A DNA stretch of 64,000 nucleotides from Tethya wilhelma. Lineage: Eukaryota > Porifera > Demospongiae > Tethyida > Tethyidae. The notes beneath the pieces were generated by a model. That model did not search any database and was not told the origin of the DNA. It worked only from the letters and a program-made list of their open reading frames with translations. Made by a program: the position numbers and the translations under genes. Below, one piece after another: positions 1 through 64,000 of this stretch. Numbering within the stretch: the stretch's first letter is position 1; each line of letters starts with the position of its first letter. The stretch spans positions 6,298,231 through 6,362,230 of the forward strand of contig CAXIPT010000006.1 in assembly GCA_964030475.1 (NCBI GenBank), given 5' to 3'.

Positions 1-365
1 CATTTTTATAACCAACTCTTGGCTGGCAGTCCAGTTTACCACCTGTCTGTTATAGTTTACTCCACTGCTTAGTTAACTGATTATTAGGAATTTAAACCAA
101 TGCAATAATAAGCTATGGTATACTATGTACATTTTGTTATCATTGCGTTAATGATACTGAGGATCCATATGAGGGATCAAGCATAAAAATGAAGTAGTCA
201 TGTGCCGAAATTGAGACATTCCTTGTTGCAATACTTTTTACCGCACTGCCCATTCCTACACTACTTATTTTTTTTGAAATTTTTGCTATAATTATTGTAT
301 CAAAATATTGATTTTTTTAATAAGCTTACATGTATACTTTGCTATATTTTGCTGTCAAATTTCAG
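1..365. other. left edge, intronic, with half a MITE
   Basis: No coding exon is visible. Positions about 158-300 match one half of a palindromic element seen whole at 35952-36410 and 8088-8477: an aagtagtcatgtgccgaaat block, then actgcccattcctacac. The rest is AT-rich and is probably the intron upstream of the first visible Calx-beta exon, because a good acceptor (ttttgctgtcaaatttcag) ends at 365. Confidence 0.5.
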
Positions 366-2636
366 TTCCCAGGGTCAGTTTGACTGGATCGTCCTTCAGT
401 ATAGGTGAGAATGACTCAACCAGTGCTGTTGTGTGTGCCATGTTGACTAACGTGGCCCCATCTACTGGTGGTGTGATCAACTCGACTATTTTTATCACAT
501 CTAATGGAACAACTGGTATGATTGTCTGCATGCATGCATTTTTGTAGAATATTCATGCACGGTGCATACTGCCTCGCTTCCAACCCATAGGACGGGGGTA
601 TGTATACTGTATAGGGCATTTTTTTTTTCGAGGGAAGCAAATTTCGTGGATTAGTTAACAATAGGTTTTCCCCCAAATCCACGAAAATTGCTTCCTGCAG
701 AAAAAGGCCCTATTATTATGGTATAGATCTAATGGAGGGATATTTTGTTTCATGTTTTGTTAAGGGGGATGAGGGACTTGTTAGGGGAGAAATAGGAGGG
801 AGAAGTGATTGTGCAAGGAGGGAAATTATAGCTCCCCTAATGAAACCATTCGTTGCATGTACTCATTTATTAATGTTTATTAAGTGAGTGAAGTGCATGG
901 CATGGTGTGACTCTGTATTATGAAATATATTGTAGGCATGTCAACATGACATGAGCATTGGAATTTCCAGCATATTAAAGCATAATTAGTTGTGTAATTA
1001 ACTTAGCTTTGTTGCTTGAAGCCTTATCAGATCAAAGCCTCAGGATTCATATTATGTGTCTGGCATAATGCACTGTGGTTTTCAGCTGAGCAAGCTCAGA
1101 CAGTGGTTTAGTTTGACTGTTTACAGAAGAGCTGGTGGTTATAGCCTCGTTCCCAGGCTCTCACCTTTGACCTTACACTCACAGTAAGGAAGGAGAGAGC
1201 CTGGTCGGAAATATCACGTGAATGACGTGGGGATAGACACTAGGGTAGACACGTCCTTTGACCTCTGCAAGCTGCAGCAAGTCTGAACTAATGCTGCTAT
1301 GGTTTATAAATTGATTTAAGCTGTCCAAACCATGAAAATAAGCAAGGTAAGTACAGTAAAATTACTTACTTTCAAGTTGTTTATGCTAAGCGCTTGTAAA
1401 ACGGCACGATCGCGGCAGAGGTCAAAGGTCACATCTACCTTTGCGTCATAAATGACAAAATTCATGTGATATTTCCGACCAGGCTCTCTCCTTCCTTACC
1501 GTGAGTGTAAGGTCAAAGGTGAGAGCCTGGGAACGAGGCTAGGTGGTTAGGCTATAGTAACCCTCAACCACTACTCACTACTGGTGCATTATGCTCATGG
1601 TAGTTAACTTCATTCTCACCTTGCCTAGGCGTGATGTGCCCACGCTCAATTATCTGTGTTCTACTAGCGTTCTACCTGTAGAGTCACGTGCGTGACGTGA
1701 GATCCCAGGCTCTCTCCTTTCCTTGCCGTTAGTGCAAGGTCAAAGGAGAGAGCCTGGGTCTGAGGCTAAGGCTACCTGCATACCTACATATGCGAGGAGC
1801 CTGGGAACAAGGCTAGTGATGCCTTGTGTAGTCATGTGCATGGATGCTAGCCTAGACTCTTGGCTCCCTGATGTGAATATTATCTGGTGAAAAAATTAAT
1901 AGTACTAGGGAGAAAACATGTGGTACACCAATTCACATAATATAAATGACGTAACCCATAGAAAAATTAGTACCATAAACGTGGAAATATTGGTGGTACA
2001 TTAAATTTAGCGATTTGGCGATTGTCTCGGAAATCACCAAATTTAATGTACTGCCAATTATTATTTCGTCATACATATAATTCTGCAAGTGTTCAGTCAA
2101 TGACCGCCAAATTTAAAATCGCCAATATTTTTGTTGGAGGCAGCCAGACCAAAATGGCCAAATTAAATTACCGCCAATATTTCCACGTTTATGGTATCTT
2201 TTACTAGTGAAACTGTACAGACTTTCTTGAATTCAAAGTTTACTGTCGCTCTCTCTTTCTCTCTACGTGGATCATGCCAGGCTCTCTCTCCCCATGAGTA
2301 TGATAACATATAACTGCCCAAAAATAGGAAACAGGAGAGCCTGCTACACAAAGTCATGTGAATAATTGGGAATTAATGAGGTGTGTGCATCTCTCAATAC
2401 AGAAGGAGCAGATGTTGACTACATTCAGCCAACTAACATGGAATTGGTGATTGAGTTTCCAGATAACAGTTCAAATGGGGCAGTCGAGTGTGTCAGGATA
2501 TCCCCTATTGAAGATTCAATCTTTGAAGATTTTGAATCATTTGGTGTTTCTCTGGCTCCTCCAACTGGTGGTGGTGTGGATGGTGTAGAGCTTGTTGAAC
2601 CTTCAACTGCTTCAGTCACAATCATTGATGATGAAA
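366..2636 (+). CDS. Calx-beta domain 1 (two exons)
   Basis: Exon 366-515 (acceptor ttcag, donor gtatga, enters needing two bases and leaves in phase 1) encodes the N-terminal half, with GSSFSIGEND and VVCAMLTNV. Exon 2403-2636 (234 nt) encodes the C-terminal half, with GADVDYI, VEFPDNSSNGAVE-like core, FEDFESFGVSL and SVTIIDDE. Both are open. They are separated by a 1.9 kb intron full of palindromic repeats. Confidence 0.8.
516..2402. repeat. intron filled with palindromic MITEs
   Basis: Positions 1143-1541 form a ~400 bp palindrome with ends tagcctcgttcccaggct and agcctgggaacgaggcta, and a second pair at about 1705-1765. Positions 1971-2200 form another palindrome (cataaacgtggaaatattgg and its inverse). 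A small hairpin lies at about 618-700 (ccacgaaa/tttcgtgg arms). No coding exon was recognised. Confidence 0.7.
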
Positions 2637-2769
2637 GTATAATAAATTATACCTATTAGTGACATTGCCATTTGTGACACTATCATAGTCTGTTGATTAG
2701 AAATGTTTAATTTCTGCTCTGTGCATGCTTCTGGTTGGCCTGCATAATTTTATAGTAAACTGTACATGT

Positions 2770-2868
2770 AAATACTCACTCACTCACTCACTCACTCACT
2801 CACTCACTCACTCACTCACTCACTGACTCACTCACTCACTCACTCACTCACTCACTTACTCACTTACT
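2770..2868. repeat. (ACTC)n tetranucleotide repeat
   Basis: About 95 bp of nearly perfect actc units with a few interruptions (one actg and two actt units), inside the intron between domains 1 and 2 of the Calx-beta gene. Confidence 0.95.
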
Positions 2869-2914
2869 TATGTAAATTAACTTACGCTTGACTTTTTCTG
2901 TCTTATAATTATAG

Positions 2915-3426
2915 CTGATGCCATTGAAGTAGCAGCTGTTCATGTGCATATTCTGGTAATGGAGGAGGCAGCCTTCCCAATTATTGCGTGTGCAAGAATT
3001 TCTAGTTTACCATCTGGTGGAGTCAGTGGATCCGGATATTCTTACAGTGTCAGCACCATTTGCCATTGCATCTGGTATGTTCATTGTTGCGATACTTCAC
3101 ACAAATTAATATTTAATTTGGACATTTAATTCTACAATGTATACATGATTGTATGCATGAATTTTAACTGTTTAATATTAAATATTGTTAATGTGATATT
3201 AGGTACTGCAGTGGAGAATGTTGACTTCGCAACCACTCTCTCAGACATGCTAATCTTGATGCTCCGTTTTCACTGGGACAAACGGCCTGTATACCCATAA
3301 CTATTGCTGATGACACCATTCTAGAAGAAATTGAGTCCTTTACATTTTCCTTTGGTTCTGCAACCACTCCTCCTGGTATCACAGTTGGTCCACCATCAGA
3401 GACCACTGTGACAATATTGGATGATG
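2915..3426 (+). pseudogene. Calx-beta domain 2, with +1 and -1 frameshifts
   Basis: Exon 2915-3074 is 160 nt (159 expected). It reads ACARISSLPSGGV in one frame and DILTVSAPFAIASG in the next. Exon 3203-3426 is 224 nt (225 expected). It reads TAVENVDFATT, then shifts to LGQTACIPITIADD, EEIESFTFSFGSA and TTVTILDDG. The two shifts cancel, and between them only the shifted frame looks like Calx-beta. Either two real indels or two assembly errors; splice sites are intact. Confidence 0.7.
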
Positions 3427-3852
3427 GTAAAATAATAGGTTATTATTAGCTCATACATACATAATTATGTACAAGATCTGCTACGTATCATGACGCCACT
3501 ATTGCAACTTGCATCTGAGCTTGGCCAATTGATCTGCCTACGTATGCAGCTAGCTACGTTCCTATAGGTACACTCTTGATCACACATAATAGCAACTGTA
3601 CATGTGTGGTCAGCTCTTATTACAACCATAGTTGCACTAAGTTGTAAGGTTTCTGGTCATGTTTCTTAATTAATGTTTTTATGTACTGATGCCTTTCTTG
3701 CTTTTTCCTAGCATTTTTTTCATGGAGCCCGATGTATGTACTTTATTATTATCATTGCCGCACCAATAATAGGTGCAAAAAGGGGAGGGAAGCCACAAAA
3801 CACAGTTTGTATCTGTGTGTGTAACAAAAATATTAATGTATTTGTTTATTAG

Positions 3853-4434
3853 AATTTGACAGTGAGATAACCATTTCGGCAGCTGTGACAGTGACAGAAG
3901 AAAATGCATACAAGATACTCTTCAAGTGTGTGCTACCATCAATGGTGTGACTGGCTCTGAACTTACAGAAGATGTTAGTGTTTCCTTGGATATAATGGGA
4001 ATCGGTTTAGCAAGTAAGTAATTCAGGCCTAGGAAGCTAACACATGGGGAAGAGAGTGAAAAATAATCTCACAATACAAATCTTTCTAGATAGCAAATAA
4101 ACAGTTCTTTGAAAAATTTTATTGCAACAAGCACAAATATGTATGCAATCATAAAGACTTCATTTGTTATGCAAACAAAATGACTCTTTATTTTGCATTT
4201 TATGTGCAGCTTCCCCTGAAGATGTTATATTTGGAACTTCTTCTCAACTCATTTTTGTGAATCCTGGTCCAAGTGGTGACCTGCAAGCGTGTGCTGGGGT
4301 GTCGATAATCAATGATGATGATTGGGAAGGATTTCATTCATTTGAAGTGAGTTTGTCTCCAGCTACTCAAAGTCCTTCTTCTCTGAGGATTGGAACTCCT
4401 TCCTCAGTCACCATCACCATCACAGATGAGCAAG
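3853..4434 (+). pseudogene. Calx-beta domain 3, first exon frameshifted
   Basis: Exon 3853-4013 is 161 nt. It reads EFDSEITISAAVTVTEEN, then a one-base shift is needed to reach DTLQVCATINGVTGSELTED. Exon 4210-4434 (225 nt) is intact and contains SPEDVIFGTSSQ, NDDDWEGFHSFEVSL and SVTITITDEQG. Both exons keep phase-1 borders. Confidence 0.7.
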
Positions 4435-4788
4435 GTATTGTCCATGGCTTTTGCATGTATGGCAGACTGATATCCATCAGGTTTGAGATTGCAGAATGCC
4501 GCTGAAAGGGAAATAATGACAATTAATACTTTTCCTATTGAACAAAATAGCTAACTTTTTGACTGGTAAGGTGTAGAAAGCTGAAAAACCAACCAAAAGA
4601 ACAGGAAGAACAAGCACTTTCCAAGGTTTGTACAAGATTACACTATCAGACCTTTTCCACCCATATATATAGATGGGATTTAGTATATTATATGGGTGGG
4701 ATTTTTAACGTTGGGTACACTGAGATTTTGGCCAGCCCACCCATATATATATAGGAGGGAAATAGTATACCCCCCACACTAAATCCCG

Positions 4789-4832
<44 letters not shown>

Positions 4833-5169
4833 AGAGAGAAAGGTGTAATAGTGTAATTCTATCCTAACCCACGCTTTCCAAAGGTGCTTGAAATTTTGAA
4901 ATTGGTTGGATAGTAGGAAAGTTATTTGATTTTTTCTGCCGGCATTCTCATACCAGCATGGACTTTAAGTCAGGGGTATGGCATGTTTATTGCGTCGGGA
5001 AGAACATGCTGGTCATGTATTTGCATCATGTGGGTCATGCCATTACATGTAGGCCTTGAGATCTGGTTTGAAAGTCAACTAGTATAGGATCTGAAATACA
5101 TGTGCATTAATTGGGATTGTAACATTAAATTTTGCCAGTTGCCCAATTCTATATCACACCATTCTATAG
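4435..5169. other. intron with AT-rich inverted repeat
   Basis: No exon seen. Positions about 4660-4830 hold repeated ccacccatatatata-type blocks in both orientations, and a (TA)n run with a short TG run at 4793-4830. The remainder looks like unique intron. Confidence 0.6.
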
Positions 5170-5722
5170 ATGCAACTGTACAGTTTGCTGAACTGGATAG
5201 TCAGCTTGAGTTTGATGAGGGAACAACGCAGAGTTTTATGGTTCTATTGACCACACCAGATGGAGGATTTTTGAGGGCTCCCTTGTCAGTAGCTCTATTT
5301 CTAGTTGATGGAGACAAAGCAGGTGTGTGTGTGCATGCATCATAATACACTAGCCAAAGTTTAATAAAGCAGATGTCTCATTTAACTTTGTCATTACCTC
5401 ATTAGAGCTATAGACATAAGAACTGGTAGCTACAAAGTTGAAACTAAATATGCATGCAATCACATGTTCACTTGTACTTTCATTGCAGTGTTGGGTATTG
5501 ACTTTAATGTATCCTCAAGCTCCCTAATTGCTGAGTTTCTTGAAAATGATAACAACGGTGCTGAGCGCACTACAGCACAGAGTGTCTCTATCATTGATGA
5601 CAATGTTGTGGAAGGGGATCACTCTTTCACTGTCAGTCTGAGTTCTTTGGTGGCATCCTCTATGGGTTACTCTCTTGGCAATAGAAATATACTGACCATT
5701 GTTATTGTGGATGCAGAAGATG
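5170..5722 (+). CDS. Calx-beta domain 4 (two exons, intact)
   Basis: Exon 5170-5322 (153 nt) contains LEFDEGTTQSFMVLLTTP and ends LVDGDKAG. Exon 5489-5722 (234 nt) contains GIDFNVSSSSLIAEF, NGAERTTAQSVSIIDDN, VEGDHSFTVSL and ends VDAEDG. Its halves are clearly related to the inverted copy in domain 8, so domains 4-5 and 8-9 look like an old pairwise duplication. Confidence 0.85.
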
Positions 5723-5844
5723 GTGAGATTTTACCTCCATCCTAGCTATGGTATAGTATGATTACTGTGTAAACCTTAGCTGTAAATTAAGCATGGCCAT
5801 TTGAAGTTATGCTCTTTGTTCTTCTTATCCCTCTACTTGTGCAG

Positions 5845-7190
5845 TGGCTGATTTTGTTTTCAGTTTTGCGCCAGTGTCTTCCAACCCTGTTGAAGGTACT
5901 GGTAATGTTGATGTTTGCAGTTCAGTCTCTACAACTGGTCTAATGTCTCTGGAGTGTGATGTCACTGTTACTGTGGAAGTCATGGATAATTTGATAGCAG
6001 GTATGGACATGTGTATTCAGAGCAGACTATTTCATGTTAATAAAGCTTAATTCTTATCAAATATTATATGCAAACTAAACCAGTGCATGTAGTATTACTG
6101 GTACATTCAATTTAAATAATGTGGTATTGGGCTATTGCTATATTATCAGTGGCGTATCCAGCATGGTGAGGCTCAGGGTGCTCCAGCACCCCCCTAGCTC
6201 AGAAAATAATTAATGACGTCATCTCGTAAAAGCAGCGCTCAAGACGAGCGCAGTTCAATGAATTATGCTTGAAATAAATAAAATATAAGCTGATATGACT
6301 TTAAATTTACTTTCAAGAGTGAAATTTTACATAAGATGGAGAAAAAGCCGAAAAAACTGCAGAACACGATCTCATCTCCGCTGTGATTGCATGAATAACA
6401 AGAATTTTGCTCACGTGATGCAAAAGTGGGTGTGGCCATCCAAAATTTTTGGACGCTTCACGCCCGCCTTATATCAGCACTCTCATAACTGAAATCCTGG
6501 ATACGCCACTGATTATGGTATGGAAGACTAAAGTACATGACTGTTTTACAATACCGTATAGCAGGAAATTTCGTGGGGGGAAATTTTTGCGAATTTCGCG
6601 GTTTGGCAGCTTTCCACGAAAATTTTCCTCCACGAAATTTGTAAGGTACGAGGTTGTCATGTAATGTTGAGATGCAATCCACGAAAATTTTCCCTGTGAA
6701 TTTCTATTCAATACAAAAACGCAAAAAATTTCCTGCTATACGGTACTTTTTATGATTATGATACTGTGGTTTTGAGCACTAAAGTCTAAGCTGAGAGTTT
6801 TAAATTAGTTCTGCTTATGTTTTTCTGTGAAGTACTGTGACTTTGATGCTAACTATACCTGTTCAATCCTACTAGCCTCCTCCCCAGGCCCTCTGAGGGC
6901 TGCTTTTGCTGAATAACCAAGTTACTACATTGATGCTCTTTACCAGACACATTTTTAACACATACATAATACAGTTGAAGGTGATGATTTTACCTCTCCC
7001 TCTTCCCTCGTCTATTCCTTCCCCTCCTCCTCACCATTTCCACCGACTGACTCATGTCTGACATTCAACATCATTGATGATGACAACTTTGAGGGGGACC
7101 ATTCTTTCACGGTGTCAGTGTCTTCAAGCAGCCCTTTAGGAATCACTGGTTCTGGTACAATTGCCATTGTTACAATATCAGATAATGATG
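5845..7190 (+). CDS. Calx-beta domain 5 (two exons, intact)
   Basis: Exon 5845-6000 (156 nt) contains ADFVFSFAPV, DVCSSVSTTGLMSLECDV and TVEVMD. Exon 6975-7190 (216 nt) contains SSLVYSFPSSSPFPP, NIIDDDNFEGDHSFTVSV and VTISDNDG. The first exon is close in sequence to 14774-14926. The 974-nt intron contains two transposon-like palindromes. Confidence 0.85.
6147..6511. mobile_element. hAT-like non-autonomous element
   Basis: A 365-bp element with terminal inverted repeats CAGTGGCGTATCCAG and CTGGATACGCCACTG, the form typical of hAT elements. Both flanks carry attat next to the ends, possibly part of the target duplication. It lies in the intron between the two exons of Calx-beta domain 5 and has no transposase. 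Confidence 0.75.
6552..6745. mobile_element. MITE, ccgtatagc family
   Basis: Palindromic element bounded by TACCGTATAGC and GCTATACGGTA, with long arms rich in cgaaaatttt/ggggaaaatt. The same family recurs at 13403-13612, 13975-14198 and 27700-27908. The TA at each end suggests a TA target site (Tc1/mariner-type), which is inference. Confidence 0.8.
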
Positions 7191-8689
7191 GTAATTAGTT
7201 GTACATAAATCACTCATGCCTGTTCAAAACTTTGAATACTTCAGCATTACATTTTTGTGTTTTCTATAGTCTACTGTGAATATAGAAATATTGACAGTAT
7301 TATACGTACGGTAGTACGTATACTAGGAATGGGCCGAATGTCCCATAGACACCATACAAAATGTTGGCCACCATAAAAATCTATGAAAACAATAATATTT
7401 AGCCTTCAAACTTGCTCACAGTCTCTCACTGACAGATTACTAATTACATGCAAGGCCAAAAACTCACAGAAACTTTCCTCAGCACTCGTAGAGATTGCTA
7501 GTGGGAAGCCACACTAGTGCCTTTTTTTGTTCTGTCTTACGTACTTCCTTCCTAACTGACTTACTTGAAAAGCACTTCCAGAGAACCAGAAAGTGTTGAG
7601 CCAACTTTGACAGCACAAAGTAAGTCCTTTTCATAGGTACTACATTCCTTGATACTCGTTTTCATCACACATAATATGCTCTGTACTTGCGGCTGCGACC
7701 GCGGTCAAGATGCCGGTCAACAGTAAAAGTGAAATTTTAGAGCTGGTTAACAGTCAAAATAAAATTTCAGAACCGTCAAAATTGGTAAAGGTCATCAAAA
7801 TGACGTCATTTCACAGCTACGGTCAAGGGTCAAGCTCGAATTTTAGTACTGGTCAAGGGTCAAAATCGAAATTTAGAATGGTCAAGATCTTGACCACGGT
7901 CGCAGCCGCAAGTACAGAGCATATGAGAGTCGTCGCCCCTTGTATAAATTCATGTACTTTGATCAATGTAGCCATCATCTGTAGGTAGAGTTCAAAGGTC
8001 ATTGATTATCCACGTGGTATTTAATACGCATGCGCATTAGCTCCTCTAGAAGACAATAATAAAATGAATATAGCTGCTATATACTCAGGCTTTTTGTAGG
8101 GACTAACCAGTCTCTCATAGTGTAAAAAGTATTGGAACAAGGAATGGTCTCAATTTCAGCACATAACTACTTCATTTTTTGTGCCTAAAGTTCAAATTCC
8201 TGCCAATCTTATCACTCAACTTTAAAAAGTGAAATCAATTATAGCAGGCAGGATTAGATTACTAGCCAAGTCATATAAAATGTGATAGTCATACAGGTAT
8301 AAGCTATTCAAGTATAGATCATTCTTTGAATTATTTACGACAATTAGCTATGAGGGATTAAAAATGAAAATGAAGTAGTCATGTGCCGAAAATTGAGACC
8401 ATTTCTTGTTCAAATACTTTTATAGCACTTCCCATTCCTACACTGCTTATTTTTTTTGAAATTTTTACTACTTGTTATTATTAAAAACCGCACCGATGAT
8501 GGCACCAGACTTAGTCAGAACAAGACTAGCAATCTCTGAAGTTTGCTTATTCAAAAAAAATACTATTCAGAAAAAAAAAAAAAAAAACAACCAACAACAA
8601 GCAAAACAAAAGCAACAACATTTACTTGCTATTTTATTGCTAACCACTAAAAGTAAGGTTCTACTAAATGTTTAATTTAAATACTCAGC
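7191..8689. repeat. intron part: palindromic repeats 3' of the oxidase
   Basis: Positions 7678-7921 form a palindrome (gctctgtacttgcggctgcg and its inverse), whose interior repeats ggtcaa blocks several times. Positions 8088-8477 are a second palindrome of the aagtagtcatgtgccgaaa family. Positions 7318-7420 resemble 11960-12030 and 61515-61575 (taggaatgggccga, gacac(a/c)atacaaaatgtt). An A-rich tract lies at about 8570-8590. No exon seen. Confidence 0.65.
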
Positions 8690-11059
8690 TCACTTCAGTT
8701 CAACCTCCACCTTCCTACTGGAGCTCCCACCTCCTCCAGAGTGACCCTTAAAGTGAAAGCAGACACCCACCAAGATGATGATAACTACAATCAGTGCGAG
8801 AAGGAGCAATCCCGATATCACACCAAGAGCAATTGTAGAATCACGAAACTGATCTTCATTTATTTCCCTCAGCTCCACCTCAGATGGTGGAATTAGATCT
8901 TTGGGAGGAAAGTCGCCACAGACCGGGAAACCGGCAGGTAGTGGAGCAACGTTTCCTTGAAAGGAAGTCTCATTCACCACAAGTGCCATTCCTCCAAGAA
9001 GATGAGGCTCAATGTGGCAATGCATGATCCACCATCCCCAGTTGTTGCGTGGGAAACGTATCCTCACGTAACCTCCGACAGGAACAATGACAGTGTCTTT
9101 TAATACGCATGTGTTGGTAGCCATGCAAGTTGAAATAGGTGCGGTGTTGTTGTCGCACCACATCAGGTTTGTGGTGCTATTATTCTCAGAACACATAATA
9201 TTGGAATTTGTACTGTTAATAGTTCCATTTTCATAGTAGCTTGGATAGCCAATATCTAACACAAAGTAGTGATGGCCGTGAAGGTGAACTGGGTGACTGG
9301 TGCCTCCATTTGGGGGAATATTAACGTACACAAATTCTGATGTATTTGTTATAACGTTTATGTGGTTGACACATGTTGGTCGAAGGACTTTTGTACCATC
9401 AATAGGATTATATGGAGGATCATCTGCAAGGCAAAAGAGGCCAGCTGCAATTGTTTCATCTGCTTGAGTGAGTAATGGACTCGTTGGGACATCAAATACA
9501 CGACCGTTTATTGAAGGACCATTTGCAAATCCAAATGTTAGGAAATGCGATTTCACATCATCTGAAGGCACAGGTTGTGGGTTGCTTAGTTGTAGGTCCA
9601 TGACACTGATGCATCGGATATTTAGGTTGCTGGAATAGATTTGAAACGGACAGTTTAAAGCAAAACACTGATCTGATGGTGTGCAGCGAGTTAGAGGGTC
9701 GTAAGAATCATCAAAATCGTCAGGGAGGGTATCACTTGCACCGTCATAATGGAGGACACCATAGACACGATGAGCTTTGATACAGTAGTTCCTACTCCTC
9801 AACATTTCGGGGTTTTCCAGTGTCTCAGCAACCATAAGATAGTTGTCTACTGTTCGATTTGCCTCGAGAACAAAGTCATATCTCTCCCCAACGTGGACAA
9901 TGATGAAGTCAACTAGTTCAGTAATAGAAGAAGGAACAGTAGCATCAATACCATCAGTTGCTATCACTCGCAGACTATGACCACTGATTGAGAAACGATA
10001 GGCAAAATTAATTTGCGAACCGATAAGTCGAAATCGATAACTCATTCCTCGGGTAACATTGAAAAAAGTTAAACTTGTGTTAGCAACACGTTGACAGTCA
10101 TCAGCAGATGGTGTGTATCTCCAACCTCCATAATTCATTAACCCAGCAATGAAAGGAGGATCCCCGCCACCACTTCCTGAACCATCGTACGTTGGAATTG
10201 GTTCGTAAGGTACCATTGGATTAGTGGGATCGGCTAGTCTGAAAGGTGCTCCAATCCAATCATTGGAATTAACTGGAAACCACTCAAAAAATGCTATAGT
10301 GTGTTGCTCAGGTTCATCAACATCAAAACGAGGATCAGGTTGTGGTGCATCTTGATCAAGGACTATTAAAGCTCCGTACATTCCATCACTGCGTTCGTCA
10401 TACTGGTGGGAGTGATACCAGTAGGTGCCGGCTGGAAACAGATGAAAGTCATACACAAAACTATCTCCAGGTTGAATTGGGCATTGAGTAACAAAAGGTA
10501 CTCCGTCCATGTGTTGGCTGCCGTTTACGTGCTGTCCATGCCAGTGAAGAGTGATAGCTTCTTTACCAAGATCGTTCCTGACAGTGATCTGTACTCGTTG
10601 GTTCTTGTAGCCAATCAAAACAGGTCCAGGTAGCTGGTCATTGATGACAAGCAAGTTTCTTTTTGATATTCCGTCACCAACGATTGGTTGGAAAACTCTG
10701 GTCTTATCATGTGTGCAAGTCTTATTAATGAAATTGTCTCCGTAAACCAATTCAAATTCTCCATCTTTTGTGATGTTCACAGGTACTGAATCGCTGCCCC
10801 TGCTTCTATCAGAATTGACACAATAAGCATTGAGAGTTTGCATGTAGCTGACAGTGAGATTAATTTTGCAAGGATCATCTGTTGAATTACATCTCATGGA
10901 CCTTTTTGGTTGAACTATATCCACACCTGCTGGTAAGCACTGCACTTGCAGGAAAACTACACCACACAGCAGTAGTGCGACACAGCAAGTTTTGTCTCTG
11001 AGCATTTCTTTGCTTACTATGAACGTCTTTTTTGTATATGCTGCTAATGCTAGCAACAC
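8690..11059 (-). CDS. laccase-like multicopper oxidase, intronless, membrane-anchored
   Basis: A 789-residue open frame in a single exon. Multicopper oxidases couple one-electron oxidation of phenols, amines or metal ions to reduction of O2 to water through one T1 copper and a T2/T3 cluster. All four copper motifs are present: HWHG (172-175), HSH in TYWYHSHQ (216-218), HPVHLHG (589-595) and HCHIEPHLLGGM (680-691, with the T1 cysteine at 681 and an axial Met at 691). The first Met is followed by charged residues. Met19 (codon at 11005-11003) begins a better signal peptide (CCVALLLCGVVFLQVQC) and is the likelier start. Residues about 741-768 are one hydrophobic membrane segment followed by a short tail with a glycine run, so the enzyme is probably a type I surface protein. 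It is nested antisense within the Calx-beta gene. Lack of introns among intron-rich neighbours suggests retroposition or transfer (inference). An ATTAAA lies just past the stop at 8676-8671. Substrate cannot be told. Confidence 0.95.
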   Translation of the reverse strand: MLLALAAYTKKTFIVSKEMLRDKTCCVALLLCGVVFLQVQCLPAGVDIVQPKRSMRCNSTDDPCKINLTVSYMQTLNAYCVNSDRSRGSDSVPVNITKDGEFELVYGDNFINKTCTHDKTRVFQPIVGDGISKRNLLVINDQLPGPVLIGYKNQRVQITVRNDLGKEAITLHWHGQHVNGSQHMDGVPFVTQCPIQPGDSFVYDFHLFPAGTYWYHSHQYDERSDGMYGALIVLDQDAPQPDPRFDVDEPEQHTIAFFEWFPVNSNDWIGAPFRLADPTNPMVPYEPIPTYDGSGSGGGDPPFIAGLMNYGGWRYTPSADDCQRVANTSLTFFNVTRGMSYRFRLIGSQINFAYRFSISGHSLRVIATDGIDATVPSSITELVDFIIVHVGERYDFVLEANRTVDNYLMVAETLENPEMLRSRNYCIKAHRVYGVLHYDGASDTLPDDFDDSYDPLTRCTPSDQCFALNCPFQIYSSNLNIRCISVMDLQLSNPQPVPSDDVKSHFLTFGFANGPSINGRVFDVPTSPLLTQADETIAAGLFCLADDPPYNPIDGTKVLRPTCVNHINVITNTSEFVYVNIPPNGGTSHPVHLHGHHYFVLDIGYPSYYENGTINSTNSNIMCSENNSTTNLMWCDNNTAPISTCMATNTCVLKDTVIVPVGGYVRIRFPRNNWGWWIMHCHIEPHLLGGMALVVNETSFQGNVAPLPAGFPVCGDFPPKDLIPPSEVELREINEDQFRDSTIALGVISGLLLLALIVVIIILVGVCFHFKGHSGGGGSSSRKVEVELK

Positions 11060-12550
11060 TCTGTCTGCTAGTCAAGGTGCATGTGTCGGTTTTATGTACC
11101 AGTGCTCACCACATTCCTAATTAATGAGTTTAATTTTTACAAAATCTCAAAATGCTACAACAGAAGCTCATCAAAATGAGGCAGCCCTGATTTTACGTAC
11201 AACACTACCCACTTCTTCCTTGACCATATAACTATATCGTATACCGCTTAATTTTCGAGGTTACTTTAATTTTTGCGGATTGCGCTATTGCAGATTTTCG
11301 TTGAATAAGTTTCGCGGATTGATATCATTCCTGTGTGCACGCATATGAGCACGCAATTTTTCGTTGAACAATTTTCACAGATAACGTTCAATCCGCGAAA
11401 ACCGCGAAAGTTAAGTACCACGAAAATTAAGCGGTATACGGTAATGTTTGATGTGTTACAGTCTCAATTGCACCTGGTCCATGTAGTCTAAGGTTACTGA
11501 TAATTTTGTGCTCGAGTAATGAGTTAATTGAGAGAAAAATCTGGACGATGTTAATATTGAAAAAAAAAAACCTACAATATTATATATCCCTAGTAGCATA
11601 CCTGATATATACTGGCTATATAGCTCTATGAATATTATATAACAATAATTAATACTACTATCACAGCTTTTCCTTAATTCTTGGGGATCGATCTTTTATT
11701 GAGGTTACTTCCCACTAATTACTCCCGTCTGAGTCGTGTAAAAGCTAGTAACATGATAACTTTATACATGCAGCCCATCATATGAGTGCTCACCAATTCT
11801 GGTCACGCCACTACAATTGATCCGTAATTGTACTTAAGTTTAGAAATACGTGTATATATAGGAATTATTATTGGTAACTAGTTGAAAATCTGTTTTTCAT
11901 GACATGACATTGCAATGATGCCGGAATTCAGAGTATATAATTTCTTTCACACGGTACAGTAGTCACGTAGGAATGGGCCGACTGTCCCATATAGACACAA
12001 TACAAAATGTTGGTCACTATAAAAATCTAGTCAAACAAATTAAACCTTCAAAGTGGCTCTGAGGCTCTCGCTGACAGATTACCAACTGCATGTAAGGCCT
12101 AAAACACACAAAAATTTTCCTCAGCACTCATAGAGAGCGCTAGTGGGAAGCCACCATAGTGCCATTTTTGTTCTCTAACCATAGATAATACAGGGCTAAT
12201 GGATGAAGTAGTCATGTGCCGAAATTGAGACATGCCTTGTTCCAATACTTTTTACCGCACTGCCCATTCCTACACTAAGTTTTTTTTGAAATTTTTAGTA
12301 TTAGCATTTGGATGCAAGATTACCAAATTAAATGCATTCAAAAAAATTTTTTGAATGACATTATACATATTATAGGAAATCACCAAGTTTAAAACTGCCA
12401 ATATTTTTGTAGGTGGCTCAGCAACTAAAATTGCATTGTTTCTGTGCTGCCAGTAAGTAGCTTTACTGATGTCCTTTACTTTAGCTAAATTCTGTATGCA
12501 ATGGTTGTTGTGTATATTCACACACAATATTATTGTCTCATTTCTCACAG
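11060..12550. repeat. intron part upstream of the oxidase, with MITEs
   Basis: Holds the presumed oxidase promoter near 11060-11200, with no motif I would trust. A palindrome lies at about 11240-11438 (taccgcttaattttcg and its inverse). A partial composite repeat at 11960-12290 (gtaggaatgggccgactgtc, then actgcccattcctacac) matches others in the window. No exon recognised. Confidence 0.6.
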
Positions 12551-13029
12551 TGAGCTCCTTCGGATTTAGTGTCTCTGTGCCAGCTCAGCGTCTTCTTGAA
12601 AGTGGAAATAACACCTTTGAAGTCTGCAGTTTTGTCACACTGACTGGAATTTCTCTGGAGCGTGATGTCATTCTGACTGTTGAGGTGGAGGATACTCCTG
12701 GAGCAAGTATGTGATTCGAATGAATCCCGGCATTGAATGCATGCATACTTGGAATTTTAAGATCTGCATTTGTGATCATTTACATACATCCCTTGTTTCA
12801 TGATACTCATAGGGGCTGGCATTGACTTCTCTGTTCCAACACCTCTGGAATATTCCTTCCCAGTCGGTACTGTTTCTGGGCCAGGACCTTGTCTTCTATT
12901 CACTAACTTGGACGATATGAACTTTGAAGGGGACCATTCCTTTACAGTGCATGGCTGTGTCTTCAACAACTCCTGATGGAATTAGTGTCTCTGATGAAAC
13001 TACCATTCTAACAATCATTGATGATGATG
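12551..13029 (+). pseudogene. Calx-beta domain 6, second exon with 4-bp insertion
   Basis: Exon 12551-12706 (156 nt) is open: FGFSVSVPAQ, FEVCSFVTLTGISLERDV, TVEVED. Exon 12813-13029 is 217 nt. It reads GIDFSVPTPLEYSF and NFEGDHSFTV, then an extra catg near 12946-12951 shifts the frame before AVSSTTPDGISVSDET and LTIIDDDG. The homologous exon at 6975-7190 lacks these four bases. Confidence 0.75.
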
Positions 13030-13128
13030 GTCAGTTCAAGTGGACAGTGCATGTCTGTCACGTACTATAATCATTACTATGATAGTCCATTGCAGTTTTT
13101 TTATAAAGTTATAATTATAATTATGCAG

Positions 13129-13845
13129 TGACAGTTCAGATGGACAGAGGATGTGACTATTAGTGAAAATGATGTACCTATACTATTACAATCTGTGCAG
13201 AAGGGGTTGATATTGATAACTTTGAAGTTTCTGCACTTGTTCTAATGATGATCACTGGAGACGCTCAAACAAGTAAGTTGTACCATAAGTATGTCACTTT
13301 ATTTACAAATTTGCTAGCTAATTGTGTCTTGTAAACACGTATGATGTTTGGTATAATCAATCAGTTCAAGTTGCATGGTTTATGTGTTATGTGTCAACGT
13401 CATACCGTATAGCGGGAAATTTTCGTGGGGGAAAATTTTTGCGAATTTCGCGGTTTGGCAGCTTTCCGCGAAAATTTTCCCCCACGAAATTTGTAAGGTA
13501 TGTGGTCGTCACGTATAGTTGAGACACAATCCACGAAAATTTTCCCCGCGAATTTCTATTCAAGGCGAAAACGCAAAAATTTCCCCCCACGAAAATTTCC
13601 CGCTATACGGTATACAGCTCTGCCAGAAGATATCATGACGTCAGAAAGAGCTAATATAAACAACAACTTCCCAGTGATTTTCACTGTTGGACCAACAGCT
13701 CCAGCCTGTCTGGACATTACTGTTGTCAATGATGACTGCTTTGAAGGAGACCATCAGTTTACTGTAACACTTGGGGATCCATCACCATCTCTGATCCAAA
13801 TTGACCCAAACAATGATGTCACAGTCACTATCACAGATGCAGAAG
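13129..13845 (+). pseudogene. Calx-beta domain 7, first exon frameshifted
   Basis: Exon 13129-13272 is 144 nt. It opens VTVQMDR, meets a TAG in that frame, and looks like Calx-beta only if read through two shifts (DVTISENDVP, then ITICAEGVDIDNFEVSAL). Exon 13618-13845 (228 nt) is intact: LPEDIMTSERAN, NDDCFEGDHQFTVTL, DVTVTITDAEG. The acceptor of that exon lies 5 bases beyond the end of a MITE. Confidence 0.7.
13403..13612. mobile_element. MITE, ccgtatagc family, next to a splice acceptor
   Basis: Palindrome from TACCGTATAGCGGG to CCCGCTATACGGTA with ~90-base arms. It occupies the 3' half of the intron between the exons of Calx-beta domain 7. Its last bases run directly into tacag|CT, so the pyrimidine-rich tract before the acceptor belongs to the element. 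Confidence 0.85.
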
Positions 13846-13974
13846 GTATAATAAAATAGCATACATGTATGCATACCATTACACGTATAAGATTATTCTC
13901 GTGGTTCAATTCCATCAGCTGATTGTGTAAACAATTGAAGCTCAGTCTTGATTAAGTTGCATGGTGGGATATTG

Positions 13975-14198
13975 TACCATATAGTGGGTAATTTTCTTGG
14001 GGGGAAATTTTTGCGAATTTCACAGTTTGGCAGCTTTCCACGAAAATTTTCCCCCACGAAATTTTGTAAGGTACGAGGTCGTCACGTAATGTTGAGACGC
14101 AATCCACGAAAATTTTCCCCACAAATTTCTATTCAAGATGAAAACGCAAGATGAAAATGCAAAAATTTTCCCCCATGAAAAATTCCCGCTATACGGTA
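13975..14198. mobile_element. MITE, ccgtatagc family
   Basis: Palindrome from taccatatagtggg to cccgctatacggta, somewhat diverged, with internal repeat of gatgaaaacgcaa/gatgaaaatgcaa. Its right end lies within about 15 bp of the left breakpoint of the inversion in Calx-beta domain 8. Confidence 0.8.
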
Positions 14199-14204
14199 AC
14201 ACAC

Positions 14205-14703
14205 CCATTCACCATGAGAATGAATGGGCACCTTCCAGAACATTGTCAGCAATGATAGATACTGTGTCTACAGTGGTGCGCTCTGCTCCATTGCCATCAT
14301 TAACAAGAAACATGACAGAGACTCAGAGGGTTCTCTGGTTGAAGTCCTCATTCAACACTATAGCGATAACACAATCAAATAAACCTTCAAAGTGACATAC
14401 TGCATGTACACTCAGTCTGTATGAGTATATTCATTCACCTGCTTTGTTTCCATCGTTCAGTGTTATAATGACACCAATATCAACCTTGAGTGGACCTCCC
14501 GGTGTAGTCAGAAGTAGGGAAAATGGAACATTATCTCCCTCCTCCACCTCCATCATCAGGTCATGAATATCAGCAAATCCAATGGTTGCAGATCAATATC
14601 AGTATCACTGTGACTTTGAGTGCTGCTGATGCTGAAGCTGAAGGCTATACTCTTGATATGGATCGTGACGAGCTAACGGTCATTATCAGAGATTCATCAG
14701 ATT
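14205..14703 (-). pseudogene. Calx-beta domain 8, inverted and split
   Basis: Read on the minus strand, 14585-14439 is an N-terminal half exon (MMEVEEGDNVPFSLLLTTP, ending LNDGNKAG with donor gtgaat). 14400-14205 is most of the C-terminal half (FLVNDGNGAERTTVDTVSII, NVLEGAHSF), with an in-frame TGA upstream. The missing end of that half (TVTLSAADAEAEGYTLDMD, ELTVIIRDSSD) lies at about 14603-14703 on the plus strand. A ~380-bp segment has therefore flipped inside the gene, destroying this domain. Confidence 0.75.
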
Positions 14704-14773
14704 GTAAGATAACAATATTAGTGTAGTTTTATTCTGTAGCAGTTATTGAACTTCTTTTCTGATTTCCCTGCAG

Positions 14774-15130
14774 TGGCTGATTTCATTTTCAGTTTTGTGG
14801 CAGTGCCGTCTCCCAACCCCGCTGAATGTACTGTCGATGTTTGCAGTTCAGTCTCAACAACTGGTCTAATGTCTCTGGAGTGTGATGTCACTGTAACTGT
14901 GGAAGTCATGGATAGTGCGATAGCAGGTTTGTATGCACATGGTCAAGTCTGTCATTAATATTGGCTCTATACCTTTGTTGTATATTTATAGATTCATTCT
15001 TGCATTTGTACAGATGAAGTGGTGGTTTTCCCCTCCCCTTCTTCCCTTGTGTACTCCTTCCCCTCCTCCTCATCATTTCCGACCACGCCATTCCCTTGCC
15101 TGACATTCCTCATTGATTATATGAATTAGG
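14774..15130 (+). pseudogene. Calx-beta domain 9, truncated
   Basis: Exon 14774-14926 (153 nt) is intact and close to 5845-6000 (DVCSSVSTTGLMSLECDV). Exon from 15014 begins like 6975-7190 (SSLVYSFPSSSSFP, CLTF) but breaks after LIDYMN at a TAG (15128-15130), before the EGDHSF block. This is where recognisable Calx-beta sequence stops. Confidence 0.75.
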
Positions 15131-15180
15131 GACACAGTCAGACATATTCGATTGACTATTGTAACCTTATAATTTATACA

Positions 15181-15540
15181 GCTGGTTGTAATCCCCTCCT
15201 GCCCCTGGCTAATGGAGTCATTAATGACTAGTCTCTCTTACAACACTGAGTACTCTCTGAGAGTGGCAGCTGTCAACTGTGCTGGTAGTGCACCACAGGA
15301 AGTAGAAGGAACACCAGAGGTAATGTATGTTTTCACTGTCTACAGCTATAGCCTCGTTCCCAGGCTCCCCCTGTGCTTTTTTGCAAAAAAAGCTAAAGGG
15401 AGGGGCCTGGGATCGAGGCTATACAGCTATTCTAAAGTAGCAATGCCTTCAATGTTTACCTTCATTAAATGGTTCCTTGTACTGCTACAACAGAGGGATC
15501 ACTGATCTACTTCCAGTGTAACGAGACCTTTGTACCCAAC
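15181..15540 (+). pseudogene. scraps of a CCP/FN3 receptor gene
   Basis: Positions 15181-15230 repeat the first ~50 bases of the CCP exon found whole at 24733 and 38190 (GCNPLLPLANGVIND). They run straight into the end of an FN3 domain (LSYNTEYSLRVAAVNCAGSA), then a 75-bp palindrome at 15348-15422 (tagcctcgttcccaggct), then part of another CCP (GSLIYFQCNETFVPN) ending in a stop. A fused, non-functional remnant. Confidence 0.75.
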
Positions 15541-15669
15541 ACTACCGACAATGAATAAATTCATAAGCATAAATTATGACATCACTGAGAAATATTGAAC
15601 TACAAACCTGTCGTAAAATTACGACATTTTGGTACCGAAAGAGCTATACGTACTACCGTACGTATGATA

Positions 15670-18239
15670 CAGAAGTTCAGATGAAAACTATTACATACCG
15701 AATATTAATAGATTAGATTAGTTTTGAGGATGCCATACATTAATACAACAGGCTAATGTAGTAGATACATCACTGGTCTTCTCAGCACTGTGGCTTGCTG
15801 CTAGTCTGGGCACCAGACCCTTCCTTCTTTCTTCCCCCTAAAACCTAGCAAGAAAGGGACTATAGCTTGCTGCACACAGACTGTATTTGGGGGAACCTTG
15901 CCAGTAGTGCAATAGTTCATGTCATGTGTTTAGCTTTTTTGGCTGATGTCCTCTACCCATTCAATGTGAGTGCATTGCCAAGACTTTGCTGGTATGACAA
16001 ATGTGCAAAGGAATAATTTAGCATATTATATTGACGACCATCACCGTCCGGTTTAGAGCGCGCGAATTGGATACAAAATTAATGTAAAATTAATAATGCG
16101 CGCGTGTAGTAACAAGCACAACGTCATCCAGAATACAAATGGAAGCTTGCATTGGTTGTCACATGAATACATTGAACCCCATGGCATGATGCAGTATACA
16201 ACCATAATGAATTGAATATGCTTGACATTCCCTAGTCTCGTGGGCCAGACGTCTGCCCACGAGACTATTAGACATTCCCCCAGCATATTATGGATATGAC
16301 ACTAGGATAACTTAATTTTGTTGTTAAGATGAGAATTCATGTAAAAAGCCAAAATTCAAGACTGCATATCATAGCAGCTAAGCTAATCCATAGTGCAACA
16401 CAAACACACAGTAAACAACTCCTATTCATGTAATAGTCATTCACTGCATGCACAGATGCATGGCCCAGGTACAAGGTTAATTGTCAGGAACACAAGTACA
16501 TACTGCTAGATGTAGATAAACACAGATGGGTACATTGGCCTGTTTACATTGTGCAACTGTTTGTGTTCCCTAACAATGAGTATAATGGGTGGCATGATCT
16601 TGTACAATCCCTTTACTGAATTGACAGTTCAAAGTTCATATCACTGGTGGTGGGAAACTGGAGTACACACTAGCAGTTTTTCTTTCAATGTTGACATTAA
16701 TGATGACAGTAGTTATTAAAGCCCACCACTAGAATTATGGTTTCAGTTAGGGTGAGCTGTAGTAGAGTGATTGGGTCACATTATATAATATAATCGAACA
16801 TGTTTGTGACCTCCTGATTCACTCCCAAACATGACGTGGACTACTAGTTGCAGCAATATGCCATCTACACAGGCACACCCAGAGCTCCCAAGGTTCATGC
16901 ACTGAAATGAGTGAGATTTTGTATATGTACCATATAAATTCATTATCTTAGTACATAAAAGCAGTAGAGCACAAAGAGTGAGATTCCATTGGCATAATAC
17001 AAATTTTGAGCACTTTTAGGAGTGAGACAGCTTCAAAATGAGTGAGACTCACTCCTAATGAGTGAGACTTGGTACGTATGCACACCTGAGACCACACATC
17101 ACCTAAACTCCAAATTTGTACCAAGTGCAAGGGTACATACGGATCAACCTAAGTCTCGTGGATCAATGAGAACAGCACTCCCCTGATGCCCAAAGACTAA
17201 TATGTATCGCTCATCAATCTTTTGAGTTCCAGGGAGAATCTCACTATAAAAAAACTCCCAGATTGTGTAAAACCAATGAGCTCCAAAACTACTTTCCTGC
17301 ATGTCAGTATTAAAAAGGCTTAGCAAATAGTTTCACTACTAATGATAACTCCTTTGTAATTCGTATCAGATTCTATTTTGTTCTGTTGTGGCAGGACCAG
17401 TATGAAAATCCACAATGTGTCGTGGATAATAACTGCATTCCTGCAAAACCAAATTAAAATTGTATCTATCTACCTGCTCATTCCTAGCCATAAATCAGTG
17501 TGCATATATAGCTACCACAACTGATCCCGGATTCAGTGCATGTAGTGGCCAAGGATATATACTCTGAGTCATGCAGTGCCCTTACCAGCATAGATAATAT
17601 AAGGCTCATATGGTTACCAGCAATAGAACCACCCCTGAATTGGCATGAGATGGTCATGTTCATGACAACTTCTTTACAGTGTACTTGCAATGAATTCCTT
17701 TTGTTGAACAATGAATTTACATTAAAGGGGCTTGGTCTATTGATACATGAGTAGGCAGTGAGTAAGCATCCAAATAAGGCTTGCTACACAAAATCTGATT
17801 CCAAAACTTGGATCTTGTATGTGACACTCAATAATTCCAGAATAAACATTCCAGTTCAGAAAACTGGGACTGCCAGGCAATTAAATACACCCTTAGTTGG
17901 GAATACAGGAAGATAATGGCAACTAATGAATTTGTTTAACTCTCAAAAGCATACACACCCAATGTATTTTGGAAAAGCCATACTACTTGGCTCTCCTCTT
18001 CCAACAGCATTGACAGGAGTGATGACAAATTCAAACAAGGCTGAGGGATCAGAGTTTGACGTAAGATAAGGTTAATTATAGCAGATAATTATTATTGTAC
18101 TACTGATTACAGCAATGATAAGAGTGTTGAAATGCGCTGAGATGCCCTCTTCAAGAAACAGTTACTTTTCTGGCTGACACATCAATCTTTGGAGTGCTCA
18201 AAGCCGAGCTAGCTAGAAAAAGCATTCACAGGGACACAT

Positions 18240-18289
<50 letters not shown>

Positions 18290-18557
18290 TCATACACTCA
18301 TGTACAAATATATGCATGCACAATCTTGCATATATTTCTCTAGAAAATATCTTTCACATGCACGCACATGCACACCCACACATACAGACACACACACACA
18401 CACACACACACATTTGCACAGTAATATACCTTTCTAGCGTGACGTTCAGATACTGTATATGTGCAACACACTTGAACTGACACACATGAATTACACAATT
18501 GTACATTTGTATGTTAAAATTTATATCTGTCTCGCACACACGCATGCACACACGCAC

Positions 18558-18595
<38 letters not shown>

Positions 18596-19364
18596 CTGTC
18601 AGTTGTCATAGACTATACACAATGTGATGCTGTATAGTCAAAGCACAACATCTCATTGTGTGCATGAGAGTGCATACTATTAATTGTCAAGAAAATTCTA
18701 CTCTGCGACTTGACCATTACAAAAGCAATACAGGGGTTACACACAATCATGATACCCAATCTTGCATGATCAGAGTCAGGCCTGTAAGAGTAGAAAGTTA
18801 GAATTAGAATACCTGATGTTAGTACCATATCAGTCTTAGACCCAATAGGCAACATTTTAGTCCACACATAGTGTAAGATAGCCATTAGGCTATATGCATT
18901 GTTAAAAGATTTCTGGGACTGCTTTTCTAATACAATTTTGGTATGCATCACAAAAATGATATGGTAAATCTTCTAGCAACAGATGCCACAAGATACACTA
19001 AGATACCAGGTGGCTGAGCTGAGTACACAAAGTGGTTTAGCTAGTGCACAAGGTGGTTTGCTGTCATGTGAAAGTTTTGTTATTCAAGTACCTATGTGGT
19101 GAGTGAAAAACAGCACACACAGCAGAGAGGCTGTGTGTCAGTATGTACATCAGTGATATTGAAATATGCATAATGGTAAGTGATTCATGAGCTTATTAGA
19201 AATTCCATTACACAATGTCATGTATACATGGTGTCCTGCACAAACTACAACATGAAACAAAAATAATAACAGACACAAAATTTTAAAATTATACTAAAAT
19301 GTACTTTTGATTACAAGTTCCTCGGCTTTGGGGGGCGTGGCGGCTGAGGAGGGCCACTGTATGG

Positions 19365-19418
<54 letters not shown>

Positions 19419-19440
19419 CAATGATCACAAACATGCATTA
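15670..19440. repeat. segmental duplication, copy 1
   Basis: Matches 45590-48840 in the same order and orientation, at visibly diverged level. Anchors: ttttggctgatgtcctctac, ctggtatgacaaatgtgcaa, gcagtttttctttcaatgtt, and the terminal exon with its flank (gtacttttgattacaagttc, ggcgtggcggctgaggaggg). Between 16070 and 19300 no coding exon is seen. Holds (CA)n tracts at 18238-18283, 18383-18412 and 18565-18594, and a (GA)n tract at 19369-19416. Part of a short dispersed repeat (agtctggg...ctagcaagaaaggg) is at 15801-15862. Confidence 0.8.
19311..19356 (-). pseudogene. orphan terminal exon, proline-rich
   Basis: 46 nt from acceptor acag to TAA, encoding [14 protein letters not shown]. It is identical in product and length to the last exon of the receptor at 48690-48735, including the (GA)n tract (CT-rich on this strand) before the acceptor. 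No partner exons in phase were found upstream on this strand, so it is probably carried here by the segmental duplication. Confidence 0.7.
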
Positions 19441-21602
19441 ATTTAATAATTAGTGAGTCCAGTACAGACCTGCATGCCAACTAAGTCTAATGCATTGTGC
19501 ATATTTCTCACACATGAAACAGTCATAACTGTAACATGTTCTCACTTTACAATAAAAATCTCACGCTAACAGTTTGAAAACAGACCAGATCCGATCCATT
19601 TGGCATCCTACATTTTGCTCGACTCGTTCTCTAGCTAGTTTACAATAATTAGAGTTCAGAGGTCACTATTATGGACATGGCTAGTATGTATGCATGTATG
19701 TGGTCAGTAGGCACACGTATGATACGTACCACTAGCTAGCTTTTGCTCACTGTAAGTTACATTGCAAGCCTCGTTTCAAAGCTTTGCATGCACTTAGCCT
19801 CATTCCCAGGCCCAGCACATGTGGTATGTCTGTCATTGTTATGCCATATCATAGATAATATAGACTATATTATCTATGGCCATATGCTGTACATGCAGTT
19901 CTACTGTTAGTACGCTACTTATCAACTGCAAAATAGGATATTGTTGTACCGTATAGTGTAGTATGTGCAATACGAGTGTGTGCTGCACATACGAATTGAA
20001 AGCTATGAAAAAATTTTCTCCTGNCACTGTTTTTTATATGAATTGGAGTACTTTCTAAAGTAGTTTCAACTGTCAGAAGATGTGCCTGAATCAGAGCCTG
20101 CAGAAGACAAGAATCGAGACTATGTGTGAACTATTATAATACCAGTATATGAATATTCATGATGTACTTTTTCCATACTATTATGATAAACTTGACTGGG
20201 TCAAATAGTACATTGAAAGAGCCTAGTGACAGACAGATATACCTTGTACAAGTCTTAGTATGCCTTATTGTGCTTCAAATTCAGTGGCAAAATACAAAAA
20301 CTTAGAAAGTAGTCGTGTACTACACAATACATTGAATTTATATGCATTCATATGTAGATTAGGGTGAGTGCCCTTACAAAAGCTTTGGACATTTCCGTTT
20401 AAAGACATTTACAATAGCAATAATAGCACACAAGGTGCTTAAGACATCGTAGAACATAAATAAGCAAGCCAAAATTGTGTCCCTTGCTTACCGAGTGATA
20501 TTCTCCTGGAAATAGTCACCACACACTGCTTGTCTGGTGTCCTAGTGCAAATATTCACGGCAAGCAGACATTTCGTATAACACTTGAGCTCGTAAATGAA
20601 GACTTATATTATTCTTTGGACATCTGACTATCCAATGGTGAGCACAGATAGGGCCAAATCTCCGTGTAATCCAGCTTGAAACTTCATTCTTCAATGTGCC
20701 TCCAAACGGCCAAAAAGTCGCCATTTTCCTGGTCACGCCCACTTACGTTGCAAACAAAATCAGGCGCGGATATTCGTGTGCGGTTCGACTGATATGTGGG
20801 CATCTAAATAACTTGTCACTATTTACATTGTGTGTGTAATTCGCGAGCTGTAACCAGACGGTAGGGGTCGTCAATATAGTATGCTAAATTATTCAGTTGC
20901 ACATTGTTTACACCAGCAAGGTCTTGGCCACTCATTGTTGTCACCACCTCTAATGGGTAGAGGACATCAGCCAAAAAGCCAAACATCTGGCATGAACTGT
21001 TGCACTACTGGCATGGTTTCTTCCAAAATTACTTATACAGTCTGCTATATGGTGCAGCAAGCTGTGCTGTGGAGATCAGTGATGTAGCTGTGGAATTATC
21101 TCAACTCTGAATCGCTTGCATCTAAACTTCTATGGTGACAATCATCATGTCCTCTTCCCCACTTAATTGTATATACGTAATTGTAAAGTGCAACAAGAGG
21201 AGACGTACTGGCAAATAGGAAAAAAAATAATAAAGCATAGGTAAAGTTTGTAATTATGATTGTCACAGAATAATAATGACGACGACAAGAGCTTAATTGC
21301 ATGTGTATTATGTGCTATAATACTGTGCTTCAAAGTTGGCATCATTTTGCTATATGATTAGTGATAGAATGCTAACAAAGCTCAAAATTATACAAATCTA
21401 GCTAGATCTGCACAACAGTACTGATTGTGTTTTGCTGTTTTACCAAGTCTTTCTTTTATTGCCTTTACTGCAATGTAGACCCAGGAGACAGTTAGAAACA
21501 GGAAGACTGTCCAGTGATGTCTCTCTGACACCAATGCTGTTTATTAAAAAATGGACAATCATGTTAATGAATAATTTCTCCAAAATAAAGCAAACCTCTT
21601 AC
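19441..21602. other. no gene recognised; dispersed repeat remnant
   Basis: Mostly unique AT-rich sequence. Positions about 20850-21090 are an inverted copy of a ~250-bp repeat also at 15780-16070 and 45720-45960, with a piece at 23785-23860 (ggacatcagccaaaaagcca, accagcaaggtcttggcca). Its translated form (GRGHQP, QTSG, YCTTGKVF-like) is shared between copies and may be old coding matter, family unknown. An N is at 20025. Confidence 0.5.
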
Positions 21603-23132
21603 CCTCACTGTTGTTTGTTGCTACAGCAATAGTGTTCTTACTAGATGGTCCACACGTGTTGACTGAATATATTTCAACCTGTATGCCTGTACATGCTGGA
21701 ATGACTGGGTTTGTAAATTTAACGAACTCAACGTCGTCGTCCAAAAGTGATGTTGTAGTGTTAACATGAATTACGTAATGTGCAATGTCAACATCATTTG
21801 GCTGGGACCAATCCACTATAGAACTTAGTCCTCTTGAAGTTTCCTCCATTTGAGAGGCATCATTAATTTGAATCCTTTCTGGACTTTTAGGTTGAACTAT
21901 AAATGGTGCATGTGCAATTCAAGGATTATTATTAGTTTGTCTCTTGCACCATAGATAATATATACGCTTCACTGGGATTATTTGTTTCTCTTTTCAACGT
22001 TTTTCTTGCTCAGCATTTTTTTTTTTGAGAGAAGTAGAGCTAAGCACACCCTATCCATTCTCTACACAAGCAGCTGGCCATATACTGACGTCTGCGAATA
22101 CAAACTCCGCAGATTACTCCGTAAACTATCCCGTTTCCAATCCATGTACTAAAGTTTGTTCTGACACTAGGCAACTACAAGTGAATGCAAAGGCTATGAA
22201 CTGGCTTGTATTCCGTTATGGTCCATAATGGCAGTATCTATGCAGGGCTATGGAAGTTTTTGTAGCCAGAAGAGTACAGTGATTGTTCTGGATATCATAT
22301 TTGTAAGAGTGTGCGTTGGTTGAGGTCATTTCTAGACAATATTTTATAGTCCAAAGGATTGTAGAGCAGTCTATTACCTGTTATTTATATCATGAACTTA
22401 TGCAGGTTCAACTGCAAATCTAGGCTTTTACAAGAAACAGTACTTACATCTTTTTAAAGTACTAAGGCACCTTTTCTGGGTCTTGTAAACTTCAAGTTTT
22501 CTAGGTAGATAGTAAGTGTGCAAAACGGTGCAGAATATGAGACAAATTCTGACTGGCCAATATAGAAATCAGTAAATTGTCCATTTACCCTCGTTCCCAG
22601 ACCTGGATTCTACTTTGGCGCCATAAACAGTGTTTGCAGAGTGCAATTTCCAGGTTAATAATCAGTCAGTAACTACTTTAGGGATTTTCTTGTGACTCTT
22701 AGTTCTTATGATTTTCCAGTATATGGAGGCGTTTCCAATCCATGTGAAGCGTTATAATAATATTTATGCTTGCATGCACTGAGTACGTAACTGTTCCAGT
22801 ACATTGAAAGATTGAAAATTTATAATTATTACCTATTGTTTGGTATGGAATAGATTCTCTGTTGTCATTAGTAGCACACTCAACTGTTGTATTAATGTTC
22901 TGCTATTTCACAGTCAATAAAGATTGAAGAGGATCCGTACTCACTAGCACAGCCACAACAGGTCCACGAACAACACCTGGCTTAGCATTGTCTCCAGGGA
23001 AAAGAGCAATGGGTCAGATTCATTGACATGTGGTGGAATAGTCCAGAGTATTATAGTCCCATTAGTAGAACAGGCAAAATTCCTTCTGCTTCCGGAAACA
23101 CTACTATTCAATTGGATATAGCGTAGTTTTTC
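21603..23132 (-). pseudogene. Ig-FN3 receptor remnant (minus strand)
   Basis: Exon 23132-22833 is an Ig-like exon related to that of the + gene at 27306 (RRNFACSTNGTIILWTIPP, then NTTVECATNDN before donor gtaata). The middle needs a frameshift (DPLLF to PGDNAKPGVVRGPVV) and meets a TAG, so it is damaged. Exon 21896-21603 (294 nt, phase 1 to phase 1) is an intact FN3 (SPERIQINDASQ, VDWSQPNDVDIAHYVIHV, CTGIQVEIYSVNTCGPS) with donor gtaaga. No TM or tail exon was found downstream before the orphan exon at 19356. Likely a dead ectodomain; the tail may have been lost in the rearrangements around 19440-21600. Confidence 0.6.
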
Positions 23133-23205
23133 CTATGAAAGAAAGATCAATGATAGTGAAGTCACACTAACTCTCACTATATTTCTACCTACCATAAACA
23201 TCCAT

Positions 23206-23572
23206 AGTCTCGCGTAGCCAGCCCCTCTCTAATATTCGCTCCGCACACACGCTCCGCGAAAGAGAGGGTCTGGGAACTTGCCCATACTATACCTGTGCAG
23301 CAGGAATGTTGTTATGGGCGGACTAACAGAAAAATAAGTGTTTGTTAAGTAGGTGATAATAATATTCATATCCTGAATGCTAGCTGAACTCTACACGTGT
23401 ACATTTGGAAACCATAGGACTATAAGTGCTACGTAGTATTATCAAAGGCTTGTGGTTTCCCCAGGAATCCTGGGGAACTGCACAGCAATAGTATGGGCAA
23501 GTTCCCAGACCCTCTCTTTCGCGGAGCGTGTGTGCGGAGCGAATATTAGAGAGGGGCTGGCTACGCGAGACT
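23206..23572. mobile_element. 367-bp foldback/MITE with ~85-bp TIRs
   Basis: The left arm begins agtctcgcgtagccagcccc and the right arm ends ggggctggctacgcgagact. The arms are near-perfect inverses through gtatgggcaagttcccagac. A partial relative lies near 49690-49715 (gagaggggctggctact). No coding capacity. Confidence 0.85.
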
Positions 23573-23990
23573 AAAACATCCAGTGGTAGACACAGAAACA
23601 CAAAGGATCTATATCATAGACAATTTGCCACAATTGCAAAGACATTACAAAATTGCGACTTACCAACGACAAACACATAGTCATGACATTCATCATAACA
23701 CCTTTAAACTGTGGAAAAGCCAGTAGATATTTATAACAAGCTACAGGCACAGCAATGAGCATGAACACCTGCTTCAAAACTAGAGGGTGGTGGTCGTCAA
23801 TATGATAAGCTAAATTATTTCAGTGCACATTTTGTTATACCAACAAGGTCTTAGCCGTGGATCTCACTATTCATGCAGGATGGCAGTGCTGCACCAGGTA
23901 AAGAGCAAATGGAATTATCACAACTGATCTTTAACTTTTATCATTTAATAATATTACCTAACCATAGATATATCAATGCTGCCTTGACAG

Positions 23991-25556
23991 TGTCTCCTCT
24001 GATAGCCTGTCCTGGTGACACAGTGAGAGTCACATGTGATACAGCTCCAGCTGACACACTGAGGTGGACTGTCAGCTACCAGGGAGGTACTGATCTGAGC
24101 AGAGCTGTGCTTTCATCACTGATTGGTTTCACATGCACTCACAGTCAGCAATGATCCTGGATTTGGGTTTGAGATCACTGCTAGTGGTAGTGACAGTATG
24201 ATAACATCCTCAGTGTTGACATTCTCTGTTACTGCTACTTTGAATGGAGCTACTGTAGAGTGTGTTAGTCTGGACACCAGATCCTTTCTTGCTAGGTTTT
24301 AAGAAGGGTCTGGCGCCCAGACTTATTATGTTATGGTACAGATACGAAGTGAAGTAAGTTTTGTTCCTTATTCACATTCAGAAGTTAGTGTATTTCAAAC
24401 AGTTCCTGGAAATGTACTATTAATACAGGTTTTTCCTCCAGCCACTCCTGGTGCCATTACAACTGCATGATGCTAATGTAAAGTTCACTAGAGATGGAGC
24501 AGCAGTGACCATTGGGTGGACTCCTGTCATTAATGCTGATAATTACATTGTCACTGTGGGCACACCAAGTGACTCAGGCACCACTACCAGTATATACAGT
24601 CAGGATGTAGGTATGTACATCATTTCATTCCATCACTTGTTTTTGACTGTGAAAGTAATTATTGTGTAGCTTTACCCCATGCAGGCCAACTTGAAACCTT
24701 GTGCAGTAACACTAATTATTTCCCCCATGCAGCTGGTTGTAATCCCCTCCTGCCCCTGGCTAATGGAGTCATTAATGACTATCCCAGTGGAGCAGTGGGT
24801 GCTGTGTTGTCCTTCCAGTGCAATGAAGACTACCTCCCAACATCAGACCCACCAATGGCCACCTGTCAGGAGAGTGGCTCTTGGACTCCAACGCCAGCAT
24901 GTAGAGAAATAGGTAGGCTAGAAAAAAGTATAAAATTAACCCATGCTATCCACAGAATGATAATCAAAATCATAGCCATATTATTTTTATAAACATTTGT
25001 CATGCACGAACAGAAGGTGGTCTTGGTACTGGAGTTATTGTAGCCATCTCTACTGTCATCTGTGTGCTGTTTGGTTTCATCATTGGCTTCATCTGTGGTG
25101 GACTAATCTTATACAAAATTAAAAGAGTAAAACTAGGAAAGAGTCTTCGTGCCAAGTCTGCTGGTTTCACACTATCTAATGAGCCTCAGGACCACAACCC
25201 TCCTTCAGTGTATGATGTAACACTCTAGTCGGCAAGAGAATGTTGAACTGCAAGTCAGGAAATTGACCAATAAACAAGTGACTGTACAATCACAGAGTCT
25301 TCATGTCAAGTCTGATGGTTTTACTGTATCAGATGAGCCTCAGGACCCCAACCCTTCTCCACTGGTGAATGATATTATTCCCTCTACTCAAGAGACTGTT
25401 GAACAATCAACTAGACAATCACAGAGTCGTCATGGTTCCACTGTGTCTGGGTCAAACACTTCTTCTCCTGTGTATGACGAAGTAGTTAGTGCAAGTAAAT
25501 CTCTAGAGAATATTGAATTGCAAGGGAATTTGGCTTACATCATTAGTTTTGTATAG
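23991..25556 (+). pseudogene. Ig-FN3-CCP-TM receptor pseudogene with NEPQD tail
   Basis: Paralogue of the receptor at 37135. Ig exon 23991-24348: IACPGDTVRVTCDTAPADTL, then four extra bases near 24130-24139 shift frame, and a ~55-bp palindromic MITE (about 24266-24322) interrupts it after ATVEC. FN3 exon about 24442-24610 has a 4-bp catg insertion near 24466-24472 and lacks its second half. CCP exon 24733-24912 (180 nt) is intact with four Cys. TM exon from 25014 encodes VIVAISTVICVLFGFIIGFI, a KIKRVKLGK stop-transfer and a tail with FTLSNEPQD and VYDVTL, to TAG at 25226-25228. One base shift continues the tail to 25556 with a second NEPQD-like unit (FTVSDEPQDPNPSP) and VYDEVV and NLAYIISF tyrosines. 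Tail function unknown; tyrosines could bind SH2 proteins (inference). Confidence 0.75.
24266..24322. mobile_element. short MITE inside an Ig exon
   Basis: Palindromic insertion agtctggacaccagatcc ... ggcgcccagact in the Ig exon of the receptor pseudogene. The intact paralogue at 37700 lacks it. A partial relative is at 15801-15862. Confidence 0.7.
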
Positions 25557-26232
25557 CAATTATATTTTCTTGATGAGTGCTGATCAATGCATTGTTGTTT
25601 TGCTTGTTTTGTTGGGTATACAGAAAAGATGTTTCCAATAAACTACAAGGTAGAAGATCATCCCAGTAAAAGCTATTTCATTATAGATACGTATACAGAA
25701 TGCAGTGCTGATCAACAAGAACTTTAATTTCCTTCCAGACTGGAAAAAAAAAAATGCAGCAATATATCACTCTCTTTTATATTTTCTCTGATGGAAGGAA
25801 GTACATTAAAATTAACACCGGTCTGCAGTGATTGAACTGAAACATGTGGAAACATCTTGTGGCTATATATGCAGAATGATAATGGTCTATATAATGTTTG
25901 CAATAAAAATTATTACGATCCTGTATAATTATACTAGCTTTTTTTTTGTACACAATCAGATACGTTACAGCAATACCATATTTTTTATTCATTGCAATCC
26001 TCTAAAGATCTGTATAGCCACTAATTATTGTAATGAATATTTGTTCAAATGCGACAATGATTTCTCATATATAGCAGTAACAGAAAAGCAATGACAGAGT
26101 GCAAACGTAATATACACGTCATGCATAACATGGGCATGGGTAAAAAAATTAAAGTAATTACTCATCAAAAAGCTCATGACAAGAACTAAACACACATACA
26201 TACATACAAATAGACATACACATACTTTAGCA
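25557..26232. other. 3' flank, no gene recognised
   Basis: Positions 25625-25735 and 25765-25818 recur in the same order and orientation at 42687-42815 and 42980-43035 (tttccaataaactacaaggt; tctctgatggaaggaagtac). They are probably the 3' untranslated end of the duplicated receptor. AATAAA occurs within ccaataaactac. No other feature seen. Confidence 0.55.
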
Positions 26233-26265
26233 TTATAAGTGTTTTGGCTTTGGTGGCCTGGGTGG
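26233..26265 (-). pseudogene. orphan proline-rich terminal exon, relative
   Basis: 33 nt after a tacag acceptor encode PPRPPKPKHL and a stop, matching the end of the terminal exons at 19311 and 48690. It lies just past the stop of the dynein-like exon on the same strand. With no neighbours in phase it is probably a relic. Confidence 0.5.
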
Positions 26266-26275
26266 CTGTACAGGC

Positions 26276-26545
26276 TTACTGTGTGTGNAACAGAGCAGCC
26301 CCCGATTGTATCCACTGCACCTTGCTACCGGGAGTTCCACTGGGCACGTCCAAACAAGCCACCAGCTTGTCTCTATTAGGACTATAGTAGATCGGCAAGG
26401 ATATGCAATCAGCCTCGGAGTAGGGGGGTGGAGTCTCTTTGGTTACCCAGGCAACAGTGCAAGGAGGCATGGTTGCAACTGAGGATGAGTCCTGCTTGTT
26501 TTCAAGCAACCTAGTACCATCAAAGGAACAGCCCTCAAGCTGCAG
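26276..26545 (-). pseudogene. orphan last exon of dynein-2 heavy chain (DYNC2H1-like)
   Basis: After a ttgtag acceptor this exon reads GGLQLEGCSFDGTRL, then SSSVATMPPCTVAWV, PPPYSEADCISLPIYYS, LDVPSGTPGSKVQWIQSGAA and a stop at 26278-26276. The order G-G-L-x-L-x-G-C-S-F-D-G ... M-P-P-C ... ISLPIY ... VQWIQSGAAL is that of the extreme C terminus of cytoplasmic dynein 2 heavy chain, the motor for retrograde intraflagellar transport. The full gene needs many kb of upstream exons on this strand, and none were recognised before the + strand gene begins at 27051. This is therefore most likely a duplicated 3' fragment. One N at 26288 lies in the penultimate codons. Confidence 0.65.
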
Positions 26546-27305
26546 ACCACCAATCTACAAGATATGATCAAGGGCCTGTAAACTAATATTATGTCCTTGG
26601 TANCAGTCGAACCGCACGCGTACGCGGAAACGCTCCTACGTTGAGATTTAATTGCAAATGAATTTATTCATAAGGTCAAGTACAGTTAATTCGCGATTAT
26701 GAAGTATGCAACGCATTGTTTTTATTTCTTCCACAGATTCTTGCTTTGCTGTTCCAAACTTGGTATGCAAATTGTACATTAAATAATCTAACTTTTAACA
26801 AAGTTTAGTGTCCAGAGATGGGATTTTATGCTCATGGCAATCACCAACAGACTGAAGATAGGAAACTTTAACCCCCAAGTTAAAGCTTTGGACATTTCTG
26901 TTTTAAAACCGCCAAATCGTCATTTTTGCGCATGCACATATGGAATACGTGTATTGCTGCGTGCTCAAACGCCAAAATAAAATCCGCCAATCATGAAATT
27001 TTGGACAATCCGCCAAATTTTATACCCGCCAATATTTTGTGCTATACGGTATGCTGTATTTATTATGTTTGGCTATAATAAGTAGTTAAAAATTCATTTC
27101 ACTGCATAATTATGTCATAATTATAGTTGTTTACACACATACTTTGATCTAGATCCTATTCCTGACTTCTGAAAGATGTTCAGGTATGAACATATTGCAG
27201 TTGTGTATGTGGTACATATATACTTAGCCTCTAGTATCTATGGTGTGTGTTAGGTATAGTTATTAGTTAAGCCTCGTTGCAGATTTTTTTCCCCCCTCTC
27301 CTCAG
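26546..27305. other. intergenic with MITE and candidate first exon
   Basis: Has an N at 26603 and a palindromic element at about 26880-27050 of the cgccaaatttt family (gctttggacatttctgtttt; ccgccaatattttgtgctat). Its end lies next to the candidate start codon of the following gene. No promoter motif I would trust. Confidence 0.45.
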
Positions 27306-29836
27306 GTCAGACTATTCCTGTGCTCACTTCAACTCTTAACTTCACTGATGGCAATAACAGGACTGGTTGTTTGAATAGCAGAGTAGTCTTCAATTGCGTA
27401 GGATATGGTACCAATATTCGCATTGTCAGTCCACCACTTGTACCTGAAACAGACCCGATTTTATTTTTTAATGATGACGATAATGGTACTCAAGCATTTC
27501 GTGGTTCAAATTCAGAGGCAGTCTCTATCCTTGAGAAGAATATCCCTGATGGAAGTGGAAACTCTGACTTTACTGTAACTCTATCTCTGCCACTTAATTC
27601 GAATCCCTTAGGACCAGCAGTTACTGAGTGTCATGTACCGCAAGGATCGGATGTGAATATGTTCACTGTTATAGGTATACATAGCTGTATATAATATACT
27701 ACCGTATAGCGGGAAATTTTCGTGAGGGAAAAATTTCGTTCCTTTCATTCCAGACAGCATGAAAACGAAAATTTTGCCCACGAAAATCTGAAATTTTTAA
27801 AACGTGGCCGCGGGGTCATGGGTCCAGAACGAAAATAAGACCACGAAAACTTGTTTTCAAGGCCTGAAACGAAATTTTAACCGCACGAAAATTTCCCGCT
27901 ATACGGTATTAATTGTGTGATGTCTTTGTATAGCTGTATTGTACTCATGCATAGTGGTTTTCTCTTTATGTAAAGATATACCTCCTCGAGTCCCCACGGA
28001 TAGACTCAATGCCGATTCTACCAAGATATCTTGGGAACGACAAGAAGAAGCAACAAATTATGAGATTCGAACTAATACGACCCCCACATCTGTGCAGACA
28101 ACAAGTGCAACTAGTTTGACTCTGAGTGTAGGACCAGGCAGTTATAAAGTACAAGTTATAAGCAATAACACCTGTGGACTGAGTAATGCTTCTGTGATAG
28201 ATGTGACAGTACTAAATGCAACAGGTTTGTTGTAGCTTCATTTCCAGGCCATGATCCTCAGCATTAAATAAGCTTCCCCAGCTTTAAAAATTAAACTGCA
28301 TGGGAATTAAGGCCTGCAAATGACGCTATAGGTTTATGGTATTATAATTATGTTATAACACTCTAATGTTAGTTACAATGTATTTTGATAATGTAGTAGG
28401 TCAAATGAATCTGATTCATTCACCATCAAAAGCCAAAAAAAATAAATCTACATCTATAACTACAATTGCTTAACAAATTCATCCTTGTCCTTACCCATTC
28501 ATTGCCCAATATTATAATACATTGCATTAATTTTAACTATAGCCGCAATACATATTAACTATCCTAGGTGGCTAACTGCATGGCACTGTCACTGCTTACT
28601 AGCTTATTTGTACTGGATCTTCTTTTATACACATGCATATTTATCTCAAATTCCTAACAATTTTTTCTTTCAGATCGTGTGCGTGAGGTACGTCGTGAGC
28701 AAGTGGCTGGGCTCACAGCTGGTTTGGTAGTGTCTATTTTCGTCAGCGGTATAGTGATAACTATAATCATACTGATTGCAGCTTTGTTCTACTTTAAACA
28801 AAAGGTAATTTTTTCATGATTGGTGTGTTGTTATTATTACGTGTATGAGAACACATAATGTGACCTCTGAATCCCAGGCTCCCTCTATAGCTCCATAAAT
28901 GAAGTGCATAGAAGTACTAGAGGGAGGCTGGTATCTAAAATCAATTGTTTGCAAATTTGTGGGCACAGCGTTTAGAAAAAATGACTTCAAACACTTGATT
29001 CTGTGCCTAGTAACGGTATTCCCGATCAGTAAACGCAGGGGAAAAGTTAGTTTTCTTGGGGAGACCATTCTCATGAAGGGATGGCTATTTACCTATATCT
29101 AAATAATTTTTGTGGCACAAAATTTAAAGTTCATGAAAAGCCTCTCTTTGCTGGTAACACACCAGAACATTCCTGCCATGTCAAGTTCAATTGTTGGTTT
29201 ACACATAGTGAAGTGGTTTACATTACTACAATGTGGTGTGGTGAAGTGGCTTGTGACAATGACTGCATGTATTGCTACCCACATAGACACAATACAAAAT
29301 GAAGGCACCAAAGTGCATAACCCTTGGTGCTGCGACGAATATGCACGTAAAATTTGGAGTTTTTAATGTCATTGTGATGTGAAAATTTTATGCATTACTG
29401 TTTGTGTATTAGTATATTGTACATATTATCGATTTGAAATAGTGCATGCATCAGTAGCTAAGCATCTACTATCTTTGCTATGGGGCTCGCTCAGGCTCAC
29501 CCCCCAAAATATAACTGGGTGTGGCCTCGAAGTATAAAGCTCTGCTCACTGTCAGGGAGGCTGCAAAGCTTCAGATTTCAGAAACCACAGGCTTTTGTTG
29601 CTTTGTAAGGATCTCAGGCCCATTACATATCAGTATATACGTAGCTAAACTTGTACTACTTATGCTACGAGCTCGAGGCTCGCTCAGGATCGCCATTCAT
29701 GCTCGCATGGGTGTGGCCTCCTCAGATCTCAGGAACTACAGGCTTTTACTGAATTCTTTGTGTAGATAATCTCAACTGTTTTACCTTGGTATGCCGCTTT
29801 TGAAGACTGGAGCTTGCGTTCTTGAGATATAGTTGG

Positions 29837-29874
<38 letters not shown>

Positions 29875-32800
29875 GACAAAACGACTACCGTAACCCTTGC
29901 TGTGCATGTGCACCAAGGGTTAATAAATATGATCTTACAAAGTTAAGCCATTTAACTTGCTCTGAGGCTCACTCTGACAGATTACAAACTACATGCAAGG
30001 CCTAAAACTGACAGATTTTTTTCCTGAGTACTCATGATTATATTTTTGTTTACATGAATGGTAGATATTATGCATGAAGGACCAATGAAAATGAAGTAGT
30101 CATGTGCCAAAATTGAGATATTCTTTGTTCCTTTACTTTCAGCAGCACTGCCCATTCCTACACTCATTGATTTTTTTTGACTACTTGTAGGGTTAATTTT
30201 GATGTATTTTTTTTCATTTCTACATGTGCTTCATAACAGCGTGCAGTAGCTGAAGCAAAGGTGGGTGTGCCCAATTTTTTTTTTATACACAAGCTGTTCA
30301 AAACAATCAGCCCTACTTTTTGTGTTTTTTTCCCCCCATTCTACATGTGTTTCATGACAGGATCAACAAGCTAAAGCAGAGGTGGGTGTACCTTGGACAC
30401 AATATTGCATAGGCTGTTCAAAACAATCTTTTGATGTTCTTTTTTATTTATATATGTATGTGCTTCATAACAGCGTGCCGCAGCTGAAGCAGAGGTAGGT
30501 GTGAATTATGCTGTTCAAAACAATCAGTACTTTTTTTTCCTTTTTTCATTTACTTTACACTAATTCTACAAGCTGTTTATAACAATCAGCCCTGCAGTGT
30601 TAATTTTGATGTTCTTATTTCATTTCCTCATGTACTTTGTGACAGGATAAATATAAGAAAGAAATGGTGGGTGTGTTTTATATAAGCTGTTCAAAATAAT
30701 AAGCCATGCATGCTCAATAAATTTTAATTTTTTATTTCATTTCTACTTATGCTTCATGACAGCGTGCAGCAGCTGAAACAAAGGTGGGTATGCTTTAGAT
30801 AAGCTGTTCAAAATTATCAACCCTACCTTTTTTTTTATTTCTACATGTGCCTCATGACAGTCTCAATACGAGAAAGAAAAGGTGGGTGTTCTTTTCACAC
30901 AAGCACAATCAGGCCTACTTTCTGATGCTTTTTTCTTCTTCTTTCATTTCTATATGTGCTTCATGACAGCGTGCAGCAGCTGAAGCAAAGGTGGGTGTCC
31001 TACAAGTGGTTCGAAATAATCAGTCCTACACAGAGTTAATTTTTGCTGCTCTCTTTTATTTCTACATGTGCCTCATGACAGGCTCAATATGAGAAAGAAA
31101 GGGTGAGTGTTCTTTACACACAAGCACAATCAGGCCTATTTTCTGTTGCTTTTTTTTTTAATTTCTGCATGTGCTTCGTTACAGCGTGCTGCAGCAGCTG
31201 AAGCAAAGGTGGGTGTCCTATATACAAGTGGTTCAAAGTAATCAGTCCTACACAGAGTTAATTTTTGCTGTTCTTTTTTATTTCTACATGTGTCATGACA
31301 GGCTCAATATGAGAAAGAAAGGGTGGGTGTTCTTTACACACAAGCACAATCAGGCCTATTTTCTGATGCTTTTTTTTTCATTTCTGCATGTGCTTCGTTA
31401 CAGCGTGCTGTAGCAGCTGATGCAAAGGTGGGTGTCCTACAAGTGGTTCAAAATAATCAGTCCTACACTGAGTTAATTTTTACTGTTCTGTTTTATTTCT
31501 ACATGTGCCTCATGACAGGCTCAATATGAGAAAGAAAAGGTGGGTGTTCCGTTTACACACAAGCACAATCAGGCCTACTTTCTGATGCTTTTTCTTTTTC
31601 TTTCAGCGTGCAGCAGCTGATGCAAAGGTGGGTGTCCTACAAGTGGCTCAAAATAATCAGCCCTATACAGAGTTAATTTTTGCTGTTCTTTCTACATGTG
31701 CCTCATGACAGGCTCAATATGAGAAAGAAAAGGTGGGTGTTCTTTACACACAAGCACAATCAGGCCTACTTTCTGATGCTTTTTGTTTTTCTTTCATTTC
31801 TACATGTGCCTCATGACAGGCTCAATATGAGAAAGAAAAGGTGGGTCAAGGTTCTTTACACACAAGCACAATCAGGCCTACTTTCTGATGCTTTTTTGTT
31901 TTTCTTTCATTTCTACATGTGCTTTGTGACAGCGTGCTGCAGCAGCTGAAGCAAAGGTGGGTGTCCTACAAGTGGTTCAGAATAATCAGCCCTATACAGA
32001 GTTAATTTTTGCTATTCTTTCTACTTGTGCCTCATGACAGGCTCAATATGAGAAAGAAAAGGTGGGTGTTTTTTGCACACAAGCACAATCAGGCCTACTT
32101 TCTGATGCTTTTTGTTTTTCTTTCATTTCTACATGTGCCTCATGACAGGCTAAATATATGAGGGGTGGGTGTTCTTTACACACAAGCACAATCAGGCCTA
32201 CTTTCTGATGTTTTTTTTCTTTTTCTTTCATTTCTACATGTGCTTTGTGACAGCGTGCTGCAGCAGCTGAAGCAAAGGTGGGTGTCCTACAAGTGGTTCA
32301 AAATAATCAGCCCTATACAGAGTTAATTTTTGCTGTTCTTTCTACATGTGCCTCATGACAGGCTCAATATGAGAAAGAAAAGGTGGGTGTTCTTTACACA
32401 CAAGCACAACCAGGCCTACTTTCTGATGCTTTTTTCTTCTTCTTTCATTTCTATATATATATATGTGCTTCATGACAGCGTACAGCAGCTGAAGCAAAGG
32501 TGGGTGTCCTACAAGTGGTTCGAAATAATCAGTCCTACACAGAGTTAATTTTTGCTGCTCTCTTTTATTTCTACATGTGCTTCATGACAGGCTAAATATG
32601 AGAAAGAAAAGGTGGGTGTTATTATACACGAGCAATCAGGCCTATTTTCTGATGCTTTTTTTCTTCTTTCACTTCTACATGTGCTTCATGACAGGCTCAA
32701 CATGAGAAAGAAAAGGTCTGCTTTACAGACAATCTGTTTATAGACAATCAGCCATATACTTTTGATGTTCATTTTTACATGTGTTTCATGACAGTCTCGA

Positions 32801-35800
32801 CGAGCTGAAGTGGAGGTGGGTTTACTTTAAACACAATTATATTAAACCTCTTCAACTACCGCTGCCCTACTTTTCCCCCTTTCATTTCTGCATGTGTTCT
32901 GACAGTGTGTAGCAGCTGAAACAAAGGTAGGGTGTACTTTAGACACAATTTTACAAGCTTTAATCAGCTCTGATTTTTTTAAATTTCTATATATATACAT
33001 GTGCTTCATGACAGGCTCTATATGAGAAAGAAAAGGTGGGTACTCTTCATACACACAAGCTGTAAAAACAATTAGCCATATACTTTTAATGTTTGTTTTC
33101 ATTACATTTGCCTCATGGCAGTGTCAACGAGCTGAACTAGAGGTGGGTGTACTTTAAATACATGCAATTATACAAGCTGTTCAAAACAATAATTATAAGC
33201 TCTACTTATGATATTCTTTTATCATTTCTACATGTACTTCATTCTTGACAGGCTCAAGTAAAAATATTGGAGGTGGGTGAGCTTTACAGTGCCACATAAT
33301 TGCAAGCTGTTTAAATATTCTCCCCTAATGAGTTTATCTTGGTATTCATTTTTATTTCTATTATGTGCTTCATGACAGGCTAGCGCTAAGGAATCAGAAG
33401 AAAATGTGGGTGTGCTGAATTTGTACAACCTCTCTGTTGTGTAATTTAATGTAGCTAATGCATGCCTTTGTAAGACATGTAACTACTGTGAATGGAGAAA
33501 TATTGGTGGTATATTAAATTTGGTGATTTGGAAAGTCGGCACAGAAATTGGTAAACTAAACCCACTATTTAAATAAAATCAGTGATTACTAGAGCAGGTA
33601 GGAGTAAATTACCAAATTAAATGCCTGCTAATATTTTTTGTTTTAGTAGCTACATTTGTGTATGTGAATAATCATAATAATACCATATGGCACAAAATAT
33701 TGGTGGGATTAGGCAGATTGTCAAAAATTCATGATCTGCAGATTTTATTTTGTATGGTGGTAGCACACGTAGCAATATGTGTATTTTATATGTGCTGCAT
33801 GAAAATGACTTGTGTTGGTGGATTTAATATTGTCAATCCTTACCAAAACCACCAATCCGGCAAATTTTTGTGCTATACATGTATGTACTGTAGACTTACA
33901 AGTACATAATATTGTAGTATTGCAATGGATTGACTGTCCTATTGACAGTACAAATTTTCAAGTTTATACGTAGGAAGATTACTAAGTTGGTAAGATCTTA
34001 CAAAAATGTTTTGCCTGGGTATCTGAGGGCTGGGAGGGCTAAGCATGTCTGAAGGCCTATATAGAACACACTTTCTAATTCCTAACTGACAATAAACCAA
34101 TTCAACTTTGATTGTAGCGTATGAAGTAACTTGTTTTCATCCAATTGGCCAAACTGCATATACCTTTACACTCTTTATCTGTCTAACTCTCAAGAGCTAT
34201 AGACAGCTTTGAAATGCACTCTGATAATTGAATTATATACTGTTAATGTATAGCTCTTGCTATACTCATGCCCATACAGGGCTGAGGCTTCTCCCTTGTG
34301 AATATTTCTGTTGAAAATAGTAAGGAGAGAACCTGGTATCAAATTATCAATTTCATTCTGTCCTGCTCATGGTATATAGCTCCCAGGAAAACTTTGACCA
34401 CATACAAATGCTTCAAAAATGGCTATGTCATATACTTTGATATTTGGACCATGGCAAGCTTTCCCTCCTTGCCTTATTTTTGAAGGAGAGGATTCACAAG
34501 GGAGAAGCCTGGGAACAAGGCTAGTTTGCAGAATACAAAGGCTGCTATACAGAATCACAATTAAGCACAAGTATATTATCTTGAACTGTCATTTATAATA
34601 ATATGTAGTCTTTAGTTATAATACATGTATAGGCACTTTAGCTTGCCTTCTGCACAGACAGAGAAAGGGTATAGGATAGCTCAAGACTGAATCACTTTTG
34701 GTGAACCTCCATGATATTATATGCACACAGGCACATCATGCAATTATAGAGGAATCAAATAACTTTCAATATGATATTTTTTTTAATAACAGACAAAAAG
34801 GTATGTAAGCTTTCTGATTACTGAAGCTGTGGAAGGCAGCTCAGAATCTATGAAGGATGAGCCAGTTGTGAAGGAAGGGAAATTTGATAGTGCACCACCT
34901 CACACAAAGGTAAAATAATGATAATATCGCCATCATGACACAGTCACTGAAAGGGGCCCACATGCAACAGTTTATTTGCTCATTCCATAAATTCATCACT
35001 TTAATTTCTCCCCTATACATAGATAGCTGTAAACCATTTTTTTTCTTTAAAATATTTGGTTGCACAAAGCAAACAGGGAAGACATAAAATAGCACGAAGG
35101 CTAATGACAAGTATACCTACCTGATGTGATTAAAATATAGAGTACAGAAATGAAATGAAAAAAAATGAAACTGACCCAGATGAAATAAAAAACAAAGGCT
35201 AAAAACAAAAATAAGTAATTACAGTAGGGTAAGGGATGAGAAATGATTGTGTAGGCCATGGCCAAGGTGTGACTTAGGTGTCACATAACAGTTAATATAG
35301 TGTAAATGAAATGCCGTATTAATAGCAGGAAGTTTTCATGTATATGGTGGAAATTTTGGTGCAAGGGAGCTCAATCGATTTTACGTGGCGAACTTTAATT
35401 TTAGCTAACGAAACACTGAAAGTGCATTACATCACACAGCAGAATTAGTATAGTAGCTACGTGTATATATATATGCCTTCTTTTTGTTTTTCTTTTACTA
35501 AAGTAGATTTGACAAAGCTTTTCATGTCCTGAAGCTAAGCCCTTAGGTTGTTAAAGTTCACCAAATTTCAATTGAGCTCCCGGACAATCAAGCTAACTGT
35601 GCTGAAAGCCTTTTTGCATTAATAGTGAAGCATCTGGCAGTGTAAAAAAACTATGGGAAGGGCTAATGCACTACGATATCACTGTGCAACTAGACCTTTT
35701 TTTTTTGTAGCCAGGCAACCAAGCTTTCAAAAGCAATGCTATTACTTTTAAAAGTAATAGCATTGCTTCTGAAAGCTAAAACTGAAAACTGGCTATATAT

Positions 35801-36565
35801 GTAGATGCAGGGGTACTTAGGCTAAGTTTAGCCTAAGTACCCCTGCATCTACTTTTATAGCCAGTTTTAAGCTTATTTCGTGAAGGGCTGTGGAGAAGAC
35901 ACCATTCTAAACCTTTGTATTGGGATTGCACTAGCATGCATTCAAATATTCACAAGTAGTAAAAATTTCAAAAAAAAAATAAGCAGTGTATATAGGAATG
36001 GGCAGTGCTATAAAAAGTATTGGAACAAGGCATGGTATCAATTTCGGCACATGACTACTTCATTTTCATTTTTGATCCCTCATAGCTATATAAATTTGTT
36101 GTAAATGGTTCAAAGAATGATCTGTACTTGACTAGCTGCATGCCAATCTTATCATTAATTTTGGCTAAAAAGTAGAATAAAGTACAGCAGGCAGGATTAG
36201 ATTACTGACCTCACGGTCAGTAATCTAATCAGACTCTTGGTCAGTAATCTAATCAGACTCTTGGTCAGTAATCTAATCAGACTTGGGCACAAAAAATGAA
36301 GTAGTCAAGTGCCGAAATTGATACCATTCCTTGTTCCAATACTTTTTATAGCACTGCCCATTCCTACACTGCTTATTTTTTTTTTTTTTTGAAATTTTTA
36401 CTACTTGTTCATTCAGTATATTAACTATATTTCTCTGTTTATTTATAGCACCAAACTTTAGCAGATGGGATAACATTGTACAGCACACCTGCTGGGAGAC
36501 TTTCCCTAGAGTTTGACAAACAAGAGTTACTGAATTCAAAATGGGTTAAAAAGTTGAAGAAGTGA
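27051..36565 (+). CDS. Ig-FN3-TM receptor with micro-exon-encoded helical tail
   Basis: Ig-like exon 27306-27674 (369 nt), FN3 exon 27976-28224 (249 nt) and TM exon 28674-28804 form a phase-1 chain. The ectodomain has TGCLNSRVVFNCVG and AVTECHV cysteines and N-glycosylation sites. The TM exon encodes VREVRREQVAGLTAGLVV, then FVSGIVITIIILIAALFYF and KQK, and leaves in phase 0. It continues into 29 tandem phase-0 micro-exons (30240-33405), exon 34793-34909 (117 nt; RYVSFLITEAVEG, SMKDEPVVKEGKFD) and last exon 36449-36565 (ADGITLYSTPAGRLSLEF, ending WVKKLKK and TGA). A possible first exon at 27051-27081 (MLYLLCLAII, phase 1, donor gtagtt) would give a short signal peptide; this start is uncertain. 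The tail has no ITAM or Death domain. It should be a type I receptor with a long cytoplasmic alpha-helix; ligand and function are unknown. Ectodomain is nearest the damaged minus gene at 21603-23132. Confidence 0.8.
27700..27908. mobile_element. MITE, ccgtatagc family
   Basis: Palindrome TACCGTATAGCGGGAAATT ... AATTTCCCGCTATACGGTA lying 25 bp after the donor of the Ig exon, in the intron before the FN3 exon. Same family as 6552, 13403 and 13975. Confidence 0.85.
28805..30239. other. intron between TM exon and micro-exon array
   Basis: Contains a hairpin at about 28875-28945 (ccaggctccctctat / agagggaggctgg), a region sharing gacacaatacaaaatg with other repeats at 29285-29300, a (CA)n tract at 29838-29870 followed by aaaacgactaccgtaaccct (shared with 51030 and, inverted, 58155), and half of an aagtagtcatgtgcc element at 30090-30190 just before the first micro-exon. 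Confidence 0.55.
30240..33405 (+). CDS. tandem array of 29 phase-0 micro-exons, one heptad each
   Basis: Each micro-exon lies between ...tgacag and gtgggt. Exons: 30240-30260 RAVAEAK; 30361-30381 DQQAKAE; 30474-30494 RAAAEAE; 30646-30666 DKYKKEM; 30763-30783 RAAAETK; 30861-30881 SQYEKEK; 30970-30990 RAAAEAK; 31082-31102 AQYEKER; 31185-31208 RAAAAEAK; 31302-31322 AQYEKER; 31404-31427 RAVAADAK; 31519-31539 AQYEKEK; 31607-31627 RAAADAK; 31712-31732 AQYEKEK; 31820-31840 AQYEKEK; 31933-31956 RAAAAEAK; 32041-32061 AQYEKEK; 32149-32164 decayed; 32254-32277 RAAAAEAK; 32362-32382 AQYEKEK; 32479-32499 RTAAEAK; 32591-32611 AKYEKEK; 32695-32715 AQHEKEK; 32795-32815 SRRAEVE; 32906-32926 CVAAETK; 33015-33035 ALYEKEK; 33122-33142 CQRAELE; 33252-33272 AQVKILE; 33379-33405 ASAKESEEN. 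Introns run 67-151 nt, mostly 80-95. Without the decayed unit the array gives 202 residues of Ala/Glu/Lys/Arg-rich helix (coiled coil or single alpha-helix). Two unit types alternate, with matching intron types, so the array grew by duplicating a ~210-bp dimer. Confidence 0.9.
32149..32164 (+). other. decayed 16-nt micro-exon (possible poison exon)
   Basis: Both splice signals are kept (catgacag before, gtgggt after), but the unit is 16 nt instead of 21, having lost bases from the gagaaagaaaag end. Including it would shift frame and give TGA inside the next micro-exon (32254-32277). It must be skipped, or its inclusion ends the protein early. Confidence 0.7.
33406..34792. repeat. intron with MITEs
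   Basis: Positions about 33495-33650 and 33685-33885 are diverged copies of the atattggtgg / ccgccaaat family. A palindrome lies at about 34283-34523 (gaggcttctcccttgtgaat and its inverse agcctgggaacaaggcta end). No exon seen. Confidence 0.55.
34910..36448. repeat. last intron, with hairpins and a MITE
   Basis: Positions 35723-35778 form a hairpin (aaaagcaatgctattacttt and inverse) and 35785-35868 form a longer near-perfect one (arms around gtagatgcaggggtacttag, loop of about two bases). Positions 35952-36410 are a full copy of the palindromic element with ends acaagtagtaaaaatttc and gaaatttttactacttgt. Inside it gactcttggtcagtaatctaat is repeated about three times. Confidence 0.7.
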
Positions 36566-37134
36566 ACACGTACACTTTCACCAGACTGAAATACTGTCCA
36601 TTTATGTAAATAGAGTGTGTGCATGATTGCAGTTTCATGGAACATGGAGATATTTTACTTTTATAATAATTATTATTATTACTAAGTTTTGGAAGTATGT
36701 TGATTTGTTTTTAGTGTTAATGAGTAGTCATTTTTATGAAAATTAAAATTAAATTTTATTTATTGGTTTGCATCTTCCGATTATGCTTAGTCTTCCGCTA
36801 ATTTTATTAGTTTTCTCCAAGAAAGGGAGCGATCAAAGACCAAATCGTTTTATAATGAAAACTATGTCGTCGTGCCGTCACTTCAATTCTAATTAAGATC
36901 ATAAGCCCTCAACCTACATAGTACCTCTCGGTCTAGATCTCAGATCGAGAACGCATCACGTGCCGATCAGTGTAATCGGATACTAGATCGGGATATCGTC
37001 GACCGGTCGCGATCGTTTGTAACTGAGAAAAATAATACAGAAGTGTGGAGCTGCGGCGGTGCCTGAGTATACGTATGCATACGCGACCACGAAGTTATTT
37101 CCACGAATAAGTGCAAGTTTAAGCTCGCATAATC
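36566..37134. other. intergenic spacer and presumed promoter
   Basis: ATTAAA at about 36744 could serve the upstream gene. A GC-richer stretch (36880-37060, with cggtctagatctcagatcga and short inverted gatc/cgat blocks) precedes the next start codon and may be the promoter. Nothing else recognised. Confidence 0.4.
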
Positions 37135-39437
37135 ATGTCTGCCTTTCGTCCAATCAGTATACTATGTTGCCAGTGTTGGAGAGTGTGGGTAGCAAATCTA
37201 CCTCTCTTGGTAGTGTGGATCAAATTCTCAAGTAAGCCTACACTGTGTCATCATTTTCTTATGCTATAAATATTATAGATAAACTTTTATAGCTATAATT
37301 ACCATGAACTGTGGTGTAGTCAGTATTTGTTTCACACTACCATAAAATTTATAATAGTATAATAATAATAATTATTATTATCTATAGATATAAACACACT
37401 ACTAATAATATTATGCAGATGCTACCTCGACATTATTCCCAGTGATAGCCTGTCCTGGTGACACAGTGAGTGTCACATGTGATACAGCTCCCACTGACTT
37501 CTTGAGATGGACTATCAGCTACCAGGGTGGTCCTAGTCTGAGCAGGACAGTGCTTCCATCACAGATTGGGATGGCACTCACAATCAGCAATGACCCTGGG
37601 TTAGGGTTCCAGGTTACTTCTAGTGGTAGTGACAGTATGATAACATCCTCAGTGTTGACATTCTCTGCTAATGTTACTTTGAATGGAGCTACTGTAGAGT
37701 GCAGAGCAGCAGAGACAGACACCGTTGTATTACAGATAAGAAGCGAGTTCACTATCCATTTTTTCCCCACTGTTTAATACTAAGTTGCGAAACTTTTTCA
37801 CAGATTCTCCTCCAGCCACTCCTGATACCATTACAACTGATTCCAATGTACAGTTCACTAGGGATGGAGCAGCAGTGACCATTGGGTGGACTCCTGTCAT
37901 TAGTGCTGATAATTACACTGTTACTGTGGATCCACCAATTGACTCAGGGTCAGAGGTCATCACCACAAACAGTACAACACTGATGGTATCCTACAATACC
38001 ATCTACACAGTCAGTGTGTTGGCTAGCAACTGTATTGGTGACAGTGACAGCAATACCATCACTATCAGGATAGGTACTGAGGAATTCTTCCACCATACCT
38101 CATGGGGCATTTTTATTTTTTTTTTTTTATTTTTTTTTTTTTGTTCCTGACTGTTAATTGAAACTTGCTGCATTATTACCTCCCTACAGCTGGTTGTAAT
38201 CCCCTCCTGCCCCTGGCTAATGGAGTCATTAATGACTATCCCAGTGGAGCAGTGGGTGCTGTGTTGTCCTTCCAGTGCAATGAAGACTACCTCCCAACAT
38301 CAGACCCACCAATGGCCACCTGTCAGGAGAGTGGCTCTTGGACTCCAACACCAGCATGTAGAGAGACTGGAAGTAAGAAGTAGCCTCATAAACCAGGCCT
38401 TCCACATTATAGCCTGCAGGGGAAGGCCTGGTTCATGAGGCTATGTAAGAACTTAAGAAGTATAGATTAGAATAATATTTCAATTAAGGAATCTGTATAG
38501 AAGTAGTTCCTCCATCCAGGTTGTCTTCCACCATCTCCTGCTACTGATGTTGCCATAGAGAACTTCACCAGTATCACTGAAGGTTCAGTGATCTTCTTCC
38601 AGTGTGAGGAAGGTCTCATTCCAGAGAGGAGAGAGATGGCAGTGTGTGGGAGAGATGGAAGGTGGAACCCTGATCCAGCGAACCATCACTGTGGCAACCT
38701 AACATCAGGTCTGTTTCAGTCGCAGTGAATTTATCTATCTAAAAACTTTTAGTGTCAAATTTTATTCCAGTTGACTGTGGTACCCCCCAGCCTCCCACTG
38801 GTGGTGATATCAACAGCTACTCCAGTACTATAGAGAGAGCACAGATCACATTCCAGTGTAATGACGACCCAGCCAATGTGATGACATCAGTGTGTTTCAG
38901 TACTGGAGTATGGGAACCAGACCCTTCAACGACTGAGTGTCAAGAAACACCCACAAGAAGTCCAAATGGCCAACCTTTTGGTGGTATATTAATATCATCT
39001 GTGAATAGTTAACATTATCTTATGTCGACCCATTGTTTACTCAAATGTTAGTATAAAGATTTGCATATTATTTATTGGTACTTTAGGTCTAGGTTTGGGA
39101 GCAATAGGTGGTATGGTTGGAGCTGCTATCAGCATATTAATAATAGTAATTGTTTCTCCTGTCATCATTGTGGTGGTGTTAAAACGACGAAGTAAGTGAA
39201 AATTTCTCTCTTTTTGATGTAAATTAAGATCTCTGGTTCCAATTTCAGGTTCGAGTAAACGTGACAGGTAAGTAATTACACAGTGTTAATGTCTATTATA
39301 TTTTATGTAACTTGTGTTTCCTAGCCATGTGCGTGTTGAAATGCATTCAACTAGTGGTACTGCTCCTCCAGAGGTATGTTGTACATTCTAAAGGCTGTTC
39401 AGTCCCCCCTCCCCTACCACACACACACACACACACN

Positions 39438-39476
<39 letters not shown>

Positions 39477-40801
39477 GTAACCTTAATGGTGAATATAGCA
39501 AACTCCAACACCCCGACAATGAGGGATACAGTGTCCTCCAACACCCGGGTTCCCATGGAAACAAGGTATATGACACAAGTACTCACTAGATACTCCCACT
39601 ATAATAATCTCCCACTTTTGGTGGTTTACTCTACTTTAGTACAAGTTCTTTCTCATTCTCCTTTGTTGCCTATATAGTGTCCTTTAAATTTATGATCTCT
39701 TCTCTATTTGTTTAGTCTTCTAGCGATCACCCTGGTAGTCTAGTCTATGCTGAAGTGGGAAGCTTTGGCCCATCATCTAAGAAGAGAACTCAGGAAGAAT
39801 CTACTCAGTCTTCAAATCATGACGACAAGGTCCAGTACTCAACCCTAACACACAAGCCAGCACCTCCACCAGAAGTAGCAGGTAAGAGTTTGTTGAAGTG
39901 TCTGTCCACTTGCGTGATTGTGTATAAGATCTTCAGATTGGTGGTGTTATCTGCCGTGACACACAAGGCAAACATCTCCATTACCAGACCATGCATGGAT
40001 TGATAGTATGATGTAGTCAGTGTGTGAATCTTACTGTGCAAGAGGTTCAAATTTTGTTGTCACAGATACCACAATCTGTTCATAGTCTTATTGCAATTGT
40101 CCCACCTGTGTTTTGATGACATGGTGGTCAGTTCTATAAGCATAAGTAACCGTTAGCTACACGTGGAACATTTGGGAATAAAAATAAAAAAAGATAAAAA
40201 AAGCAATTATCATGTTATAGTCATTACAGCCTGTTTACAATTTATTATTTTGAGTGTTTTGTATACTCAAGATATTGAATCTTGATTCCTGGTATAATAT
40301 GATACACATATGAAATGTATTGTATACTCACATTGTAAATAATCCTCATTTTGAAAGCAGGGTGTACAATAATTGTGACATTGACTTCAGCGACTTGTTA
40401 TGCATTTTGCGTGTACCAGCACAATACCTCCTTTTTTGGTACATACTTTGAACAAGATTGTAATTCTATAACTATTTGGTAATGCATTTCTTTTTTTGTT
40501 TCTTTTTTTTTTTCTTTTTTCCCCTTAGCTGTGGATAAACTCCTAAACCTTGACAGTCTTATTATCCAATTGAAGGAAGTCAGCTCTCTATGGTACGAAT
40601 TGGGAGAGCAGCTTGGACTGACCAAAGAGACGCTAAAGAATATTGAGTCACAATGTATCACCATTGAAGAGAGAATAACAGAAATGTTTGCCTTTTTTCT
40701 CCGACAAGAGCCTCACCCTACCTGGACTCAAGTGGCTAAGGCTTTGAGGAACCTACACAAGAATATATTGGCTGAGAAATTAGAGAATTCCTATGTTACA
40801 G
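37135..40801 (+). CDS. ITAM/Death-domain receptor, Ig-FN3-CCP3-TM (copy C)
   Basis: Exons: 37135-37231 signal-like start (MSAFRPISILCCQCWRVW..., PLLVVWIKFS); 37419-37742 Ig (IACPGDTVSVTCDTA, ATVECRA; residues 33-140); 37804-38073 FN3 (141-230); 38190-38372, 38520-38708, 38771-38980 three CCPs, each with four Cys (231-424); 39087-39191 TM (ISILIIVIVSPVIIVVVL) and KRR stop-transfer; 39249-39267 and 39325-39373 linkers; 39476-39565 ITAM-like exon (YSKLQHPDNEGYSVL); 39716-39881 with LVYAEV, VQYSTL and KPAPPP; 40529-40801 Death domain ([21 protein letters not shown]). All phases join. The Ig exon donor is GC (gaa|gcgagt) where paralogues have GT. After the Death domain the end is unclear: read-through stops at 40858-40860, and a tiny exon 41674-41696 (IMPLRY, stop) is possible; no proline-rich exon was found. 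Probably a type I immune or adhesion receptor signalling through Syk/Src-type kinases and death-fold adaptors (inference). Confidence 0.85.
38383..38443. repeat. small palindromic MITE in intron
   Basis: tagcctcataaaccaggcct ... aggcctggttcatgaggcta, 61 bp, lying about 10 bp after the donor of the first CCP exon. Confidence 0.8.
39419..39475. repeat. (CA)n tract abutting the ITAM-exon acceptor
   Basis: About 57 bp of ca repeats with one N (39437) that runs directly into the cag acceptor of exon 39476-39565. In copy B the same position is a (CT)n tract. Confidence 0.95.
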
Positions 40802-42168
40802 GTAATACATTTGTGCAATTCTCTGTGTACTGTATATCTTATTCTCACCGTGAGTATTAACTGCTGAAGATAATTCTCATGACTTTGTTGACAGGCTCAA
40901 TCTCGTTATGTTTTGGGCAGTTATAATTGTGGGAAAAGAGCTGGGAATGAGACTACATGAACAAGTAACAATGTTTAATAGATTATTATTATAAACTCAG
41001 CTGATGTACCCTGGTGTACAACCACCTGTACCCTGGCTTGCTCTATACCTCTTATGTAGGGGATTTACCTTCTTGCATGTGTGAATGGCCCTGCCTCCTT
41101 TTTGATGTCTTGGTTCATGTCATTGTGGTTTCACTTCCACGTACTCTCACACACATTGTACACAAACACACGCACGCACGCACACACACACATGCACACA
41201 CACACNGCTCAGTCTGTTGAGCATTTAACATTTACTTAGTGCTTTTAGCACCTCACTATAATGAAGTTTTGCATGAGCTAGACATTCATGAAGCAGTATT
41301 TTACAGTACTTAAGAAAAGCAAGTTAATGCTCCATTATACCTGGTAACAGTTGCTATGGAAGTATGATTTTTTGTGGGGGGTCTATCTGCCCAGTCCATC
41401 AAGCTTTTAACATTTTTTTCCCCAGTTTAGTATCCCAAGATAATGAAGTTTTGCATGAGGGAGACATTTACGAGACAGCATTTACAACAGTACAGTAAAA
41501 GTACAGTGAAAGTACAGTAAAAGCAGTGTATAGTGTCATATAATGTGCCATATACTCACTTATGGTTGTTTAATGTTTCATAGCAATGCTGTATGCATGA
41601 TTTAAGATGTGCTGTCTGCTACTATAGAGGTGTTGTGTACTACAATGATGCTAGTAATATTATTTGTGTTTAGGTATCATGCCACTGAGGTACTAACTAT
41701 GTGGATCATCTCCGGGCTGCCAGCCGCTGTAAATTCCCCTGAAACTGACTGTGTCTTTGCCACTCTCGGTGTACACAAGGAGTGATACTCTAACAGTTAA
41801 TGATCTCTGTTCCAAGCTAATGACATGTGGTGTACCTCATCCATGGCATGTAACTCAGTTCTCATCGACCACTGACAAGGCTTTGTTTTTGCTTTGTGAC
41901 AGAAAGTGCACATTGGCTGCCAACTCAGAACCAATCAAAAACCACTGTCTTCAATCATGCCATTCCGGACTTGAAGAAGTTTAATATCATTATGTGCATG
42001 CACACTGCGATGTGTTATACCCTGCTTGTACTTGAGGTTGAATTTTACATGTTTTTTTTTTTGTTTAAGCAACACTGAATAAATAGGATATTCAGAATGA
42101 TACATATAGCAGCTGCAATTACAAATGTTGCAATGTACAGTGGAACATTTATCACTTCCTGCAACAAC
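40802..42168. other. 3' flank of copy C
   Basis: Contains the candidate terminal mini-exon at 41674-41696, a (CA)n tract with an N near 41161-41206, two related ~150-bp segments at about 41210-41300 and 41390-41480 (gataatgaagttttgcatga), and AATAAA at about 42075. The region 41700-42060 is free of recognisable domains. Confidence 0.5.
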
Positions 42169-42526
42169 CAATTTGTGGTAAAAACACTTTGTCTCAAATA
42201 CCACTGAGTTTGCATAGTACTACACAGCAGCTGCCAGCTGCTAAACGCGCGCGCTTTTTTCAAAGGAAACCGGAAGTTCTTCGGAGTGGACGCGCTAATG
42301 ATATTAATTTATTCAGTTGCCAATCCCGGGTGTGTAATATATTATCTATGGTTATACAGAAAATTAAAGGAACTGTGTCACTATATAAGCGGTGTTTTGT
42401 TACTATAAATGGGTTGTAAACAGAAACCTTACAGTATTAAATGCGCATTACGCGAGCTACTTAGGCTTGTAATAACAGCTGACCACGTAGTACTATTACG
42501 CGAGTAAAAGCAAAATGCGCAATACA
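42169..42526. repeat. inverted repeat, left arm (identical to 63642-64000)
   Basis: The complement of 63642-64000 matches this stretch with no difference that I could see, from ccaatttgtggtaaaaacac to caaaatgcgcaataca. The far copy reaches the end of the window and may extend beyond. The pieces carry no recognised gene. A 33-bp part (42369-42401) also recurs inverted at 42648-42680. Confidence 0.85.
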
Positions 42527-43039
42527 CGGAGTAGTATCATAGATAATATAGACTATGGTAGTATGCAAACGTTCCGGACGTGGTACACCCGGGCCGCGCG
42601 CGTATCAACAAAAAACGTCACAAAACGTCATTATTTTTATTTTTAGCAACAAAACACCGCTTATATAGTGACACAGTTCCTGGTGTTTCCAATAAACTAC
42701 AAGGTAAAGATCATCACAGTAAAAAAGCTATTAATTTTTATAACAGATATATACGTGTATATATAGTCTCAGAACAGCACTGATCAACAAGGATTTTCCT
42801 TCCTGACTGGAAGAAAAAATTAAGTTATTAGTTAAGTGAAGGATTGAGCTTTACTTCTTTGAGTTTCTTGTGATTTGAGGAGGTAATGTACATCTGTATA
42901 GCTAGATACCAGTACATTTTTCAAGACATTTAATTTTTTTCTTTCATAATAAAAATCAAGCTCATAGTACTGAGCTAGCTGTTATCCCTCTCTTTTATAT
43001 TTTCTCTGATGGAAGGAAGTACATTAAAATTAACACTTG
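42527..43039. other. receptor 3'-UTR-like sequence in + orientation
   Basis: Positions 42687-42815 and 42980-43035 match 25625-25735 and 25765-25818 (3' flank of the NEPQD-tail receptor) on the same strand. They meet the 3' end of a minus-strand copy of that tail at 43040. The junction is therefore an inversion breakpoint. Confidence 0.65.
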
Positions 43040-45577
43040 CAAAGCCAAATTTTTTTGCAATTCAAAATTCTCTTGAGAAGGACTTGCACTAATAACCTGG
43101 TCAAGAGTGCTTGATCCAGATCAACACAGTGGAACCATGAAGACTCTGTGTTTGCTGAACTGAATGTTCAACAGTCTCTTGAGTAGAGGAAATAACATCA
43201 TACACCAGATCCAGAGGAGAAGGGTTGAGGTCTTGAGGCTCATTAGATACAGTGAAACCACCAGACTTAGCATGAAGATCCTGTGCTTGTACAGTTGATT
43301 GTAATTTCCCGACTTGCAGTTCAACAGTCTCTTGTACTCTTGTAATTTTGTTATAAGACTGTTCCACCACAAATGAAGCCAATGATGAAACCAAACAGCA
43401 CACAGAGGACAGCAGAAGAGATGGCTACAATAACTCCAGTATACTTAGAGCACCTGCTGTTCATGTATGATATTAATTATGCTGGTGTTGGAGTCCAAGA
43501 GCCCCTCTCCTGACAGGTGGCCATTGGAGGGTCTGATGTTGGGAGGTAGTCTTCATTGCACTGGAAGGACAACACAGCACCCACTGCTCCACTGGGATAG
43601 TCATTAATGACTCCATTAGCCAGGGGCGGGAGGGGATTACAACCAGCTGTGGTGGGAGAAAATAAACTTGATGAGATTTCAATGGTCACATCAGTGAAAG
43701 TGGACAGTAAACAAAATTACTATACAGTACCTATTTTGACTGTCGTAGGTATGGTTCCACTGTCACCAATACAGTTGCTAGCCAACACACTGACTGTGTA
43801 GGTGATGTTGTATGATACCATTAGTGTTGTATTGGTGGTGGTGATATGACCTCTGACCCTGAGTCAATTGGTGTGTCCACATTAAAAGTGTAATTATCAC
43901 CAATAATGACAGCAGTCCACCCAATGTTTATTGCTGCTCCTGTTCTAGTAAGCTAGCTGTACACTAGGACCAGTTGTATGGAGGAGAACCTATATTTACC
44001 AGGAACTGTTTGAAACACACTATAACTTCCAGATGTACACAACTTACTCACTTCATATCTGCACTATAACGGTGTCTCTTATGGGGTGCCGTTTGTGTCA
44101 AAATATGAAAAATAAATAGTCATTGAAAATGTATTGGTTTTTAGTAAATACCTAACTACTAAAATCACTGGAATAAATACTAAAGTTACATACTATATAT
44201 ATACTGGTATTTACAAATACCAGCATCTCAGTGTACTCCACATACTGGTATTTACAAACAACAGTATCTCAGTGTACTCCACATACTGGTATTTACAAAT
44301 ACCAGCATCACAGTGTACTCCACATACTGGTATTTACAAATACCAGCATCACAGTGTACTCCACATACTGGTATTTACAAATACCAGTATCTAGGCTCAC
44401 TCCATATATTGGTATCTATATAGGCTCATTGCACATACTGGTATTTGCAAAAACCAATATCTCAGCCTCACTCCGCAGGCACACACTGGTATTTACAAAT
44501 AACTGCATCTTAGTTTATTCTGAAGTACAATCGTACAATGTTCGTCTTGAGTTCAAAGTTCAGCACGTAGTGCATGACTTTAAGAGTGGCACATCACGTG
44601 CGATCGCTTTTAGAGACCGACCACAGAGCTGAGGTGAGGAGCTAGGTGGTACAGTGTACAACACAAGTGCGCGTTTGCTGAGCTGGCAAGCAGGTGCACA
44701 TGATCAACTCTCATTGTGAAGTATTGCGGCGCGGTGGCTGGTCACATGATTGGAATGTAATTAAAGGACTTGCCTACTCATGTATATCCTCTGAAACACT
44801 AAAAAGAGGGAGTGGCCTGGGTACGAGGCTATGGACGACCAGAGTTCAAGTTCCTCGAATGAACTTTGAACCATGCCAAGCTCTTTACTTACAAATTGCA
44901 CTCATAGACCCAGATGGTCCAAGTGCCGACTTCGGATATGATATATATCTGGTATTTGTAAATACCAGTATATGGAGTGAGCCTAGATACTGGTATTTGT
45001 AAATACCAGGCCAGCGTGTGGAGTGCACTGAAATGCTGGTATTTGTAAATACCAGTATATGGAGCCTGAGCCTATAGATACTGTTATTTGTAAATACCAT
45101 GCAGTATGTGGAGTGCACTGAGATACTGGTATTTGTAAATACCAGTATGTGGAATGAGCCTAGATACTGGTATTTGTAAATACCAGTATGTGGAATGAGC
45201 CTAGATACTGGTATTTGTAAATACCAGTATGCTATGTAAATTTAGTAATTATTCCAGTGATTTTAGTAGTCAGATATTTACTAAAAACCAATACATTTTC
45301 AATGACTATTAATTTTATTTTTCATATTTTGACACAAACGGCACCCCATAGTCTCTCTCTGCAGCCACACACTCTACTGTAGCTCCATTCAAAATAGCAC
45401 TAGCAGAGAATGTCACTGATCAGGTACCAGGGTGGTTCTATATAGTCTGAGCAGATCTGTGCTTCCATCACTGATTAGGATGACACTCACAATCTGGTAG
45501 TCACGATAGTCCATCTCAATATGTCAGTGCCCTGTGGGAGCTGTGTCACATGTGACCCTCACTGTGCAGCATCTAAA
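43040..45577 (-). pseudogene. Ig-FN3-CCP-TM receptor pseudogene, NEPQD tail (copy D)
   Basis: On the minus strand: Ig exon scraps at 45577-45351 and 44079-44040 separated by a foldback element; FN3 exon 43989-43731 (IGWTAVIIGDNYTF, YTVSVLASNCIGDSG) with a 2-nt insertion near 43850; CCP exon 43646-43480 (GCNPLPPLANGVINDY, SFQCNEDYLPTSDPP), cut before its last Cys; TM and tail about 43430-43040 (VIVAISSAVLCVLFGFIIGF), where an extra A makes a stop after GGTVL; then FTVSNEPQD, LVYDVISS and HGSTV. The Ig part also has a TGA for CGA near its donor and an internal ~75-bp inversion. Related to 23991-25556; clearly dead. Confidence 0.8.
44080..45350. mobile_element. 1271-bp foldback element with 6-bp target duplication
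   Basis: Ends TATGGGGTGCCGTTTGTGTC and GACACAAACGGCACCCCATA, ~110-bp terminal inverted repeats. Inside each arm is a tandem of a 41-bp unit containing the palindrome tggtatttacaaatacca: five to six units at 44200-44410 and about seven, inverted, at 44945-45230. The flanks repeat gtctct (44074-44079 and 45351-45356). It splits the Ig exon of pseudogene D. The centre (44520-44930) is unrelated sequence with no transposase. Confidence 0.9.
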
Positions 45578-45589
45578 GTATTATAGTAT

Positions 45590-48500
45590 ACAACTAGAAG
45601 TTCAGATGCAAACTATTGATTTAGTATTTGTTGTTCATACCAACAGGTCCAAATCTTCCATGAAAGAGTAGAGACATGATATCAGTTTTGAGGATGCCAT
45701 ACATCAGGCTCAGCTACATGATGCCATTACTGATCTTCACTGCTTGCTGCACCACTGGCACAGACTGTATTTTGGGAAAAACTTTGCCAGTAGTGCAATA
45801 GTCCACGCCAGATGTTTGGTTTTTTGGCTGATGTCCTCTACCCATGCATTCGTGAGTGGCCAAGACCTTGCTGGTATGACAAATGTGCAACGGAATAATT
45901 TGGCCTACTATATTGACGACCACATACCACCGTCCAGTTTACAGTGCGCGAATTGCACACAAAATGTACTGCATATGCATAGCTAGCTAGCTGGAACCAT
46001 GGGCTACATATGCATTGTATGGATAAATGTCCTCATAGCTAGCTAGTTCCTGCCACATAAAACCTTACAAGTACACCCATTAGAACACAAATGTACTTGG
46101 TTACTGGGCACATTTTTGTGATTGTTGACTAATGAACACCACACCATAATAGGTACACCTGGCATTCCCCCTATACTAGCTACAACAAAAAAATAATTAA
46201 GGTACATTCAAGTGCCACCCATAATTGAGTTAGGTTTGTTGTTGCCAGTCATAGCTACCTAGCTAGCTATAATGTCATTTAGTATGCATAATTAATATTG
46301 TGTACTGGAATTGTGAAGCCCAAATTCATGACTGTGTCCATAATCATGGCACCACACACAAACACTCACAATGACATGATTGTATTCATGCATGCTTGGC
46401 TGATTGATTGTCAATGAACAGAGTACACTCATGTTAGAGTGTAGATAAACAATGTCATAGGTAGGTACATGTTTACTCAATCAGAACATTGTGCAATTGC
46501 TTGTGTTCCCAACAGCAACAGTATACTCTTTCCAAAAGTGAGTATAGTGGTGACACATTGTACCTTCAGTTGACACTGTTCAATTCAGGGGAAGCTGGAG
46601 TACACAGCTATAGCAGTTTTTCTTTCAATGTTGACATAAATTGATGGCAGTTGTTATGAAAACCCACCAGAAGAATTATGGTTTCAGTATACTGACAGTT
46701 AGAGCTGTAGTAGAGTATTGGGTCACACTGAGTTATGGAGTCATGGTATCAGTGGCTGTGCATACCAAGAATGACTTGTTAGCTAGTTGTCTGCTTGGAT
46801 GCATGATCACTCAAATTCACTGTGTAAACATACAAAACCAGTAGCAGCTAGCTAATTGCCATCTGAATCAAATTTTGGTATTACACTCAGTATAACTACC
46901 AGGTCCAGGTTACCACAATCATTACACCTAATATGTATATAATAGTTGCATGACCATGCAAGGATGTCTCTGGATGCTCTGAGTGTATAAACCATCCCAC
47001 ATTAATTTTAAATTTAGTCATGGATCATGAGATCTGATAGCACTCATGACATGTTTTCCACCCCCTACATACACAATGAATGTCTTGTTGGACAATAAAT
47101 GTATAAAAGGAGTCTGGTTCATTAAATAAACAATGCGATTGCGCAACAACACGTACAGGGCCTAGGGTGTGGCAGGCACGCGCGCGCGCGCGCAAAGCAT
47201 GCAACACAAAATCTGATTCCAAAACTGTGGTCTTGTACACTCAATTCCAGAACAAACACGGAACGTGTGATCGTGATTGCTCACGCAATAAATTAACCCC
47301 ATTGCCCTTTACACTACTAGGGAATGTACCTTACAGCAAGGAAGAATGAAGGAAGCCCACTGATGCATATTGCTTCTCAAAACTAATGAATAAACTCTCA
47401 AAAGAATACACACCCAAAATTTGGAAAGGGTAAAGCACATGAGTGCAATTGCTTGTGGAGATAGGAAGGATTGTGTTGACAATTTTCACCACTTTAGCAC
47501 CATACTGCAGGTGTTGTCCAGGCTAGAGCATCTCTAAACATACTACAAATTTCTTGATCACATGGCCAGCAGCTAAAGGTTGAAGCAGATATACTTGATT
47601 ACATAGAGCATAGTAGTCTATGGAGCTAGACTCTTCCCTGACCTGCGTGACAGGGGGAAAAGGGTCTAGCATGCAAAGGTGACTGCACAGCTTGTATATA
47701 GAGGTGGTGGTTTCCCCCAGTCACATGTCAAGGGTAGAAAATAGGGTAGACCTAGCTCAATAGACTAGGAGCATAGATAATTAAAGATGGTTGTAGATGA
47801 TATCTTCAGGATACACCTATTAGATCTAACTATTTTGGCTGATCATGACATTTCTTGGAGCTCAAAACTGCATGAGCTAGCCAGCCATTCACACACACAA
47901 CACACAGCTGTTCATTGTCCTAGACTACAATGTGATGCTTATTCATCACTATAGAAGACAATCAGTAGCACAATACTATCATTGTGTCTGTGTGTGAGGG
48001 TGCATATTAGTGCATAAATTATTGTCAACAGAATTCCAAGATTCTAATCTGTGACTTGAGACATGAAGACTGTATACGAAAGTAGTACAGGGATTGCACA
48101 CAATCACATACCCAATCTTGTGTGATCGAAGTCAGGCCTGTAAGACTATACGTAGAAAGTTGGAATTGGTACTAGTATACCTGGTATCAGTCATAGACCC
48201 TATAATTATAGGCAATGCTACTTCACATTACTTAGTACAAGATAGCCTTGAAGATTAACCAAAATTATAATTCATCTTTGTGATGTATATCAAAGTGGTA
48301 TTAGAAAAAACATACTCAGAAATTTTATCAACAATGCTTAGCAACAGATACCACATAAAGATCCACTAAGATATCTACCAGGTGGCTCAATGAGTACACA
48401 AAGCTAGGTGGTTTGCTGCCATTTCAAAAAGCCTACATATAGTATAGTTTTGCTATTGGAGTACCTGTCTGGTGAGTCAAACAGCACACACAGCAAAGGT

Positions 48501-48772
48501 GCTTGTGTGTCATGTCGTCAGCATGTACATGACATTGAATATATGCATTGTAAGTGGTGAGCTTAAATTAGAAATTCTATCACACATGTATATATGGTGT
48601 CTTGCACAAATACAACACGAAACGAAAAATAATATTAGTTAAAAACAGAAAGACACAAAATTTTAAATTACACTAAAATGTACTTTTGATTACAAGTTCC
48701 TTGGCTTGGGGGGGCGTGGCGGCTGAGGAGGGCCACTGTAAAGGAGAGGGGGGGAGAGAGAGAGAGAGAGAG

Positions 48773-48829
<57 letters not shown>

Positions 48830-48840
48830 TTTTAGGAACA
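45590..48840. repeat. segmental duplication, copy 2
   Basis: Counterpart of 15670-19440 (see that entry for anchors). It runs from the dispersed repeat at 45720-45960 to the terminal exon of the receptor at 48690-48735 and its (GA)n tract at 48750-48830. No other coding exon was recognised inside; a (GC)n-like run is at 47176-47192. Confidence 0.8.
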
Positions 48841-49355
48841 AGGCCACAGCTACTATACAAGCTCTATCCCATCTCAAAGCATCCTCATAACTACATGAAC
48901 CTGTAAAAATACACATACCCACACCACAATTCATGCAAAGAAACCTAATTCTAGAACATCCATTGTATACAGTTACGTAACCCCAAACCACCCAGTACTG
49001 TTGACCAATCCACAAAAACTTTACACAAAAAAAGTATCACAAAGGTAAAACAAACGTACCCAGCAGCCTTAGGTGGTCTTGGTGGAGCGACCTCCTCATC
49101 CTGGGGAACAGGAGGCGGTGGTCGTTTCCAGGAGGTCGTCATCCCCGGTCCCTCCTGCTGGGGGGGCCTCGGAGGGAGGATGAGAAGATCAGGGGATGAG
49201 GTATCATCATCAAAATCGAAGTCCGAGACTGATTTCGGAGGAAGTGGTGGAGGGGGTCCCTTAGAGTGCTTGTACGAACTGGCAGGGACCGCATTCATGT
49301 CAATCTGAATGGGCAGTTTACCTACATATGCAGTGTGTGTGTGTGTGTGTGTGTN

Positions 49356-49435
<80 letters not shown>

Positions 49436-51000
49436 GAAAGGTTTTATGCATACAAGTTCCTTTTTAGTTTCCTGACTCAATTAGCAGCTACACCAATGTT
49501 TTGCCAGCATGAGGTCACATGGAGGGGGAAATCCCAACACATGGAGGCACTTGTGACAGTCACACACACACCCACACACACACACTAACACACACTAACA
49601 CCTGCCAGCCTTCTCTACACGCACTTCACCTAGCTCCACGGAAATAGAAGCTAGCTAGGTAAAGTGAACGTAGACTGAAGGCAGAGTGAATGCAGAGAGG
49701 GGCTGGCTACTAGAGACCATACACTCACCAGTCACATACGAGTTCTCCAAACCCTCGGCCAGTGTAGTCTCACCCAAGGTCCTCAGAGCTTTGGCAATCT
49801 TGGCCCAGGTTGGTTGACGCTCCATACGGAGATAGAGGGCAAACATCTCCTCCCTCCGAGACTCAGTGGTGAGACACTGAGACTCTATTTCATTGAGTGT
49901 CTCCCTCTCCATACCCAGCTGCTCCCCCAGCTCATACCACAGGGAGCTGACTTCCTTCAACTGGACGATGAGGCTGTCAAGATCCATGAGTTTGTCAATA
50001 GCTGAAGAGAAGATACATATCAGGTTGAATTCACAACCAGACTGGCGTAAACACCTTCACTATAGTACATTCCCCTTTTCACTTGCTGAACAGTCAGTGA
50101 ACTAATGAAGAAAGATGTAAATTCACAACCAGAGACCCTCACTACAGTTCATTGCACATAGTGAGAGAAAGGGGCTGGCTATGTGGCTACAGTATTTCAC
50201 ATAAATGCAAGGAAGCTATTGTGTAGCTCTACACAATACTAGCTACCTTCCTACCTGAGTGTAAATCAAGGCACAGGAAGGTAAGGACAAAGTAAACGTA
50301 TATCAGTATGTGGACACATAAATCGTATAGGCTCAGTGCTATTATTTTAGTGTACGTATTCTGTTGGAAATTCTGTTCAATATTAACATATAAGAACTCA
50401 AGCTATGAGCTCATCCACTCACCAGAATACGTGGAAACATGTAAACTTATATTCTTTTATATATATATATATATTATATTGGACTACTCAACACACACAT
50501 AATCATACCAATTGCTATTATACAGAGAGAACCACATTGAATGAGCAACAGAACTAATAAAGGCACCGATGGTGCACAAGCCTTGGCGCACTCTGTCACG
50601 TGCAACTTGTGATTAGATAAGCAATGCTATGATTATCAGCAAACCTATGGGCTACCTGAATCATGTAATGACCATGCAGCTTAGCTAGCTGGAACTTAGC
50701 ATGTGGAAGTTCACTGGTAAACACACTGACAGCGGCTGAGCCAAGCACATCACATCCAGAGGCTAAGCGCCTGAAGTCCAACTGTATTTCTAGATAACGC
50801 ACACTACATGTGGAGGGTTATTGATGGGTGTGGTTTCAAAGGTAAGCGTTCAGAGAAGCACAAAAGCCTCGTATCTCAGAAATTACAGTGTCTTGCAAGA
50901 TTCTACACAACCATTTTCAAGATAATTTGATTCATGAACGTAAGTACCTTCGGTTTGGACAATATAGCTGCCATTCTTCACATTATCCCGTAACAGACAG

Positions 51001-51034
<34 letters not shown>

Positions 51035-51656
51035 CGACTACCGTAACCCTCTGCACATGATACTCACGCACCGAGGCTTAACTAGTACTGGTGGTGTACA
51101 CATTCACAGATGATGGCAAAATCCCACACACCAACAATAACAGATAACAAGAAACACACACACTGAGGCTGGAGTGGAGGATAAACCATCAACAACCACC
51201 ATAGACCCATTAACCTGTGATGACTAACAGAGGTCCCAAGTGTATGTAAGCTTTGCATTCCATGACTAATGGACACTAGTGCCTAGAGAAACAACCAATC
51301 AGATTGAATCACCCCAATAAGGAAACTAGTGTGGGGAGGGAAAGTAAAAAATAGTGGAAGTAGAACACAAATTCTGAGTATGGCCTGATTCTCAGGAATC
51401 ACCTAGATATATAGTGACCATGGAAAACTTTAACTAGCGAAAAATCTTTGTACATCTCTTTCAAAAGTGCCCAAATATAAGCCCCCATCAAACTGTTAAC
51501 CTAACTATTGTGAAAAAGCCTTGACTTGGTCACTGTGAAAGTAATCCCACATTTTACTACACACTCCAGAAAAGGTAAAGATATAGGGATAATTATACAC
51601 ACACAAGTTGTGCCATCTCTCTCTCTCTCACACACACACACGCGCACACGTGCACG

Positions 51657-51689
<33 letters not shown>

Positions 51690-51698
51690 GCACGCGCA

Positions 51699-51780
<82 letters not shown>

Positions 51781-52101
51781 CACACACACCTGCTACACCT
51801 GGTGGAGGTGCTGGCTTATGAGTCAATGCCGAATATTGGACTTTGTCATCAAGCTCTGAAGATGACTCAAATGCTTTCTTTGAATGCTTTGAGCGATCGA
51901 AGTTGCCTACATCAGCATAGACCAGACCACCAGGTTGAGTGGAGGAAGACTAGAGGGGAAAAATCACATAATTACTGGGTTCATATAGTATGACCCGTCA
52001 ACACTTTGTACCTTGTTTCCATAGGGACCAGGATGTTGTAGGACGCTGTATCCTGCACTATCGGGGTGTTCAAGCTTACTGTATTCACCATTGAGGGTAC
52101 C

Positions 52102-52146
<45 letters not shown>

Positions 52147-54153
52147 GGCTGTGGACACAAATTTGTGAATTTGTTACATACAGTGCCATACAGTGAAGAC
52201 ATTGTAAGACATTGTTACCTCTAGTGATCCAGTATTGCTAGAAGATACCTCCGTTTGCAGTTCAATTGAACTGAATGAAATTATGGCAGGTGTGAAATGA
52301 ACAGCAGGACTGTTGAACTTGAAATAATGACTTACCTATGACCTTTCGATGAGTCTAAGAATATAGAATCAATAATGAAACAAGTATACTGTACTAATAT
52401 TGACATACAGTAACTACTTACAGGTTCTCCTCTTCAACAGAATCACCACTACAAACACCACCAGTATGACTACCACTACTACCACTACAGCCACTATTCC
52501 TCCAGCAATACCACCAGCAATTGCAGCTGAGTCAAATTTAAGAGTAAAAATTTAAAAATTCTATAGCTCTGTGAACATACCTATTGAGCCACCATTAGAA
52601 GTTGGATCTGTAGTTGCTATTGAGGTACACTCCCAGGTAGCAGGGTCAGGACTCCAGGTATCAGTGGCCACACACACAGCTGTCATTGTCCCCTGAGGGG
52701 AATACCCTTCATCACAACCAAACATCAGGGTAGTTGAAGTCACTTGATCAACAACAACACCTCTTGGAGTGGTGGGGGGAGAGCAGTGAACTGGAGATTA
52801 AAAATGACAATACTAGTATGTCTATAGATTTTTACAAGAGACAGAATATCCACACCAATTACCTGGTTCCTCTGTACACTCTATATCCTGAGGGTCTGGG
52901 GACCATCTCCCTTCACTGGTACAGACAATCGAGATCTCATTAGAGGGGAACAGACCCTCGTTACACTGGAATGTGACCTCAGATCCATTTCTGTACATAT
53001 CATTGGGACCACTGAGGATAGTACTGCTGGGAGGGAGAGCAGGAGCTCCACAGTTGACTGCAGCAATTGTGTTAATGGAACAAGTAATACAGCAGTTGTG
53101 CTAAAGAGTTACATGTTGTACCTTCTCTACAGCTTTGTTCAGGGTCAGGATTCCACCTTCCATCTCCCCCACACACAGACATCACCCTCCCCTCTGGAAT
53201 GAACCCTGGTCTACACTGGTAGGAGACCACAGAGCCAACTGATGAACTAGTGTAAGGTTCAAAGGTCACACCAGGAGTGGACAAAACTGGACATCCAACT
53301 GTAGTCATATTGAAACAGATAGAAGCAAACTGAGAATCACTGAAACTCAAACATACCAAACTCAACAGAATCCATCACTGCAGGAGTACTGTTGCCTGCA
53401 CAATTCTCAGCTGTGACATTCAAAGAATAGCTCACATTATAAGTGAGTAATAGTGTTGCACTAGTGCCTGAGGTGTCTGCAACAGAAGGCGGAGTCTCTG
53501 GTGAGGTCTCAACTGTGTATCTGTCCACAGCTCCCCCACCATTATTGCTTGGAGGGTCCCAGGCTATGTTAACAGTGACAGTGGTAGTTCCATTCTCAAC
53601 AACTGCCACGGTCACATTCTCAGGAGGAGAGGGAACAGCTACATGAGAGACAAAAGTAACAGCCATGCACAGTAGAGTTCATGGGTAGCCATCATGTACA
53701 TACTTGCAATAGTGATGTTCATCATCTGTACTGGGATAGTATCTCCAGTACATGATACTGTTTCATCTGTTGTAGCAGTGAGAGTGAGTGTGGACACAGC
53801 CATCATGGAAGTGTTGGATAGGAGAGTTGCAACAGCATTATTATCAAGAACAGGGATCAAAGTTAGCTCAACAGGGGGTGGGGGTTGCACACTGCCAAGG
53901 TTAAACTCTGCCATAGAAGGTTCCATAAGAGCTGGTCTTGTAATTGCCCATTGTAAGAAAGCTCCAGGAGGATCATGAGTACAAGTGAACCTGAGAACAT
54001 CTCCAGGACAAGATATTGAACTAGTGCTGTTGGATGATAGTGCACAGTTACCTACCAACAAAGAGACGTTTTAAAACATATGAGAATCATATAAATTCTA
54101 TACTACTTGCCTATGTGGAAGAAAAGAAGGAACTCCAGCCACAAAACTTCCAT
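48690..54153 (-). CDS. ITAM/ITIM-Death-PRR receptor, Ig-FN3-CCP3-TM (copy B)
   Basis: A complete 14-exon model whose phases all join, 753 residues. Exons from the 5' end: 54153-54111 signal ([14 protein letters not shown]); 54051-53704 Ig ([23 protein letters not shown]; residues 15-130); 53638-53357 FN3 ([19 protein letters not shown]; 131-224); 53298-53122, 53057-52863, 52790-52581 CCP1-3, four Cys each (225-418); 52526-52422 TM ([20 protein letters not shown], then LLKRR); 52354-52336; 52270-52219; 52101-52012 ITAM-like ([15 protein letters not shown]; 478-507); 51949-51790 with LVYADV, VQYSAL, KPAPPP; 50001-49729 Death domain ([20 protein letters not shown]; 561-651); 49321-49060 proline-rich ([24 protein letters not shown]); 48735-48690 [14 protein letters not shown] and TAA. 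Exon 1 uses a GC donor (atag|gcaagt). Type I membrane receptor. ITAM/ITIM tyrosines, SH3 ligands and a death fold point to kinase and adaptor signalling, by analogy with vertebrate immune receptors. Confidence 0.9.
49331..49432. repeat. (TG)n tract before the proline-rich exon acceptor
   Basis: About 100 bp with one N (49355). On the minus strand it is (CA)n ending 10 bp before the tag acceptor of exon 49321-49060. Confidence 0.95.
50002..51789. other. intron between tail exon and Death-domain exon
   Basis: No exon seen. Contains a (TA)n run near 50459-50477, a (CA)n tract at 51003-51031 followed by aaaacgactaccgtaaccct (dispersed repeat shared with 29880 and 58155), and a long compound (CA)n/(CGCA)n tract at 51629-51789 that starts exactly at the donor of exon 51949-51790, so the donor reads gcag|gtgtgtgtgtgt. 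Confidence 0.75.
52104..52144. repeat. (GA)n tract abutting the ITAM-exon acceptor, copy B
   Basis: About 40 bp of perfect ga repeat. On the gene strand it is (CT)n followed directly by cag|GGTACC, so it serves as the polypyrimidine tract of exon 52101-52012. Confidence 0.95.
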
Positions 54154-55949
54154 ACGTGATTCTTGGTTGTACTACTATAGGTCTACACAGTGCACTTGAA
54201 TTGAGAAGATGAACAGTCTCGCGTGGGCGGGTCGACTTTAGACCGCACAAATTTTAATGCCTAGGCCTGATTCCCATACTCAGATCATAGATAATATAGT
54301 AGTCTATATTATCTATGCTCAGATCTGCAGACCTTGCAGCTTGAGTGGTACGCCGGTTCTTTGCGCGGATTGACTACACTGTATTAGTTTACGGAGCCTG
54401 ATCTGCCACAGCCTAAAACTTTAATCATTGGTTGTACGAATTGTGTCATAGATATAAATTGTTGTGCTTGCAAAGTCATCTAGCTGCTACAGTTGCAAAA
54501 GAAGATTCATGGACAGATTTCTTGTCTTGGTAAGAGAAAAATACATGTATTAAATATTTTGAATTGTGAATATCTCCAAGGCGCGGCTCGTGCTAGTATG
54601 CTTGCACCCAGCAGTTGGGTTTGGGCGTCCTGGCTTGACCCAGCTAGCACGGTCTCAACATAAATTTGTATGCACCTGAGGCCAAGGAGGCATGAGGAGG
54701 CTACCTAGCTTTATCAAACCCTAAAGCTAATTGTTAGAACTTCATTTTTGTTTATTCGCATGTCCAGTGGCAGATCTAGGGGTGATCCAAGGTATTCATG
54801 GATCCCCCCTTTCAGCTGGGAGCTCATACAGTTACACAGCTGTACAGATCAAAAAGTTGTACCGAGGATCCCCCGTTTTCAAATACCGTAAACGTGGAAA
54901 TTAAATTTGGTGGTTTGGTGGTTTGGCGGTCGGCGCAAAAACCGCCAAATTAAATGCGTGTAAACTGTTTTTCGCTGTACAGATCAAAAAGTTGTACCGA
55001 GGATCCCCCGTTTTCAAATACCGTAAACGTGGAAATTAAATTTGGTGGTTTGGTGGTTTGGCGGTCGGCGCAAAAACCGCCAAATTAAATGCGTGTAAAC
55101 TGTTTTTCGCTCTATTGCAATAGACCTTATGCAATTGACGTCACAACTTAGAAACCGCGCATGCGTTGCTAACGCCGCCATTTTGAAGGGCAAATTTAGC
55201 ATGGAAGTACAGCAGCAATACAAGACAGTGACAGCTTGTTCGAAGAATTTATGAAGTAAAACCGTTGGGACAGTGAACTAACATACGCTCGATTACCTCC
55301 ACTCAGACAGCCCTAAAGACTTGCAAAGTGATCCTTGAGCAGCGGCAGCTAAAATAGCTAGCAGACGGTGACAAAAATAGCAGTTCTTTGCTCTGTATCA
55401 TAATCTTCGTGTCGTGGTTGGTATTGCTGCTTCCACGCTCTGGGCTAGCTATATTCTGTCTTGGTAGTTGTGAACTACCAAAGATGCCTAATCATACAAA
55501 ATGCACTATCAGTTCACTTGTAAAGCAACGATTTGTTTGCCTTCCGTATGTCAGCCATTATTTTTTTGCCCTTCAAAATGGCGGCAGTAGCAACGCATCC
55601 GGTGTTGCTATGAAAATTTTGACGTAAAATAACGTAATTGCATAAGGTCTATAGACCTTATACAGTAAGCTCATGAATATGCTAATCAGTACAAGCTAGT
55701 TATTTTAGATACGGAAGTAGAGAGATAATTTCTTGCGTCAATTTTTGCAAAGCAAATCAAACCGGATATGGGCGGTCATCTTACCGTTCTGTCAACAGAG
55801 AAGGGCCAGACATGAGAGTTTTCTCGAAAAGAAGCAACTGAACCGTCCAGGTCGCCGCAGTTTGCTGCCTGACAGCTGCCTAGGGCGCTTTGGAGAGCGC
55901 TTTTTAGCTCCATAAAACTTTTCGTATTCGAAGTAGAAAGAAAATCTCG
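54154..55949. repeat. shared upstream region of two head-to-head genes
   Basis: Lies between the minus-strand receptor and the + gene at 55950. Contains a hairpin at 54286-54320 (catagataatatagtag and inverse), a hAT-like end at 54770 (cagtggcagatctagggg), a perfect 135-bp tandem duplication (54841-55110) and a palindromic element at about 55120-55655 (atagaccttatgcaattgac ... aattgcataaggtctatag; arms with gccgccattttgaagggcaa). Promoters presumably lie at 54154-54500 and 55660-55949, without clear motifs. Confidence 0.65.
54841..55110. repeat. 135-bp perfect tandem duplication
   Basis: The block beginning tgtacagatcaaaaagttgt and ending gtgtaaactgtttttcgc occurs twice in a row at 54841 and 54976 with no difference seen. 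The unit includes the inverted pair tttggtggtttgg / ccgccaaattaaa. Confidence 0.95.
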
Positions 55950-57102
55950 ATGTCAGGCCCTGCCAAACCAAGGTAGGTTTTCTGTGTATCAGCGCTCTGG
56001 ATAGCGCAGTCATGCTACTTGGAAAAAACTGACGCAGAAAATTTATTTTGACCGTAGTTCACTGTAGCACTCAGCAGAAAAGCTGTGAAAACTAGATTTT
56101 TTACTTTCCAAGAACAAACTGACTACTACTGTACTTCTGAATAGGAAGAGTTTTGATCATACAGTTCTGTTGCTAGATATTGGTAGATTTTTTGTGCTCA
56201 TAAATTATTCATATCAATGATCTTGCACTTTGTACCCCGTAACCTTGTGCAATGGACCGTATTCATAATTATTTTTCAAACTAACGCGCACCACGCTGAG
56301 GGGTACTTTTTAGCGCTCCAGCTGCCTATGGATTTTACAGTTTTCAGAGAAAATTTGCACAAGAAAAGGACAGTTCTGAGACTGATTTGAGAGTTTACCT
56401 GAAACAGCTACGCAAGAAGAACCAGGCAAGTCTTTCTTGGAAAATATTAGCCTTCTTTGTAGAGTGTAATCCAGCTCACAGTCACAGCGCTTTCTTGGAT
56501 AACCATTTCTGTGACTTTCCAGCTAACAGCTACTAAGGAAGCTTTGTTTCTGTTCTTGAACAGCTGCACAAGCTTTACTCAGACCTAAACTATTAGCAGA
56601 GTGTGGTTTTGTTAGATAGGCTGGGCTACAAGCACTTCCAGGAAGCTGACAATAAGTAGGAGTTGATAAGTGCTTGTGGTAAAATGTCTACTGCTTAGGA
56701 TCAGCAGCAGATATCCACATTTTGACAGTTTTGACTACCCCTTGTTTTTTTTCTTGTGTTAGAGCAAAAAAGTGAATTCTGAAGGTACAGACAATATCCA
56801 AAAGGCTAAGCGCTTGGCCATACTTACCAAAGAACAGTTATTGTGTCGTTCAAAAGCTCAAAAGGTGAGTATGAGTTAGCAAACCTACCAGTCTAAGATT
56901 TCTTGCTTTTTCTTTGTGCGTGCTAATGGCCCTTTTTATCAAAAATCAGCAGATATTTGCCTATAGTAGCACTGTTAAAGACTCAGAAGTCAATAAAAAG
57001 TTAGTTGTCGAGGGTAAAAAGTCAAGAAAACATAGCTGCTTGTTTTCCCGGCAAAGACGCGCGTTATTGTCGCCCACGCATTTCGCAAACAAGATTTTTG
57101 AC
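55950..57102 (+). CDS. unrecognised gene, 5' four exons
   Basis: Four exons join in frame: 55950-55972 (MSGPAKP, leaves in phase 2, donor gtaggt); 56341-56425 (FQRKFAQEKDSSETDLRVYL, then KQLRKKNQ; GC donor cag|gcaagt); 56763-56864 (SKKVNSEGTDNIQKAKRLAI, then LTKEQLLCRSKAQK; donor gtgagt); 56950-57102 (QIFAYSSTVKDSEVNKK, SRQRRALLSPTHFANKIFD; donor gtaagg, phase 0). 121 residues so far, very basic, no signal peptide, likely nuclear or cytosolic. I do not recognise the family. A further 21-nt phase-0 candidate exon lies at 57690-57710 (VATTYMK, donor gtaagc). The rest is presumably to the right, beyond or among the transposons. Transcribed away from the receptor at 48690-54153. Confidence 0.55.
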
Positions 57103-58779
57103 GTAAGGCACATGAGAAGTTTTACCAGGCCTTCCCCTCCTTTTTCCTCGTGCATATTTTTGGGGAAGGCCTGGGTACTAGGCTAAGCAATTGGATCATG
57201 CTACTTAGTCATGCTGTATACATTTTCAAGTACACTTTAGTTCATTTGTCCCACATCCTGCTGGTTAATATAAGCTTTCATTTTTATGTGTGTTGTATAG
57301 TTGACGTAACATCAATTATTATTGTTTGCTACATAGCAATGTTAACGGCTCGCCCCTTTGATGTTCAACATTGTCACTAGTTATTATTGGGGTGAGCATG
57401 AGCGAGCCCCACATAAGCGTGTCGAATGAGTGGTTTGTATGTCTGTATATATATATATATATATATAGTGATGTAATCGTCCGACCGACCGCTTTCCGTA
57501 TATTTGAACTATATTCTAATTGTTCCAAATTAACCGCATGCCATGCCACGTGTCTATGAAAAATTGTAAAGCCCTCAAAATATTGTAGACACTTGCCTCA
57601 CACTGGGCAGATCGTCCGGGCACTGAGAAGTGTTTATGTACAGTAGGATTGGCACAGCAAAAAGCCATATAGAGCAAGTTTTACTCCAGGTGGCAACAAC
57701 CTACATGAAGGTAAGCTCATTGTATTGCTATGTTTATCCGCTAAAGTCAGACATTTTACTTGTATATGAGCGCAGTGCCAACCTGGCAGCAAGCAGAATA
57801 GCACAATATCAGCTGAATTAACTACTGCAGTAATGTTGAGTGTATGGATGGATGCCAATACTGCTGGATAGTGAGAGCAGAAGCTAGAACAGCTGTGAGA
57901 GGTTGCTGATGATAACTCTGAATACAATAACCACTGCAGTATAAATATTGGGTGTATGTATCTACAACTGCTGATAAATCAGAATACAACAGCTGAGCTG
58001 AGATGCATGATGTTGAGATCCCTGATTGGCCACAAGAACTGCTGACTTGAGCCCTGCCTGAGGACTATATATTTATCGTGAAAATTTGGACCTGCAAAAA
58101 CCCGCTATGCGGTAATTAAGCCTCGGCGTGTGTATAGCACGTGCAGAGGATTATGGTAGTCGTTTTGTCTGTGTGTATGTCTGTTACTAAATTATCTGAA
58201 GAATGGCACGCTCATTAATTGAGATTATTTTGAAATTTGACATGTAGAATCTTGCAAAACGCTATAGTTTCTGAAATCTGAGGTTTTTGTGCTTCTTTGA
58301 GTGCTTAGCTTCAAACCGCACCCATTGATCACGCCCCATGCACAGTGTGTGTTATCTAGAAATACAATTGAGCTTGGAGTGGATGTGCTGGGCCAGTTTC
58401 AGATGTCTTAGCTGCTTGTCTAGGTAAGTAACTCAAGAGAGATATTACTAGCTTTGAGAACTATTATGCATGATAGTACTGCATTGTTTAGTATCACTGA
58501 GTGAACTTTAGTATCACTGCATGCCAGACTGACATACTAGCTACTCAGTAGCTGATGAGAGACCAGTCTCTGTAGTTCAGCCCCATATCAGTGTGAAACA
58601 AGCATCAGCAGTGTAACTGTTCAAATTTTAAATAAATTTCCAATTTAAACTGAGTTCCCCATTATAGGCTGGCCCACAGCAACATCCTTCCTGCACTGAA
58701 ACCAAATTGGAAGTTATTTGAAGATGCTCAGCTAGCATGGAATAGACTAGGCTGTGCGCCTAATCTGCTCACTTGGGTC
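57103..58779. other. probable intron, with repeats
   Basis: A MITE-like hairpin lies at about 57125-57185 (ccaggccttcccctcctttt / ggggaaggcctgggtactagg), a (TA)n tract at 57446-57468, and an inverted copy of the aaaacgactaccgtaaccct dispersed repeat at about 58110-58200. No domain-bearing exon seen. Confidence 0.5.
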
Positions 58780-59395
58780 TCAATACTCGTAGTCTTCTTT
58801 TATGCACATTGTCATACATGCATGTTTAGTTTTGCATTCTATATGAGTGCGCTGAGGCTTGTGCATCAGTGGTGCTTTCATTCTGTATGAAGTTTTCCAG
58901 AAGAATTCTTTGAGCCTTTGCATCAGGGTATGAAAGGAGAAGGTTAGATCAAGACACGTATTGGGAACTTTATTCCACAGTTTAACTACCCTGTTAAAGT
59001 AAAAGCTCTTGTCAAGCAGTGTACGAGAACGGTTTGTCCTGAGTTTGTTTTGATATGCTTGTCTTGTGTTGGTAGCAACAAAGCTAACATGATCAAACAT
59101 GTTCATATTGTTATCATTGTCTTGCATACTCTTAACCAAGAATAGTATATCTTGTGATTCAAGCCAGCTGACAAGGCTTAATTGGTCTAGGGAAATGAGC
59201 CTGTCCTTGGTATGATCATTTACTATAAACTTAGTGGCCTTTCTCTGAACTCTCCTTTATAAATCTGGGATGCCACAGAGGGCCACAATAACTGAATTGC
59301 ATTCGAACAAGGGAGAAGTACAAAGCTTTTCTTTAGGTGGGTGTTCGCAGTTGTAGGAGAAAGAACTCTACAGATTAGGAAAAGTGATCGATAAG
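58780..59395 (-). mobile_element. non-LTR retrotransposon, C-terminal RT region fragment
   Basis: Read on the minus strand in two frames: SLVRMQFSYCGPLWHPRFIK-like start, then RVQRKATKFIVNDH, DRLISLDQLSLVSWLESQDI, and SFYFNRVVKLWNKVPNTCLD to a stop at 58782-58780. The L-V-R-x-Q-x-x-Y-C ... L-W-x-P ... V-Q-R-x-A-T-K-F and R-V-V-x-L-W-N-x-L/V-P order is typical of the region downstream of the reverse transcriptase in CR1/L2-like LINEs. One frameshift near 59255. Degraded and 5'-truncated. Confidence 0.8.
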
Positions 59396-59398
59396 CTT

Positions 59399-59790
59399 AA
59401 AGGCGCAGTCACACGGAAGTAATTACGGCGCCATTTTTTTTGAATTCCGGGCCCAAAAATCAAAAACTTAATCTGATTGGTTGAAATATGTCATCAGAAT
59501 GTAACTATTTTGCACAGTTATGGAGAATTGCATATTATTTGTCCGCGTGTTTGTGATCGAGAACGCGTAGATTTAGCGTTCAAAACCGGTACAGTTAGGG
59601 AAAGTAGCTAGGTAAGCTAGCAAAGTAGCAAAGAGTAATGCTAGAGCTTTTCATGAGCGTTGACAGTATTTGAAGAGCGTGGAGACACATACTAGCGCTG
59701 GTCTATATTCTGTGCGCAGGAATTACGTGCATAATAAGGCTTCATTATGTCACGTAAGAGCTAGAGCCCGTGCGACTGCGCCTTTAATAC
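59399..59790. mobile_element. MITE, aaaggcgcagtcaca family
   Basis: Ends ttaaaggcgcagtcacacgg and gtgcgactgcgcctttaata form inverted repeats. A partial relative begins at 62782 (ttaaaggtgctcttcacgga). It is inserted next to the end of the LINE fragment. Confidence 0.75.
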
Positions 59791-59836
59791 ATGTCTGCTT
59801 TTTGTCCTTCACTAGTATGCCAAGTTCTAGTTGTTG

Positions 59837-61466
59837 GGTAATTCCATATCAAACTAACACGCAAAAATAACACACCCTTAAGAGGTTAAAGGTCAGCTAC
59901 GATGACATTTTAGCAGAGATTACGAGAAAACGAAACAATTTTTTTCAAAAATATTGATATCCCAAATTGGTTACCTTAATGTGATGAAACAATAAAAATT
60001 GGGCTTTGGGCCGACTTTATGTGATAGGAGATATAAGATTTTTTAAGTACAGCAAGGAGTATTAATGAATTTGTACAAAAATATGATCCCAAAAATATAC
60101 CTATATGTGTACAATCTGTATAAAAGTGTCTAGCAGGTTTCATTTGAGCATAGCTCACCAAGTTGATGGATATTTGGAAGGCCATTCAGGACTTCAGAGC
60201 ATTCAGTCTGTATGGTAGGAATCTTGCAGAAAAAATTCCACAAACCAATTGTGATACACAAAATCATGTAACTGAGCTTTGATTTACTTCATAACATATA
60301 GTACACCATACCTGTCTTGGATAGTGACTATTATAATATTGGTACATATATTATGCCAGATAGTGAAAATAGTCCAAAATTGAGCTTCATACAATATCTG
60401 CGTAATACACTCCAGAATATTTTCATGATGTTATTATAATAAAATTTAATGAATGAATCTGACTACATGTACAGCTTAATTGTGTAGCTAATTGCCGGTA
60501 ATTATGATCATTCTGCAATAGTGCAGCAAGCAGGCTAGTAACTCTCACCTCTTTTGGTATTATAATTAGCTAGAGTATGGCAACCAGTGAGCACTCCAGT
60601 TCCAGGCTAAAGTTCTGTGTGCTTGCACATGTTCAATGACATCAATTGGTAAAGGTCATCAAAATCAAATATATGAGAAATATGGCCTAACTGGAACAAT
60701 TACTGCCAAATTGGCACTTTTTTTAAATTGCGTGCAATGATGCTTAATTGGCTGCTACTTCCACAATTTTTGGCCATGCACAGTTACATACCTTTTTTTT
60801 TTTGTTTAGATAAGTAGCAAAAGATTATTAAGTTCAAATTAGTTTGGCCAGTTAACAGACAAGAAAACTCTAGCTGTTACTGATTGAAATATGACTGCAT
60901 GTTGCAATTGAGAGTAAAACCTAGAAACTGACTATAGATAGCTCTAGACAGAAGATAAGGCTATTATGGTATGCTATTTTTGTACATTATACTAACTTGC
61001 TTGTTTGTACTTAAAATCTTATATCTCCTGTTGCATCAGTCGGCCCAAAACCCAGTTGTTATAGCATCATCATAACGAATTTGGGATATCAATAATTTTG
61101 AAAAATTTTGCTTTGTTTTCTTGTAATCCCTGCTTAAATGTTATCGTAGCTGACCTTTAACCTCTCATGGGGTCTTAATTATATTTATCTGAAAGAGAAT
61201 TTCATGCCAAATAAAATGGTGCATGTTAGACATTCATACCATGTACTAATAAAGAGTAATGATTATTTAAGTGTTAAGTGGTAGGCAAATATTCATCAAA
61301 AATTTCAATTTTCAAGCAGGCATTTTGTGGAAACCGTACAACATATCATGCCAAAATTTTCACCACTTGATAAGTTTATCATAATTATTATACTTATGAC
61401 CCAAGTTTGGTTTTAATCTGAAGGGTGTGTCATTTTTGCGTGTTAGTTTGATATGGAATTACCCTG
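59837..61466. mobile_element. 1.6-kb foldback element with long inverted arms
   Basis: The left arm starts gggtaattccatatcaaact and the right arm ends agtttgatatggaattaccc. Further inward aaaggtcagctacgatgaca (59886) matches inverted sequence near 61150, and gatataagattttttaagta (60030) matches near 61010-61030. The arms are diverged by small indels and the right arm has about 250 bp extra. No coding region inside. Confidence 0.75.
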
Positions 61467-61514
61467 ACATTTTGAAGATAAACTAATTGTATTGCCACAA
61501 ATTTGATATCATAC

Positions 61515-62532
61515 GTACGGTAGTACGTATAGTAGGAATGGGCCGACTGTCCCATTGACACAATACAAAATGTTCATGCTTGTAAACTTTCAGGGAAAGA
61601 AAGCTAAGCCTTCAAATGCATTTAATAGCCTCCCCCAGACAGTTTGCTTACTGTATTGACCAAGAAAACTGACAGAAAGTTTCTGGAGCACTCTGGAGAG
61701 AGCGCTGGCGAGAAGCCACAACAGTGCAATTTTGTTCTCCCCTTCCTTCCTTCCTTCCTTCCTAACTGACTTACTTGAACGCGATTTCCAGACAAACAAA
61801 AGGCATTGAGCCAACTTTGATCATATAGTGGGACTTCATTTGATGCACAGTACGTCCTTTTCGACTCGTTTGCTGGCGAAAAGGCAGCAAACAAAATCTA
61901 GGCAGCTTTGAAACTCTCAATATAAAATACTGTACTTTTTATTTAGCCTTTTGATGTAGGTAAAGGTCGTCTATTAGTTAGCCTTTTATATTATGTAGGC
62001 AAAGGTCGTCAATAGAACATGTGGTTGCATGCATATAATGCGCATGCGCATCAAATGCACATTTGTGTTGTAGAGACTGACTAGTCTCTGCTATATGATT
62101 CTTTCCATGCAATTGAGCACCTTAGTGTTTAAAAAAGTGAATGAACAAGTATAATAAAAATTTTATAAAAATGAGAAGTGTAGGAATGGACAGTGCAGTA
62201 AAAAGCAATGAAACAAGGCAAGCAAGAGTCTCTGAATTTCGGAACATGACTACTTCATTTTTTGTACTCAACTCTCATACGCTACTGTGTACCTACACTC
62301 TAGCATGCTTGTTACTTTATCTAAATTAATCAAGTGATTGCTTGCATTGACTCATGAGCCAAATGGCTGATAATCATCATTGAATGATGGAATTCAAACT
62401 TACAATTGACTCATGAAAATGAAGTAGTCATGTGCCGAAATTCAGAGACTCTTGCTTGCCTTGTTTCATTGCTTTTTACCGCACTGTCCATTCCTACACT
62501 TCTCATTTTTATAAAATTTTTATTATACTTTA
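61515..62532. repeat. composite of palindromic elements
   Basis: Positions 61515-61800 resemble 7318-7600 (taggaatgggccga, gacacaatacaaaatgtt, a ccttccttccttcctaactg tract). Positions 62148-62532 form a palindrome with ~115-bp arms (aagtataataaaaattttat and inverse; gtgtaggaatggacagtgca). It abuts the RT fragment at 62541. Confidence 0.7.
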
Positions 62533-62540
62533 TTATAGCT

Positions 62541-62786
62541 TAGCTGCTGATGAGACTTCTGAGGCTTGTTTAGCATTCTGAGTGAGTGCATGACATTTCC
62601 CCGAATTGAGCCGAAGGAAATTGTTCCGGCACCATACCTCAATCTCATACAGGTCAATTTGTAACAGGGTAGGATCAATGGAGGAGTGGATTTGTTTGAG
62701 CAGTTTAACATCATCTGCAAAAAGCAGACTATCGGAGAAGTTTACAGGCTCCTTGGAGTGTAGGTCATTTATAAAGATTAAAGGTG
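62541..62786 (-). mobile_element. non-LTR retrotransposon, reverse transcriptase core fragment
   Basis: Reads LIFINDLHSKEPVNFSDSLL, then the catalytic FADDVK and WCRNNFLRLNSGKC. FADD is the RT palm motif, and the following L-Q-x-D-L ... W-C-x-x-N-x-L-x-L-N-x-x-K-C block is standard for CR1/L2-like elements. Same strand and correct order relative to the 58780-59395 fragment, so both are probably one copy split by a ~3.1-kb cluster of insertions. Confidence 0.85.
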
Positions 62787-64000
62787 CTCTTCACGGAAGT
62801 GATTTTAGTTTGATTTTGCACCCCAAAAATCAATTTTCAAATCTGATGGTCGTGTATACCTCATCAGAATGCAATTATTTCGTATTATTCCAAATGTTGC
62901 AAATGTCCACATGTCTGGTTTCAGCGAATAAAACGTTCGAAAGCCAAGGAGTAAAAGTGAAGGGGAGGCAAAAAGAAACTTGATAGCTCAAGAAGCAAAC
63001 GTATTCAAGTTCCAGGAGCCTTACATAGCCAACGAATGGAGTTGAGAGCACACTGGTGCTACCTTAGTCTCGTTCCCAGACTCAGAACTTCTCATAGTGA
63101 CGCAAACTTTTTTTGCTACTGACTGTCTTTTAGATAAATGTGAAGCGCTTACCATTTGCTGGCTGCTGTGAGCACTCCAAGCTGAGCAGCCTGGCATTTT
63201 TGTCCAAAACTGCTGTAGTCGGCACTAACTTGTACACATGTGTATACTTGTGATCTATTTGTGACTTCATTACCGTAGACTCGGGTTATTAGGTGCACTT
63301 TGTTATTAAGCGCACATTCACTATTAGGCGCATATAAACTTCTTACACTTACCTTTGATAACAAGCGCAAAGTTTATAAATTGGATGTTCATGTAGTTTT
63401 CTAAGCCTGACAGCCATGAACAACCCTTTCTTTCACTATTTGGCGTTCCATTTCACTTAGAAAAGGCAGCTTTTCACCTAGCCTCGTTCCCAGGCCCCCA
63501 AAAAAGAGGGCCTGGCGTCTATTGACTGCGTATGCGCGTATTTGTAGCGAAAAAGAAATTGATCTACAGTCCTACCTGGATTGGCTACTGCTGCTTTTTC
63601 ACTCTTTTCTTCTGGAAATATATCAAGTAAGTGCTTGGAANTGTATTGCGCATTTTGCTTTTACTCGCGTAATAGTACTACGTGGTCAGCTGTTATTACA
63701 AGCCTAAGTAGCTCGCGTAATGCGCATTTAATACTGTAAGGTTTCTGTTTACAACCCATTTATAGTAACAAAACACCGCTTATATAGTGACACAGTTCCT
63801 TTAATTTTCTGTATAACCATAGATAATATATTACACACCCGGGATTGGCAACTGAATAAATTAATATCATTAGCGCGTCCACTCCGAAGAACTTCCGGTT
63901 TCCTTTGAAAAAAGCGCGCGCGTTTAGCAGCTGGCAGCTGCTGTGTAGTACTATGCAAACTCAGTGGTATTTGAGACAAAGTGTTTTTACCACAAATTGG
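62787..64000. other. right edge: repeats, no gene recognised
   Basis: Begins with a partial relative of the 59399 element. Near 63275-63370 are repeats of ttattaggtgcac / attaggcgcatat type. A small hairpin lies at 63478-63515 (tagcctcgttcccaggc). From 63642 to the end is the right arm of the identical inverted repeat with 42169-42526, directly preceded by an N at 63641. Confidence 0.6.

Follow-up and report, generated by a model that had tools for sequence, protein, structure and literature searches.

A candidate receptor gene of the demosponge Tethya wilhelma carries a tandem array of 29 micro-exons that may encode a charged, alanine-rich helical tail

We analysed a 64,000-nt stretch of the Tethya wilhelma genome (contig CAXIPT010000006.1, positions 6,298,231 to 6,362,230; hereafter the window), the + strand of which carries a candidate gene for a single-pass receptor composed of the following parts.

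26699..26762, + strand: tentative candidate first exon; starts like a signal peptide and ends in phase 1, ATG frame joining 27306 in phase
27306..27674, + strand: extracellular exon, fold without assignment; phase 1-1, open, AG/GT flanked
27976..28224, + strand: extracellular beta-sandwich exon, possibly FN3/PKD-like (weak evidence); phase 1-1
28674..28804, + strand: transmembrane exon ending ...LIAALFYFKQK; phase 0 end
30240..33405, + strand: tandem array of 29 micro-exons, of which 28 are intact and in phase 0, giving 202 aa, namely
30240..30260, + strand: micro-exon 1, RAVAEAK
30361..30381, + strand: micro-exon 2, DQQAKAE
30474..30494, + strand: micro-exon 3, RAAAEAE
30646..30666, + strand: micro-exon 4, DKYKKEM
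30763..30783, + strand: micro-exon 5, RAAAETK
30861..30881, + strand: micro-exon 6, SQYEKEK
30970..30990, + strand: micro-exon 7, RAAAEAK
31082..31102, + strand: micro-exon 8, AQYEKER
31185..31208, + strand: micro-exon 9, RAAAAEAK (24 nt)
31302..31322, + strand: micro-exon 10, AQYEKER
31404..31427, + strand: micro-exon 11, RAVAADAK (24 nt)
31519..31539, + strand: micro-exon 12, AQYEKEK
31607..31627, + strand: micro-exon 13, RAAADAK
31712..31732, + strand: micro-exon 14, AQYEKEK
31820..31840, + strand: micro-exon 15, AQYEKEK
31933..31956, + strand: micro-exon 16, RAAAAEAK (24 nt)
32041..32061, + strand: micro-exon 17, AQYEKEK
32149..32164, + strand: micro-exon 18, decayed, 16 nt
32254..32277, + strand: micro-exon 19, RAAAAEAK (24 nt)
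32362..32382, + strand: micro-exon 20, AQYEKEK
32479..32499, + strand: micro-exon 21, RTAAEAK
32591..32611, + strand: micro-exon 22, AKYEKEK
32695..32715, + strand: micro-exon 23, AQHEKEK, weak donor GTCTGC
32795..32815, + strand: micro-exon 24, SRRAEVE
32906..32926, + strand: micro-exon 25, CVAAETK
33015..33035, + strand: micro-exon 26, ALYEKEK
33122..33142, + strand: micro-exon 27, CQRAELE
33252..33272, + strand: micro-exon 28, AQVKILE
33379..33405, + strand: micro-exon 29, ASAKESEEN (27 nt)
34793..34909, + strand: penultimate coding exon, 39 aa; phase 0-0
36449..36565, + strand: last coding exon, 38 aa and TGA stop

The number, sizes and phases of the micro-exons given in the original prediction were confirmed: 23 units are of 21 nt, four of 24 nt and one of 27 nt, and the remaining one, unit 18, is broken at 16 nt, having lost 5 nt relative to its sister units. 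All 29 are bordered by an AG acceptor and a GT donor. The description of their splice sites as near-identical holds for most units (TGACAG is the acceptor of 23 and GTGGGT the donor of 25 of the 29) but not for unit 23, and an open in-frame exon together with a usual donor, GTAGGG being counted as usual, is found in 27 of 29. The units are purine-rich (GAGAAAGAAAAG) and mostly fall into the two alternating types that had been proposed, an R-type (RAAAEAK) and a Q-type (AQYEKEK), although several outer ones (DQQAKAE, SRRAEVE, CQRAELE, AQVKILE, ASAKESEEN) fit neither. No further unit was found in the flanking introns past the edges of the array.

All 28 intact units are in phase 0 and, when joined, give 202 residues and no stop, matching the expected addition of about that length. 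The membrane exon ends, and the exon at 34793 begins, in phase 0, and the array fits between them in frame, as does the product of skipping it altogether (28804 to 34793). Unit lengths likewise bear out the claim that skipping of any intact unit leaves the frame unchanged, whereas inclusion of unit 18 would shift the frame and bring a stop within the next unit. From the membrane exon to the C-terminus the protein has 323 residues. The array does come next after the membrane exon in exon order, but not directly, as an intron of 1,435 nt lies between them.

The array is not a product of chance. Scanning both strands of 214 kb (the window and 150 kb of flanks) for micro-exon candidates gave a longest chain of 26 at the array, the donor and length rules missing a few of the 29 units, and of no more than two elsewhere; the window outside the array, scanned apart, gave one on the + strand and two on the - strand, and 20 shuffles of the window never exceeded two. 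DNA searches of the 124.6-Mb genome found no second copy of the array. Apart from the exons of the gene itself, a search for paralogues of the ectodomain returned just four matches (E 0.16-0.93), and their loci (3.2 kb each) contained no micro-exon chain longer than two. The sponge-like origin that had been suspected is supported by a silicatein-like gene in the genome, whose peptidase product carries Ser where the catalytic Cys would be, the hallmark of silicatein; the host is thus very probably a siliceous sponge.

The exon at 27976-28224 is 30% identical to an FN3-like stretch of a neighbouring receptor (E 0.002); its predicted model has seven strands (pLDDT 51), and the best Foldseek matches were PKD (E 0.06) and FN3 (E 0.08), none reaching 0.001. 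For the exon at 27306-27674 an Ig-like label was dropped, given no Pfam match above the cut-off, a BLAST E value of 65 against the neighbouring receptor and an AF2 model of pLDDT 40. Pfam gave no Ig match in the ectodomain, the models of which are of low confidence, and no match in the cytoplasmic tail; a PDB sequence search with the tail returned nothing at E 0.01.

The array matches itself at offsets of 108, 215, 434 and 730. Probably, then, it has grown by repeated duplication of a two-exon unit, one R-type and one Q-type exon with their introns. Since each unit would add two helical turns and keep the frame, the encoded arm could be resized harmlessly, whether by unequal crossing-over or by the skipping of exons. 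Intron read-through of the BG1 kind was considered and rejected: the length of 10 of the 28 introns is a multiple of three, yet intron 10 (31323-31403) is the only open one among them; each of the remaining nine ends in the acceptor's in-frame TGA, which is the sole stop in six.

Substitutions were compared between exons and intron bodies on minimum spanning trees of 10 of the 13 R-type and 11 of the 14 Q-type units (units 2, 4, 24, 25, 27 and 28 were excluded because they had diverged too far, and neither count includes units 18 and 29). Core exons changed two to four times more slowly, with 0.48 against 0.99 substitutions per site for R units and 0.29 against 1.10 for Q units (Poisson P = 0.007 and 0.00003). 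An earlier pairwise comparison, mostly of young copies, was set aside for the tree-based one and ran in the same direction (exon against intron, R 0.064 and 0.147, Q 0.059 and 0.079); a comparison with a gap-lenient aligner, by which shuffled introns differed by only 0.27, was also set aside. By that lenient alignment about seven changes would be expected in the AG and GT dinucleotides under neutrality, against none seen. The donor hexamers of Q units are not better kept than Q exons (0.67 against 0.29).

The changes among units comprise 5 silent and 46 non-silent ones, fewer silent than the expected 24% (P = 0.007), and classical purifying selection on individual residues is thus unsupported; splicing signals may constrain the silent sites. 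The tail contains neither Gly nor Pro among its 202 residues, whereas 16% of neutral amino-acid changes would create one or the other (P = 3e-4 for none over 46 changes). Indels point toward translation, in small counts, with two in exons and 20 gap intervals in introns, 15 of the latter not multiples of three. That no stop occurs carries little weight (3.1 expected, P = 0.04). The slow change of the core exons, the lack of Gly and Pro and the absence of stops argue for translation of the array.

That the tail would form an alpha helix, as originally proposed, is supported by this lack of Gly and Pro and by a mean helix cost on the Pace-Scholtz propensity scale of 0.268, against 0.542 for translated introns. 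At spacing i,i+4 there are 38 pairs of opposite and two of like charge, compared with about 23 of each in residue shuffles; among 20,000 column permutations that keep the repeat, both values were reached in 0.3%, the like pairs alone in 0.6% and the opposite pairs alone in 8.5%. The charge pattern is that of a single helix, and for most of the predicted tail nothing points to a coiled coil. When Ala is excluded, a weak peak appears for the large hydrophobics at a period of 3.58 (1.7% of shuffles). Owing to the four eight-residue units, the tyrosines fall out of a 3.5 register (resultant from 1.00 to 0.26) and, on a straight helix with 98-100 degrees per residue, gather closer to a single face (0.07 to 0.69 at 100), an effect that depends on the angle (0.28 and 0.19 at 101-102 degrees). 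Tuning of the positions of these four units was rejected, as four random ones do as well (mean resultant 0.65 against 0.69).

Taking these results together, we think it rather likely that the gene encodes a demosponge single-pass receptor in which duplicated micro-exons build a straight, charged, alanine-rich helical spacer on what should be the cytoplasmic side. If the 28 intact units are spliced, they would give a Gly/Pro-free alpha helix of up to 202 residues, or about 30 nm, which in vivo could act as an arm holding the 77-residue C-terminal tail off the membrane; unit 18 would have to be skipped, its inclusion truncating the tail. A straight charged helix is preferred to a coiled coil because the heptads form no stripe and residues of like charge are almost never spaced i,i+4. 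A BG-like coiled coil, in which two tails would be wound along their heptads and array length would set the length of the dimer rod, seems unlikely. The gene plan is that of chicken BG, which is believed to have coiled-coil tails; in the portions of PMC5347031 used here, seven-residue alanine-rich repeats are able to dimerise and alanine-rich designs dimerised or aggregated; and the last 30 or so residues of the sponge tail are richer in a/d hydrophobics, the last windows (about units 24-28) reaching an a/d occupancy of 0.5. Nevertheless, no pair of columns is hydrophobic and column 7 is charged in 22 of the 23 seven-residue units, while codons 4 and 7 are mostly hydrophobic in the BG sequences described; tropomyosin has ten times the power at period 3.5 (3.96 against 0.38), and the four octads break the register.

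Two other explanations were considered. Purine-rich sequence can act as a splicing enhancer, and units carrying their own enhancers could have spread by unequal crossing-over in a nearly neutral way, the helix being harmless and its length unselected. The purine-rich units, the deficit of silent changes (P = 0.007) and the similarity of the introns, greatest in the centre and least at the outside, agree with this, but the avoidance of Gly and Pro and the i,i+4 charge order are signals at the level of the protein, and we regard such an expansion as improbable. It is very improbable that the array is an intronic repeat, a decayed or cryptic expansion, which is never or rarely spliced in, the mRNA running from 28804 to 34793: one unit is broken, one donor is weak and the full-skip product keeps frame, yet 27 of 29 units combine an open exon with a usual donor, exons change more slowly than introns, and every AG and GT is kept. 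The spacer remains our preferred reading. Its extension to a recognition receptor with an adjustable ruler is speculative and improbable: copy number and alternative splicing might set the distance (0 to about 30 nm) from the membrane at which the C-terminal signalling part, and tyrosines lined up on one face, would stand, varying by individual or cell type, so that a BG-type tail would have been reinvented near the animal root.

Schistosome micro-exon genes had been named as the nearest precedent, but the BG genes of the chicken (butyrophilin family, B7 superfamily) are closer. As far as they are described in the portions of PMC5938342, PMC4046983 and PMC5043582 consulted, these have, after the transmembrane exon, an array of 13-38 exons of 21 nt (a few of 18 or 24), one heptad each, with block duplications, length polymorphism by copy number and occasional skipping and read-through. 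The sponge gene resembles them in being a membrane receptor with many 21-nt heptad exons next after the transmembrane exon. It differs in phase (0 in 28 of 28 intact units, whereas BG heptad exons are in phase 1 with the first codon split; PMC5938342), in lacking the hydrophobic codons 4 and 7 of the BG coiled coil, and in its sponge host, two alternating unit types and lack of a second copy in DNA searches of the genome; its ectodomain may differ too, with a possibly FN3/PKD-like exon and an exon of unassigned fold where BG has one Ig-V domain. Mammalian butyrophilins also have cytoplasmic heptads after the membrane segment, but few (in the portions of PMC5938342 and PMC4046983 used), and typically a B30.2 domain, whereas the sponge tail has no Pfam match. 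Schistosome genes share short symmetric exons (6-36 bp) and possible variation of the protein by skipping (PMC5825161); micro-exons make up about 80% of their coding region, whereas in the sponge gene they occur in the tail alone, as two kinds of nearly identical repeat giving 202 residues, the other exons being of 117-369 nt (the tentative first, 64 nt). With single alpha-helix spacers (myosin 6, designed AEEEKKK heptads), as presented in the sections used of PMC5347031 and PMC5812594, the tail shares a charged helix, seven-residue repeats, opposite charges at i,i+4 and no hydrophobic seam, its weak 3.58 peak aside; it is less charged and richer in alanine, with 55% charged/Asn/Gln residues where typical single helices have about 80% (PMC5812594), and has one repeat per exon. 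The gene plan is therefore already known from chicken BG, and the sponge form is a new variant that probably arose by convergence. If transcribed, it would show that the heptad-exon tail has arisen twice, the second time in an animal far removed from birds, and two independent origins would mark 21-nt phase-matched exons as a favoured route to build and resize helical receptor tails. Such a second origin would open the unexplained length variation of BG tails to comparative testing, and the sponge form, with units that have no hydrophobic stripe, would uncouple this gene plan from the coiled coil.

Between a membrane exon and two C-terminal exons, the window (G000:C6:6298231-6362230 in our genome and contig handles, within an assembly of 124.6 Mb) contains 29 short AG/GT-bounded stretches, comprising 23 of 21 nt, four of 24 nt, one of 27 nt and one of 16 nt. 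The acceptor TGACAG precedes 23 of the 29 units, the donor GTGGGT follows 25, and the 28 introns are 67–151 nt in length. The 28 intact units encode 202 residues of a predicted protein that has 323 residues counted from the membrane exon on. The original prediction of a micro-exon array behind a membrane exon was borne out in its counts, lengths, phase 0 joins and tail of about 202 residues. The array is real and coherent, and it is very probably the tail of a predicted gene with the following layout.

26699-26762, + strand: tentative candidate first exon
27306-27674 and 27976-28224, + strand: ectodomain exons upstream of the membrane exon, junction in phase 1
28674-28804, + strand: membrane exon, transmembrane (...LIAALFYFKQK), phase 0 at its end
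30240-33405, + strand: array of 29 units
34793-34909, then terminal 36449-36565, + strand: C-terminal exons, phase 0, reading to TGA

In favour of coding, the frame is kept in 28 of the 29 units and no stop occurs in these 28 (weak evidence when taken alone, P 0.04). Counted on minimum spanning trees of units sharing descent, substitutions per site were 0.48 in exons vs 0.99 in intron bodies for the core R-type units (approximately RAAAEAK; Poisson 0.007) and 0.29 vs 1.10 for the core Q-type units (approximately AQYEKEK; Poisson 0.00003), all coding P values being rough, given the common descent of the units and the crudeness of the trees. Against coding, the donor hexamers of Q units are more variable than the Q exons (0.67 vs 0.29). 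In its favour, the tail has no Gly or Pro, which 16% of neutral amino-acid changes would yield (46 changes, P 3e-4). Alignments of 10 R and 12 Q rows gave two gap events in exons, one of a whole codon and one the 5-nt loss of the decayed unit 18, and 20 gap intervals in introns, 15 of them not multiples of three. Also against coding, silent changes (5/51) were below expectation (P 0.007), and therefore give no ordinary purifying signal; a splicing constraint on silent sites, acting through putative purine-rich enhancers, would explain the deficit.

A scan for chains of micro-exon candidates (15–33 nt, a multiple of 3, pyrimidine-AG plus GTRRGT, gaps of 40–200 nt) found its longest chain, of 26, exactly at the array. 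Chains did not exceed two in 150 kb of flanks on both strands, in 20 shuffled windows or at 24 other loci of the same genome (83 kb, partly overlapping), and the window without the array gave at most one on the + strand and two on the − strand. One unit motif, with up to three mismatches allowed, occurs 10 times in the genome, and a 349-bp array stretch has 12 matches in a search that ignores very common words; all lie within the array. The membrane, ectodomain and C-terminal exons have no strong-scoring genome match except themselves.

Self-alignment offsets of about 108, 215, 434 and 730 bp correspond to steps of roughly 1, 2, 4 and 7 units. The nearest match of intron 7 is intron 21, at a difference of 1.3%, while introns 12, 15 and 18 match one another if gaps are disregarded. 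Likeness is greatest among central units and the edge units are most diverged, as expected from unequal crossing-over. Including unit 18 would shift the frame and bring a stop five residues on, within the following unit, so that 132 residues would remain beyond the membrane exon. Ten of the introns have a length divisible by 3. In nine of these the conserved TGACAG acceptor closes the intron with an in-frame TGA, and intron retention would therefore usually cause termination.

No heptad (3.5) hydrophobic stripe was present in the joined tail, with Ala counted or not, in comparison with tropomyosin. Hydrophobics without Ala show a weak peak at period 3.58, above 98% of shuffles. The tail is 29% Ala and 49% charged, with a net charge of +6, and its i,i+4 pairs comprise 38 of opposite and two of like charge. 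When the columns of both unit types were permuted with repeats kept (20,000 trials), 0.3% reached both values, 0.6% the like pairs alone, 8.5% the opposite pairs alone and 2.1% the difference. The 11 tyrosines would keep a perfect 3.5 register if every unit were a heptad; the four octads (24-nt units) destroy it and move the tyrosines closer to one helix face at 98–100 degrees per residue, failing at 101–102 degrees. Which units are octads had no effect on tyrosine alignment. Given the i,i+4 charge order, the missing stripe and the octad effect, a coiled coil is less likely here than a straight charged helix. As a reservation, the charge content is lower than is typical of single helices (PMC5812594), and Ala-rich designed heptads dimerised or aggregated (PMC5347031).

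Weak but agreeing evidence suggests a beta sandwich of FN3/PKD-like type for the second ectodomain exon: Pfam PKD_6 at E 0.0012 (below cut-off), seven strands in a predicted structure (pLDDT 51), a match to the neighbouring receptor-like gene at E 0.002 and a best Foldseek E of 0.06. Pfam, the predicted model and comparison with the neighbour gave the first ectodomain exon no identity, and the tail matched no Pfam family or PDB sequence.

Receptor-like genes lie nearby at 37409-40860 (+) and 49655-54070 (−), with Ig-like, FN3-like and CCP-like stretches by eye in open reading frames. Both carry a Death domain exon; the former has Pfam Death at E 1.8e-8 and otherwise a weak PKD match only. Its tail at 39716-39883 (+) contains LVYAEV and VQYSTL, fitting the ITIM pattern, to which the 279-residue tail of the micro-exon gene has no match. 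Genome-wide, 150 Death-domain matches were scored among 591 candidates, a very large expansion. Just upstream of the gene, 26276-26554 (−) is an open stretch close to assembly N positions that looks by eye like a receptor ectodomain. Elsewhere in the window, 135 bp are perfectly duplicated in tandem (54839-55111), and two arrays of a 41-bp unit look mutually inverted by eye (44201-45231). Among 89 peptidase-C1 matches in the genome, 20 loci were read, and one (L038) has CGASYAF, in which Ser occupies the catalytic position. This is the mark of silicatein, and the host is therefore very probably a siliceous sponge.

Among the papers listed in the library searched on micro-exons in sponges, including Amphimedon, tandem arrays and receptors, none describes such a gene, judged by titles. 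The overall gene plan is common to the chicken BG genes, butyrophilin-family receptors with tails of 21-nt heptad exons read as coiled coils. Phase, stripe, ectodomain and host all differ, and therefore the sponge array is not classed as a BG gene. The heptad-exon gene plan is already known from chicken BG, from which the sponge array differs in its details, and the array would most simply be a convergent case beside it.
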